Assembly: GCF_032854445.1 (NCBI RefSeq)
Contig: NC_088298.1
Location: 20,299,295-20,363,294 of the forward strand
Direction: 5' to 3'
Length of the DNA stretch: 64,000 bases
From: Liolophura sinensis
Taxonomy: Eukaryota > Mollusca > Polyplacophora > Chitonida > Chitonidae
Shown in pieces: positions 1 through 64,000 of the stretch. Below the pieces are notes generated by a model. That model saw only the letters and a list, made by a program, of their open reading frames with translations. It did no database searches and was not told the origin of the DNA. A program made the translations under genes and the position numbers. Position 1 is the stretch's first letter; each line of letters opens with the position of its first letter.

Positions 1-298
1 ATTAAGGCTGGTGTGAGGGACAGGCCAGTCCACTGTGTGCCTTGTCTAAGTTGAATTTTAGGCATGGCAGATTTATTCAAGCGTGACCGCAGCCTTAAGA
101 TTTAACCCAGGTAACCCTATCTCTACTATCAGCCAATCGATTCTGCATCACTTTAAGCATTTGTTGTGAAATTTGCCTTATCTCTTATCAGAAAAACCTA
201 AGTGCTACATGGTCAAATATGAAGCGGTATCCCTAGAATATTTTTACACTTTTTGGGGTGGGAACACAAAAATTGTCTATCGACCAATTAAAAAACAA
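1..298. other. Unassigned, presumed TMEM241 last intron
   Basis: No reading frame fits the missing C-terminal helix of TMEM241 on the minus strand, and no repeat family was recognised. Probably intron. Confidence 0.4.
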
Positions 299-496
299 GC
301 ATTATCCACCTCAAGCCTTAATCCACCTTAAGTCTTAATCTACCTTAAGTCTTAATCCACCTTAAGTCTTAATCTACCTCAAGCCTTAATCCACCTTAAG
401 TCTTAATCTACCTCAAGCCTTAATCCACCTTAAGTCTTAATCTACCTCAAGCCTTAATCCACCTTAAGTCTTAATCTACCTTAAGCCTTAATCCAC
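299..496. repeat. Minisatellite, about 17/34-bp unit
   Basis: About a dozen copies of a 17-bp core (TTAATCCACCTTAAG and variants with CTACC or CAAGCC) in tandem. Alternation of CCACC and CTACC gives a 34-bp higher-order unit. Lies downstream of TMEM241 exon 12 in transcript sense. Confidence 0.9.
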
Positions 497-552
497 TTGA
501 CTGGTAGGATTTTACAACAATCATTTATCAAGGACATGGTGAGTGAGGAAGT

Positions 553-775
553 GTACCTGGGATTCTTTCAGACTTTCACTGCAATTCTTTCAGGTTTTTG
601 CTGTGATTCTTTCATATTATCCCTGCAATTCTTTCAGACTTTCGCTGCGATTCTTTCAGGCTTTGGCTGCGATTCTTTTAGATTATCTCTGCGATTCTCT
701 CAAATTATCCCTGCAATTCTTTCAGATTATCCCTGCCATTCGTTCAGATTATCCCTGCCATTCTTTCAGATTTTC
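553..775. repeat. Minisatellite, about 21-bp unit
   Basis: About ten tandem copies of a 21-bp unit such as GATTCTTTCAGACTTTCGCTGC, quoted only in part: core ATTCTTTCAGAYTWTC. The length is a multiple of three, so both overlapping open frames are repeat artefacts. Confidence 0.88.
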
Positions 776-1129
776 CCTTGTAAACCTAACCAATTTTTGC
801 AGAAGTAAAACATTTTTCAATCCACAGTATGCCATAAACCTCCAATTAAATAAAAAATAATATCCTGTTCAACATTTTGCCCTCAAAATAAAATTTTGAG
901 TCTCAAAACAGAAAATGCTAGATAAAATAATATCTATTATTTTTCTTTAATAAAATATCATCTTTAATAAAAGTCTATTATAGGAATACCACATGAGTTT
1001 ATCTGCTTGTTACCCTGCTACCTTTATGCTAGTTGCTATATAAGTACAATACTCTTGAGAAATATGTGAAACACCAATCAAATTAAAGGCATACCAACAG
1101 GTTTTTTTTCACTCTGTAATAATAGTTAC
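776..1129. other. AT-rich intronic sequence
   Basis: AT-rich and without recognisable coding potential, apart from a short degenerate SINE-A tail at about 1044-1086. Confidence 0.5.
1044..1086 (+). mobile_element. SINE-A 3'-tail fragment
   Basis: Short remnant ending AACACCAATCAAAT, preceded by a degenerate ACTCTTGAGAAATATGTGAA. No tRNA-like head. Confidence 0.5.
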
Positions 1130-1229
1130 CTTGGCAGCAGATGAGAGGAAATCCAACGATATCCCTGATGATTCCAGAAGTGGTTCCAACTGTATGACAA
1201 CAAGGCTTAAAAAAACTCCCAGAATCCCA
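1130..1229 (-). CDS. TMEM241: TMEM241-like exon 12 (last exon seen)
   Basis: 100 nt between TTTCAG and GTAACT. It reads SGILGVFLSLVVIQLEPLLE then SSGISLDFLSSAAK. Corresponds to human SGFLGFFLMFSTVKL to FFAK. Ends in phase 0; the final helix and stop must be further left. Confidence 0.86.
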
Positions 1230-4200
1230 CTGAAAGGGAAGTGAATTTTACTGCAGTGAGGCATGCCAAGAAGTCTGATTATGTCGCAGATGACAGACGA
1301 GGAACACGTGGCAGATGGTCTGCACAGTACGTCATGTAGCTTGCACAGGAAGTTCTAATCTAGCATTCTTTTTAAGACTCACAATACTTAAAGATATAAA
1401 CATTTATATAAACACTGAATCGAACAGACATTAAGAGAAAATGAATGTAGGTCAATATAATGTAGACATCGCATTTAGCAATCAGCGCATGCAGTAGCTT
1501 GTACATGCACACACCAGATTCTAATCTAGCATCTTTTTAAAGATTAACCATAATTAATAAAGGTATGTACATTTAAATAAATATTCAAAAAGCTTCAAAA
1601 GAAAATTAATACAACAACCACCCTTTTCCTCCCTCTAAAAAAATTCTACATTCAATCATTTCAAACTCACCTTAGTCCACAGCAAATGTAAAACTTAGCA
1701 AAATACAAATGTGGAAACTTGGAAGCCTCTAGGGCCTCTCCTGTAAAACACAGAAATCACATAAACAATAACATTGCAATAACATTACAATTACAGTCTA
1801 GTTAAAGAAAGAGTACACCGGGTCAGATACAATATGATGTATTTGCATTTACATGTATATAGATATAATGCTCATATGGCCGACTGGTCATTACCATAGT
1901 CAAACTGAAGTACAACATGACATACACAAACATGGTTGATTAATCGCTATTCCAACAGTCAAATTGGGGACAGAGTCCATCACCTGAGGTACAGTATGAC
2001 ATATCATATTCCACATATTTTATTTACATGGTTGATTAATTAATTTATTTATTTATTTGATAGGTGTTTTACGCTGTACGCAAGAATATTTCACTTATAC
2101 AATGGCGGCCAGCATTATGGTGGGAGAAAAGCAACCCACGACCATTCACAGGTTGCTGGCAGACCTTCCCATGTACGTCCTGAGAGGAATCCACCATGAG
2201 CTGGACTTGAACTCACAGCAACTGCACTGGTGAGAGGCTCATGGGGTCATTGCGCCTTGCTGGCGTGCTAACCCCTACGCCCACAGAGGCCCCCATTTAA
2301 GGCTTATTAGAATCATCCTAAGGTTGTTCAACAGAGATATTTTTACAGAAAATATCTATTTTCAAAATGTTACACAAGGGAAATTCTTATGAAGTTGTGG
2401 TACAAAAAGTCCAATCATATTTTATCCTACTTCAAATCATATCAAATAGTCTAAAAAAATAAATGAAAATAGTTTCGGGTAGATTTTTAAACGGCACATC
2501 ATTAGTGTTTAAAGTGAAATATTCCTGACTGTAGTATTAAAGTGAACATAAAGTTAGCCATTAAAGCTGAAGTAATTAATAAAGTAATATTCAAGAAATG
2601 TTGTAAAAATATTTTAAAAATTCTGCAGCTCTTATCAACAAAATAAATAGCAAACAATCGTCAGTACCTTAGCCACTCATTTGGTGATGCCATTCTGCTA
2701 TGTTATAGCTATCTACAGTGACGTCACAAAACCTAGGAGCTCTGCAATACCATCGGTATTACACAATGTGACCATGAGAAAGTACAAACAAAAACGCCTG
2801 ATACCCAATCAAAGTTCCGTATTCAAAGAGCTGTCATTACTTTTAGCTTGCCGCTCAGTCGTGACAAAGTTTGTGGACACAAGCGTTATGTTTCAGCGGT
2901 CCTGCTTGTCTTAGTCCTGCATGGGTGTAAGCATTTGGCCTGGCTGGCTGTACCTACTTCAGGGAATTTACAGGACATACCAGGACCTTCTGATTGATAA
3001 CAGACTCTTTCATTCAGATTTTAGGAAGGTATTTTCGTAATAAAACTGACACTGTTGAGGGAAAATATTGCAAAGTCACAATATTTTTTTTCAAGCAATG
3101 AGTCTCCCGAGGCAGTTTTCTTGTCATGCCCCCATCCTGACAAGTTACTGTAGTATTCTAAGCAGCATGTACGCATTGTTACACTGGCAGCCATTCTCAG
3201 TTCCCTGCTCATAAATGTGTGATCCAAAATGCAGCAGTTTAACACTTAAACTAACTGCAAAATCCAATTCACTGCATCAATATCTGTCCATCTCCTATAA
3301 GAAACTACAATGACAATCGAGAGCTAATAGGTTTCGTTGACATGACAGCCAATTATCACGGACCGTTTTCAGTGCTAGTAATTGGTCAAGTTCACAAGGG
3401 CTTCTACAACATGGCTACTCAGAGCAAATTGTTCGTCAGTGCCATGTCACCAATGCTGAACTTCATCTTCTTGGCTTTCACAACTTTATAAAATTTTTTT
3501 ACATATTCTTATGTCATATCATTTTATTCCTGTATCATTTTAGATATATATATACATATATCTACGTGTAAAGTGGCAGACTTTACGTTCACTTTAAACC
3601 TCAATCAAGTAAACAAACAAAACAATGCACATGAATTGATGCTTTTACTAAGCTTCAAAGTATTTGAAGAGAACTCACCTAGAAAATAACTGGCAGGTGC
3701 AAAGAGGATCATACTGAATTCAAAAAAAAAAAAAACTGTTAGAAATATTAAACTGCACAGAAACAGATTTGCTGTCCTTTATTCGTCTTAAAGTATCACA
3801 AGCAAGAGAAATTTATTTATTCATTTATTTGATTGGCGTTTTACACCATACTCAAGAATATTTCACTTATACGACGGCGGCCAGCATTATGGTGGGTGGA
3901 AACCGGGCACAGCCCGGATGAAACCCACGACCATCCGCAGGTTGCTGACAAACCTTCCCACGTACGGCCGGAGAGGAACAAAGCAAGAGAAAAGCTTTTA
4001 CACTAAATATCAGTGAACCAATCACATAATTTTGTTTGCTGATGCCAAAGTGACATGGTATTTGAATTTATAAGTTATCAACTTAACGAGAATATAGTTT
4101 CAATCACTAATCAAATTAAGGGGAATACAGTTTCAAACCCCTACCAAATTAATGTGAATACAGATTCTAACACCGACAAAATTAATGTGAATTTAAATTC

Positions 4201-7200
4201 AAACACCTGCCACATTAATAGGAATACAGTTTCAAACCCCTACCAAATTAATGTGAATACAGATTCTAACACCAACAAAATTATTGTGAATTTAAATTCA
4301 AACACCTGCCACATTAATAGGAATACAGTTTCAAACCCCTACCAAATTAATGTGAATACCGATTCTAACACCGACAAAATTAATGTGAATTTAAATTCAA
4401 ACACCTACCAGATTAATAGGAATACAGTTTCAAACACCTGCCAAATAAATGTGAATACTGTCTCAAACACATAAAAATTAATGTGAATACTGTTTCACAT
4501 ACCTACCAGATAAATGTGGAAACAGTTTCAAACACCTACTAAATTAATGTCATTTCAGTCACAAACAATAAACACCTGCCAAATTAATGGGAATACAGTT
4601 TCAAACACCTACCTGTACACATAATTACAATAAAGACGACCCGCTGGCCTGAAAAAGAGATTTACACAAAAATCTAAATTAACTTTTTATTAGCACAACA
4701 TTCTGTTTGGCCAGAAATACATCACACAGGTTTAGCCACTGTTACATTTTTCTGTTATTTTGTAGCTTCTGTTTGGCTAGAAATACATCACACAGGTTTA
4801 GCCACTGTTACATTTTTCTGTTATTTTGTAGCTTCTGTTTGGCCAGAAATACATCACATAGGTTTAGCCACTATTACATTTTTCTGTTATTTTGTAGCTT
4901 CTGTTTGGCCAGAAATACATCACCCAGGTTTAGCCACTGTTACATTTTTCTGTTATTTTGTAGCTTCTGTTTGGCCAGAAATACATCACACAGGTTTAGC
5001 CACTGTTACATTTTTCTGTTATTTTGTAGCTTCTGTTTGGCCAGAAATACATCACACAGGTTTAGGCACTATTACATTTTTTGTAAACATGACTGACAGC
5101 CCCTATCAATGATGTCACAATGTTCCAAAAACAAACAGAGGCAAGCAATGAATATTTTTCAGAAAACATAACATGGGATAATTATTTATTTATTTATTTG
5201 ATTAGTGTTTTACACTGTACTCAAGAACTTTTCTCTCACACAATGGTGGCCAGCATAATTGTAGGAGAAAACCAAGCACAGCCCAGAGAAAACCCACAAT
5301 CCTCCGCAGGCTGCTGGTAGACTTTCCCCCATAATTGTAGGAGAAAACCGAGCACAGCCCAGTGAAAACCCACAATCCTCCGCAGGTTGCTGGTAGACCT
5401 TCCCCCATAATTGTAGGAGAAAACCGAGCACAGCCCAGTGAAAACCCACAATCCTCCGAAGGTTGCTGGTAGACCTTCCCCCATAATTGTAGGAGAAAAC
5501 TGAGCACAGCCCAGTGAAAACCCACAATCCTCCGCAGGTTGCTGGTAGACCTTCCCCCATAATTGCAGGAGAAAAACGAGCACAGCCCAGTGAAAACCCA
5601 CAATCCTCCGAAGGTTGCTGGTAGACCTTCCCCCATAATTGCAGGAGAAAACCGAGCACAGCCCAGTGAAAACCCACAATCCTCCGAAGGTTGCTGGTAG
5701 ACCTTCCCCCATAATTGTAGGAGAAAACCGAGCAGAGCCCAGTGAAAACCCACAATCCTCCGCAGGTTGCTGGTAGACCTTCCCTCATAATTGTAGGAGA
5801 AAACCGAGCACAGCCCAGTGAAAACCCACAATCCTCCCCAGGTTACTGGTAGACCTTCCCCCATAATTGTAGGAGAAAACCGAGCAGAGCCCGGTGAAAA
5901 CCCACAATCCTCCACAGGTTGCTGGTAGACCTTCCCCCATAATTGTAGGAGAAAACCGAGCAGAGCCCGGTGAAAACCCACAATCCTCCGAAGGTTGCTG
6001 GTAGACCTTCCCCCATAATTGTAGGAGAAAACCGAGCAGAGCCCAGTGAAAACCCACAATCCTCCGCAGGTTGCTGGTAGACCTTCCCCCATAATTGTAG
6101 GAGAAAACCGAGCAGAGCCCAATGAAAACCCACAATCCTCCGCAGGTTGCTGGTAGACCTTCCCCCATAATTGTAGGAGAAAACCGAGCACAGCCCAGTG
6201 AAAACCCACAATCCTCCGCAGGTTGCTGGTAGGCCTTCCCCCATAATTGTAGGAGAAAACCGAGCAGAGCCCAATGAAAACCCACAATCCTCCGCAGGTT
6301 GCTGGTAGACCTTCCCCCATAATTGTAGGAGAAAACCGAGCAGAGCCCAGTGAAAACCCACAATCCTCCGCAGGTTGCTGGTAGACCTCCCAGCCAAAAT
6401 TTCCATAATTCACATTATTCAAAGTGAGACAAAAATGGATAAAGTTGATAGAATCTAATAAAATGACTCAAAAGAATTTAGAACCCTCAGTCACGTCTGC
6501 TACCTTGAGACACTGAAAATACCTTGGCGTTAGAACCCTCAGCCACGTCTGCTACCTTGAGACACTGAAAACACCTGGGCGTTAGAACCCTCAGTCACGT
6601 CTACTACCTTGGGACACTGAAAATACCTGGGCGTTAGAACCCTCAGTCACCTCTGCTACCTTATGACACTGAAATACCTGGGCGTTAGAACCCTCAGTCA
6701 CGTCTGCTACCTTGAGACACTGAAAATACCTGGGCGTTAGGGTGGGGATATTCAAGAGTGTCCGAAATTCTACAAGAATTACGGTATTCAATTCCTTTGG
6801 ACCAGAATTCTTACCTTAATTTTAACCTTCCTTTGATCAGCTTCTGATAGGTACTGTACGCACCTGTAAACAACAACATCAGGCACTTGAAAACACATTC
6901 AACTTAAGATAATATGGCAAAGATGTGCCCCATGGGGTCATTGATATCACCGTTACTGTTCCGATGAGCTGTGTCAGACGGTTTATCTTTATAGAAGCCA
7001 GGAAATGTGAGATTAGGTTTATCAAGGAATGTCCTGAAATTTGATTGGTGGATGGCATGAATAATGTTGACAGGATTGTCCTTATACAAATATTTGAAAC
7101 ATTTGTTGTTATTTTTTATGCAGATTAGGATTTGTCCTAACTTACAAAAGTAAACAAAAAATGATAGGTGTTTTATGTAATACTCAACAATAATGCATTT

Positions 7201-10200
7201 ATACAATGGCAGCCAGCATTATAGTTGGAGGTAACCGGGCAGAACCCGGGAGAATCCCACGACCATCCACAGGTTGCTGGCAGACCTTCCCACTTAAGGC
7301 CGGAGAGGAAGCCAGAATGAGCTGGACTTGAACTCACAGCGACCGCATTGGTGAGAGGCTCCTGGGTCATTACGCTGCACCAGTGCACTAACCAACTGAG
7401 CCAAGGAGTCCCCGCTAATCCCGGTTTAAGCGATGTCACATAGAAAACCTACCTAAACTTAAAACATGGTAGCACACCCAAAAATACCCATCTGTGTTGT
7501 TCTGAAAAAAAACCCAACAAAAACATAAAATTTGTTTATTTACTTGCTTGGTGTTTTATGACATATTGATATGATTTATGAACTGTGGTCATAAAGGCTT
7601 ATTTATTTTTTATTTTTTTTTATTTGATTTGGTGTTTTATGCCATACTCCAGAATATTTCACGTATGCGACGGCGGCCAGCATTATGGTGGGCGGTAACC
7701 AGACAGTGCAAACGACTATCTGCAGGCTGCTGTCAGGCCTTCCCATGTATGGCCAGAGAGGAAGCCAGCATGAGCTGGACTTGAACTCACAGCGACTTCA
7801 TTGGTGAGAGGCTCCTGGGTCATTACGCTGCGCTAGCGCGCTAACCTACTGAGCCACAAAAGACCACAGGAAAAGGTTTAATTGTGCATGTAAATTCATC
7901 ACAATTAAATTAATGTTTATCAGAGTCACAAATGCGGAGGCTTCTGCAAATCATACATATCTTCATGACAAACAGACACTATCACTGATTTGATTTGACT
8001 GATGTTTTACGCCATACTCAAGAATATTTCTCTCATATGATAGCAGCCAGCATTATGGCGGGATGGTGGGATGAAACTGCGCAGAGTTTGAGTGAAACCT
8101 ACAACCATCTGCATTTTGCTGGCAGACCTTCTCACGTACGCCTGGAGAGGAAGCCAGCATGAGCTGGGCTCGAACTCACAGCAACCACATTGGTGGGAGG
8201 CTCTGGGGTCAATGCGCTGCGCCACAGACGCCCCCAGACACTACCAGTCCAAATAACTAAACACTACGTCCAACTTTTAGGTTTTGAAAAAACAATAGAT
8301 AAAGAGAGACTCTTAAACAACATTAAATCGTTTGAGTTACAAACCATACAAGTACCTGTGGATCTGTTTTTGCTACACCAATGGAGGACACAACGAGCGC
8401 CATGTTAAATATGTAACTCCATACATTCACCTGGACAACATGGGATGAAAGCAAACATAGAGATAAATTTGGAATAAGACAAATTAAGATGATTGAAAAA
8501 AAAATGTTAAAGTATATGTGATAGTTGCCCACATTCCTGACAGATCAAAATAATACCCAAATGTACATGTAGTACGACTTTTTTTCAATAACAAAAACAA
8601 TCTGCCAGGACCTTTGTTGAGAAGGGGTTTAACACTGTTAGCCTTGAGACACCAATCATGCTTGGCCAGTATAAAGAAAAGCCATCAAGAGTTTCACGGG
8701 GATAAACTGTCAGTTGTCTCTAATAGAGGGCAGATGTGCTAACCAAACCTGGATTATTTCTTGATTTGTTCAACTGCTGTTTAATGGACTCAGTATAAAA
8801 ACCAGACACTTACCAGCATATTGTGCTATAACAAAATTTATTTATTTATTTATTTGGTTGGTGTTTTATGCTGTACTCAAGAATATTTCACTTATACGAT
8901 AGCGGCCAAACACATGACTATCCGCAGGTTGTTGACAGACCTTCCCACCTACAGCCAGAGAGGAAGCCAGCATGAGATGAACTCATAGTGACCACATTGG
9001 GGAGAGACTCCTGGGTCATTACACTGTGCTAGCACGCTAACCAACTGAGCCACGGAGGTCCCCGAACAAAATTTAAATTGATAGTAATCTGTTTTAACAA
9101 ATTAGCTAGACTTTTATTTGCTCATTGTTGGACCAGTAGTCTTCGATAAACATTTTGAGGTAGTACAGAAAAAAAAAAAAATAGAGAGTCAGGTGTGGTA
9201 ATGAAGCTCTGGATTATTTCTTTATTTGTTTGATTGTTGTTTAATTACATACTGAACTCTCAATAAACCACAAACCATGTCTGATCTCATCATAATGACT
9301 ATTTTTGTCAAAGAAAATCCATCGCCATGACAACAAACCTTACCTTAGACTTGAGTATCACATCCACTGTCAAAGAGATAACAGAGGCTAAATTTTGGAA
9401 TGCAAAGAAAACCGGAACTGGCTGAAACAGGAAAAAAACAGACGACTTGTTGATTTGAACAAGGCACAATCATGGACGACAGCTTGCTTGTTCTGCTTCG
9501 CTTCCCAACTCGCAACTAAAAAAAATTATCATGCAGATATCCTAGGTTTCCTCTCCCCAACCTCACCCTCACCTAACATTGGACTCCTTTTTAAAAAAGA
9601 AGACAACAAAAAATATAACCAAAGTTATTTCCAAAGGGTCATAGGCACTTTTTAATTTTGTGTTCGGTAACTCTATAAATCACAATTTAACCTGAAATTC
9701 TTACGAGGCCATGGGATATGCCATTTTAGAAAAAACGGAAGCACACTGTTGCTTCATCCATACCCTACGTTCTTCAGCATTAGAGGCGAGACAGGCCTTT
9801 ACTGTGTGAAACACGGTCCCCCTTATTATTACAAATGAACGCCACACACTGTGGCCACCTGGTTGAGATCTGGGAGAATAATGCCAGACCTACTCCATTA
9901 CCACTTTCTCATTGAAAATGACTTTAAAGTATAACCGAATTTGAAGGATATCAGAATTGAAAATAGCTGATTTAACACTACGTCTGTAAGGCAAAATGGC
10001 GCAAAGGGGGAAATGTCACAGGGGAACGGACACCTTCTCTGGTGGAAGAAATATCTCACCCTTGACTGGTCAAAACTGAGAGAATGACAATATGTTCGAT
10101 TCTCCCCATGTGGGTGTCTTTGCTTACTGCGATATCTCGGTTATCATATTTTTGAACTTTAAATGTGACTCTATATCGATATAGATGACTTTTCTTTTCA

Positions 10201-11544
10201 GGGCAACAATGCAGGCTTACCAAACTTGCCAAGGCCCTGGAACCTGCATATATGGTTCCAACGAAAAAGAACATGCTAGGCAGCCACAACGCCACATCCT
10301 CTCTGAAAATACATATATATAAACTGAATTATTCTATGAGCAGACTGCTTCAATGGCCTAATGGTTTAAGAGTCCGCCTCAAAGTCGGGAGACCCCGGGA
10401 TCAAGCCCGGGTCAGGTTATACCAAAGATTTAAAAGTGGTACTTGTTGCTGCCTCGCTTGGCACTCAGCACTTCAGAGGTTAGAGCAAGGAACCAGGACA
10501 GGTTTGTTCGGTGTCAGCGTAATGTGACTGGGTGGAGTGTCATGTCTGGTGTCTTCGGCATGATGCTTCAGTGACAGCAGGACTTCGGTGGCATGGACTC
10601 GCCCTGACACAGTATATGTATACACATCCAATGACTCCTTGTTGTCATATGACAAAACAATTGTTAAAGTACAACATTAAAACCCAAGCATTCATTCATT
10701 CATTTCTAATCAGCCAGCTATATTTTATCTTCAAACACTTATTTCGGGATGGGGAAAACAGATGGCCTTGAGAAAAAAACAGTTTTTTGGCGGGTACACA
10801 TACTTGAGGAAGCATCAAGCTTCAAGCCACAGCTAAATCACTAGCACGGTTGATCCACAGAGAGTCATTCTCCATAATTAGTGTAAAGAGCAAGACTTTA
10901 GCTGGAATCCAACAGTACAGGCCTCCAGGCTACTGTTAGGATTATTGTCAGCTGTGGTTTTGTCACATGTATCCACCCGTAACAATGACTACTGTAACTC
11001 TTCAACCATTTCACATTTTTTACCAAGGTGTTTATTCAAAAGCATATTCTGAAGGCATTACTCTGTGTAGACTGATAAAATTATACTTTTTGTGAAGCCC
11101 TGACACTGGCCAATCCAACCTAGGTAGTTTCGTCTCTAAAATCAAACAGAAAAGTGCACAGAAATTACACTCAAAGATGTTCCTTCATATGTCAAAGAGG
11201 TTATGGAATTAGGGTACATTGAGTTGCAAATTCTAAAAATAGAAATTCTGCAGGAACTGTCAGACCGAAAAATTGACAACATAAAACCTCTGTGGCAAAA
11301 TATGGGATAAACACAGATGTTCGTTAACAAGCTATTATGACATTTAAGTCTGATTATCTTGTCTGTCTTTTTTCCTACAGCTTACCTGTTCAAAGTTTTC
11401 AAAGAAAAGTCAAGTTTGCCACTCAACATAAGTAGATGTAAGACCAAAGCTCCAACCAAAGTCTGCCATCTGAAACAAGCAAACATACCAAAAAGCCCCT
11501 TGTAAATATACACATTTATTTCCATATATATATATATATATATA

Positions 11545-11595
<51 letters not shown>

Positions 11596-13144
11596 ACTAT
11601 GATTTTTTATGAGATTCCTGTAAATACACACATTGTTTGTTTTATTTGATTAATGTTTTATGCCGTGCTCAAGAATATTTCACTAAAGTGACCATCGCCA
11701 GTATTATGGTGGGAGGCTACCAGACGGAGCCTGGAGGAAACCCACGACCATTTGCTGACAGGCGTACAGCCAGAGAGGAAGCCAGCATGAGCTGGACTTG
11801 AACCCTCATCGACTGCATTGATGAGAGGCTCCTTTGGGGAGTGTAGCATGCTGGTACACTATCCACTGGGGCCACAGAGGCCAGCACATTTAGTTGTAAA
11901 AATATATATATCTACCACAGGTGCTAATGGCAGACCTTCCCAGTGGAGAAGCAACCAGCTGCAAATGGAATTTCTCATTCTAGACCGTAGACGGCAACCT
12001 GCGAATGGTCATGGGTTTTCCCTCTGCTCTACCTGGTTTCCTCCCACCATAATGCCGGCTGCTGTTGCATAGGTGAATATTCTTGGGCAATCAAATAAAT
12101 GAATTATAAATAAATCATAAATAAGCTTACTGGTGAGAATAAAACAACAAGATGTTCATGATCTTGAATGAAAAATACATGTATTTCAAGATGAACTTTA
12201 GATATAACCTTAGCAATCTACTCTGATCTTTCTGCAATCTACCAATGCAGATTGACTTGACAGTGGGGTTGTCTTTTAGTGTTTCAGGACTGAGCATGAA
12301 TTAGATATGTAATTTTCCAACCATAAATACTTTGCTCACTTCATATAGACAAGAAGGAAAAAAACTTTACCCCTGGAAAATAGTTGGAAAGGTAAACTTG
12401 AGGACTGATAAAACATACTGAAACAAAGAAAACAAAAACAATTCACTTGATGCACACAGTGTGGTATGACACATGATGATACTGTAGTTTCTTCAGGCAC
12501 CATTTTTTTAATTATTTATTTATTTATTTGATTGGTGTTTTACTCCAGAATATTTCTTTTATGTGACGGCGGACAGCATTATGGTGGGAGGAAACCGGGC
12601 AGAGCCCGGGGGGAAACCCACAACCATTTGCAGGTTGCTGGGAGACTGCACCATTTTTTTTTTCTGGCCACATCACTGCCTGCGTAACTAATGCTTTATA
12701 AATACACTAACATACTGCACTGATGCTATCTGTGAAGCAGCACCTGAGAAACCTTTCCATTTGCTGTATTTCAAGATTTCAATGTTAAAATTATATCATA
12801 TTTATTTATTTCTTTGATTGGTGTTTTACGCCATACTCAAGAACATTTCACGAATGCGATGGCAACCAGCATTCTGGTGAAAGGAAACCAAGCAAAGCAT
12901 GTTGGAAACCCATAACCAACTGCAAGTTGCTGGTAGACCTTCCTACGAATGGTTGGAGTGGAAATTGTATCATATGCGCAGTATGACATTCAACAGTATC
13001 CTGTAACATTGTACAATACTCTTTTTGTCTATGACATTTAACTGTTTAAATCTGCAGTCTCACCTTATTGATACAATTAGTAAGAATGAAGAGCAGACAG
13101 AAGACACCGATCATCCGTGGCCTCTCCAACCTCATCTTCAACAT
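1130..13144 (-). CDS. TMEM241: TMEM241-like transporter (12 coding exons, 3' end missing)
   Basis: Exons in transcript order: 13144-13064, 12417-12371, 11469-11386, 10302-10221, 9421-9344, 8430-8356, 7501-7453, 6863-6815, 4648-4613, 3713-3679, 1740-1671, 1229-1130. All have GT-AG borders and phases that join exactly, giving 262 codons with no stop. Motifs matching TMEM241 as I recall it: YVLSVLKFTFPTIFQG then WQTLVGALVLHLL (about residues 28-56), LWLPSMFFFVGTIYAGSRAL (76-95), PVPVFFAFQNLASVI (99-113), TDGYFWVCYHVLSLGAY. Human TMEM241 is near 296 residues, so about 35-40 C-terminal residues are absent; no fitting exon was seen in 1-1129. The family is a multi-pass drug/metabolite transporter; the human protein has been reported as a Golgi UDP-GlcNAc transporter. 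Assignment is strong; substrate here is inferred. Introns are unusually rich in SINEs and minisatellites. Confidence 0.92.
1671..1740 (-). CDS. TMEM241: TMEM241-like exon 11
   Basis: 70 nt between TTACAG and the ideal donor GTGAGT. It reads GEALEASKFPHLYFAKFYIC then CGL and AG, completed by T of exon 12 to Ser. Matches the human segment with FPFLYFYRFHGSCC. Confidence 0.88.
2036..2296 (-). mobile_element. SINE-A, full length
   Basis: Read on the minus strand the element has a tRNA-like head with a degenerate A box and a B box GAGTTCAAGTCC, a body with CCACCATAATGCTGGC, then AGTGAAATATTCTTG and a TAAATAAAT tail. This is the main SINE family of the window. It resembles metazoan tRNA SINEs with a conserved 3' domain; the family name was not checked. 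Confidence 0.88.
2538..3598. mobile_element. MITE-like DNA transposon, copy 1
   Basis: Bounded by inverted terminal repeats: left TTAAAGTGAACATAAAGTTA at 2538, right end (reverse complement) TTTAAAGTGAACGTAAAGTC. Its interior is repeated in reverse orientation at 13530-14396. TTAA at the tips suggests a TTAA target site. No transposase frame is visible, so it is probably non-autonomous. Confidence 0.72.
3679..3713 (-). CDS. TMEM241: TMEM241-like exon 10 (35-nt microexon)
   Basis: 35 nt after a polypyrimidine tract and TTCAG; donor GTGAGT. T completes Ser, then MILFAPASYFL and G. Corresponds to human VVLLAFASHPTG. Phase matches exons 9 and 11. Confidence 0.8.
3811..3978 (-). mobile_element. 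SINE-A, head-truncated
   Basis: Tail and body of SINE-A (GATTGGCGTTTTACACCATA, then CCAGCATTATGGTGGG) ending in the CCGGAGAGGAA segment. The tRNA-like head is missing. Confidence 0.88.
4080..4612. repeat. 33-bp minisatellite abutting a TMEM241 donor
   Basis: About 16 units of 33 bp built on AATTAATGTGAATACAGTTT and CAAACACCTACCA, with a 99-bp higher-order period. On the minus strand each unit carries GGTAGGTGTTTGAA, the same bases that open the intron after exon 9 at 4612. Since 33 is a multiple of three, it yields a spurious 139-residue frame of 11-residue repeats. Confidence 0.92.
4613..4648 (-). CDS. TMEM241: TMEM241-like exon 9 (36-nt microexon)
   Basis: 36 nt between TTTCAG and GTAGGT. 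G completes Arg, then PAGRLYCNYVY and AG, completed by T of exon 10 to Ser. LYCNYVYS fits human YLNYIFS. The donor lies at the border of a 33-bp minisatellite whose units resemble the first intron bases. Support is the phase match on both sides and the NYVYS motif. Confidence 0.75.
4702..5082. repeat. 66-bp minisatellite
   Basis: About 5.7 nearly identical 66-bp units (CTTCTGTTTGGCCAGAAATA ... GTTATTTTGTAG) in the TMEM241 exon 8-9 intron. Very low divergence between units suggests recent expansion. The open frame across it only reflects a period divisible by three. Confidence 0.95.
5180..6395 (-). repeat. SINE-A whose body was amplified into a 76-bp satellite
   Basis: Starts with a normal SINE-A tail (TTATTTGATTAGTGTTTTAC at about 5192). 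From about 5250 a 76-bp part of the body (ATAATTGTAGGAGAAAACCG ... GGTTGCTGGTAGACCTTCCC) is repeated about 15 times. The head end of the SINE is lost. Confidence 0.93.
6480..6742. repeat. 52-bp minisatellite
   Basis: Five units of 52 bp with GAACCCTCAGTCACGTCTGC and ACACTGAAAATACCTGGGCG. Lies about 70 bp downstream of TMEM241 exon 8 in transcript sense. On the minus strand each unit contains CAGGTATTTTCAG, which resembles splice sites. Confidence 0.93.
6815..6863 (-). CDS. TMEM241: TMEM241-like exon 8
   Basis: 49-nt exon between TTACAG and GTAAGA. With the preceding G it reads GAYSTYQKLIKGRLKL and ends with AG. Matches the human segment GAYKILQKSQK. The following intron (4649-6814) is almost wholly tandem repeats. 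Confidence 0.86.
7161..7412 (-). mobile_element. SINE-A, nearly full length
   Basis: Body, B-box region (GACTTGAACTCACAGCGACC on plus) and head end (CTAACCAACTGAGCCAAGGA) are present. Sits in TMEM241 intron 7. Confidence 0.88.
7453..7501 (-). CDS. TMEM241: TMEM241-like exon 7
   Basis: 49-nt exon after a T-rich TTTTCAG acceptor, donor GTAGGT. It codes NNTDGYFWVCYHVLSL plus one G. The DGYFW motif matches human PDGYFW. Flanked on both sides by SINE copies. Confidence 0.9.
7598..7862 (-). mobile_element. SINE-A, full length
   Basis: From a TTTATTTTTTATTT tail through TTTGGTGTTTTATGCCATAC to the head CTAACCTACTGAGCCAC. Lies in TMEM241 intron 6. Confidence 0.9.
7987..8236 (-). mobile_element. SINE-A, nearly full length
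   Basis: Begins TGATTTGACTGATGTTTTAC and ends near GCGCCACAGACGCCCCC. The A-box region is shortened. Confidence 0.86.
8356..8430 (-). CDS. TMEM241: TMEM241-like exon 6
   Basis: 75 nt, 25 codons, between GTCCAG and GTACTT: VNVWSYIFNMALVVSSIGVA then KTDPQ. Hydrophobic, fits the helix that in human ends NDSQ. Phase 0 at both ends. Confidence 0.88.
8836..9063 (-). mobile_element. SINE-A with internal deletion
   Basis: Tail TTTATTTATTTATTTGGTTG, then a body missing the CATTATGGTGGG segment, then a complete head CTAACCAACTGAGCCACGGA. Confidence 0.88.
9344..9421 (-). CDS. TMEM241: TMEM241-like exon 5
   Basis: 78 nt, exactly 26 codons, between TTTCAG and GTAAGG: PVPVFFAFQNLASVISLTVD then VILKSK. 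Aligns with the human pattern PVFLTLHNVAEVI. Phase 0 at both ends. Confidence 0.92.
10221..10302 (-). CDS. TMEM241: TMEM241-like exon 4
   Basis: 82 nt between TTTCAG and GTAAGC coding EDVALWLPSMFFFVG followed by TIYAGSRALASL. The YAGSRAL motif is the clearest TMEM241 signature in the window and lies in a membrane helix. Ends in phase 0. Confidence 0.95.
10346..10708 (+). mobile_element. SINE-B, full length
   Basis: Second tRNA-derived family. The head has A box TGGCCTAATGGTTTAAGAG and B box GGGATCAAGCCC, followed by a body with GTGTCTTCGGCATGATGCTT and a tail ACATTAAAACCCAAGCATTC plus an ATTC repeat. Confidence 0.88.
11386..11469 (-). CDS. TMEM241: TMEM241-like exon 3
   Basis: 84 nt between TTTCAG and GTAAGC, coding WQTLVGALVLHLLMLSGKLD and then FSLKTLN. 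It continues the family motif FQGWQTL. Ends with AG, completed by A of exon 4 to give Arg. A (TA)n microsatellite lies about 50 bp upstream of the acceptor in transcript sense. Confidence 0.93.
11520..11593. repeat. (TA)n microsatellite
   Basis: About 35 TA dinucleotides with a single C interruption, next to TMEM241 exon 3. Produces meaningless YIYI open frames. Confidence 0.97.
11638..11884 (-). mobile_element. SINE-A, nearly full length
   Basis: Tail TTTATTTGATTAATGTTTTA, body with TATTATGGTGGGAGG, and a diverged head near CTATCCACTGGGGCCACAGA. Confidence 0.82.
11990..12116 (+). mobile_element. SINE-A 3' half
   Basis: Plus-strand 3' part: CAACCTGCGAATGGTCATGG, CCCACCATAATGCCGGCTGC and a TAAATAAAT-like tail. 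Inverted relative to the SINE-A just upstream. Confidence 0.8.
12371..12417 (-). CDS. TMEM241: TMEM241-like exon 2
   Basis: A 47-nt exon between TTTCAG and GTAAAG. It encodes YVLSVLKFTFPTIFQ plus two bases (GG) of a glycine codon completed by the A that opens exon 3. It matches the family motif after the first helix (human pattern YVLSVLKFTYPTLFQG). Confidence 0.93.
12508..12650 (-). mobile_element. SINE-A, head-truncated
   Basis: Tail TTATTTATTTATTTATTTGA and body through GCAGGTTGCTGGGAGAC. Confidence 0.88.
12797..12965 (-). mobile_element. SINE-A, head-truncated
   Basis: TTGATTGGTGTTTTACGCCA followed by the body and GGTAGACCTTCCTACGAATG, ending before the tRNA-like head. It lies between TMEM241 exons 1 and 2. 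Confidence 0.86.
13064..13144 (-). CDS. TMEM241: TMEM241-like exon 1 (start codon)
   Basis: Encodes 27 residues beginning MLKMRLERPRMIGVF and ending LTNCINK, then the donor GTGAGA. The ATG at 13144 is the first in frame after an upstream TGA about 60 nt before it; two further in-frame ATGs (residues 4 and 11) could also initiate. The hydrophobic stretch after residue 11 begins the first membrane helix. Ends in phase 0, joining TAT (Tyr) of exon 2. Confidence 0.85.
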
Positions 13145-13376
13145 CCCCAGCCACAGAACTGTTGTTCCATTAGTGTTTTCATCACATCTCAAACATTCAT
13201 CTCATAGTGATTTGAAACATCTAAAGAGCAAACGCTGCCAAATGAAATCAATTAAAAGAACTATGACCTCTGTACAGATCAGTTTTGTGTGAAACAAAAC
13301 AAGAAAAACTCTGAACATTGTTCAGTTAACATTGTGGGGGCTATACTTTTACGTGAATGAGTGCTTGGGGTTATAT

Positions 13377-13530
13377 GTTGTACTGAACAATTTTTCGGTC
13401 ATATGACGACGAAGGAGTCCATAGAGTGCATGTAATGTGCCTCCTTGTCGCAGGACAGATTTCCACCACTCTTTTCATCTAGTGAAGCTTCACTGCGACG
13501 CTTTACCGAAGGCAAGTAAGCTTCCCCCAC
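13377..13530 (-). mobile_element. SINE-C fragment
   Basis: Reverse copy of the third SINE type: GAACAATTTTTCGGTCATAT, CCTCCTTGTCGCAGGACAG, ACCGAAGGCAAGTAAGCTTC. It abuts the MITE-like element and lies in the presumed 5' flank of TMEM241. Confidence 0.72.
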
Positions 13531-14396
13531 AGTAAGTCTGCCACTATATATACATAGGAAAAAGGATATCAGACACAGTTATCATATAAAAAAAACTCTA
13601 AAAAATTCTATAAGGTTTTGAAAGCCAAGAAGATGAAGTTCAGCACTGGGGATATGACACTGACAGACAATTCACTCCGAGTAGCCATGTTGTAGAAGCC
13701 CTTATGAAATTGGCCAATCCCTAGCACTGAAAGCTTTACATGATAATTAACTGCCATGTCAAAAAACCTATTAGTTGTCAGTGTGGTTTCTTATAGTGGA
13801 TATACAGATATCTATGCAAATAAGTTGGACTTGCTTGAAGACAAATATTGTTACGTTGCATTGCTTTTCCTCATTATGAAATTATCTTCACAAAATCTGA
13901 ACGAAAGAGTCAGAAATCAGAAGGTCCTGCTATGTTCAGTAAATTCCCTGATGTCGGTACAGCCAACCAGGCCACATGCTTGTACCCAAGCAGGTCGAAG
14001 ATCGGGACGAGTAGGACTGCTAAACACAACACTTGTGTCCATGAAGATTGCCGTGATCGAGCCCCGAACTAAAAGAAACATCAGCCCTTTGAACACAGAA
14101 AAGAACATACCCTATGGATGGTATCAGGCATTTTTGTTTGTATATTCTTATTGTCACATTGCTTAATACAGATGGTATGGGGGAGCTCCTAGGTTCTGTG
14201 ACATCACCGTAGATAGCTAAAACATGGCAAAATGGCTTTACCTAATGAGTGGCTAGGTAATGACGATCTTTTTTGCTATTTATTTTGTTGATCAGCAGTG
14301 TAGAGTTTTTAAAATACATGTATTTTTAGAACATTTCTGGACTGCTACTTCATCAATTAATTCAGATTTAGTGGCTGACTTCATGTTCACTTTAAA
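13530..14396. mobile_element. MITE-like DNA transposon, copy 2 (inverted)
   Basis: Reverse complement of 2538-3598. Shared blocks include AAGCCAAGAAGATGAAGTTC at about 13623 and GGCTGACTTCATGTTCACTT near 14373. The 5' tip is eroded (only AAGTCTGCCAC of the terminal repeat remains). The 136-residue frame inside has no counterpart in copy 1, so it is not a gene. Confidence 0.75.
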
Positions 14397-14672
14397 AGAG
14401 GAAGTGGTAGCTTCCTCGCTTGGCATTTAGCATTAAGAGGAAGTGCAATGACTGGTTGACCTGTATCAGTATAATGACTCGGTTGGGGCAGCTTACCTGC
14501 CTTCGGTAAGTGATTTCAGTGAAGCAGCACCAGATAAAAGAGCGATGGAAATCCATCCTGCTACAAGGAGGCACAGTACACGTACATGCACCCTAAGGAT
14601 TCCTTAGTCGTCATATGACTGAAAAATTGTTAAGCACGCCGTTAAATCCCAAGCACTCACTCACTCAGAAAC
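14396..14672 (+). mobile_element. SINE-C copy
   Basis: Begins near GAGGAAGTGGTAGCTTCCTC, has AAGCAGCACCAGATAAAAGA and CATCCTGCTACAAGGAGGCA, and ends with GACTGAAAAATTGTTAAGCA and the CCAAGCACTCACTCACTC tail. It shares its 3' end with SINE-B. Confidence 0.82.
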
Positions 14673-15890
14673 AGTATATATTTAACACCTTCCAGTTATA
14701 AATTATCAGCTCTGTGGACAGGTAAGCCATAAACTAAAGCAAAAAGAACATGCCTATTTGAATGCAGAGTAGTAGGCCTACTATTATAATACCACCGGCA
14801 TTTTCAGACAGTTAGCAGCCAGACTTAATTCACATGAGCTCTACATGTATGCCATGCAATATACTAAATGAAAGTGCTATTAATATTATAATTTCGATAA
14901 CAGAAACAACTTCTCAACTTTCAGTTTAAATTCATTAATTGTGGACATCATATACTATGGATATACCAACATCGAAACGTCTTCAGAAATTCTCATCCAT
15001 AAGAAATGTCGGGATTTTATCGCCCAAACCGCTTTCTTTGCACATGTATATCACTAAAAAGAAACTCAACATAAACCGTGTGTTGTTGTTGTTTCACAAC
15101 CCACGAATGCCCCCTATTTGCTTAAATTGGATATATACTTATAGCAATATTTTATGTTTCCTCTTTGAAGCGTTTCTCACAGAAGAGATTTGCATGTGGT
15201 TTACCGATGGGGAGACTCCAAGCCAGTTCACGCAACTGGATTAGCCCAGGTCACACTTTATCAGAAACAGTTCTGAAAACTGTTCAACGTTGACAGTTGT
15301 TCTAATTTCTATCACTGGGAGGAGTTTGTTAGCTGTCTATTTACTTAACCAGTAATTTGTTTCACTGTACCGGTATTTTTTGTGCAATAAATATGAATTA
15401 AAATCTGTATAGCTCATAAACTATCAAATATTACTTGAAAGGCTTTTGAAACAACATGCCTGGGATTGCCATCATATAGGCCTACATTACTAGTTATGTA
15501 AATGTATAGGCCTATTAGACTACGGTTTTATAAATTACTGACCGTTACAAGTCTGTATACAGTAGACGTAAAGTTACTGGCACGCTGAAGACTAAAGTAG
15601 TCGCTGTAGGGTGGAGAAAAAAGCTACGTAGTCAACAAAAATTCTACCCATGACAATTTTATTTTATTTTATTTATTTTTATTCATTCATTCATTCACTT
15701 TTTTTTTTTGTTAACTCAAAATGTCCACGAAACAGTGAGCAATTAGAAGTGTAGCTACCGTATATTCATTAAAACAGATTACCACCGGTATTAATTTAAA
15801 TTTGTCTATAGTACGATACTAATAAGTTCTTGCGAATTAGGAAAGTATTATCATATATTGTTCATTCATTATTAAAAAGGCATTCCCAAT
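14673..15890. other. Intergenic, divergent TMEM241/SLC35F5 flank
   Basis: AT-rich with no supported exon on either strand. Contains short ATTCATTC and poly-T tracts near 15660-15715. The 101-residue frame at 14939-15244 has no recognisable features. Confidence 0.5.
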
Positions 15891-15896
15891 CAAATA

Positions 15897-16055
15897 ACCG
15901 TACGTGGGAAGGTCTCCAGCAACCTGCGGATGGTCGTGGGTTTCACCCGGGCTCTGCTCGGTTTCCTCCCACCATAATGCTGGCCGCCGTCGTATAAGTG
16001 AAATATTCTTGAGTACGGAGTAAAACACCAATCAATCAATCACCAATCAAATAAA
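15897..16055 (+). mobile_element. SINE-A 3' half, well conserved
   Basis: CCGTACGTGGGAAGGTCTCC through CCACCATAATGCTGGCCGCC and GTACGGAGTAAAACACCAAT to a doubled tail. One of the least diverged copies. Confidence 0.9.
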
Positions 16056-16599
16056 ATCAATAACAATTGATATTTCGTTAAAATGGATTAAGAATTCGCT
16101 TCAGGGAATAAGCTAAGCACATTTTATGTATTTACCATGATGCCATTAACAGACTTCAGCATAAAATGAATATTTGCAGCCAAAAGTTTATTGGAGGCTT
16201 TATCTCTGGATTTGAGAAAAAAAAAATGTAATTACTGCTAGTAATTTAAACGTGATGAAAAAAAGGATTGTCACAAAAAATTCATTATTTCCACGACTGT
16301 GATTTTACTTATTTATTTATTTATTTATTATCTATTAAAAATTTATTTATTTTTATTTGAGTTACAATTATATCCTACTATTAAGGAGACATTGAGGACC
16401 TCTCGAATTCTGACATCATATTAGGCCCATACTAAATTAAAAAATAAAAGTCCACCCCCATCGTATTCGTATATTATTTTTTTAATTTCAAATGACCGTT
16501 TTACTGGTCCATAGAGTAAAAACCGAATGGGATCGTGAACTACTTTACATTGAATTAAACTGTAACAGTGTCGGTTTTTTGGATGAAGAGAAAGGGAAG

Positions 16600-16700
16600 C
16601 ATTTTAACAGCACCCCGATAGAGGGCGGGACGTGTGTGGGAGGTAACTCGTGACGACAGGGACGGTCGGTGCTTCACCAGCGAGAAGTTATTGGAAAATA
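16600..16700 (+). promoter_or_regulatory. Candidate SLC35F5 promoter or 5' UTR segment
   Basis: Locally GC-richer stretch (AGGGCGGGACGTGTGTGGGA) about 1.6 kb upstream of the first coding exon, preserved in both haplotype copies (about 24043-24140). A possible donor GAGGTAACT follows. Inference only; no TSS motif decides it. Confidence 0.25.
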
Positions 16701-17471
16701 TTGGTGAATACTTATCTCGTTTTACTTTGTGTAACCCATGTATCACTTATAAATTTGCTTTTTCAAACTGATTTCAGTAAATTCCACCGATCATGCTTGT
16801 CGTGGTGTTTACAGTTTATTACGGCAGACGACAGATTATTGTCGACAACAACAACGACATCAACATTGAAGATAACTGTCAAAGCACGCATGCGGCTGCC
16901 TATCACGTATGAGTCATGGGCAAATGGAAATGTATAATTGCAGCAACTAATTGCAACAATACAACACAGGAGCACTGTCAATTCATTTAAATAGCCCTGT
17001 TACGTTTCTATGGCTATGCAGTAATTATGCAAGGTTGAAAATGTAGGCCTAATGATCCGTGTTGGCATTTCAAGAGCCCGACGAGTGCATGCAGATATTG
17101 ATGAGACAGGGTGGGGGTTCTCGCAAACTAATGCAGCTGAAAGGCTTTTAGATTTTATTTTACTTGTTAGACTGAATATACATCTCGCCAAGCTGGGGTA
17201 TGTGGGTAGTAGCTACCGTAAAATCACATCTTTTAGTTGAATTAGTTTGCGAGAGCTGTCTTGTTTAAACCTGTGTGAACTCAAATCACACACACAAAAA
17301 AAAAAGACTCCTGAAATGCTGACTCAGCTTATTGTAACAGGTTTTTAATGAGCAAACTCCACTATGGTTTTTGCTCCATTGTAACAAGTTTCAGTTCTGA
17401 CAGAATAATTTGAGGTTTTTGTTTGTCAGGGAACATATTACAGATGGTGCTTTGCTTTAATATTTTTTTTT

Positions 17472-17605
17472 TTTTATTTATTTACTTGATTGGTGTTTTA
17501 TGACGTACTCAAGATTATGTCACTTATACGACGACAGCTGGCATTGGGGTGGGGGAAAACTGGGCAGATCCCGGGGGAAACCCACGACCATCAGCAGATT
17601 TGCAT
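17472..17605 (-). mobile_element. SINE-A, head-truncated (copy 1)
   Basis: TTACTTGATTGGTGTTTTAT and GGGGGAAACCCACGACCATC, then unrelated sequence. Its haplotype counterpart is at 24911-25045. Confidence 0.86.
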
Positions 17606-18269
17606 TAATATCAGATGCCGTTCCAACTGCAGTGACTACTGGGTTGAGAAATATTTGGATAGGCCATAATCATGGCTGCTCAACCTCTAGTCAGAGACCC
17701 TGTTGTTCACTTGATGTGGTGAGGTACAGATTGCGGAGCAAATAAGATCTCCACTTACCTCTAGCTGGCCAAATCTTTGTCGTAATGTCTCCACGTCCAG
17801 TAATAATAAAAATCCTACTCACAGTTTTGTAGAAGTGTGTAATTATATCACGATTTGATTATTCATTCATTTATAAGGATGTGGACGTCGCCCTTAAATT
17901 TCGTTTCACAAATATACATAAGCCAGATTTAAAATAGAAAGTTATTAGAAGCATTAAAGTCGTACTATGACATTTTTAAAAAAAAATGTTTGTGAGATTT
18001 TTAAATTTTCAGCAGGAAAAAAATGTTTTTATCCCATTGCCCTTCTCAATCCAGTTCTGAACTAGACAAATGTTATTGTAATACTTAGTAAAATCAGTAT
18101 CTATTCCATAAACATGATAAAGTGTTTGTATACATGTAGGAATATTATAACACCCTTCAATCTCCTGCAATTTTAAGGATCATATCTCTTGCCTTATGAC
18201 TTGCTAATCTAACATATGCTGATTAAATTAACATATGTATTTTTGCTGTGTTTTACTGTTACTTCTTAG

Positions 18270-18415
18270 GTTGGCCAGATTTTGCTGTCTTGTGTTGGCG
18301 ATGTGATGCAATGCTAGGCCTAACCGGCCTTTCCAAAGTCCAACGGTTCATTCTTGGCATCGTTGTTCTGCTTTTTGTGGACTTGTTGAGAGTGGTGTCT
18401 TCAGAACTGACTCAG
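18270..18415 (+). CDS. SLC35F5: SLC35F5-like exon 1 (copy 1, start codon)
   Basis: Acceptor TTCTTAG, donor GTAAAG, so at least one upstream non-coding exon is expected. ATG at 18311 gives [20 protein letters not shown], then [15 protein letters not shown], the first membrane helix and the conserved SSELT motif. Two upstream ATGs in the exon are out of frame and quickly stopped (small uORFs). Identical protein is encoded at 25729-25874. Confidence 0.9.
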
Positions 18416-21400
18416 GTAAAGCACAAGAAACTATTTCTCTGGTATTTTCACTTTCATTTTTCAAACAAATGAAAGCAGATGCATTACTCGTAATTGCATT
18501 TTCAAAATTAAAGTGAGGGAAGTTGTTTTTGTAAATTCAGAATCAGCGTTAAAGGATACTTGAAAATTGACTCTGAAGGGAAGATTATGGTTTTAAGGGA
18601 AAGGGAAAAAGATGCCCCCCCCCCCCCCCAAAAAAAATTCTGGCCTCAACCTACCGATGGTTGAGTGTTTTCCCTGGGTTCTGTCCAGTTCCTCCCCGAC
18701 GTAATGCTAGCCAACGTTGTATGAGTGAAATATTCATTAGCAGGTCATAAAAAAATTGACAATAATTGTGTCATAGTGGCTAGGTGGTGTGAGGCAAGGG
18801 AAGTAATTCCTTAGAAGCCTATTGCATGCTATACATTTCTGATGGATTCGTGGTAATGTGTGCCTGTATGCTAAAGTTGCAGTACATTTTTTTTGTGTTT
18901 ATATTTTTCAGTACATCTTTAATGATGTGAGCTTTGACAAGCCATTCTTCACAACTTACCTGAAGACGACAATGTTCATGTTGTACCTGCTTGGATTTTT
19001 GTTATGGCGGCCGTGGAGAAGACAGTGTCGAAAAGGGGCTTTGGTAAGCACAGTAAATCAAAAGTAGGCAAAGTATACATACTCGTATATATGGTATCTG
19101 TTGGAGTGTCATGTATGGTGTCTGTTGGGTGTGATTCTTGGTGATTGTTGGAATGTGATACATAGTATCTGTTGAAGTGCCATGTCTGGTGTCTGTTGGG
19201 TGTGCTACATGTTGATTGTAGGGGTGTGATCCACGGTGTCTGATGGTGTGTTATATCTGGTGTCTGTTGAGTGTATACTTGTGATCATGGAATCTGTCAG
19301 AGTGTCATGTCTGGTGTCTGTTGGGTGTGATACACGTAGATTGTTGGGGTGTGATCCATGGTGTCTGTTGGAGTGCCATGGCAAGTGTCTGTTGGAGTGT
19401 CATGGTTGGTGTCTGTTGGGTGTGATACATGTTGCTTGTTGGAGTGTCATGACTGGTGTCTGTTAGGCGTGATAGATGGTAAGCACAAATTATCACAAGT
19501 AGGCAAGACATACACTAAAACTGGCAGCCTTCCTATGCTGTACTTATGAGAGGATAAACAGTGCACTGGTCTGTATACTGTAGCTAATTGGGCCCTGGCA
19601 TGTGCTGTCCATTGGATGTGATCCCTGCTGACCATGGCTAGTGTCTTACCTCTGTATTCCAGTCAAGCTGCGCTATATTAGTGTGACCGTGCTGAGATCA
19701 ATTTATTACAAAGCAGTTGAACTTTGATTCTGAAGTTATGACTGTGATCTTATTTGTATGAATGAGCCTGGTATTTACTATAAATGTTTGTTTTCACATT
19801 TTGAAAAAGCAGTTGAGTTTTCCAAATTTTTACGTGTGTCAGACCCTAGATCTATAGGCTCAGCCAGCTGTCTGACCACTTAAAACTTAAAACAAAGAAC
19901 AGAAGACTCATGACATTAAGATGTGCATATTCTCAAGAATAAAAGAAAGAAGAAAAAAAACTTGATTTGATCAATTTTCATTTGAAGTACAAGAAGTCAT
20001 TGATAGTTCTTTTCTGTGGAACAATTCATGCTGATTTGTTTGTTTCTCACAGACTTTGGACAACACATGAAATTGTAATTATATCTCATTTTCCAAATTT
20101 ATATAAAGTCAAATAAGTTTCTTGTAAAAAGAGTCAAAATGGATCAAACTTTAGACAGTCAGTGGAATTATTTTTTTGTTTTTTTGTATTCGCCTGTGTA
20201 CCATATATATCATACAGAGGCATATTGGTATAGGACAATATTGGCGGGAATAATGCTTCACGGAGCTTGCTTTGTCCCAGTGTAGTTATTAACTAATACT
20301 GATGACAGTAATGGCGAATTATACAGTACAGATGAGATATGGCTGCTTTTTTTTTTTTAGCTTTAAAGAAAAACAAAACAAAATGAAATGTGCATGATCC
20401 ATATATCCTACATAATATAGTACATTTAACACTATATAATAAACATCTGTTGCAGGAATTCAGATTTAAGTTTTGGTTTAAACAGAGGTGAAGAATTAAG
20501 ACTCCTGCATTAAGTTGATAATGTGTTCTTATTATGCGTTTTTTTTTATATTTAATTCTTTGTGTTACAGGTGATTCCACCACATAAGGTTGAAGACATC
20601 GATTCCGGGGGAGAATCAGAAAGCTATCTGGTGAGTTTCATTAAATTCTTGAATATTTCTGCAATGTGACAATTGTTACTGTTCATTCGTTGTTAGTATC
20701 CGCTGTCCAAGCATTTTCATCACATTACATGGTAGTGTGTCTTGTTTGTTACCCAGTTACCTTCATCTTTTATTATACGACGCTAAACCCTAAGCACTCA
20801 CTCACTCGTCTTTTACTATATGACGTTAAACCCCAAGCACTCACTCACTCATCTTTTACTATACGACATTAAACCCCAAGCACTCACTCACTCATCTTTT
20901 ACTATAAAACGTTAAGCCCCAAGCACTCACTCACTCATCTTTAACTATATTTACACTAATTAACATTGCAGTTAACTAACCAATGAACCAGTCAACTAGC
21001 TGATCTATAATGTATAAACCAGTCAGGTGACAGACTGGTAAACCAGTAATCTACAACCAGTCATCAAACAAGGTACATTTGTAAACCAGTGGGGAAACAG
21101 ACCGACAAACCAGTCAGTTAACCGAGAATAAACCTGGCACATAACTGGTCAATGAACAAGTGAAGCGCTAAATGACCTTAAGTTTCGGCTGAGGCTGAAA
21201 GTGTATCGCAGGATGCATTGCATTGGTTGTGGTCGTTACTGACTGAGCTCTGGGGGAGAGTATCAGGGGTGGTCAGGGGATTATATTGACAGTTCAGGAA
21301 TGTGATCAACAAGCTCACGGCTTCACAAAGCAGTTATTCTCATTTCACCAAAAGCCAGTTGACAGTTCATGTTTTCCTCATAATAATAATTTTAGTTCAT

Positions 21401-24400
21401 GCACTTCGCAGTCTTTTGACTGTTTTATTATCGTTAGAGATAATCTCTGTGGGGAATAAGCATGACGACCCAGTATCTTAACGCATGTGGTGTGTCATGT
21501 CAAATATCCGTTGTTAAACTGCAGTGTTCTCTGTATACAAAGCTGTAGCAGAATTTAGCACACCACGAACCCATACTTACAAACTAGGCCTACCAGCAAA
21601 TGAGATGAAGATGCAGCTGTAGCTAAGCATTTCTTATTCATTCTGGGGTAATCTGAAGGACAGTCAACTTCCGCCCATATTTCGTAAAGAGGAATATTTA
21701 ATTTTCTTAATACTTAATCAAGTTCACTGAGATGAAATTTTAGTCATACAGATCGGTTTTATCTAAATGAGATGAAAGCCACTTACAGTCACAGGACCTC
21801 AAAATTTCCATGTGTCTACCCATCGATCACATGATTTTTGCTGGCAAAAGGCAAAAATCTTGTCAGTCGCTGAAGGACATATAAGTCACGTCTGGGCAAA
21901 ACTATATGCAGGAAATCATAAAACATTTTGTTTATAAAGCCAGTAAGGATGCTGTGTGAACTCCTAATGTGATAACAACTCAAACAAATCCGATATGCCG
22001 GGCTTGCACACAGGCCTACTGGAAAGGGTAAAAGTAAATCGTGGTAGTTTTCGAAACGTCGCATAGAAAATGTTTTCTAAGTTCCCGATATAATAGGAGC
22101 ACAGTTCGGACCGTAAAGAAACAAAATGTGTGTGTAGACTGACATACTAATAGGAATTACTTGATTCATAGATATATTTAGAGATGAACATCTAGGCCTA
22201 CTGCCAGGAGACCTGACACCTCACTGTCAGTGACATGATTCATAGATATATTCAGAGATGAACATGCAGGCCTACTGGCCAGGAGACCTGACACCTCACT
22301 GTCAGTGACATGACCCAAGTGGCGAGGATTAGCAACCAGAGCTGCTAAATGACATACAGAGTAATGAAATTGGCAGAGAGCTAATCGTTCTTTTTTCTTA
22401 TCTTTGCTGCAAACTCAAATCACGCAAAAGTAAACAACATTTAACTCACGTGTGGAACTTTAGGTCAGTTAAAGTTTCTTAATGATGAACCAGTCTGCTA
22501 GTTTAACCACTAGTTCATCCCATTCTTATGCTCTCAGCCCTCACCAGTTCAAGTCTTGCCTCTGGCATAAAACAGCAATCATATAAATAAATTGAATCTT
22601 GCCCCAACATAAATACCAACCATTTTGCCATCTGAAGCATTCATAGAAATCAGGGGTTATCTCCCTTGTTATGTTTGATGTCAAAAAAGGTGGTGTTGCT
22701 CAGCCAACTAATTCAGAAGTGGATTTTCTGGTTGATTATAAGTCGTGACTAGAGAGAGTTGCTTGCAGAGTGACCCATCATTGTAACATGATCAAGAGCA
22801 TAGTAAATGAAGTCACGTAGCCACTGATTGTTTTCAGCCATGTTGATTATTTACTCAAGACTCAAAATGTGGAAGCAGGCTGCTTCGGTGGCCTAATGGT
22901 TAGAACATCCATCTCGAAGTTGGGAGACCCGGGATCAACCCTGGTCGGGTCATACCAAAGACTTTAAAAATGATAGTTGATGGTGCCTCACTTGGCGCTC
23001 AGCACTGATGGGTTAGAGCAAAGAAGCATGGACTGGTTTGCTTGGTGTCAGTATATGTGACTGGGTGGGATGTCTTGTCTGGTGTCTTTGCGTGATACTT
23101 CAGTGGAGGCAGCACTTTGGCAGCATGGGCTCACCCTGCCACAAGAAGACACAGTATATGTACAAACACATAATGACTCCCTCATCATGTCCTATGACTG
23201 AAAACTTGTTAAGTATGATTTTAAACCCGAGGTGTTCATTCATTCATTCATTCATAATGTAGTAAACTGACCTTGTCTATGTTGTATTCGTCAGAGTGAA
23301 CCGATTTATGTTCCGATCAAAGTGGAGAAGACGAGCGGTACAGAGTCTGAAGACGGCTCAGGTAAAATAAAGGCAGATCCAAGAGTACTGTTAATAACCT
23401 AAAATTTGGCCGAAAAATAATTTTTATAGGTCACTAAGAACCTTAATACATTTATTTTTGTTTGTTGAAAGTTACATTTTCCCAGTAGGATGAGATCAAC
23501 AGAATTCTCAGAATCTGGCGAAATGTTCGACTTAGTCATGGTGAAATTTCAGNNNNNNNNNNNNNNNNNNNNNNNNNNNNNNNNNNNNNNNNNNNNNNNN
23601 NNNNNNNNNNNNNNNNNNNNNNNNNNNNNNNNNNNNNNNNNNNNNNNNNNNNNNNNNNNNNNNNNNNNNNNNNNNNNNNNNNNNNNNNNNNNNNNNNNNN
23701 NNNNNNNNNNNNNNNNNNNNNNNNNNNNNNNNNNNNNNNNNNNNNNNNNNNNTATTATCTATTAAAAATTTATTTATTTTTATTTGAGTTAGGCCCTACA
23801 ATTATATCCTGCTATTAAGGAGACATTGAGGACCTCTCGAATTCTGACATCACATTAGGCCTATACTAAATTAAAAAATAAAAGTCCACCCCCATTTTTT
23901 TTTTATAATTCAAATGACCGTTTTTACTGATCCATAGGGTAAAAACCGAATGGGATCGTAAACTACATTACATTGAATTAAATTGTAACAGTGTCGGTTT
24001 TTTGGATGAAGAGAGAGGGAAGCATTTTAACAGCACCCCGAAAGAGGGCGGGACGTGTGTGGGAGGTAACTCGTGACGACAGGGACTGTCGGTGCTTCAC
24101 CAGCGAGAAGTTATTGGAAAATATTGGTGAATACTTATCTCGTTTTACTTTGTGTAACCTGTGTATTGCTTATAAATTTGCTTTTTCAAACTGATTTCAG
24201 TAAATTCCACCGATCATGCTTGTCGTGGTGTTTACAGTTTATTACGGCAGACGACAGATTATTGTCGACAACAACAACGACATCAACATTGAAGATAACT
24301 GTCAAAGCACGCATGCGGATGCCTATCACGTATGAGTCATTGGCAAATGGAAATGTATAATTGCAGCAACTAATTGCAACAATACAACACAGGAGCACTG

Positions 24401-27400
24401 TCATTTCATTTAAATAGTCCTGTTACGTTGTACAGCGGCACTAGCGTTTCTATGGCTATGAAGTAATTATGCAAGGTTGAAAATGTAATGATCCGTGTTG
24501 GCATTTCAGGAGCCCAACGAGTGCATGCAGATATTGACGAGACAGGGTGGGGGTTCTCGCAAACTAATGCAGCTGAAAGGCTTTTAGATTTTATTTTACT
24601 TGTTAGACTGAATATACATCTTGCAAAGCTGGGGTATGTGGGTAGTAGCTACCGTAAAATCACATCTTTTAGTTGAATTAGTTTGCGAGAGCTGTCTTGT
24701 TTAAACCTGTGTGAACTCAAATCACACACACACACAAAAAAGACTCCTGATATGCTGACTCAGCTTATTGTAACAGGTTTTTAATGAGCAAACTCCACTA
24801 TGGTTTTTGCTCCATTGTAACAAGTGCTATTTCAGTTCTGATGGAATAATTTGAGGTTTTTGTTTGTCAGGGAACATATTACAGATGATGCTTTGCTTTA
24901 ATATTTTTTTTTTTTGATTTATTTACTTGATTGGTGTTTTATGCCGTACTCAAGATTATGTCACTTATACGAAGACAGCTGGCATTGGGGTGGGGGAAAA
25001 CTGGGCAGATCCCGGGGGAAACCCACGACCATCCGCAGATTTGCATTAATATCGGATGCCGTTCCAACTGCAGTGACTACTGGGTTGAGAAATATTTGAA
25101 TAGGCCATAATCATGGCTGCTCAACCTCTAGTCAGAGACCCTGTTGTTCGCTTGATGTGGTGAGGCACAGATTGCGGAGCAAATAAGATCTCCACTTACC
25201 TCTAGCTGGCCAAATCTTTGTCGTAATGTCTCCACGTCCAGTAATAATAAAAATCCTACTCACAGTTTTGTAGAAGTGTGTAATTATATCACGATTTGAT
25301 TATTCATTCATTTATAAGGATGTGGACGTCGCCCTTAAATTTCGTTTCACAAATATACATAAGCCAGATTTAAAATAGAAAGTTATTAAAAGTATTAAAG
25401 TCATACTATGACATTTCTCAAAAAATTGTTTGAGAGATTTTCAAATTTTCAGCAGGAAAAAAATGTTTTTATCCCATTGTCAAACACGATTTCACCGTCC
25501 CTTCTCAATCCAGTTCTGAACTAGACAAATGTTATTGTAATACTTAGTAAAATCAGTATCTATTCCATAAACATGATAAAGTGTTTGTATACATGTAGGA
25601 ATATTATAACACCCTTCAATCTCCTGCAATTTTAAGGATCATATCTCTTGCCTTATGACTTGCTAATCTAACATATGCTGATTAAATTAACATATGTATT
25701 TTTGCTGTGTTTTACTGTTACTTCTTAGGTTGGCCAGATTTTGCTGTCTTGTGTTGGCGATGTGATGCAATGCTAGGCCTAACCGGCCTTTCCAAAGTCC
25801 AACGGTTCATTCTTGGCATCGTTGTTCTGCTTTTTGTGGACTTGTTGAGAGTGGTGTCTTCAGAACTGACTCAGGTAAAGCACAAGAAACTATTTCTCTG
25901 GTATTTTCACTTTCATTTTTCAAACAAATGAAAGCAGATGCATTACCCGTAATTGCATTTTCAAAATTAAAGTGAGGGAAGTTGTTTTTGTAAATTCAGA
26001 ATCAGCGTTAAAGGATACTTGAAAATTGACTCTGAAGGGAAGATTATGGTTTTAAGGGAAAGGGAAAAAGATGCCCCCCCCCCCCAAATATTCTGGCCTC
26101 AACCTACCGATGGTTGAGTGTTTTCCCTGGGTTCTGTCCAGTTCCTCCCCAACATAATGCTAGCCGACGTTGTATGAGTGAAATATTCGTTAGCAGGTCA
26201 TAAAAAAATTGACAATAAATGTGTCATAGTGGCTAGGTGGTGTGAGGCAAGGGAGGTAATTCCTTAGAAGCCTATTGCATGCTGTACATTTCTGATGGAT
26301 TCGTGGTAATGTGTGCCTGCATGCAAGTTGCAGTACATTTTTTTTTGTGTGTTTATATTTTTCAGTACATCTTTAATGATGTGAGCTTTGACAAGCCATT
26401 CTTCACAACTTACCTGAAGACGACAATGTTCATGTTGTACCTGCTTGGATTTTTGTTATGGCGGCCGTGGAGAAGACAATGTCGAAAAGGGGCTTTGGTA
26501 AGCACAGTAAATCAAAAGTAGGCAAAGTATAGATACTCGTATATATGGTATCTGTTGGAGTGTCATGTATGGTGTCTGTTGGGTGTGATTCTTGGTGATT
26601 GTTGGAATGTGATACATAGTATCTGTTGGAGTGCCATGTCTGGTGTCTGTTGGGTGTGCTACATGTTGATTGTAGGGGTGTGATCCACGGTGTCTGTTGG
26701 TGTGTTATATCTGGTGTCTGTTGGGTGTATACTTGTGATCATGGAATCTGTCAGTGTCATGTCTGGTGTCTGTTGGGTGTGATACATGTAGATTGTTGGG
26801 GTGTGATCCATGGTGTCTGTTGGAGTGCCATGGCAAGTGTCTGTTGGAGTGTCATGGTTGGTGCCTGTTGGGTGTGATACATGTTGCTTGTTAGAGTGTC
26901 ATGACTGGTGTCTGTTAGGTGTGATAGATGGTAAGCACAAATTATCACAAGTAGGCAAGACATACACTAAAACTGGCAGCCTTCCTATGCTGTACTTATG
27001 AGAGGATAAACAGTGCACTGGTCTGTATACTGTAACTAATTGGGCCCTGGCATGTGCTGTCCATTGGATGTGATCCCTGCTGACCATGGCTAGTGTCTTA
27101 CCTATGTATTCCAGTCAAGCTGTTCAATATTAGTGTGACCGTGCTGAGATCAATTTGTTACAAAGCAGTTGAACTTTGATCTAGGAAGTTATGACTGTGA
27201 CCTTATTTGTATGAATGAGCCTGGTATTTACTATAAATGTTTGTTTTCACATTTTGAAAAAGCAGTTGAGTTTTTCAAATTTTTACGTGTGTCAGACCCT
27301 AGATCTGTAGGCTCAGCCAACTGTCTGTCCACTTAAAACGAAGAACAGAAGACTTATGACATTAACATGTGCATATTCTCTAGTATAAAAGAAAGAAGAA

Positions 27401-30400
27401 AAAAAAAACTTGATTTGATCAATTTACATTTGAAGTACAAGAAGTCATTGATAGTTCTTTTCTGTGGAACAATTCATGCTGATTTGTTTGTTTCTCACAG
27501 ACTTTGGTCAACACATGAAATTGTAATTATATCTCATTTTCCAAATGTATATAAAGTCAAATAAGTTTCTTGTAAAAAGAGTCAAAATGGATCAGACTTT
27601 AGACAATCGATGGAATTATTTTTTTGTTTTTTTTGTATTCGCCTGTGTACCATATATATCATACAGGGGCATATTGGTATAGGACAATATTGGCGGGAAT
27701 AATGCTCCACAGAGCTTGCTTTGTCCCAGCGTAGTTATTAACTAATACTAATGACAGTAATGGCGAATTATACAGTACAGATGAGAGATGGCTGCTTTTT
27801 TTTTTTAGCTTTAAAGAAAAACGAAACAAAATGAAATGTGCATGATCCATATATCCTACATAATATAATACATTTAACGCTAGATAATAAACATCTGTTG
27901 CAGGAATTCAGATTTAAGTTTTGGTTTAAACAGAGGTGAAGAATTAAGACTCCTGCATTAAGTTGATAATGTGTTCTTATTATGTGTTTTTTTTTATATT
28001 TAATTCTTTGTGTTACAGGTGATTCCACCACATAAGGTTGAAGACATCGATTCCGGGGGAGAATCAGAAAGCTATCTGGTGAGTTTCATTAAATTCTTGA
28101 ATATTTCTGCAATGTGACAATTGTTACTGTTCATTCGTTGTTTTCATCACATTACATGGTGTGTCTTGTTTGTTATCCAGTTACCTTCATCTTTTATTAT
28201 ACGACGTTAAACTGCAAGCACTCACTCACTCATCTTTTACTATATGATGCTAAACCCCAAGCACTCACTCACTCATCTTTTACTATACGACGTTAAACCC
28301 CAAGCACTCACTCACTCATCTTTTACTGTACAATGTTAAACCCAAAGCACTCACTCACTCATCTTTTACTATACGACGTTAAACCCCAAGCACTCACTCA
28401 CTCATCTTTAACTATATTTACACTAATCAAAGATACAGTTTATTGACCAATGAACCATTCAACTAGCTGATCTATAATGTATAAACCAGTCAGGTAACAG
28501 ACTGGTAAACCAGTAATCTACAAACCAGTCAAACAAGGTACATGTGTAAACCAGTGGGGAACAGACTGACAAGCCAGTCAGTTAACTGAGAATAAACCTG
28601 GCACATAACTGGTCAATGAACAAGTGAAGTGCTAAATGACCTTAAGTTTCAGCCTGAGACTGAGAAAGTGTATCGCAGGATGCATTGCATTGGTTGTGGT
28701 TGTTACTAACTGAGCGCTTGGGGAGAGCATGAGGGGTGGTCAGGGGATTATATTGACAGTTCAGGAATGTGATCAACAAGCTCTGTTCACCAAAAGTCAG
28801 TTGACAGTTCATGTTTTCCTCATAATAATAATAATAATAATAATAATTTTAGTTCATGCACTTCGCAATCTTTTGACTGTTTTATTATCGTTAGAGATAA
28901 TCTCTGTGGGGAATAAGCATGACGACCCAGTGTCTTAACGCATGTGGTGTCTCGTGTCAAATATCTGTTGTTGTACTGCAGTGTTCTCTGTATACAAAGC
29001 TGTAGCAGAATTTAGCACACCACGAACCCATACTTACAAACTAAGCCTACCAGCAAATGAGATGAAGATGCAGCTGTAGCTAAGCATTTCTTATTCATTC
29101 TGGGGTAATCTGAAGGACAGTCAACTTCCTCCCATATTTCGTGAACATGAATACTTAATTTACTTAATATTTAATCAGGTCCCCTCAGATGAAATTTTAG
29201 TCATACAGATCGGTTTTATCTACATGTAGATACAAGCCACTTACAATCACTGGACTTGAAATTTGCACGTGTCTACCTATCAATCACATGATTTTTGCTG
29301 GCAAAAGGCAAAACAATAAGCTTGTCTGTCGCTGAAGACACGTAAGTCATGTCTGGGCCAAACTACATGCAGGAACTCATAAAACATTTTGTTTATAAAG
29401 CCAGTAACGATGCTGTGCAAACTCCTAATGTGATATCAACTCAAACAAATCCGATATGCCGGGCTCGCACACAGGGCTACTGAAAAGGGTAAAAGTAAAT
29501 CGTTTTCGGAAACCTCACATAGAAAATGTTTTCTGTCTTTGATGAAGTTCCCGATATAATATGAGCGCAGTTGGGACCGTAAAAAAACAAAATTTGTGTG
29601 TAGACTGACATACTAAATTGGAATTACTTGATTCATAGACATATTCAGAGATGAACATGCAGGCCTACTAGCCAGGAGACATGACCCAAGTGGCGAGGAT
29701 TAACAACCAGAGCTGCTAAGTGACATACAGAGTAATGAAACCGACAGGCAGCTAATCGCTCTCTTTTGTTACCTTTGCCGTAAACTCAGATCATGCGAAA
29801 GTAGACGACAGTAACTCGTGTCAGTCATTTAAAGTTACTGAATGATGAACCAGGCTGCTAGTTTAACCACTAGTTCAACCACTAGTTCATCCCATTTTCA
29901 TGCTCTCATCCCTCGCAAGTTCAAATGTTGCATATGGCGTAAAACAGCAATCAAATAAATAAATTGAATCTTGCCCCATCATAAATACCAACCATTTTAC
30001 CATCTAAAGCATTCATCGATATGAGGAGTTATCTCCCTTGTTACGTTTGCTGTCAAAAATTTTTAACATGATCAAGAGCATAATAAATGAAGTCACGTAG
30101 CCACTGATTGTTTTCAGCCATGTTGATTATAAACTCAAGACTCAAAATGTGGAAGCGGGCTGCTTCGGTGGCCTAATGGTTAGAACATCCACCTCAAAGT
30201 TGGGAGACCCGGGATCAAACCCTGGTCGGGTCATACAAATCCTTTAAAAATGGTAGTTGATGCTGCCTCACTTGGCACTGAGCACTGAGAGGTTAAAGCA
30301 AAGAAACATGACTGGTTTGCTCGGTGTCAGTATATGTGACTGGGTGGGGTGTCTTGTCTGGTGTCTTTGGCGTGATACTTCAGTGGAGGCAGCACTTTGG

Positions 30401-33400
30401 CAGCATGGGCTCACCCTGCCACAAGAAGACACAGTATATGTACAAACACATAATGACTCCTCATCATGTCCTATGACTGAAAACTTGTTAAGTATGATTT
30501 TAAACCCGAGGTGTTCATTCATTCGTTCATTCATTCATTCATTCAAAATGTGGTCAACTGACCTTGTCTATGTTTGTATTCATCAGAGTGAACCGATTTA
30601 TGTTCCGATCAAAGTGGAGAAGACGAGTGGTACAGAGTCTGAAGATGGCTCAGGTAAAATAAAGGCAGATCCAAGAGTACTGTTAATAACCTAAAATTTG
30701 GCCAAAAAGTTAAAAAATTTTTACAGGCTACTAACAACCTTAATACATTATTTTGTGTTTTGAAAGTTACATTTTCCAGTAGGATTTGACTCTACCTCGT
30801 AAACAAATATGAAAACAACTTTCTAAGATCAACAGAATCCTCGGAATCTGGCAAAATGTTTGACTTAGTCATGGGTGAAATTTCAGGGGTTTGTTGCGGT
30901 AAATATTCAGGTGATGATAGATTGCACAAAGTGTGTCTTCGGTGTGATACTTCAGTGGCAACAGCTGCCCAGTGACTGGCACTGCCACTGGAAGACATAG
31001 TATACAGACAGACTTCTTATGTCTCGTCGTCATGTGGCTGAAAAATTGTTAACTAAGATGTTAAATCCCAACCCTACATACATACATACATACATACATA
31101 TATACATAAACCACATACATACGTACATAAACCACATATATACATACATACGTACAGGCAAACAAACATACAAACAAACAGTCTGAGCCAGGAGTAAAGT
31201 TGAAACCAGCCAGAAGCTGAACCAAGAGTATAGCTTCCAGGGCTGATACTTTCAAAGAAAAGGCTAACCCAAAAGTTAAAAGTCAAGTTGACTCTGCAAA
31301 TTAATTTACAGAAGTGTAAATATTAAGTTTCATAGCATTTCACAATACAGAAATTCAAACATTTAAGTATAAAAATAATATCAACCTGCAGAAGCATTAA
31401 GTATATTAGTGTTTCTCTTTGTTTCAGTGGAGGACAGTAGATCAGTGCGATTCAGCAACCTGTCCGAAGTCCGTCAGTGTCCAGGTGTGTTGTCTTGTTA
31501 TAATCAGTCTTTGAGTAAATATAAAGCCTTTCCAGCAGGTGCCAAGCCTCAGTTTCGCATTCCGTCAGTGTTTTCTTATAAACAGTTGAGGGGCAGTTGA
31601 GGCAGAACCTTCTCGCCCAGGTGGTGGCTGTGAGTTCAAGCCCAGCTCATCCAGGCTTCTTCTAGCTCCTGCTGTCTGCCAAGGTGACACACCAACCTGC
31701 TGATGGTCATGGGTTTCTTCCCACTATAACGCTGGCTGCCATTGTATAGTGAAATATTCTGGAGTGTGGCATAAGCACAAATCAGATAAATCAGTAAATA
31801 TAAATAGTTGATGCTTCAATGATTATGATCAAATGTAATCAACAGTTTTATGTTACTTCATGTGTAACGTGGCTGAGGATTAATTTGATGCTTCAATGAT
31901 TATGATCAAATGTAATCAACAGTTTTATGTTACTTCATGTGTAACGTGGCTTAGGATTTATTTGATGCTTCAATGATTATGATCAAATGTAATCAACAGT
32001 TTTATGTTACTTCATGTGTAACGTGGCTGAGGATTAATTTGATGCTTCAATGATTATGATCAAATGTAATCAACAGTTTTATGTTACTTCATGTGTAACG
32101 TGGCTGAGGATTAATTTGATGCTTCAATGATTATGATCAAATGTAATCAACAGTTTTATGTTACTTCATGTGTAACGTGGCTTAGGATTAATTTGATGCT
32201 TCAATGATTATGATCAAATGTAATGAACAGTTTTATGTTACTTCATGTGTAACGTGGCTTAGGATTAATTTGATGCTTCAATGATTATGATCAAATGTAA
32301 TCAACAGTTTTATGTTACTTCATGTGTAACGTGGCTTAGGATTAATTTGGTGAAATGTTTCAGTGAAATATGTTCATGTGTGCGTTGACATATTGGCTAA
32401 AGTTGCTATGTTGTAGAGGAGTTGGTTCAAAACTGACCTTGGGAAGGAAATTTGCAGATACCCTGCTCTCAGTGCTTACGGGGCCTTGGTGACAAAAAGT
32501 AGCCAATGAGGATCATTTACGCTTTTTTGCCCAGTTTAAAATTTGTTGAAGATAACTTGCCTTTCACACAATTGTTGTGTGCATATCTGTACATTGCATA
32601 TAGGAAAGTGTGTCAGTATCTTGCCAAAGGTGGTTGGTTTTCTCCCAGGCTCTCAGGTTTCCTCCACACATAATATTGACCGCTGTTGTGTAAGTGAAAA
32701 ATTCTTGAGTATAAAATTAAGCAACGTTCAGATTTCAATAGATTGTAAAAGGCAATTCTGTGGGTTTTGTATGTTGCAGACAAATTTGCGGAGGATGCGT
32801 TGATAGCACGACTGTCCTACACTGCGTCTTTACGGGCAGAGGAAGCTAGATTTAGATCGCTAAGCAAACTCAGCGTCAAGGAGGTTGCCAAGCTCAGCTT
32901 TATCTTCTGTATATTGGTAAAAACATTTGCTGTTTTCGTTTCTTTCTTCAGTGGTGCAAAGTTCTATATACACTTCCATAAATATCCAAGGAATTGCTCT
33001 GGCTTGGTTGGTGCTGACTGTTTTTCACCTCCTTTCTATGGAGTGAAAATTTGAAGTCAAATTATATTATTATTATTTACTTTTTTAAAAGTTGAGGACC
33101 TTTGTAAGTAGTTAATTTTGACTCTTGTCTCTACAGGTCAGGTGTTCAAATCCATCACTGGCAGGTTCAGCTAGAGTGTATTGAATTTTTTTATTTCCCC
33201 ACTCCCACTGTTTGTAGGACCTTGGTGACAGTAAGAGGGTCATTTGCATTGTCCTACATATGCTAATAGTCACTTGTCTTTCGTCATTTATGACCTGGAA
33301 GTTTGCATGTCACACATGAGCATGATGGGAAACTTTGTCAATAATTCTCAGAGGCCTTAGGTATTAAACCAGACAATAAGGTTTCTTCCATAATGATAGT

Positions 33401-36400
33401 AGTGACTGCTATGGTACATGTATCAGGGAAAAATGCTAGAAGAAGTTGATTTCCATAAACATCTGCCGTTTAATAACAATCAAATAAGAAAGTTTTTTAA
33501 CCAGATTTCCCAGAAAAAATTGCCATTATTCACATTGTTCTTTCTCCAGTGGTTTTTCGCAAACCTTGCCTACCAGGAGGCGCTTCACGATTCCCAGGCG
33601 GGCATGGTCAATGTGCTTTCATCCACGTCAGGGTTTTTTACGCTTATCCTGGCAGCCATTTACCCAACATCCAATGCGGACAAATTCACATTGTCCAAGC
33701 TGGTAGCAGTGTTGGTTAGGTAAGCATACACAACCTAAAGTTTGTTATGTAACAGTGTACTTTCAGAAGCACATAAAGGCCTTGAAATGGTACTCTGATG
33801 TCAGTGCTGAAGTCTCTCTGATAAAGAAATTAATCATACCGATAACTTCACAAAAAACTTCAGAAAGTGGGCGAAGAAGTAAATCGAACTTCACAAAAAA
33901 AAGAAATCCTAGATGGCCCCAAAAGGTGGACAAAGGAGTGAGTCAGACTACACAGAAAAACTCTTTAAATGGTTCCAAAAGATGGACAAAGGAGTGAGTC
34001 AGACTACACAGAAAAACTGTGGTTCCAAAAGGTGGATGAATCCAATCAGAATGAAGCATAATGTGTGGACAATTGCTTAACTTCAGGTGATCTACAGAAT
34101 TTGGTGTTCATTTGTGTTCATGCTTTAGTATGTTTTTAATCCCACACTTCCAGAACTCCGGAGACCTGGGATCAAACCCAGGTCGGGTCATACCAAAGAC
34201 TTTGAAAATGGCATTTGTCGCTGCTTCTCTTGGCGCTCAGCACTTGAGAGATTAGAGCAAGGAGGTAGGGCTGTTTGGCCCTGTGTCAGTATAATGTTAC
34301 TGGGTAGGGTGTCATGTCTGGTGTCCTCAGCATGATACTTCAGTGTGGCAGGACTTTGGCTGCATGGGCTTGCCCTGCCACAAGAAGACACAGTATATGT
34401 ACAAACACCTAATGACTCCTTCTCGTCATATGACTGAAACATTGTAACATATTACCTTGCATCCCAGGCATTCATTCACTCGTTCCCACGCTTCCATGCA
34501 CGGTCTTCTCGCACCATAGTGCTGGCAGCTGTAAATATTCTTAAGTACAGCGTAAAACGACAATCAATACTTGCACATGTAAATAACAAGCAGATATATA
34601 ATCCACATACCAGCTGCAGTGTGCTTCTGGATTATCTCCCTTGTCTCACGACAGCAGCTGGGACATTATGCAAGATTACTTTTTGAGATGTAAAACTGAA
34701 ACCCCATGGGACCTCGTCTATTAAAGTAGGCCAGTGAACCCCTATATGAGTTACGTTACGAAAATGGCCAGCGTTTTCTTGGGGACAGAATGTATAAAAA
34801 GATGACATCAGTCATTGAGAGTTGTAGAAATGCTGAGGTTCCACCTGACCTCAGCTGAGATCAAGGGAGTTCATTCAGTGCGTCCCTGTTTAATGCAGTA
34901 ATCAATAGCTCTCTCTCTCTCTGTCTCAACAGTATTGCAGGAGTCATTCTGGTCAGTCTATCAGACAAGCAGTTCAGTGAGCTGGATATCCCCGTGGGCG
35001 CTCTCTGGGCGCTGCTAGGGGCCATGTTGTACGCGTTTTACTTGGTTGTTCTCAGGAGGAAGGTCGACCATGAAGACAAGATTGATATACCTATGTTTTT
35101 TGGTAAGATTGATATACCTATGTATTTTGTTAAGATTGATATACCTTTGTATTTTGATAAGATTGATATACCCATGTATTTTGTTAAGATTGATATACCT
35201 GTGTATTTTGGTAAGATTGATAAAAGATTGATATACCCATGTATTTTGGTAAGATTAAGATTGATATACCTATGTATTTTGGTAAGATTGATATATGTTT
35301 TTTGATAAGATTGATATACCTAAGTTAATTTGTGATTTATTTGATTGGTGTTTTATGCCATACCCAAGAATATTTCACTTATATGATGGTGGCCAATAGA
35401 ACACCAATCAAATAAATAAAAAAATAAAGTCTGACAAGCCCCTCTGTGTTACAAGTCTTTGAAATTGCTCCACCAGATCTGACATCTTTTTTTTTTTCCT
35501 TTTGCTGCAGGTTTTGTAGGCTTGTTCAATGCCTTGCTAATCTGGCCAGGCTTTTTGATTCTCCACTACACGAAGACCGAAGAGTTCCAGTGGCCTAGCA
35601 AGCAACAGTGGCTTTACGTCTGTGTCAATGGCATGGTGGGAATGGTCGTGTCAGAATTACTCTGGGTCTGGTGAGTCAGACACGACTACTGTAAATGGTC
35701 AACCTTTTTTGACCACTAAAGCTCTGTTTTCTGTGGAATATATGATTACAGTTATTATGGAAGTGATGCTGAAATGATCTGTTTTTGTCACTAAATCTGC
35801 AAGCTTCAATAGATTATTTCTCTGCAGCTCATACACGTCCTCTGAGAATGTTGTGAAAATATTTGTCACAGAGGAGGATGAAAATGTTGAAGAATTATAG
35901 TCTTTATAGATATTTACAAGTGCTGCCTTGAAGTTGCCTTAAAATTAAACAATAAATAGATCAAAAAAATTCTTACACGAGTGTACGATTTAGAAGAAAA
36001 GAAATTCTCAGATAATTTATACTGACATATGAGAACTTGAGCTAAAGTTTGGTAAATATAGAATATTTTATTTGATTAATGAATATGGATTTTGTGCCAA
36101 AAATCTAATAGCAGTGAATTTTAATTTTTAACATTTTATTGCAAGGCTCGAGGGACAGAACCGTTAGGGCCTCATCTGAATTACCTCCCTTGTTACATAA
36201 CTGGAGCTATAACAATGCAAGATTAGTTTTTGATGCATGAAATTAAGGGAAGTGGGACCTTGCCAAGTGAAGTATGCCCATGGAGTATGAATTTATTTAT
36301 TTATCTGATTGGTGTTTTACACCGTAATCAAGAGTATTTCACTTATACAACGGCAGCCAGCATTATGGTGGAAGGAAACCGGGTAGAGCCCGGGGGAAAC

Positions 36401-39400
36401 CCACAATCATCCGCAGGTTGCTGCAGACCTACCCACTTACGGCCGGAAAGGAAGCCAGCGTGAGCTGGACTTGAACTCACAGCCACCGCATTGGTGAGTG
36501 ACTCCTTGGTCATTACGCTGCGCTAATGCGCTAACCAACTGAGCCACGGAGGCCCCCATGGAGTATGTAGGTTATGTCACAATAGCTAATGGCAACTAAA
36601 GGATAGGCAACATACTACAAAACAAAAAACAAAAAAATACATGACATAAGCCATTGAGAGTCACAGATTTTAAAATAATAAAGTCTATGTTTTCAGCTTA
36701 GGTATAATATACATACTTGACAGAATTCTCCGAAGATATATCTGTTCTACATGTACAGCCACAAGGACAAGCAATAGGCAGTTTTTCCAGATGGTACATT
36801 TGTAGGCTGAGAGCTACATGTATCAAGGCAATCAGTGGGGACATTTCGGACGTGCGCTGGGTACACTCAGATATTTTGTCCTTTTTTCTTGAACAAATAA
36901 CTGTATGTAAAAGGCCTTGTGTTGTTGTTTAGGACTTCAGCAGGGAACATACGCATTATATAATATTTTCCCTATGCGCTAAATTATGATAAGTCTGAAG
37001 ATATTAGAACGTCGTGAGTTTCCAGGCATAACCCTGTATAGAAATTTTACCTCCAGGCCCTGAAGAGTTCAAGATCCAGCCACATGTACGCATACATGTC
37101 TAATTTGTGTGTTTCAGCTGATAATGTTGGTGCCCATGTAGGTGTATTAACACTCTAATTAGTTTCTCACTTAGAAAGAAAAATAATAGTCAACAAGGTT
37201 GTTCCAGAGTTTCCTTCCCTTTATATGAGATATGTTGTGTTAACATCTTGACTGGGCGTGAGTGAGGGAACTTGCTATTCAGCCATTGAAATTTCGTGTA
37301 CTGTATTTTTTTATTTATTTATTTATTTATTTGATTGGAGTTTTAAGCTCTACCAAAGAACCTGCGGGTGGTCGTGGGTTCCACCCTGGCTCTCCCCGGT
37401 TTCCACCCACCATAATGCTAGCTGTCGTGTAAGTGAAATACTCTTGAGTACGGCATAAAACACAAATCAAACAAATAAATGAATCTACCAAAGAATATTT
37501 CACTTATGTGATGGCGGCCATCATTATGGTGGGAGGATACCGAGCAGAGACAGGCAGGCTGCTGGCAGAACTTCCCAAGTACGACCGGAGAGGAAAACAT
37601 AAGCTGGGCTTGAACTGACATCAGCTGCATTGGCAAAAGAGATTCTGCAAGTTCATTGTTTTGCGCGTGCACATAAACCACTAGGCTCCAAAACTTGATG
37701 TATCAATCAGATGTATTATGGTTTATGTTTCAGGGGCTGTTTTCTGACCACGTCACTTGTTGCCACTTTGGGGCTAAGCTTAACCATTCCTCTCAATATG
37801 GCCGCTGATGTTTTCATGAAGAATGTAAGTTTACTGTCAATCCTGGGTTGAGTCACACCTAAGACCTTGAAGGAGGAAGTTATATCTTTCTCGCCTGGCA
37901 TTCAGCATGAAGGGGGATAGTGCGACGACTGGTTGACCGGTATCAGCATAATGGCTTGGGCAGGGTGGCTTACTTGCCTTCATTAAGGTGTCTCAGTGAA
38001 GCAGCACTAGATAAAAGAGCGGTGGAAATCCGTCCTGCAACAAGGAGGCACATTACATGCACTCTAAGGATTGCTTCGTTGTCATTTGACTGAAAAATTG
38101 TTAAGTACCATGTTAAACCCCAAGCACTCACTCACTAAGTTTACTGTCAACATTTTCAATATGTGGGTTTTTGGAAAATGACCTATAGTCACATGATCTG
38201 TTTTCGTTCTGGAGGGCCTAAGGAAACTACCTGGCCTTGGACAGGAAGTTTGATTCTCACTGTGTGTGACAGTTAGTGGTCAGTGACTCTAATCTGGCAG
38301 TTGGCACAGCCTAGGGTTTTTCAAAGACCACTTGTCTACCACCAGTATGGTGTGTATATCTGTATGTCACATGTGGCTAAGCTTGTCACTGACTGACCAA
38401 GGGCATTCTTCATCCATGGAACTGACCAGTATTGTAATCAAGACACATTCTTAAGGATGGCGTTAAACAACCATTAAATATGTAAATACAGAAACCTTGC
38501 AGCATTTTAGAAATTAGTTAATTATGAATAATTTCTCAAACGTGTTTGTTCAGTGAAATTATTTATTTTGGGTTTAGAGGCTCAGAGTTTTGTCATCCTA
38601 AAACATTAAAAAGTTCACAGCTTTGGTTATTGCATAGACGTCAAGTTACTAGGAAACGCCTTGCATGTTAAATCTTAGGCAGAATGGCTGGTTTTCGACT
38701 CTGTTGCCAAAGTTTAGGGCACAGAAAATCATCAAACCTTTTGTGAGCAAGCTAAGATTAGAGGGTCACGGATAATTATGACCATTTCAAACCTGAAAAT
38801 TATAATACTTTTAATCGTCGTGTGAAGATGAATTCGAGAAGTTAAATTACCTTCTTCTTGTTGTTGTTGCACAGGTTGCCCACTCGTGGATGTTTTACGT
38901 AGGCAGTGTTCCTATTTTCCTGTCATTTTTTGCCGTGAGCTTCTTATCACATTTTGATGGATGGGACCCTGTGTTGTTAGCGCTGAAAAAACTGCTACAT
39001 TGTGTTTGTCGTCTGGTAACTTTACCCAGGTGAGTAAACCAGTCATATCCACACGACTGAAATTCCCAACAAAAAACTGCTACATCGTGATTGTCGTCTA
39101 GAAACTTTACCCAGGTGAGTAAATCAGTCATATCCACACGACTGAAATTCCTCAACAATAAACTGCTACATCGTGATTGTCGTCTAGAAACTTTACCCAG
39201 GTGAGTAAACCAGTCATATCCACACGACTGAAATTCCTCAACAAAAAACTGCTACATCGTGATTGTCGTCTAGAAACTTTACCCAGGTGAGTAAAGCAGT
39301 CATATCCACACGACTGAAATTCCTCAACAAAAAACTGCTACATCGTGATTGTCGTCTAGAAACTTTACCCAGGTGAGTAAACCAGTCATATCCACACGAC

Positions 39401-41664
39401 TGAAATTCCTCAACAAAAAACTGCTACATCGTGATTGTCGTCCAGAAACTTTACCCAGGTGAGTAAACCAGTCATATCCACATGACTGAAATTCCTCAAC
39501 AAAAAACTGCTACATCGTGATTGTCGTCTAGAAACTTTACCCAGGTGAGTAAACCAGTCATATCCACACGACTGAAATTCCTCAACAAAAAACTGCTACA
39601 TCGTGATTGTCGTCTAGAAACTTTACTCAGGTGAGTAAATCAGTCATATCCACACGACTGAAATTCCTCAACAAAAAACTGCTACATCGTGATTGTCGTC
39701 TAGAAACTTTACCCAGGTGAGTAAAGCAGTCATATCCACATGACTGAAATTCCTCAACAAAAACCTGCTACATCGTGATTGTCGTCTAGAAACTTTACCC
39801 AGGTGAGTAAACCAGTCATATCCACACGACTGAAATTCCTCAACAAAAAACTGCTACATCGTGATTGTCGTCTAGAAACTTTACTCAGGTGAGTAAACCA
39901 GTCATATCCACACGACTGAAATTCCTCAACAAAAAACTGCTACATCGTGATTGTCGTCTAGAAACTTTACCCAGGTGAGTAAACCAGTCATATCCACACG
40001 ACTGAAATTCCCAACAAAAAACTGCTACATCGTGATTGTCGTCTAGAAACTTTACCCAGGTGAGTAAACCAGTCATATCCACACGACTGAAATTCCTCAA
40101 CAAAAAACTGCTACATTGTGATTGTTGTCCAGAAACTTTACCCAGGTGAGTAAACCAGTCATATCCACACGACTGAAATTCCTCAACAAAAAACTGCTAC
40201 ATCGTGATTGTTGTCCAGAAACTTTACCCAGGTGAGTAAACCAGTCACATCCACACGACTGAAATTCCTCAACAAAAAACTGCTACATCGTGATTGTCCA
40301 GAAACTTTACCCAGGTGAGTAAACCAGTCATATCCACAGGACTGAAATTCCTCAACAAAAAACTGCTACATCGTGATTGTCGTCTAGAAACTTTACTCAG
40401 GTGAGTAAATCAGTCATATCCACACGACTGAAATTCCTCAACAATAAACTGCTACATCGTGATTGTCGTCTGGTAACTTTACCCAGATGAGTAAATCAGT
40501 CATATCCACACGACTGAAATTCCTCAACAAAAAACTGCTACATTGTGTTTGTCGTCTGGTAACTTTACCCAGGTGAGTAAACCAGTCACATCCACATGAC
40601 TGAAATTCCCAACAAAAAACTGCTACATCATGATTGTCGTCTAGAAACTTTACCCAGGTGAGTAAACCAGTCATATCCACACGACTGAAATTCCTCAACA
40701 AAAAACTGCTACATCGTGATTGTCGTCTGGTAACTTTACCCAGGTGAGTAAACCAGTCATATCCACACGACTGAAATTCCTCAACAAAAAACTGCTACAT
40801 CGTGATTGTCATCTAGTAACTTGACCCAGGTGAGTAAATCAGTCATATCCACACGACTGAAATTCCTCAACAAAAAACTGCTACATCGTGATTGTCGTCT
40901 AGAAACTTTACCCAGGTGAGTAAACCAGTCATATCCACACGACTGAAATTCCTCAACAAAAAACTGCTACATCGTGATTGTCGTCTAGAAACTTTACCCA
41001 GGTGAGTAAACCAGTCACATCCACACGACTGAAATTCCCAACAAAAAACTGCTACATCGTGATTGTCGTCTAGAAACTTTACCCAGGTGAGTAAACCAGT
41101 CATATCCACACGACTGAAATTCCTCAACAAAAAACTGCTTCATCGTGATTGTCGTCTGGTAACTTTACCCAGGTGAGTAAACCAGTCATATCCACACGAC
41201 TGAAATTCCCAACAAAAAACTGCTACATCGTGATTGTCGTCTAGAAACTTTACCCAGGTGAGTAAACCAGTCATATCCACACGACTGAAATTCCTCAACA
41301 AAAAATTTGATACTCACACCTGACCAATATCCTTGAATGAAATGTTCTTAAGTATAGTAATCAGCACCGATCAAATGAGTAATTAGTTATGCTTGAAAAC
41401 TATTGTTTAAGATACAATTTTGTCATCAAATAGATGGTATCAAATCAAATGATGTTTGAAATAGCAAGAAAGCAAACGCGTCACGCTATGGATGAAGCAG
41501 TATGCAATTTGGAAACAACAACAACACCACCATAATCAAAATATATATCTAACATTGTTGTTTGTTTGGGTTTGTACAGGGTCCATGTCTGGGAATTGGA
41601 CCGTGAGCAGTCGGAGAGTCTGATTGGTGTAGACAGCACAGACGGAAGCCTCCATACCACATGA
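18270..41664 (+). CDS. SLC35F5: SLC35F5-like solute carrier (12 coding exons)
   Basis: Exons: 18270-18415, 18912-19043, 20571-20630, 23295-23361 (or second copies 25729-25874, 26366-26497, 28019-28078, 30587-30653), then 31428-31484, 32780-32916, 33550-33719, 34933-35102, 35511-35670, 37734-37824, 38875-39029, 41580-41664. Splice phases join throughout and give 462 residues from ATG 18311 to TGA 41662-41664, near the human length once the longer human N-terminus is allowed for. Family motifs: [79 protein letters not shown] and the tail ESLIGVDS. It is a multi-pass drug/metabolite transporter, an orphan member of SLC35. Two of its exons (8 and 11) run into donor-spanning tandem repeats. Confidence 0.95.
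18616..18630. repeat. Poly-C/poly-A tract
   Basis: Run of C followed by A. Its length differs from the counterpart at about 26075-26087 in the other haplotype copy. Confidence 0.9.
18643..18765 (+). mobile_element. Degenerate SINE-A 3' half (copy 1)
   Basis: CCTACCGATGGTTGAGTG, CCCCGACGTAATGCTAGCCA and GAGTGAAATATTC are recognisable but diverged. Counterpart at 26094-26215. Confidence 0.65.
18912..19043 (+). CDS. SLC35F5: SLC35F5-like exon 2 (copy 1)
   Basis: 132 nt between TTTTCAG and GTAAGC; codes [20 protein letters not shown], then a helix [12 protein letters not shown] and [12 protein letters not shown]. Matches human [20 protein letters not shown]. Phase 0. The donor region reappears at 19479. 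Confidence 0.96.
19080..19500. repeat. Degenerate about 20-bp repeat array ending in a donor copy (copy 1)
   Basis: Many imperfect repeats of GTGTCTGTTGGAGTGTCATG. At the far end GGTAAGCACAAATTATCACA (19478) mimics the exon 2 donor region GGTAAGCACAGTAAATCAAA (19043), and similarity continues through AAGTAGGCAA. Counterpart at about 26540-26955. Confidence 0.85.
20571..20630 (+). CDS. SLC35F5: SLC35F5-like exon 3 (copy 1)
   Basis: 60 nt, 20 codons, between TTACAG and [26 protein letters not shown]. Acidic, cytosolic-type linker that is poorly conserved in the family. Identity is supported by perfect splice signals, phase 0 on both sides and conservation in both haplotype copies. Confidence 0.85.
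20765..20945. repeat. SINE 3'-tail tandem array, 4 units (copy 1)
   Basis: About 42-bp units: CTTTTACTATATGACGTTAA plus ACCCCAAGCACTCACTCACT. The core is the SINE-B/C 3' end amplified without the rest of the SINE. The other haplotype has five units (28195-28415). Confidence 0.9.
22175..22312. repeat. Tandem duplication present only in haplotype copy 1
   Basis: A block of about 80 bp (TCATAGATATATTNAGAGATG to CACCTCACTGTCAGTGACAT) occurs twice here but only once, shortened, at about 29630-29690. Confidence 0.8.
22876..23255 (+). mobile_element. SINE-B, full length (copy 1)
   Basis: Head GCTTCGGTGGCCTAATGG with A box, B box GGGATCAACCC, body, and tail GATTTTAAACCCGAGGTG followed by ATTC repeats. 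Ends about 40 bp before exon 4. Confidence 0.92.
23295..23361 (+). CDS. SLC35F5: SLC35F5-like exon 4 (copy 1)
   Basis: 67 nt between GTCAG and [26 protein letters not shown] then GS and G. Matches the human motif SEPLYVPVK. Ends in phase 1. The copy at 30587-30653 differs only by silent changes (for example GAC/GAT). Confidence 0.94.
23553..23752. other. Assembly gap of 200 N
   Basis: Exactly 200 undetermined bases, a round number typical of a scaffolding gap of unknown true size. The flanks are the right end of duplicated copy 1 and the left end of copy 2. Confidence 0.98.
24911..25045 (-). mobile_element. SINE-A, head-truncated (copy 2)
   Basis: Haplotype counterpart of the element at 17472-17605, with identical truncation. 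Confidence 0.86.
25729..25874 (+). CDS. SLC35F5: SLC35F5-like exon 1 (copy 2)
   Basis: Same splice borders and same protein as 18270-18415; ATG at 25770. Only one of the two copies can belong to a normal transcript. Confidence 0.9.
26094..26215 (+). mobile_element. Degenerate SINE-A 3' half (copy 2)
   Basis: Counterpart of 18643-18765; keeps CCCAACATAATGCTAGCC. Confidence 0.65.
26366..26497 (+). CDS. SLC35F5: SLC35F5-like exon 2 (copy 2)
   Basis: Second copy of exon 2. One silent difference (CAG to CAA in RRQC). The donor is again followed by the 20-bp repeat array and a second GTAAGCACA at 26931. Confidence 0.95.
26540..26955. repeat. Degenerate about 20-bp repeat array (copy 2)
   Basis: Counterpart of 19080-19500, with the same unit and the same donor-like terminal copy. 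Confidence 0.85.
28019..28078 (+). CDS. SLC35F5: SLC35F5-like exon 3 (copy 2)
   Basis: Identical to exon 3 at 20571-20630, borders included. Confidence 0.85.
28195..28415. repeat. SINE 3'-tail tandem array, 5 units (copy 2)
   Basis: Same 42-bp unit as 20765-20945 with one more copy, which is a length polymorphism between the two blocks. Confidence 0.9.
28824..28849. repeat. (ATA)n microsatellite
   Basis: About eight ATA units here against three in copy 1 (near 21381). Confidence 0.95.
30157..30545 (+). mobile_element. SINE-B, full length (copy 2)
   Basis: Best B box of the family (GGGATCAAACCC) and an (ATTC)n tail longer than in copy 1. Confidence 0.92.
30587..30653 (+). CDS. SLC35F5: SLC35F5-like exon 4 (copy 2)
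   Basis: Second copy of the SEPIYVPIK exon, phase 1 at its end. This copy is contiguous with exon 5 without a gap. Confidence 0.94.
30928..31078 (+). mobile_element. SINE-B 3' fragment
   Basis: TGTCTTCGGTGTGATACTTC, ACTGGAAGACATAGTATACA and CTGAAAAATTGTTAACTAAG, with a CATA microsatellite in place of the usual tail. Confidence 0.8.
31076..31170. repeat. (CATA)n microsatellite
   Basis: ACATACATACATACATACAT followed by imperfect variants, grown from the SINE-B tail. Confidence 0.92.
31428..31484 (+). CDS. SLC35F5: SLC35F5-like exon 5
   Basis: 57 nt between GTTTCAG and GTGTGT. TG completes Val, then [18 protein letters not shown] and [12 protein letters not shown] matches the human VRFSNIMEIRQ. 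Cytosolic loop. Phase 1 on both sides. Confidence 0.95.
31622..31800 (+). mobile_element. SINE-A, diverged
   Basis: B box GAGTTCAAGCCCAGCTC, body with ACTATAACGCTGGCTGCC, tail with AAATCAGATAAATCAGTAAA. Confidence 0.78.
31808..32348. repeat. 77-bp minisatellite, 7 copies
   Basis: Seven nearly identical units (TTGATGCTTCAATGATTATG ... GTAACGTGGCTGAGGATTAA) directly after the SINE-A in SLC35F5 intron 5. Confidence 0.96.
32400..32545 (+). mobile_element. Possible old SINE, type D
   Basis: Contains GGGGCCTTGGTGACAAAAAG and AATGAGGATCATTTACGC, diverged but similar in order to 33113-33370 (ACCTTGGTGACAGTAAGAGG, CATTTGC). Weak family support. Confidence 0.35.
32622..32725 (+). mobile_element. SINE-A 3' fragment, diverged
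   Basis: GGTTGGTTTTCTCCCAGG, CACATAATATTGACCGCTG, TGTAAGTGAAAAATTCTTGA. Lies 55 bp upstream of exon 6. Confidence 0.72.
32780..32916 (+). CDS. SLC35F5: SLC35F5-like exon 6
   Basis: 137 nt between TTGCAG and [26 protein letters not shown], then [11 protein letters not shown] and [15 protein letters not shown]. Corresponds to human AKLSRMSY to VAKISFFFCF, entering the next membrane helix. Ends in phase 0. Confidence 0.95.
33113..33370 (+). mobile_element. Possible old SINE, type D
   Basis: B-box-like GTTCAAATCCATCACTGGC, then ACCTTGGTGACAGTAAGAGG. Resembles 32400-32545 and part of 38240-38475. Diverged. Confidence 0.4.
33550..33719 (+). CDS. SLC35F5: SLC35F5-like exon 7
   Basis: 170 nt between TCTCCAG and [62 protein letters not shown], then AG. 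The NLAYQEAL and [13 protein letters not shown] motifs are the strongest SLC35F5 signatures. Ends in phase 2. Confidence 0.97.
34150..34487 (+). mobile_element. SINE-B, 5'-truncated head
   Basis: Starts in the anticodon-like region (GGAGACCTGGGATCAAACCC) and continues through the body to TTGCATCCCAGGCATTCATT. Confidence 0.86.
34490..34570 (+). mobile_element. SINE-A 3' fragment
   Basis: GCACCATAGTGCTGGCAGCT, AATATTCTTAAGTACAGCG, AAAACGACAATCAATA. Confidence 0.7.
34615..34845. repeat. Old interspersed repeat
   Basis: Shares order and motifs with 36150-36660: TTATCTCCCTTGT against TTACCTCCCTTGT, TGCAAGATTA, GGGACCT, CATTGAGAGT. Probably an old mobile element of unknown type. Confidence 0.5.
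34933..35102 (+). CDS. SLC35F5: SLC35F5-like exon 8
   Basis: 170 nt between CAACAG and [63 protein letters not shown] and G. Matches human GAMLYAVYIVM and KVDREDKLDIPMFFG. The last 26 bases and the donor are the first unit of a 27-bp tandem repeat. Confidence 0.96.
35077..35323 (+). repeat. 27-bp minisatellite spanning the exon 8 donor
   Basis: About nine units of TAAGATTGATATACCTATG + TATTTTGG. Unit 1 is the exon end, and the following units lie in the intron. G|GTAAG is intact at 35103, 35211, 35249 and 35282 but altered to GTTAAG or GATAAG in other units. The frame stays open through five units. Confidence 0.95.
35330..35425 (-). mobile_element. SINE-A tail foldback
   Basis: TTTATTTGATTGGTGTTTTA at 35337 is followed 45 bp later by AACACCAATCAAATAAATAA, so two SINE-A tails face each other and can form a hairpin. 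Body mostly absent. Confidence 0.78.
35511..35670 (+). CDS. SLC35F5: SLC35F5-like exon 9
   Basis: 160 nt after a long T tract and CTGCAG; donor GTGAGT. Codes [53 protein letters not shown]. Matches human [20 protein letters not shown] and LSEFLWLW. Ends in phase 2. Confidence 0.97.
35671..36150. other. Intron without recognisable features
   Basis: AT-rich SLC35F5 intron sequence; no repeats or exons recognised. Confidence 0.5.
36290..36554 (-). mobile_element. SINE-A, full length with target-site duplication
   Basis: Flanked by CCCATGGAGTATG on both sides (36277-36289 and 36555-36567), a 13-bp target-site duplication. Complete head CTAACCAACTGAGCCACGGA and conserved body. Inserted into the old repeat of 36150-36660. 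Confidence 0.95.
37308..37483 (+). mobile_element. SINE-A composite, tail then inverted 3' half
   Basis: A minus-strand tail (TTATTTGATTGGAGTTTTAA) joined to a plus-strand half beginning AACCTGCGGGTGGTCGTGGG and ending ACAAATCAAACAAATAAATG. Confidence 0.82.
37484..37690 (-). mobile_element. SINE-A, tail-less
   Basis: AGAATATTTCACTTATGTGA, CATTATGGTGGGAGGATACC, GGCTTGAACTGACATCAGCT and a diverged head. Opposed to the preceding plus-strand half, which makes an inverted pair just upstream of exon 10. Confidence 0.82.
37734..37824 (+). CDS. SLC35F5: SLC35F5-like exon 10
   Basis: 91 nt between TTTCAG and GTAAGT: W (shared codon) [20 protein letters not shown] then [10 protein letters not shown]. 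Near-perfect family motif (human [20 protein letters not shown]). Ends in phase 0. Confidence 0.97.
37868..38137 (+). mobile_element. SINE-C copy
   Basis: CTTGAAGGAGGAAGTTATAT, GAAGCAGCACTAGATAAAAG, GTCCTGCAACAAGGAGGCAC and tail GTTAAACCCCAAGCACTCAC. Starts about 40 bp after the exon 10 donor. Confidence 0.85.
38240..38475 (+). mobile_element. Possible SINE, type D
   Basis: Has TTTGATTCTCACTGTGTGTG as a possible B-box region and ends CTTAAGGATGGCGTTAAACA plus an AT-rich tail. Only partly similar to other copies. Confidence 0.4.
38875..39029 (+). CDS. SLC35F5: SLC35F5-like exon 11
   Basis: 155 nt between TGCACAG and [57 protein letters not shown] and AG. Final helix and the conserved NWDP-like GWDPV motif. 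The last 40-odd bases are unit 1 of the 86-bp array that follows. Confidence 0.95.
38985..41305 (+). repeat. 86-bp minisatellite with 27 copies of an exon end and donor
   Basis: Each unit holds AAACTGCTACATCGTGATTG, the bases GTCTAGAAACTTTACCCAG, the donor GTGAGTAAACCAGTCATATC and CACACGACTGAAATTCCTCA. Unit 1 is the true exon 11 end. I counted 27 donor positions from 39030 to about 41256, of which 26 keep GTGAGT and one (about 40487) reads ATGAGT. The true end has CTGGTAACTTTACCCAG; that TGGTAAC variant recurs in a few later units. Confidence 0.97.
41580..41664 (+). CDS. SLC35F5: SLC35F5-like exon 12 (stop codon)
   Basis: Acceptor TTGTACAG. G completes Arg, then [27 protein letters not shown] and TGA at 41662-41664. 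EQSESLI matches the human tail SEQCESLIPM. Cytosolic C-terminus. Confidence 0.95.
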
Positions 41665-44600
41665 GACTGTTCCACAGCAGCTGTAACCATGGCTACACTG
41701 GCTGTCAAGGGAAATGCTCTAGAAAACTTGTGCTCCTAATACTCTTGTCTATGGTAGCAAAGACCCTGTTCATTGTTCTGACACTACCTGGTAACCTTTG
41801 TGAGTCAGTCTTTATTAGTTTTTTTTTTTTTTTTTTGTTTTTTTTTGTTTTTTGTTAAACATTTTTGAGCAGTATTTTTCAAGAAGATAGTGTGTTCACA
41901 TGTTGGCTTTCATCAATTTTGACCAGAATCAAAACACCTCTTCCCCTGCCCTTACAAAAAAAATTGAGAAATTAGTTATGAAAAACACAAAAGGTAGTTA
42001 ATTGTCTTATGTTAGTATGGTTTTGTTCTTGGCTCATTTTGAAAGAAATATTTTCTTAGCTAGATTCGTAATTTGTGGTCAGCCATTCCTACCCTACAAA
42101 GATGTATATGAAAAGATTGTGCCTTTAATTGTGCCGATTCTTTCTGTCAAGCTCTTTGGCGACACCTTGGCAAGTAGATACAGATGATGCAGAATTCCTT
42201 TGAGACAGATTAACACAAAAAATAATTTTCAGAGCTGAGATTTTAAATTTTGAACATCAGTGAAAATTGGAACAGTCTGAATTTGGGGTTTAGAAATTGA
42301 AAATGCATTATTTGACTGTAAATTGTTTTAAATTTAATTTTGACCTCCAACTTTATGCTTACAATTTCAGTTTGAACTCACACCAGACAATAAGTAATAA
42401 CTGCGCTTTGTTGAAATTAATTCTACCCTTCACTAAATCGTAACATCTGACCTATATATGTAAACTAAGATGTATACTTGAACAAGAGGGCCAGTTATTC
42501 AGGAGAATTTGTAATGCTAATTATATATGTTTATACTCAGGTGTGAAAGATGTACAAAGTTTTATTTCCATTACTCTCAGTCTTGTATACAAGTCCCCAT
42601 AAAACTGTGTATATATTTTACATTAACTCAGGCTGTATAATAGTGTAACCAAATATGAAAATATGAGTCAGCATGGTTTCTACTTTACAGTATATATTGA
42701 GGATAAACTCAGCAACCAGTGGAATAGAAAATTGCTCAGTCAGAAAAAAGGACAGTAGGATGCTGCACAATTGTTTCATCGTATCAACAATCAGATGAAG
42801 ATTTTTGTGTTAGATTGATAGCAACATTTCTTTTTTTCATAGATGTAACCAATATAGCTATATACCAAGAGAGTTGTCATTTGCTCATCCAGTTCCAGTG
42901 TAAACATATTCCACAGTGATTTCTCGTATAAAATCACTCATTTGGATTGAAATAATAATGTGTTCATAGATACATCCAGCCATAGTGATTTCATTCATTT
43001 CCAGTGATTTACTTGTTGTATGAACTGTGTACGTTTTGATTTAACTATTGTTTGAAGCAGATGCATTCAACATCCAGCATATGTGTACATGTAGGTGGCC
43101 ATCTTTAGCCATGGAGGTACAAACAGTCGCATGATAATCAATTCATCTTGCCTCAGTTTGAAGTGCTACAATTTGTCATGTTTTCAGTGCTCATTTCTTG
43201 CATGCTGTGTGACCCTTTTTTTTTTCAACCTGTAGCCATGTCATCATATTAATTCAATCATTGTTAATTCTGTCACAGCTTGGATGTGTTCAAATTAAGC
43301 TAGTTTTAAAGTTTAACTAGATAAACTCTGTAATTTTGACCAAACAGTCAAACAGTTAGTTTGCCCATGCAAGTTACATTCTTTGCATAAAACATTCTTG
43401 AACACCTTTTTTTTTTGAAGCAGTCTATTGATATTAGTTGGAAGTTGACCGATCTACGAAAGGCTTTTTACAGCTACTTGTTTGCCACCATTCAACAGGA
43501 AAACGTTAATAATTCACTAAAGTTTAGCACATTTTTTTTACTTTTTTTGTCCAATTTATAGTCAAATGCTGATTAAGCACGCTTAGTTCTGCAAAAAATC
43601 TACCATTTTGTGAGTCTGGTATTTTTTGGAGACAGAAATCTCTCATGCCAGTTTTGTGGATTTTTGGAGATTCTGATATTACTGTAACATTATGCTAAGC
43701 TGTTGTATTTTTGAGTAATATTTCCGCAGACTTGAACTCCCGTACGAGTTGAGCCTGTTGATGTATAAACACTGACGTACATCTGGATGACTTTTCTGTA
43801 GGAATACTTTCCCTGCAGTGGTATCTCAATGTTTAACACCTGGCCACAGGGTCACGAATCGAGTCAGAATTTCACTCATTAAATTTGATATGTTCCTGTT
43901 CGTTACTTTACCTGAAAATTGTTTTACAATAACTTTCACAGAATTTACGTTGTCAAACAATATATTGATCTTGTTGTGTAAGAAATAACAATTTTAAAGC
44001 CATTTGAAATTTTGACTTAAGTCTAAGACGGCTTCGTGACCCTGGGGCCAGATAAGTTACATTTACAGAGCTCTGCTTAACGAGTGTCTTGATATACAAA
44101 TCTGGGCATCTCAGTGTCATGTTAGACACCCTATTCTGACAAATCAATGATTTCTGGGTTGCCTTACCACATGTAGTTAGCTTGGCTGGATAGGCACTGT
44201 TCAGGTTGGTGTTTGCAGGCTTTGTCCATCTGTCTGTCTGTCTGCATGTTTGTCCATTTGAAGTTTCATGTTCTTGCTTGTCGTTCTGTTTGTCTGTCTG
44301 TAGCTGTTGTATACTTGGTGACATGTTGGTCTGTCTGTCCGTTCTTTTGTCTGATCTTCGATCTGCCTCACTTAGCTTGTCTCTCTCTGCTGTCTGATTC
44401 ATCATATACATGGTTTTTTTGATGTTTTTCTGCCTGTATAATTCCCATCTTTCTATATCACTCTGCTAACTGTCTCATAATGCAGTTGATTATTTGTATC
44501 ATTTGCCCTATCAGGACATACGTCAACACCTCGCTGTCCTTGTACCCGGCTCTCTATTTAAAGCTCTATTTTATGTGTGTTTTAATGGGAAACTCGTAGA

Positions 44601-46940
44601 ACTCTTTCCAACCTGTATCAAGAAGGGTCAAAGATGTGAACTGAATAATTCTTCCTTGTATCACCTCACAATTATCGGTGTACGTGTGCTCATAAAACAT
44701 ACATGAAGTACACATGCACTGCAACGTCACAGAAGAAAACGATGCGTTCTGCTCTCGTTTGGATCTTCTGTGTAGCTTGTCCTCGAGTCTCCCATTGTTG
44801 TATATGTGTTTAATTAATTCCTCATTTTATTTCAAGCTTGTTGAACCAAAATGGAATCATTACAGTTACAGTGTGGGAGAAAGCTGTAGAAAAAAAAAAC
44901 AAAGCAACAGTATGATATATCAAGGTATCTGTGTGAAGCACCGCCGTCGCCATCTTGTAATCAGTCCTTACCTCACTGCACGGGCGATGACCCCATTATG
45001 CAATAGCAGTCAGTTTACCCCTCTGAATTTAGCTATATGCTTTGTGTTCTGATGCCATTTGACTTGATATTTTCTTTATGATAATTGCAGACTGCAACAA
45101 AAATTGGCCAAAGAGAACAAATAACATTGTACTTTTAAATAACAAGGAGCCTATATAAATGGCTTTTGATAACTTACAGTATTTCATTTGCTAGTCATAC
45201 CATGTAGTCACGGTAACCATTATTTGTAGATTTCTATAGGGAATAATGAAATGTTTAGTGATTGGAATAATAGGGTGAGTTTCGAGTCCGAACTCTTGTA
45301 TCGATGAAGGTAGAAAAAGGGCATCTGTATCATCATGTGACCGTTAAAATTGTCAGACAACTATTTTTAATCGCATTCACTATAGCATTGGACGTCTGAA
45401 AAAAGTGTCATAAAAAGTCAAAAAGTCATAAAAAGTAAAAAGTGTCATAATAGAGAAAATTGATAATCTGAATGTTAGTGAACTCAAGAAGTTTCTAAAG
45501 GAAAGAGGTATTATTTGAGCCTCTGGAAAAGGGCGAGACAGGTCACCAGTAAATTAATGTCAACAAAGGTTGCCTAACATTTTTTACAAGTCCCATGACA
45601 CAGTAGGACTATTTTTACCTGCGATGGCAAAAAGTTCCAGCTCGAAATTCCCCTGTTGTATTATATTTAGTTGCCATGGTTACACAGGCCGATATTGTTC
45701 ATGTCTTTTGTAAACATTGTTCTTGTATAGAAATGATAGAATTATGTAAGTCTCTCAGTAGTGACCAGGCAGGTAGTTTGTGTATTATTTTAACTTTCAG
45801 CTTTCTCCAGCTTTGCAAGCTTTTGCCATTGACATTGACAGTTTGTTAGCCTCGAAAAAAACCTATCCTGTTTCATTTGGCCTCGTGCCTATTTCCCCGC
45901 ACAAAGCCATTTCTAACCTTGTCACAATGCTCAAGTTCTTATTTCCAGAAGCTACATGGTGACACTTTTGTATTCAGATAAATTTTGGTGAGATGGAAAA
46001 AGTATTAATGTGTATGGCAAAAAAAAAAAAATTCGCTCACAATTGGTATTTGGTACTCAGTCAGAAAATGGTACTTAGTGTTAAGTTGCCCTCAGCTAAG
46101 TGCACTTTATATCTCTACAACATACGCTGCCATGGTAGTTAAGGGTTTTACTTAGCTAAGTGAGCTTCATGAAACCAGCCCCATGTGTCTATATATAGTT
46201 TGGTAGACTACAGTCTGGTAGTGCAACTGTTCAAAATATAACCACTAAACGCCAAGGATGAAAACAATAACAGGTGAAAGCACGTATGTTTGTTGCCATA
46301 ATATAGAGCTGGGTAGACGAGTTTGGGCTCAAGTTGGGCTTAGATTCAGTTTATGGGATATGCGTTGTACGGCAGCAAATGATAAGAGTTATACGCTGAT
46401 GCCTAGCTCCGAGGTCAGTTGGCAATGTGCCCAGGTTAGAATCCACATGAAGGGTATCCTGATGTGACGTGTTAGAAAATGCGTATATCTATATTTGACG
46501 GTATATTTGTCCCTATTTTACACAGCACAACACCCAACCCATCAAAAAACTCCTCACAACACATAAGAGTATACAGACAATGTCAAGACTACAAAACTAA
46601 TTAAATCTTTTGTAATTATATGGCATTGTCTTGTAAGACAATGGCGTGGACAATGACATGTAGAACTTCCCAAATGTTAAGCTTAATGATGCTCTCGGTG
46701 ACACAAAACAAGCCTTGCACATCCCTCTAGGCCACCCTATCAACATTTTTGGAAGTTTCTTGCAATGACTGTGTCAAATTAATGTTCCAGAGTTTACGAG
46801 TTAAGTCCGTTACATTTCTTTAGCTGTTTATTGATGTAAAATAGGAGATTTTCAAAAAGCACAGGTGGGGTGCCCAACATTAACACATGAGGGTTGTTTT
46901 ACAGGCTAGTGCATACATGTACATGTATATGAGAAATAGA
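41665..46940 (+). other. Downstream of SLC35F5, probable long 3' UTR then intergenic
   Basis: T-rich and free of recognised SINEs over 5 kb, unlike introns on either side, which is compatible with a long 3' UTR. No frame shows family features. Contains poly-T runs near 41820-41850 and an imperfect CTGT-rich tract at 44205-44400. The UTR end could not be fixed. Confidence 0.4.
44205..44400. repeat. Imperfect (CTGT)n-rich tract
   Basis: Repeated TCTGTCTGTCTG and GTCCGTT patterns. Gives open frames in several phases without protein meaning. Confidence 0.75.
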
Positions 46941-46941
46941 A

Positions 46942-47078
46942 AAAAACATGGTTCAAGTCCAGCTTATGCTGACTTCCTCTTCGGCTGTATGTGGGAAGGT
47001 CTGCCAGTAACCTGCACCATAATGCTGGCCACCGTTGTATATGTGAAATATTCTTGAGTAAATAAATAAATAAATAAT
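46942..47078 (+). mobile_element. SINE-A 3' part
   Basis: B box GGTTCAAGTCCAGCTTATGC, GGAAGGTCTGCCAGTAACCT, then a deletion to CACCATAATGCTGGCCACC and an (AAAT)n tail. Confidence 0.85.
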
Positions 47079-47209
47079 CAAAAAGATACGCATGTATTTA
47101 ATCCATGCTATTGTCTTCGAACATAATTAGATTAATCTTAAGTACTGGTCATGTTGTATATGTTGTGTATATTCACTGTTTGATAATGATTATTTTGAGC
47201 CTTTTATTG

Positions 47210-47300
47210 TTTAAATGAATGAACGATTATGGCTTAACACCAAGTCCGCAATATTTCAGCAATATTATGGCGAATTATTGTTTAGCTATATTTAGTGTAA
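47210..47300 (-). mobile_element. Another SINE type (fragment)
   Basis: GAATGAATGAACGATTATGG, CAATATTTCAGCAATATTAT and GGCG. Similar to a SINE tail with GAGTGAGTGA and GCAATATTCCAGCAATAT familiar from gastropod DNA. The second fragment at 48325-48400 is related. Confidence 0.5.
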
Positions 47301-48324
47301 ACCAAGACATGAGCGAAAGCAAATCTGCAGATATCTGACACCAGTCGACCCTTAACATGAAAGCTATGCTGGGAAGAAATAAAACAGGACTCAAATCTGC
47401 GCTGATTCCATGTACGTGTGGGCTTCATTCAGTAGACTGCACGTGAATGTGGGCAAATCTATTGCCCCTTTTAACTATCCCTGTGGTGTATGCATTTAGA
47501 AAAACCCGAATGGAGGAGTCATAACAGAAAGGTATAAAATTTAGGGTGTGTTTCTTTACATGTGTGCGGCAAAATGAATAACGCGCGACATCAAGGAACA
47601 TAAATCTATAAATGGTGAATTTACACTGAACTTACAAGTCGACTGTGTGGGGCTACAAAGCCACTTTTGACTTATCAGAACCTTGAAATAAGATCTTAGA
47701 GCTTATTTTTGAGCCCCTTAAATTAAAATTTTGACCACTTCATTAACATTAAATTAAGACAGATGTGGCAGAGTTCAGCTTCCATTATACCAAAAACTAA
47801 ACATTGTGACAACGTTTTAAATTTTGACACAAGACTTAAGTGTAATCTGCCGCAAGTTTCACAAAACTTCCAGAGCTCAGTAAATAGCTGAAGTCAGCAG
47901 TTCTTCTATAAAGTCCAACATGAACTGTTTCTGGACAAAACTGTGTGTCGAAGCCGTCAAAAGTATGATACCCGTATATGTATTATGTTGTTTAAACAAA
48001 AGAAGTTTCCTGAAACAAGGCTCTCACCTATTATGCTATTTTGTTTCTTTTTTTAGTTGCCATAACATATATCTCATAGCTATGACAATTTAGTCATCTT
48101 GAAAACCGCACAGTTAGCTGCATATATGGAAGACCAGAAAGTGCATATACCGCATGCTGCATACACTCCTCTGCCACGTGCGGAATCTTAGCTTTAAACT
48201 GATTGTAAGGCCTGTATGAATTATTGCACTGATCACAGTTGTCTTAGAAACTGCGTTTGTTTAGTTTATTTTAAACATCTGAAACACTTCGTTAGCAGTC
48301 TGTCATGAATACCACTTAAGGTGA
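47301..48324. other. Intergenic, nothing recognised
   Basis: AT-rich; no exon, RNA gene or repeat recognised between the two SINE fragments. Confidence 0.45.
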
Positions 48325-48400
48325 CTGAATGAATGAATGATTATGGCTTGTGTCGTATTGGCAACATTTCGGCACTATCATGGCGGCCACTAAATGTGAG
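48325..48400 (-). mobile_element. SINE fragment related to 47210-47300
   Basis: GAATGAATGAATGATTATGG followed by CATTTCGGCACTATCATGGC. Confidence 0.5.
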
Positions 48401-50350
48401 ACAGTGCAAAGGTTTTGTTACATTAAGCTTTTCTTTGAAAGTGATGAAATAGTGCTAATATTTAAATAAGTAATGAGGTGTTTTTTCTGCTACCCCTTCT
48501 GATATTTTGATTATCTGTCAAAGAAATTGGACAAAACACAGGTGGGCATACAATATTTGTTGAGATGCAGTGAATAAAAATAATGAAAAGAACAGAAAAG
48601 TTTAAATTTTGCATCGGCCAGCCATTATATTTCTTCCTCACATTGTGCATAGACTTAAAACTGAATTGTGAACACTAGTGTATATGTACCTGACGAGGAT
48701 ACGTATTCTTTTCGGTAGAAAAAAAAATTCTGATTATTTATAACTTCATGAATTATGTTGAACATTTTTGATTGAATTTATTCTTTCTTTTTGACAAATG
48801 TAACCTGAACGAAATATGTTGAAGATAAATACTTACCATGGTTCACCTGGACAATATCTTACAGACTATTTAAATGTGGAAGGTTCCTGTCCTAGAAACA
48901 CTGCAATACCTTATACATACCGATAGATTTAGTTTGTATGTTTTTAATTTATATTATTTTGTAAAAATGAGATTGGTGATTCAACATTATGGATTTATGT
49001 GTACAGAAGAGATTTTCAAGGTACAGGCACAGAAATATATATACATCATGGTTTTAATAACAATTTTGTTTTCAGGATGTGTAAATATTCATTTATGTTC
49101 TTTTTTTTTTCTCTCAATTTTCAGTGAAAACCATAATTTTCATTGAAAACATAAGTTCAAGAATGGACAAGATTTGCTTTTCACCTATATTAAGCAATAT
49201 GGCCATCACGCTTTAAATGTGTGTGGCCTGGTAAGTTTTGGCTTTGACACATTTATTTTTCTCAGGATCCAGGAAAAGTTTTTGGCCATAGATATTTGTA
49301 ATATGATATTCAAGTCGTTCTTTTGCACAGCTAAGCCTAATCGGGAATATTTTTGCTGGAGAAAGAAAACTGGCAGATCGGCAACAACAGACACAAATGT
49401 TGTACCTTTCATGATGATAAAAGTGATATAAATGTTGTACCTTTCATTTGTTTTACCTGCTCTAAATTACAACATTGTTGACTGATGCTTGTGTGCAGTG
49501 TGTTGTACATGTTTGTGACTGTACTGTTTATAGGGAAATGAGAAAATATACATCATACAAGAACACTTTTGAGTATGTTCCTTCTTCTGTTCAGAAACAC
49601 AACAGACATATGACAAGTGACAGCTAGTACGTTATCATTGTTAGGGGTAACACTTGATGAATATACCACAGATCCCAGTGCTGAAAACTGGTTGAGACCA
49701 TCCCAGGTTTCGACCTCGGAGTCCAAATCTCGAGCAACCCAGAAAATGCTACCCCTTATAATAATTCTGTTACAGTACTTAAAATCCACTCTCTAAGATC
49801 ACCTACCAGTCTCAGAAATTTGACTGCCATAGGACTCGTAAGTCCTCTCCCTGGCAAGATCGTCTGAAGTTTTCTTCTCTCCGCAGCTGATAGACACCTG
49901 GCCAGTCAGGATGCAAGCTTGAATCCAGCTCTGGCTGCTCTCGACTTTGGAGTTTAAGTTGGGAGGTTTGTCAAGTCTATACCAGGAGAGCCGCACCGGT
50001 ATTATTCAACTTTCCTCCACTGACGGCATTCATGGGGTTTAGAACATAGGCATGTTCATGTAAAATTGGCCAAAAAAAGTGACTGTGCATTGAAATTCGC
50101 ATTTTTAATCAACAACAGCACATTCCACATTAAGGGCGATAATGCCCTAATTTTGTACTTTATATACTTTTTTAATTCTTTGGGGGTTTGTGTCCAACGT
50201 AATTGTGGGAACTTGCCTTGCAATTACTGACCGGGAACATCCATTTTGATTGACAACTGCTCTATATGTATGCGAATGTCTGCTGCGACGCATAGATTTG
50301 GAAACATTTCTTAACATGTTGTGTGTTCATAGGAATCGGTTTTAGCAGCC
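48401..50350. other. Intergenic, no supported gene
   Basis: Several frames of 60-90 residues lack family features. The GC-richer stretch at about 49650-50040 has TCTCCGCAGC and ACCTACCAGTC, which look like splice sites but do not join into a coherent protein; it may be an old repeat. Confidence 0.4.
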
Positions 50351-50351
50351 C

Positions 50352-50480
50352 ACACCGTACGTGGGAAGGTCTGCCAGCAACCTGCGGTTGCCCAGCTTCC
50401 TCCCACGATAATGATGCCCATTGTCGTATAAGTGAAGTCTTTTTGAGTGTGGCGTAAAACACCAATCAAAAAAATAAATT
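50352..50480 (+). mobile_element. SINE-A 3' half
   Basis: ACCGTACGTGGGAAGGTCTG, CCTCCCACGATAATGATGCC, GTGTGGCGTAAAACACCAAT. Confidence 0.88.
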
Positions 50481-50747
50481 TAGCAGCCCACAAATAGATT
50501 ACATCGTTAAAACTTAATTTTCGGCTGCCGGTAAACACGAATGTGTTGGCCATTGCGTTGAATACCATGCACAGGGCATTGTGTCTCAGTACTGCTTGGC
50601 ACGACAATACATCGTTTGATCAGTTGAGCCAGTGCTGCTAGTCTGAGAGAAAAACCAGAACAACGACAGGTAAACAGCAGGTAAATGGTCACATGTAACC
50701 TGTGAAATATAGCCTCATGTCAATTTACCCCAATCAGGGTTTTCCAG

Positions 50748-50945
50748 ATTTATTTATTTATTTGATTGGTGTTTTACACCACACTGAAGAATATTTCACT
50801 TATACGACGGAGGCCAGCATTATCATGGGAGGAAACCAGACCAAGCAGGGGTGAAACCCACAACCATCCACAGGTTCCACATTCCCAAGTACAGCGGAGA
50901 GGAAGCCAAAATCAGCTGGACTTGAACTCACAGCCCTCCTACCTT
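50748..50945 (-). mobile_element. SINE-A, part of head lost
   Basis: TTATTTATTTATTTGATTGG through the body to GCTGGACTTGAACTCACAGC. Faces the plus-strand copy at 50352. Confidence 0.88.
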
Positions 50946-53030
50946 TGCACACAATACTTAGAGTCTACTTACGTTTGTCTGGAATTTTCGAACACAGGGT
51001 CGCCTTGAGTTAAAAGGACAAATCCTCCGACGTTTCTATCCAGAGCAAGGGGATTCTAATTGATTTTCCATTGCAATAAGTGATATGTTAGAAAAGTCAA
51101 GTAATGACCCTTAAAATAACAGCACAACTTCAATTAAATTTGCCCTGGTTGATTGTTTGCCCCAAATCTGCAATACATATCCTCCGTAAGTGTGGCACCT
51201 GTCCACACCCGTTGGCAGAGAAGTGAAGCGAGACAGCTGTGTGCAGTGTAGTGAATATTTATTTTATAACCAATTCCCTTGTCCGCCATACATGTAGGTA
51301 ACTTAACTACAGCATAGTAAAAGGTACAACAGACAGTGAGCTGTACACAGGACAAGCGATGAACACAGGCTAATTAATCATATTCACAGTCAAAACGCAT
51401 TAGCAGTTTTAAATCTGCGCCAAAAAAACTGGAAATCTGACAGACAAAATAAAAATTCTAGTCACAAAAGATGGCACAAAAGAAACGCTTGTCACCTGCT
51501 GACAAATCGGGATAAAATCCACCGCGTTTCTCGAGACAAGGAAAGTTTCACTCACCGTGTACTATTATTCACAAAGGCAGACTACAAAATTCTCCTGAAT
51601 GCAACTCATCTCTATGGCAACTATGACACATTAAAGTCATTTTCAAATTTCATCTGGAATAACACCGATCAGCTGGTGATGCCAGGTCCTAAATTCTGCA
51701 GTGCATTAGGGGATAGAAGTAGGGTCAGATGGCAAACTGTGAACAATTGATGACACGTGACAGATGGGACCGACGTCTTCTGATGTGGGTTGCAGGACCC
51801 AAACAGAAAACTCAGCCCACTAGAATTCACACTGGGCGTTAACTGGGTGTCTCTCAACACTCCTTTTGGTTTCTCACACAGATGTAAAAGATGAACTTCA
51901 AAGAGATACAAGGTTATAAAAAAAAAAAACATTACAAGTACGTTATGTTTTTCGAATAATATTGTCTAAATTGTATCTATTTCCCTTATCATATACATGT
52001 GTAAAGAAATCGTTTCGGATTAATTAAGGGCTACTATCTGTGATAACAATTTCTCTGGACAAATAACAGACGAGTTAAACGCCAAGACCATTCCTGAATG
52101 ATTTCAACTGTGCGAAATGCGACCCAGACTCGTATATGCATGATGCTAAAATTCAAACAAGATTAGACATAGGATCGCCAGTGTCCCCTTTTTTATACCA
52201 CGTAATTACAAGTACATGTACACCCAAGATCTGGCCACATCGTAACACGCTCGGCGATATGCTGTCCTCACATCCTCATTCTCATTACCCAAAAGTATTA
52301 CAGTGGATTGTAGTGTTTGCAATACAAAGCAAAAGTATATGTCTCCTCGTCTTACAAATGGATTGGTCCGCAGTCCTGTGACCTGTAATGATCCTAACAA
52401 AAATATATATATAAAAAAAAAAAAAAACAGAAAACCAACAAAATGGAGAATAATAATAATAATAAAAAAAGCCAAAACAAAGCTAACCTACCCTTTTTTT
52501 TGGACCAATTTGCTTTAAAACACCTTAAAAAAGCAACTATATTTCACGCCATGTCAAAAAATGACTGGTCTGTACACTGTCTGACGACAATTTTCCATAC
52601 TCTGAAGGTGTTCAAGCTTTTTAGAAAAGCAAAACAAAATGTCATCAAACAGAGAGAAAAAAAAAACAACATCTTCACACTCATGTAGACAAGAGGACAT
52701 CTCCTCCAAACCACCACATGTAACAATCTGTCTGTGATATTTACACATATACGGGCTAAAGGGACCTACTTATCATCAAAGACATTAGATAATGCAAGAT
52801 ATATATATGGATATACATGTAAACTAGCATATAAGTAATTCTCACTGCTATATGTATATACAACTTTTCCCAAATCCGGCCTGTTTCTTTTTTTCTCATC
52901 AGCAAAACTCGCACAAACATGCCTTAAATAACTTTCTCTCCGTAGTAAATTCATTACATACCTCTCATTACAAGCTGGTATTTGTATTAAGATCCTAGCA
53001 CTTCCACTGCAACGACAATTCTTCTTCAAA
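50946..53030 (-). other. Downstream of NBR1, possible 3' UTR or intergenic
   Basis: No SINE recognised from about 50950 to 57150 and no supported gene. (AAT)n and poly-A stretches at 52380-52470. Reverse-strand polyadenylation-like hexamers occur (for example TTTATT near 51250), but none is decisive. Confidence 0.35.
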
Positions 53031-53039
53031 GCACATCAA

Positions 53040-53285
53040 CTAATAGGACAATGACAGCACACACAGCACACATTCATGGCAACAACAGCAATATTGTTGT
53101 ATGAATAGCTCATTCATGGCAAGAGCAATATTGCTGTATGAATAGCACACATTCATGGCAACAGCAATATTGTTGTATGAATTGCTCACAATCATGGCAA
53201 CAGCAATATTGTTGTATGAATAGCTCACATTCATGGCAACAACAGCAATGCTGAGTGTATAGCACACATCCATGGCAACAACAAC
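53040..53285. repeat. About 42-bp minisatellite
   Basis: Around five units of CATTCATGGCAACAACAGCA + ATATTGTTGTATGAATAGC, imperfect. Confidence 0.88.
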
Positions 53286-53814
53286 TTTCAATAAGTAGCA
53301 CATACAACAATTTAAACTTCTAAGATTAACATATATCAATTAAAGCACACAATATCATTCCCAAGCAACCAACTACAGACAACTTCATCTCTACAGAAAC
53401 AGGCAGAGTTCTTACTTGTCTACCTTACAGTATCCATGGCAACAACTGCAACTTTTAACACAATCATCCTTACCCATGGAATGTCCTGGTCTTATGCAGT
53501 TTTATTTGCATATGTAAAGTGGCAATTATTTACCTATTTCCTCAACACTGGCTAACCTGGAGTTACTCAGAGTTTTATAACTTGGCCGCACTTCCCTTTA
53601 AGACTGGCTATTCACTTAAAAGTAAAAGTCAAACATGGAAACCAGCACTAGGCATCGCACTCAGATTTCACAGCTTTAAGCACTTATCCTCAACAATATT
53701 CACCACAAAACCTCCAACGACAAGAGAAAAAAAATGGTCAAGCAGGTTATACAACTGCAAAATAATACATAATGCAAAGTGATATAGTTCAATAAGAAAA
53801 GTTCGAAAATAACC

Positions 53815-54140
53815 CCTAGTAACTTTAAACAGGCTTTTCGTACAATCATATAATCCCTAGTAACTTTAAGCAGGCTTTTCACACAATCATATAGTTCCTA
53901 GTAACTTTAAACAGGCTTTTTGCACAGTCATATAATCCCTAGTAACTTTAAGCAGGCTTTTCACACAATCATATAGTTCCTAGTAACTTTAAACAGGCTT
54001 TTTGCACAGTCATATAATCCCTAGTAACTTTAAACAGGCTTTTCACACAATCATATAGTTCCTAATAACTTTAAACAGGCTTTTTGCACAGTCATATAAT
54101 CCCTAGTAACTTTAAACAGGCTTTCCGCACAATCATATAT
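53815..54140. repeat. About 41-bp minisatellite, 8 copies
   Basis: Units CCTAGTAACTTTAAACAGGC + TTTTCACACAATCATATA, with an 82-bp higher-order pattern alternating ATAGTT and ATAATCC. It begins about 290 bp downstream of the NBR1 stop in transcript sense. Confidence 0.94.
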
Positions 54141-54318
54141 GGCACAAACCGAATATTTCTACAGCCAGGTAAATATAATGGGTTTCCTGGTGAAAAATCT
54201 AGAGTAATCTTAATACAAGTGCATCTTAACTTTAGGGCGCGTGTGTGGCGAAGTTAGCCCCAAAAAATTTTATGTTATTTTACCTTTTTCTCACAACTCA
54301 CAAAACAATTCTGCACTT

Positions 54319-54324
54319 TATTTC
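54319..54324 (-). terminator. Candidate NBR1 polyadenylation signal
   Basis: On the minus strand AATAAA about 100 nt after the stop at 54427. Close to the stop, so a short 3' UTR is possible. Not confirmed; other hexamers lie further downstream. Confidence 0.3.
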
Positions 54325-54426
54325 TACTATTGAATCATGTGCATGTATTATCACTCATTATGTAGAACATACTGACATGTGATTGTGGTTTCTTTTGTGT
54401 CGGTACGCTTGGTGAAGTGAAAAACG

Positions 54427-54741
54427 CTAATGGCGATTCTCCGCCCAATCATTATCGATTCCAGACAGAAGCTCCTGTACAGCTTTCTCCACATCATTCT
54501 CGTATTTGTCCAACAGCATGGTGTTTAGTTCACGATTACAGAAACCCATTTCCATCAGCTGTTGCATTGGGGTGGTCACCTTGGAACGAGGTTGTTCTGT
54601 CTGAGAGGGAGGGGTCCATTGGCTCTGTGGTGGTGTGAAGTCATCAGTAGGAGGAGTCCATGTGCTCTTTGGGGGAACGTAGTCATTAGCAGGTGGCTTC
54701 CAATTAGATTTGGGTGGCACATAAGCTGCCTGTCCCTCCCC
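54427..54741 (-). CDS. NBR1: NBR1-like last exon (UBA domain, stop)
   Basis: Acceptor CTTGCAG, 104 codons plus stop. Starts GEGQAAYVPPKSNWKPPAND, followed by two more 14-residue repeats with the pattern PPxSxWxPP, then the UBA domain: MQQLMEMGFCNRELN, YENDVEKAVQELL, ending NDWAENRH. Human NBR1 ends similarly (LFEMGFCDRQLN and NNDWYSQRY). Confidence 0.95.
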   Translation of the reverse strand, partial: GEGQAAYVPPKSNWKPPANDYVPPKSTWTPPTDDFTPPQSQWTPPSQTEQPRSKVTTPMQQLMEMGFCNRELNTMLLDKYENDVEKAVQELLSGIDNDWAENRH

Positions 54742-57700
54742 CTGCAAGAAAAGCATCAATACACACCCAGTTTAGCTCAGGGACAGAAAAGTCAGGCCAC
54801 AAGCTGACTACAACCAGCCCAGCAGTGTGTCAACAGCCTGTCAGTGGTTTGCCTGTAGTGCGCAAGAGAAACTGTCCAACCACCACCAGAAATTTGAATG
54901 AAATTGCAGAAGATTTTCCAGTTCTTCATAATACAGTTTCTGTTTGGAAACATTGCTGTTTGTTACTTTAAAACTTATCTGATTCATTTCAATTGAGAAA
55001 ATTTTTTACTTCAGATCTTTTCTTTAATCATCACTCTGTACTTAATTATACAGATTTTCTTCTAAATATTCTTTTTCCCAAAAAAAAGCACATTTCTAGT
55101 TTGCTAGTGTTAATTCTGTATTATCTGAAAGACACAATAGTAGACACCCACATGTACATATAGCGCCCTCTAGGATGTCACTTCAAGAACCTAATTATAT
55201 AAGCATAGAAAAAGCTTCCTCACAAAAGACTGATTCAAACTTACATGCTTTGCCTGCCAAGTGAGGAAGACCTCTTTAGCTGTACTGTAGGCATGAGTGG
55301 CAGCACGTGTTGCCGCGGTAACAGCTGTACTCATCAGCTGATTGGCAAACTCTCCAGCCCTGAAATGAGCATATTAAAAGTTCTGACATTTAATCTGTTC
55401 CTTCAAAACTTCACCACCACTGAAAATTGCATGTTCTCTGCCTTGCATACTAAATGAATTTAGAATCAGAGGAACTTCCCTTTCCCATGCACCTGCCACA
55501 GCCATAACCCCAAATCATATGTTAACGCTTCACCAACATCGTAAGATTCTTTACACAGTGTCCTGAGGATCAACTCCATCGCCTTTACTTCTTTTTAACG
55601 AGTTTGTTTGCGAAAATTGTGGATAGCATGTCACTTGCTCTGGAAATCGCCGTGGATTACCGTCCCGGCATGCTAAAGAGTCCCAACATGGTGTTAATGT
55701 GGAAGGAAAATATCATTGTGCTCATGTAACTTTCGTGTATCCTTCGACTTTTGCTAAACCGAGTGCTAAACCACATGCGACAGACAGGTAACCAATTCCT
55801 GGAAATCCATGTGGTAAGATCGCTCATGATTTCAATCGTTCTGGCACACTTCCATGGTAGAAACGTGATCTCCATTCATATTATTTGAACTTGGCTCAAA
55901 GTACCCACCAAAGGCATTGGAATCAGCCTTCAAGAGATGAAGGCCACTTCTGTCCTTCTACTAGAGCCCGGCACATGGACTTCCAGTACCCCTTACATTT
56001 TACGCCATGAAGTGAATCCAAGGAAAAACCATCTGGGGACAGGACTTTCGTCCAGGTACGCTACAATACATATCATATCACCCTTACTAATGGGTGGAGA
56101 GCAGTCCTCTGTCAGAATGCAACTTCCTGGATCTGACTGTCACAATTGTCTCAAGAGCATATGGCGAAGTGCAACCTACTGACGGCGGAGTGCGACCTAT
56201 TGATGTTAGCAATACTATACCATCTGTGTTGCATTGTCACATCTTCATCCACAGCTCCTGTTAAGCAGTCAACAAATACCTAGATCTCTACTTGATACGC
56301 GAAGTAGCTCCCTCAGCAGTCAAGGGCAATCGAGAGGCCATCGAGAGGCCATCGGTAGGGGTTTGGAGAGGAATCGAACATACATACTGGTTCTGTCCAA
56401 AATCTTTCTCAAATGTTTCATCTTATCACATTTATTGTGGGAACTTGCATCTTCCCCACGCTCCTGGCCAATAAGTTGATCTTCAATATGCCGTTAACAA
56501 TTCCGAATGCCTCAAGCGGTACATAAAGCTTTTACCCATTAAGTTTCTGACATACTGCAAACTTAGGCCTGATGCTCACCCACATTGACTTCATTTTACT
56601 TGTACAACACAGTGCATTCTCCTTGTGACGTTTTCGGCAATGTGAAGCGCGTTTTTAACATTCCATATCTGCGAAATAATGACCCGAACAGAAGGTTTAT
56701 GGGGTTTTCATTGCTTTGGTCTGATTTTAAGTGTTCCACCTTTCCTGTCCCAATCTACTTCGTCAGCTTCTGCTGGCCACGTTCCTAATTTGAGGTTCTT
56801 TGCAATTATCAGTGGAGGTCAGGGTTTTATTGCACAAGAAATTTTAGAAATTTATAATTAGTTTCCATATTTCTAAGCTCATCTCCATGACATCATTTTC
56901 CACATCCACCTCCCCTCCACTTAATTAAATGCATTACAAGGCATTCTGGGATGTATACTTACTTGATGCATAAAAGGGGAAGGGGAAGACCTATGGCAAG
57001 TTGTTTCTAAATTCCTAATTTAGTATAGAATGCGAAGTTAACTATCAGTGGAGGTTTGTTAGTTCAGAAATATGGAAATTAATTAATGAATTATTACCAA
57101 ATTTCTTAAAATTTGCCAGCGGTCAGGCTTAGGATCAACATTGCACCATGTCATTTTGATTTATTTATTTATTTATTTGATTGGTGTTTTACGCCGTACT
57201 CAAGTATATTTCAATTATATGACGGCGGTCACCATTATGGTGGGTGGAAACCCGGCCGAGCCTGGGGGAAACCGACGACCATCCGCAGGTTGCTGAAGAC
57301 CTTCCCACATATGGGCGGACAGGAAGCCAGATGTCATGTTGAGAATGTTCTTCTATAACACTGATACAAGGTATCAGCTGGACTTTCTGGGTAAAGCAGA
57401 GTTTCTAGAGGAGAATATTGAACCAATGTCGTAACATTGACACCAAATTCCCAGTAATACCCCCCAAGAGCATCAAGCAACTTAAGGGCTTGATCAACTG
57501 GATGGATGTTGGATACAGTTTCCTGTATGTATATCTCTACATCTCTACAGGAAAATATACCTTCATTGTTGGCATAAGGCCACTGAGGGTGTCAAATCGC
57601 ATTCACCACTGTAGAATTACTTAACGCCTACATGCAGCTACAACCTTTATCTAAAGCTACACATACTTGGCCTGCTGTTGACCTTTGACATCCTTGGTGC

Positions 57701-60700
57701 TAGGTGTCGAGGCAGCTCCGTTTTCAGAGGCTGAACCTTCAGTTTCTGTTGGTGTGGCTGCACCTTCGGTTGAAGTTGCCCCGGCTTCTGTAGACCCAGA
57801 ATCCTCTGCTTTCACTGGTTCTTCACTTTCTGCCGCAACGCCCACATCGCTTGTCGCCGTGGCCTCAGTTTGGGAAGACTGGCTACTCATATCCACCACT
57901 TCCTGAACGGCAACCTCTGTGACGGCCGCTGAGGCCTCGCCTGCCTGGGTTGCTATGGTTATCTGTTCCTCTTTTGCTGTCTGGTCACCAGATGTTGCCG
58001 TGGACACTGGTGAGAGAGTCGGGGTGTCTACACTGGACGACACAGTTAGTATCTCGTCCACTGATTTATCAGAGTTCAAATCTACAATAAAACAGATGTC
58101 AGACATCAGAGAAGTTGCCACATATCCTGAATTTATTTGACTGGTTCTAACTTCTTGGAAAACAGAAGATCAGTCTTTAATTTGAATACAGCTATATAAA
58201 CGTGCTCAGCAAAACACTATTAACATATGTAAATACACTGTAAATATAAACTTAAATTTCAAAATGGTATCTGAAAAATATATCACATTTGACTCTGAAA
58301 TATATGTGAAGACACAATTTGTACTGTACAATTATTACTATAACTCACATTCTGCGTTTTCCAAAAGCCTTAATACAAGAAGAAAAAAATTATAAGGCCT
58401 TCAATGCAAGGGGATCAATGTATTTTTATGCACAACAATCTCTGTGGAACACATATTATATGTATAATGTAACTGCTGAGCATGTTTACTTTATTTATTT
58501 ATTTGACTGGTGTTTTGCGCCGTACTCAAAAATATTTCACTCATATGATGCCCAACAGCATCATGGTGGGAGGAATCCTACGACCCTCGGCAAAATGGTC
58601 ACAAAACAAGCTTTTCATCAAATTTTCAACTCAACACGGCTTTGCCACATAAGCCTCTGGAAGATAGAAGCTCTGCACTTCTCTCTGTCACTGGACGTAA
58701 CTTTTTACGAGCTATGCCCTATGAAAATGCTTGTTTTGTAGATGCTGATCGTAACTATCACGTCATTAACAAATGTTCGTAAGGTAGTCATGACCAGGTG
58801 TGTTAAGACTGTGGAAGAAGTACCTGAGTTCACCTTGCATAAAGCCCTCATTATGTTGTGCACTGTGATTTCACCTGTGGTTGTACGTGGGAAGTTCAGC
58901 CAGCAACCTGTGGATGGTTGTGAGTTTCCCCGGGGCTATGTCCGGTTTCCTCTCTCCAAAATGCTGACCACCTTAGTACTATCAAGTGAAATATTCTTGA
59001 GTGTGGCATAGAAAACCAATCGAATAAATATAAAAATCTTACTGTTGTACGGACATAACTGTATGGAGACAAACTATCCTCAGTGCTGATTGCCATGGCA
59101 GTCTTCACACTAAGAGTGCCTTGTGTAAGCAATCCCAGTTTCAGCCCCACAGCAATGACGTACCTGTGGATTCAGCAATGACGTACCTGTGGATTCAGCA
59201 ATGTTGGAATTCTGATCACAGGTGAAATTCTGTTCGGCGAGCTGAGAGCGGGTGAGGGGTTTGTCAGGTAAGAAACAATCAGGCAGGGGAACGATAAAGA
59301 AGTCTCCGTCACTGCTGATGGACTCCTCGTCGTCAGTGGAGCTGCTCAGAGACTCCAGCTCAAAATCATGATCTGTAACAGAAAACATAGCTCAAAATTA
59401 TGGTCTGTTACAAAAAACATAGCCCAAAAATACGTAACAAAAAAAAAAAAAAAAACACGGGTGAAAATTATCTGTACCACAAAAAAAATATATAAACAAA
59501 TTAAAACGACCCAGCTTATGTATATGTAACAAAAACATGGTTTCAACAGGCTAAATTGGGTAGAACTTCGCTTCCAAAAGACCCCTGAAAAACTCAACAG
59601 AACAACCCGATAGTTCTATGGGCATTAAAACAGTAGATGACCAAAATGTACATTGCAGGGGCAAACAGGTGTCTTAAAACATTATTTTTGGTGCTAAAAC
59701 TTACATTTTTCTTCTAGAATATCATCCCACCTTCCTAACAAACCTAAAAGCATGTTTCTAAAATCAAAACTAGCTCTCAGCTGGACCCGGGCCACTAAGC
59801 TGGACCCGGGCCAACTCAGCTGGACCCGGCCCACTCAGCTGGACCTGGGCCACTCAGCTGGACCCTGGCCACTCAGCAACTTGGTCATGGATGAAATTTT
59901 AGGTACTTTACAGTGAACATGGAGTCTAGCACTATATTTACATAGAAAAAAAGGACATATAACACAGCTATCACAGAAAAACAGAAGATTCAATGGCTGA
60001 CTTTATGGTCACTTTAATGTACTCACGGCAACATTTCTTTATATATTCCATTGAATTTTTACACCATGCCCAAGAATATTTCACTTATATGGCAGAAGCC
60101 AACATTATGATGTGAAGAAACTGGGCAGAGACCGAGGGAAACAAACAACCATTCGTAGGTTGCTGTCAGACCTTCCCACATATGACCAGCACCGTGATAA
60201 CACAAACATGTATCTCTCACCAGGTCGAAGGCCCAGAGACGCCATCCTCTCCTGGACGTAGTCCAGCATCTCTGTGGAGGTGGTTTCCTCATCGTCCAAT
60301 CCCAGATCAGCTACCATTTCCACACTGCTGCTGTTGGACAGCACTCTGTCCCGAGGACCGCCAGCCACAGGCGACTTGGGAGGGGTCAGAACTGGACAGA
60401 GAGGTATATATACAGTACCCTAATTCCTCAACCTTTCAGTAACTTTCAGTGCGAACTATGCACATTTTAAAGTTGATTTTGGAGACTACATTGGTTGGTT
60501 TGGTCAATTTCAGGGCATTACAAACAGTATAATTTTATCTGTCTACAGAGAATAATGCGTTCAGAATATGCTAGAATAAACACCTTGCAAACATGTGAAA
60601 AGGTTGAAGGATAATACGATAAACAATAACTCACACAACATAAACTTAAAGGTATTTTGCTTAGAGTAAACTAACCATTCAATGAAAAAGTTTCTTTTTT

Positions 60701-63513
60701 ATTTAAATTTTTAAAAATTTTATTACATTTCTTTTTTATTTAAAGCTTCCTACTATTGGAATATTATTTTAATGTTCAGTGTTAAACATCCATCCCTATC
60801 AATTAACTTGAACTGACCAAACCAGGCTTTCAGAGGGGAATTCAGTAATAAATAAGGTAGAACTAAAACATGTTCTTTCAGAAAAGAAAAACAAAATTCA
60901 TAAAAGGTATTTTACCTAGCACCTTAAATGAACAACTTCACAATTTTGACTAAATGTTCTGAATTTGTACTCACAAGAGTATGTTTATAATAAATTTTTT
61001 GCACAGCCTAAAATGGCAACGCATACAGCTGGCAGACAGTAGTTTCAGGAGCGCATTAGTGCGCATGCACAGAATAGGTTACTACGGGGGCAAATACAAG
61101 CACATTCTGATAATGAGACGAAAATGCGAGCATTAACGTAACAGTTGTCAAATAATCCGCAGACACTAAGGACAGTAAACAATTCAGACTTTTGACACTG
61201 TTGTAAAAAGTGCAATGAAAAATGACATATTTGCAAACTTTGGCAAACAGTCCGGGATTCAGCCCAGTTCTGATTTTCATGAATTAAAATTTTATTTACC
61301 AAACTTTTTGAGTTTACTGTGTGCAATGTAGATTCTTATCCTTTAAGGCCATATTATTTATACAATGTTTTTGGTTTATGACAATGGATCCCCGCATCAT
61401 GACACTGCCATCTTTAAGAAGTTGAGTGCCTTAGAAAGGCAAAGAAAAAACTATAATGACGTATATATCAGATGAAAGACCATAAAAAAACTGTCCAGGA
61501 AAACAGTTGGAATTATTTTTTTTTTTGGAATTTGTTTAACCGATTAAAATCATTGGAATATTTTATTATTTTTCAGATTACAATGCTACCAGTGACGACA
61601 CATAAGGTTTTTTCTACTCAACGCACATTAGCCTGCTACATTTAAACATCGAAATTTCACATACATATATATCTATGCATTCACCAAGTTAACCTTGAAA
61701 CAATTTGTTTCAGGCAAAAAGTATAGATGTGACCTAATCAATACCTTTTAGGTCACAACAGACCACCATAAAATCTGATCTTTTAACACAATTTTAGTTG
61801 GTTAGAAAAATTCTAAGAAAAAAAAATACAACCAACTGTTGTCCTGGCCACTTTTTGATGGTCTTTCATTCAATGATATATACTTCATTTTAGAGTGGCC
61901 TTTGTCTTTAAGTATAAGAGCACACATGTACCTGACGGAGTGTTGTTTGGTGCGGCTGTTTGAGACAGATCCCGCATCTCTCGTTTTTCCACATCAACCA
62001 GCTCATAAGACAGCAAATCATTATTGGGGTTGTCTCCCTTGGGGGCTGGTGTCTGTATGAGGTCCTGTCCCAACTGAAGCTGTGCAACCACTGCAGCAGC
62101 AGTTGTAAGATCCTCTTGCACTTTGTCCGATCCCAATCGGTCGCCTTTGGCCTCTTCCACTGTTGCCATGGAAACCACACCTGGCACATTCATCGCTGGC
62201 TGCAGGGGAACCAGGGGTAAAGAGAGTTCCGTCTCTCTGTCACCACGGCGACCAATTGTCATGTCAACCGGGCCGTCCTCAACCAAGTCGGTGTTGTTGT
62301 TATTGTCACCAGCTTCATCATGCTCCTGCACCATGGGCTGACCTTGAGTGACCTTGAGGCTCTCTTCGGTTGTTGGTTCCAAAATCTCCTTGGGTTCAAC
62401 AATAACAGTGCACCAGACGCGGTGTCCGAAACTCACGCCATTGTTGTGCATCTTCCAGTGGCTCTGATAACGCCCTAAACAAGGATTACTGATCAATCAG
62501 ACTTTGCATAAAAACAAATTCAACAACTTGCTAACAAAGATGACGGAAAAACTTCATCATCCAGGGTCTTACAACTTTTGAACAGTTTTAAGAACTGACT
62601 GTATATTACAGCATATGCAAGGTTCTGAAAATTATCATGTCTGGCTGCACAGGATTCTTTTTTTGTGGGTTCTCAAAACTTAAAACTCTCAATGAAGGGC
62701 AAAAATTACGAGGTTCTATTGTTCATTTTTCTGTTAGGACACCCATAAAAGTAAATGTTTTACGAGGACTGAATTCAAGGACCATTTATGCTTTTTCCAA
62801 CCTTTTCAAGGACCATTCCGTACAAACAATCCTATGCAGTTACAAAGCTTTACATCTTGTTCCAATTTACACATAATGCAGTGAGACACTTAGCCCTAAA
62901 AAAGTACTTTTAAGGACTCAAAACAAACACTTTTTCAGGGACATTCAAACTTTTCAACAATAGTCAAGTACCAGTTCTTCAAAGGATTTTGAGGGCCAGT
63001 GAGAACCCTGGCTGTACCAGACAAGTACAACTTTTGGAAGACCTGTGTCTTTGATTTATTTATTTATTTCATTAATGTTTTATGTTGTGCTCAAGAATAT
63101 TTCACTTCTACGACGATGGCCGGCATTATGGTGGGAGGAACCAAAATGAACATACGCAGGTTGCTGGAAGACCTTCCCACGAAGCCAGCATGAGCTGGGC
63201 TTGAACTCACAGCGACTGCATTGGTTGGAGGTTATTGGATCCGTGTGTAGAGTGTTGACCGCCCACTCTGTCCAGTCTTATCTACCTTATACCTTTAACA
63301 CGGAAAAATCTTTCAATACTTTCAACAAACTAAAATTCAACACTCAAATGACTTTCACGGAGACAGGAGGAATAGCATGGAACCAGAGACAACCTTACCT
63401 GTGGATGTTGGTGCAATCAGTTCCACAGTCACCGGGCCCTGCTCTGCGGGTGCCAGAAGGGGTACAGGAACCTCAGTCTGTGCAGCGGTCATACTTCCCC
63501 ACACCATTCGTAA
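54427..63513 (-). CDS. NBR1: NBR1-like autophagy receptor (7 C-terminal exons, partial)
   Basis: Exons in transcript order: 63513-63399, 62474-61932, 60391-60221, 59372-59187, 58081-57667, 55359-55245, 54741-54427. All have GT-AG borders, phases join, and 619 codons lead to a stop. Visible order: end of the FW (four-tryptophan) domain with LRMVWGSM, VTVELIAPTS and SHWKMHNNGVSFGHRVWC; a long disordered linker; LIR motif DFFIVPLPDCF (residues 300-310 of this fragment), after an acidic Ser-rich stretch; a Ser/Thr/Ala/Glu linker; an amphipathic Ala/Thr-rich segment (478-515, like the membrane-binding J region); Trp-Pro repeats (522-560); and a UBA domain with LMEMGFCNRELN (577-588). NBR1 binds ubiquitinated cargo and ATG8 proteins. 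The PB1 and ZZ domains would lie right of the window. Confidence 0.94.
54742..55244 (-). other. NBR1 intron
   Basis: AT-rich intron between the amphipathic-segment exon and the UBA exon; nothing else recognised. Confidence 0.7.
55245..55359 (-). CDS. NBR1: NBR1-like exon, amphipathic segment
   Basis: 115 nt between TTTCAG and GTAAGT. G completes Lys, then AGEFANQLMSTAVTAATRAA and THAYSTAKEVFLTWQAKH. Ala/Thr-rich helix-like segment just before the UBA region, the position of the membrane-binding J region in human NBR1. Phase 0 at the end. Confidence 0.85.
55560..56860. other. NBR1 intron, unassigned GC-richer stretch
   Basis: Less AT-rich than its neighbours and may hold a decayed mobile element, but no uninterrupted frame or recognised protein is visible on either strand. 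Confidence 0.35.
56866..57083. mobile_element. Candidate short MITE
   Basis: About 218 bp with inverted ends AATTAGTTTCCATATTTCT and AGAAATATGGAAATTAATT (18 of 19 pairing). A nearby motif TATCAGTGGAGGT occurs at both 56808 and 57042. Confidence 0.4.
57155..57335 (-). mobile_element. SINE-A, head-truncated
   Basis: TTATTTATTTATTTATTTGA, TTGGTGTTTTACGCCGTACT, GACGACCATCCGCAGGTTGC. Well conserved. Confidence 0.9.
57667..58081 (-). CDS. NBR1: NBR1-like exon, disordered linker
   Basis: 415 nt between TTGTAG and GTATGT, coding DLNSDKSVDEILTVSSSVDT at its start and KDVKGQQQA at its end. Very rich in Ser, Thr, Ala, Glu and Val; expected to be unstructured. No conserved domain. Supported by phase joining on both sides. 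Confidence 0.85.
58490..58605 (-). mobile_element. SINE-A 3' fragment
   Basis: TTATTTATTTGACTGGTGTT, CGTACTCAAAAATATTTCAC, CATCATGGTGGGAGGAATCC. Shorter body. Confidence 0.82.
58878..59035 (+). mobile_element. SINE-A 3' half
   Basis: GTTGTACGTGGGAAGTTCAG, CCTGTGGATGGTTGTGAGTT, GTGTGGCATAGAAAACCAAT. Inverted relative to 58490-58605 in the same intron. Confidence 0.85.
59158..59203 (-). repeat. 23-bp direct duplication of the LIR-exon donor
   Basis: On the minus strand ATTGCTGAATCCACAG followed by GTACGTC occurs twice in succession, giving donors at 59186 and 59163. The first in transcript order keeps the frame; the second shifts it. Confidence 0.95.
59187..59372 (-). CDS. NBR1: NBR1-like exon with the LIR motif
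   Basis: 186 nt after TGTTACAG, donor GTACGT at 59186. D (shared codon) HDFELESLSSSTDDEESIS then SDGDFFIVPLPDCF, LPDKPLTRSQLAEQN and NSNIAEST. The aromatic-x-x-aliphatic core (FFIV) after an acidic Ser run is the LC3/ATG8-interacting motif; the human equivalent is SSEDYIIILPECF. A second donor 23 nt downstream would shift the frame into a stop at the start of the next exon. Confidence 0.94.
59357..59440 (-). repeat. About 32-bp tandem copies of the LIR-exon acceptor
   Basis: On plus, CTCAAAATCATGATCTGTAA + CAGAAAACATAG is followed by a second diverged unit CTCAAAATTATGGTCTGTTA + CAAAAAACATAG and a partial third. On the minus strand this makes repeated TTTGTAACAG or TTCTGTTACAG acceptors. Confidence 0.85.
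59795..59876. repeat. About 20-bp minisatellite, 5 copies
   Basis: CAGCTGGACCCGGGCCACT repeated with small changes. GC-rich island in an AT-rich NBR1 intron. Confidence 0.93.
59993..60017. mobile_element. Terminal fragment of the MITE-like element
   Basis: GGCTGACTTTATGGTCACTT + TAA resembles the terminal repeat of the elements at 2538 and 14396. Confidence 0.5.
60048..60183 (-). mobile_element. SINE-A, both ends truncated
   Basis: TTTTTACACCATGCCCAAGA, CAACATTATGATGTGAAGAA, TCAGACCTTCCCACATATGA. Ends about 30 bp from the donor of the next NBR1 exon. Confidence 0.8.
60221..60391 (-). CDS. NBR1: NBR1-like exon, linker
   Basis: 171 nt between GTCCAG and GTGAGA. V (shared codon) LTPPKSPVAGGPRDR, VLSNSSSVEMVADLGLDDEE, TTSTEMLDYVQERMASLGLR, P. 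Possibly a short helix in the second half. Phase 1 on both sides. Confidence 0.88.
60400..61931 (-). other. NBR1 intron
   Basis: AT-rich; no SINE, exon or tandem repeat recognised. Confidence 0.6.
61932..62474 (-). CDS. NBR1: NBR1-like exon, end of FW domain and linker
   Basis: 543 nt between GTTTAG and GTACAT. Begins (G)RYQSHWKMHNNGVSFGHRVW, CTVIVEP, which closes the FW domain (human SHWRLSHKGQQFGPRVWC). Continues as an acidic, Asn/Asp/Glu-rich linker to APNNTPS. Phase 1 on both sides. Confidence 0.95.
62475..63050 (-). other. NBR1 intron
   Basis: Nothing recognised apart from short repeated words (TTTTCAAGGACCATT, CAAGGACCATT). Confidence 0.5.
63052..63240 (-). mobile_element. SINE-A with internal deletion
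   Basis: TTTATTTATTTATTTCATTA, CCGGCATTATGGTGGGAGG, then a deletion, then GGGCTTGAACTCACAGCGAC. Confidence 0.86.
63399..63513 (-). CDS. NBR1: NBR1-like exon, FW domain
   Basis: 115 nt between TTCTCAG and GTAAGG: LRMVWGSMTAAQTEVPVPLL, APAEQGPVTVELIAPTST and G. Matches the human FW segment with VEFIAPALEGTYTSHW. Phase 0 at its start; earlier exons lie beyond 64000. Confidence 0.94.
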
Positions 63514-64000
63514 CTGAGAACAAAAAACATATAACACAATATATGTATTACTGTACTTACTCCTGAATAAAGGCTAATTTCACAACACTTATCGCCATGA
63601 CATGGCTGCAATGGCTAAAGCGGTGTTTAGCCATAACCATAGTCATATTTCTTGTCACTTTTTTTGTACCATAAATGACTTTCACTAGATTAGGCCGCGT
63701 AAGTTTAAATTGTTGTTTTATAGGTGGAATAAATCTTTCTCCGATGTTGGGGAAGCATATAAAAATAAAAATAAAACTTAAAAATCAACTTAAAACACTC
63801 AGTTTGTGGAAAATGTGGACTATCCCAGTAACTGTTGCAGTTGCAGACATATTCACATGATTGGAAAGCTTAAAAGAAAACCTAATAATAAAATTCATAA
63901 AAAATATCAAGATTGGACAACATAAAAGGGTGGAATTTCAGCTTAAATTTTATTCAATTTTGGATCTTTTTTTTAAGTGACAACTTGCCTGTAAAAAATA
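63514..64000 (-). other. NBR1 intron to window edge
   Basis: AT-rich, no exon recognised. Confidence 0.5.

Follow-up and report, generated by a model that had tools for sequence, protein, structure and literature searches.

A donor-headed 86-bp minisatellite at an exon end of an SLC35F-family gene in the chiton Liolophura sinensis, with similar arrays in other genes

In the chiton Liolophura sinensis, an 86-bp minisatellite has as its first unit the last stretch of a coding exon with the splice donor that follows it, and the intron that begins there carries 26 further units, nearly all of them with the same strong donor. The explanation that we favor, with a probability of about 0.65, is that the minisatellite was seeded at a donor and has been tolerated, since the first donor would mostly win and the use of a distal one would meet a stop codon. 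The initial annotation of this DNA treated the case as a single one. It is not: a 27-bp array of the same design occurs in the same gene, and exon ends of nine other genes head arrays as well. Positions given below refer to the window, i.e., the whole stretch of 64,000 nucleotides that was analyzed; a slash in a motif marks the exon-intron boundary.

The host gene and the 86-bp array

The array lies in a gene of the SLC35F family. Seven exons were joined by script into one open frame, and the resulting protein of 321 residues matches the Pfam families EamA (1.5e-12) and SLC35F (7.2e-05), passing both cut-offs. The gene is presumably SLC35F5, a name taken from the C-terminus of the human protein, and the tail is assumed to be conserved on the same basis. 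A PDB search with the joined protein gave no match, and the 56-residue exon that meets the array (38875-39029) has no Pfam match by itself; its peptide is found once in the 609-Mb assembly. The features needed here are the following:

32780-32916, 33550-33719, 34933-35102, 35511-35670, 37734-37824, 38875-39029 and 41580-41664, + strand: exons joined by script into one open frame with a terminal stop
38875-39029, + strand: penultimate coding exon of the SLC35F-family gene, whose last 44 bases are the exonic part of unit 1 (joined frame, Pfam)
39030-39035, + strand: donor GTGAGT of unit 1 (U1 pairing)
39030-41579, + strand: intron harboring the downstream 26 units (joined gene model)
40487-40492, + strand: inactive donor ATGAGT of unit 18, the sole one in the 86-bp array (donor-wise unit list)
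41580-41664, + strand: last coding exon, with the 27-residue tail and the stop (joined frame)

Tandem Repeats Finder places the array at 38986-41305 on the + strand, with a period of 86, 27.1 copies and 96% matches, and so the 27-fold repeat of the initial annotation stands. When the array is cut at its donors, 27 units result, with donor-to-donor distances of 83, 85 or 86; GTGAGTAAA is present in 26 of them and ATGAGTAAA in unit 18 only, in agreement with the earlier count of units that retain GTGAGT. Unit 1 consists of the last 44 bases of the exon, followed by the intron start with the donor CAG/GTGAGT. That this unit is an exon end with its donor was also claimed before, and the joined exons confirm it, as the frame is open across 39029 to 41580. 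The exonic part of unit 1 is coding to its last base, which supports the favored explanation.

Origin of the array

The 86-bp unit has at least 27 matches in the 609-Mb assembly, all of them within the array at 38986-41305. The array therefore arose in place; a source elsewhere in the genome, mobile or not, was considered and is unlikely, given that no match lies outside the array (search counts being lower bounds). The exonic variants of unit 1 reappear as a set in unit 19 and partially in units 14, 18, 21, 22 and 26, and from this sharing it follows that the array grew from the exon boundary and was later reshuffled.

These data fit a simple course of events. A tandem duplication across the exon-intron boundary would have placed a second exon end and donor in the intron, an origin that can be read from the units themselves, and unequal exchange or slippage may then have expanded the duplicate to 27 units. 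Unit 1 would remain the functional exon end and donor.

Could the repeat be an artefact of assembly? The idea has next to no credibility: 22 columns vary among the units, in mixed combinations, similar arrays made of different units are found at many loci, and the contigs reach up to 96 Mb.

Has selection kept the donors intact? The diversity of the donor's nine columns is 0.008, as compared with a mean of 0.048 along the unit, but of 86 circular nine-column windows, 9 have a value this low, counting that of the donor itself. It follows that the persistence of GTGAGT in 26 of 27 units requires no selection, and none is claimed. The search that yielded the genome-wide arrays relied on exact donor repeats and so favored intact donors; accordingly, their donor diversity was not used in judging selection.

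Donors without acceptors

The strength of a donor was taken as its pairing energy with the U1 5' end (ViennaRNA duplex). The donor of unit 1 reaches -13.8 kcal/mol and pairs more strongly with U1 than any of the other five donors of the joined model, which range from -5.3 to -9.4. In the window, this value is attained by 26 of the 3815 GTs of the + strand, all 26 inside the 86-bp array, and by none of the 4016 GTs of the - strand. The array donors are the strongest of the 3815 + strand GTs in the window, and this is beyond chance. The same energy is found in 25 of the 26 downstream units, so that the intron carries 25 such donors beyond unit 1; the description of the intron as a store of dozens of near-ideal donors was sound.

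Such a density of U1 sites invites the thought that the array is a loading platform for the U1 snRNP, kept because it guards the intron from premature polyadenylation or retains the RNA in the nucleus. U1 telescripting is a known phenomenon, donor motifs cause nuclear retention, and an array that combines 26 near-perfect U1 sites with a lack of good acceptors would suit either role. This function is highly improbable all the same: there is no clear sign of selection on the donor within the 86-bp array, half of the donors listed for the 27-bp array at 35.1 kb are gone, and GT is kept in just 18 of the 29 units of the array in BTAF1.

Acceptors were scored on a simple scale that uses approximate base frequencies. 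On this scale, eight acceptors of the gene, seven from the joined model plus that of a presumed exon at 31.4 kb, reach 3.0-7.7, as against a best score of 1.9 for the AGs of the 86-bp array, in which the AG/GT junctions have a median of 0.0. The units are consequently donor-only.

This bears on recursive splicing, in which each CAG/GTGAGT would serve as both acceptor and donor and the intron would leave in 86-nt hops, with no net change to the mRNA. Recursive (ratchet) sites occur in long introns and, like 26 of the 27 units here, they juxtapose AG and GT. In the 86-bp array, though, the AG/GT scores just given lie below those of the gene's own acceptors, and a pyrimidine-tract acceptor abutting the donor was not found in it. 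For lack of an acceptor, recursive splicing is unlikely in the 86-bp array and has only a very slight chance of being the explanation; it is less unlikely in the BTAF1 array, as fair AG/GT acceptors do exist in some other arrays (median score 5.8 in BTAF1). Fission-yeast introns that span duplicates of a 24-bp AGGT segment, reported in passages of PMC4974935, also lend it some weight.

Consequences of distal donor use

What would the choice of another donor do to the protein? Computed on the joined model, the use of the donor of unit 2, 3 or 27 yields a protein that ends in ...LVTLPR, followed by a stop. As the intron is in phase 2, read-through reads AGG TGA, i.e., Pro-Arg-stop:

39031-39033, + strand: in-frame TGA (CCC AG/G TGA) on distal donor use; phase 2 intron (read-through frame)

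The stop is at +1, ahead of every distal donor of the array. The prediction that any distal donor gives Pro-Arg-stop is thereby upheld for the three units computed, and the further one that just a tail of 27 residues is lost agrees with the tail length in the joined model. Distal-donor mRNAs are plausibly candidates for nonsense-mediated decay (NMD) rather than stable truncated isoforms, because a junction lies at least about 80 nt downstream of the stop. Passages of PMC2809761 describe the same arithmetic for Drosophila introns, where a GT(A/G)A donor in phase 2 puts TAA or TGA first, and argue that decay shelters newly arisen, badly spliced sequence.

The favored explanation builds on this point. 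The other 26 units would be excised with the intron, and the first donor, which lies beside the exon's acceptor, would mostly win. Where a distal donor is used, the immediate TGA would make the mRNA a candidate for decay, and for that reason the array may cost little.

An alternative is that distal donors are often used. Many bound U1 particles would then lead to the choice of donors near the acceptor, the array would be partly retained, and its copy number would set how much of the protein stops at Pro-Arg, short of the 27-residue tail, or is lost through decay. We consider this unlikely, although by no means far-fetched. Tuning of splicing or truncation by copy number, one of the options raised in the initial annotation, draws no support from the donor's conservation, which does not clearly exceed that of other parts of the unit, and the probable decay of distal-donor mRNAs speaks against stable truncated forms. 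The exon of 155 nt would gain 86 nt with each unit and pass the usual exon size after a few units, and conserved genes, MSH6 and BTAF1 among them, have retained donor arrays. On the other side are the 26 donors of equal U1 strength and two human precedents: in DOK7, where two donors compete, the intron-proximal one is preferred, being also the stronger of the two (PMC5585400), and IFI6 employs two downstream repeat units as donors (PMC4526556). As counterpoints to the favored explanation, these precedents would point to some distal donor use. The DOK7 source also reports that SRSF1 bound upstream suppresses the intron-distal donor in hundreds of genes (PMC5585400).

Read-through was followed in nine exon-end arrays: the two of the SLC35F gene, those of SUFU, BTAF1, alpha-fucosidase, the Fe-hydrogenase-like gene and APPBP2, and two (L029 and L051) that are not counted among the homology-supported cases below. 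A stop precedes the next intact donor in five of the nine. In the SUFU and Fe-hydrogenase-like arrays, the stop comes just past that donor, and in the alpha-fucosidase and 27-bp arrays the frame is still open beyond it; the absence of a stop before the second donor in these four runs counter to the favored explanation.

A second array in the same gene

Three introns upstream of the 86-bp array, the donor at 35103 heads another minisatellite, so that two of the six donors in the joined SLC35F model stand at the head of an array:

34933-35102, + strand: exon that supplies, with its end and donor, unit 1 of the 27-bp array (joined frame)
35078-35322, + strand: 27-bp minisatellite with the donor TTTG/GTAAGA (Tandem Repeats Finder, pattern listing)
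35511-35670, + strand: exon in frame with 34933-35102, the next after the 27-bp array (joined frame)

In this array, GT is kept in 4 of the 8 units listed by pattern, and the copies that have lost it include copies 2-4, directly after unit 1. Read-through meets no stop for 200 nt and would extend the protein in frame by KIDIPMYFx repeats. Two arrays are too few to say whether in-frame decoys are selected against.

The window holds other minisatellites, about 16 arrays with a period of at least 17, including one of 76 bp x 14.9 (5254-6388) and one of 77 bp x 7 (31808-32349). A segmental duplication links ~16400-22300 and ~23900-29800 at an offset of ~7.4 kb; numerous open frames of the segment are present in two copies, and so are its 24/71-bp and 43-bp arrays. 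A run of N at ~23550-23757, which appears as X on both strands, is a gap or a withheld stretch.

Donor arrays across the genome

In the 609-Mb assembly, three tandem copies of CAGGTRAGT with gaps of 60-90 give 1637 overlapping matches, as compared with 219 for the reversed motif, and the single motifs match 19957 and 7605 times, respectively. The mutated donor CAGCTRAGT has 173 tandem and 8847 single matches (its reverse, 21 and 3026), some of its triples being donor-array units that have decayed. The ratio of tandem to single matches is thus 8.2% for the donor, 2.9% for its reverse and 2.0% for CAGCTRAGT. For the acceptor motif TTTTNCAGG, the figures are 431 tandem and 41918 single matches (1.0%), with 121 and 25593 (0.5%) for its reverse. 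That donor arrays are commoner than acceptor arrays is not claimed, as the reversed controls differ in the same direction (2.9% vs 0.5%). A further donor motif, AAGGTAAGT, has 127 matches vs 55 for its reverse, as raw counts.

Match counts are inflated by long arrays. Among the first 100 places listed, the donor motif makes up 13 arrays and the reversed motif 26; counted by arrays and scaled to single motifs, the lead of the donor over the reversed motif falls from 2.9-fold to ~1.4-fold, a rough figure, as the donor and reversed listings come from different genomic regions. Relative to single motifs, donors show a modest tandem excess at the level of matches and a smaller one by array count, a point against the favored explanation. 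Roughly, then, donor arrays per motif are about as common as the controls or somewhat commoner, and they do not look purged.

The first 100 places listed for the single donor motif are all in the first 3 Mb of one contig (C1), and 57 of them fall in 8 clusters. On the same contig, the first 100 tandem donor matches listed end at 6.95 Mb, out of 1637 assembly-wide; this crowding in the first 7 Mb suggests that minisatellites gather near the chromosome end.

Exon ends that head arrays in other genes

A set of 47 donor arrays was taken, 19 via CAGGTRAGT, 7 from a further search and 21 via AAGGTAAGT (first 100 of 127 places), and 46 were usable, array L052 being left out as its piece lay inside the array. 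As controls, 20 of the 26 arrays of the reversed-motif listing were taken and 18 counted, without L037 (flanks absent) and L041 (no Tandem Repeats Finder row). In 9 of the 46 donor arrays, homology marks unit 1 as an exon end, reaching the donor or coming within a few residues of it (residues of the translated frame, best match and E-value):

SUFU: residues 11-54 of 54, against 1m1l, 2.2e-14
BTAF1/Mot1: residues 16-60 of 60, against 7zb5, 2.6e-18
Alpha-L-fucosidase: residues 7-39 of 39, against 7pls, 2.6e-11
Fe-hydrogenase-like gene: residues 17-66 of 67, 1.8e-12
APPBP2: residues 3-48 of 48, against 8jaq, 1.5e-12
MUTYH (L054, C7:23010000-23011900): residues 64-109 of 110, against 7efa, 8.6e-04; NUDIX_4, 5.2e-04, below the family cut-off
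MSH6 (L062, C3:6291230-6292690): residues 5-44 of 45, against 2o8b, 5.3e-10; the last residues of the query are inexact
KIDINS220: residues 26-62 of 62, against 9jxq, 5.6e-20
GMC oxidoreductase: residues 26-77, against choline oxidase 3nne, 8.2e-08

The true open frame of MSH6, ...NYLLAVAEK, reaches the donor, and residue 77 of the GMC oxidoreductase is the codon split by the donor GTAGGT at the array head. At the MUTYH locus, the exon adjoins a diverged 30-bp stretch, with an exact 29-bp array 660 bp downstream; the stretch is probably the start of that array. Two of these genes, MSH6 and MUTYH, serve DNA repair. The Fe-hydrogenase-like gene, which we take to be CIAO3/NARF, has an array (L023 and C1:5471572-5475216) in which later units with the dead donor CAGCTGAGT occur among live ones.

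With Pfam at E < 0.001, 7 of the 46 donor arrays and 0 of the 18 controls have a match, a difference that is not significant (two-sided Fisher p 0.18); one control array has a Pfam match at E 0.005. Several loci were set aside. L029 resembles a KATNIP exon by eye and was not counted, as DUF4457 is below the cut-off (E 0.19) and the PDB returned only designed PPR proteins, which were disregarded. L024, L028, L051, L061, L069, L072 and L073 look coding up to the donor and were not counted, being without homology: no family was found for the frames of six, and the short frame of L069 is under the 30-residue limit. The rest of the 46 include arrays that show no exon, and part of the class is therefore intronic or of lost origin. 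In the favored explanation, other donors of the same minisatellite-rich genome may have been struck by the same process.

Relation to known systems

Donor-bearing minisatellites are not new: the one in human IFI6 (6-16) has a repeat unit of ~12 bp and sits at an exon end. Turri et al. (1995) reportedly described it as giving multiple donors. IFI6 is the closest known case (6-16 or G1P3; the minisatellite supplying multiple splice donors is cited in PMC4526556 and PMC2572611): in both, minisatellite units serve as splice donors, in the chiton by prediction. As there, the 86-bp array begins at an exon end, unit 1 is that end with its donor, and good donors recur downstream. It differs in its unit of 86 bp, its 27 copies, the immediate stop on distal use and the presence of donor-headed arrays in several genes; moreover, donor use of the repeat units is known for IFI6, whereas for the SLC35F array it is predicted from sequence alone.

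Human segmentally duplicated genes have variable internal tandem repeats at exon-intron boundaries, with 27 intron modifications, according to passages of PMC2812944. Those are likewise minisatellites at such boundaries, where they alter splicing; they concern recent paralogues and were judged by transcripts, while the chiton arrays lie in conserved genes and are known from DNA. The Rogers 1989 model of intron gain, as outlined in passages of PMC4974935, starts from tandem duplication of an AG/GT segment, and the 86-bp unit does contain AG/GT within the duplicated segment. Here, the segment was already a working donor, and through its copies an existing intron has grown. A new intron with a good acceptor of its own was not seen in the 86-bp array, whose AGs do not attain the scores of the gene's own acceptors on our simple scale.

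In the full-text literature consulted, which covers part of the field, no report was found of donor-headed arrays recurring across a genome. In short, a donor-bearing minisatellite and boundary repeats are already known, and what is new here is scale and recurrence.

Outlook

To our knowledge, the choice among equal 5' splice sites has been studied mostly with two engineered or nearby sites. The SLC35F array offers a natural experiment with 26 donors of equal U1 pairing, regular spacing and one acceptor, and comparable arrays in other genes vary in spacing, reading-frame consequence and donor decay. Taken further, and as a speculation that we rate doubtful, donor-seeded minisatellites may be a recurrent class in which array length acts as a heritable dial: U1 would be loaded in number, the unit count would set the share of transcripts that are lost through stop codons or retained in the nucleus, and many conserved genes (the SLC35F gene, MSH6, MUTYH, BTAF1, SUFU, APPBP2, KIDINS220 and others) would have length-variable splicing alleles. 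These arrays could address a plain question: is the growth of minisatellites at exon ends neutral, buffered by NMD, or a source of variable expression?
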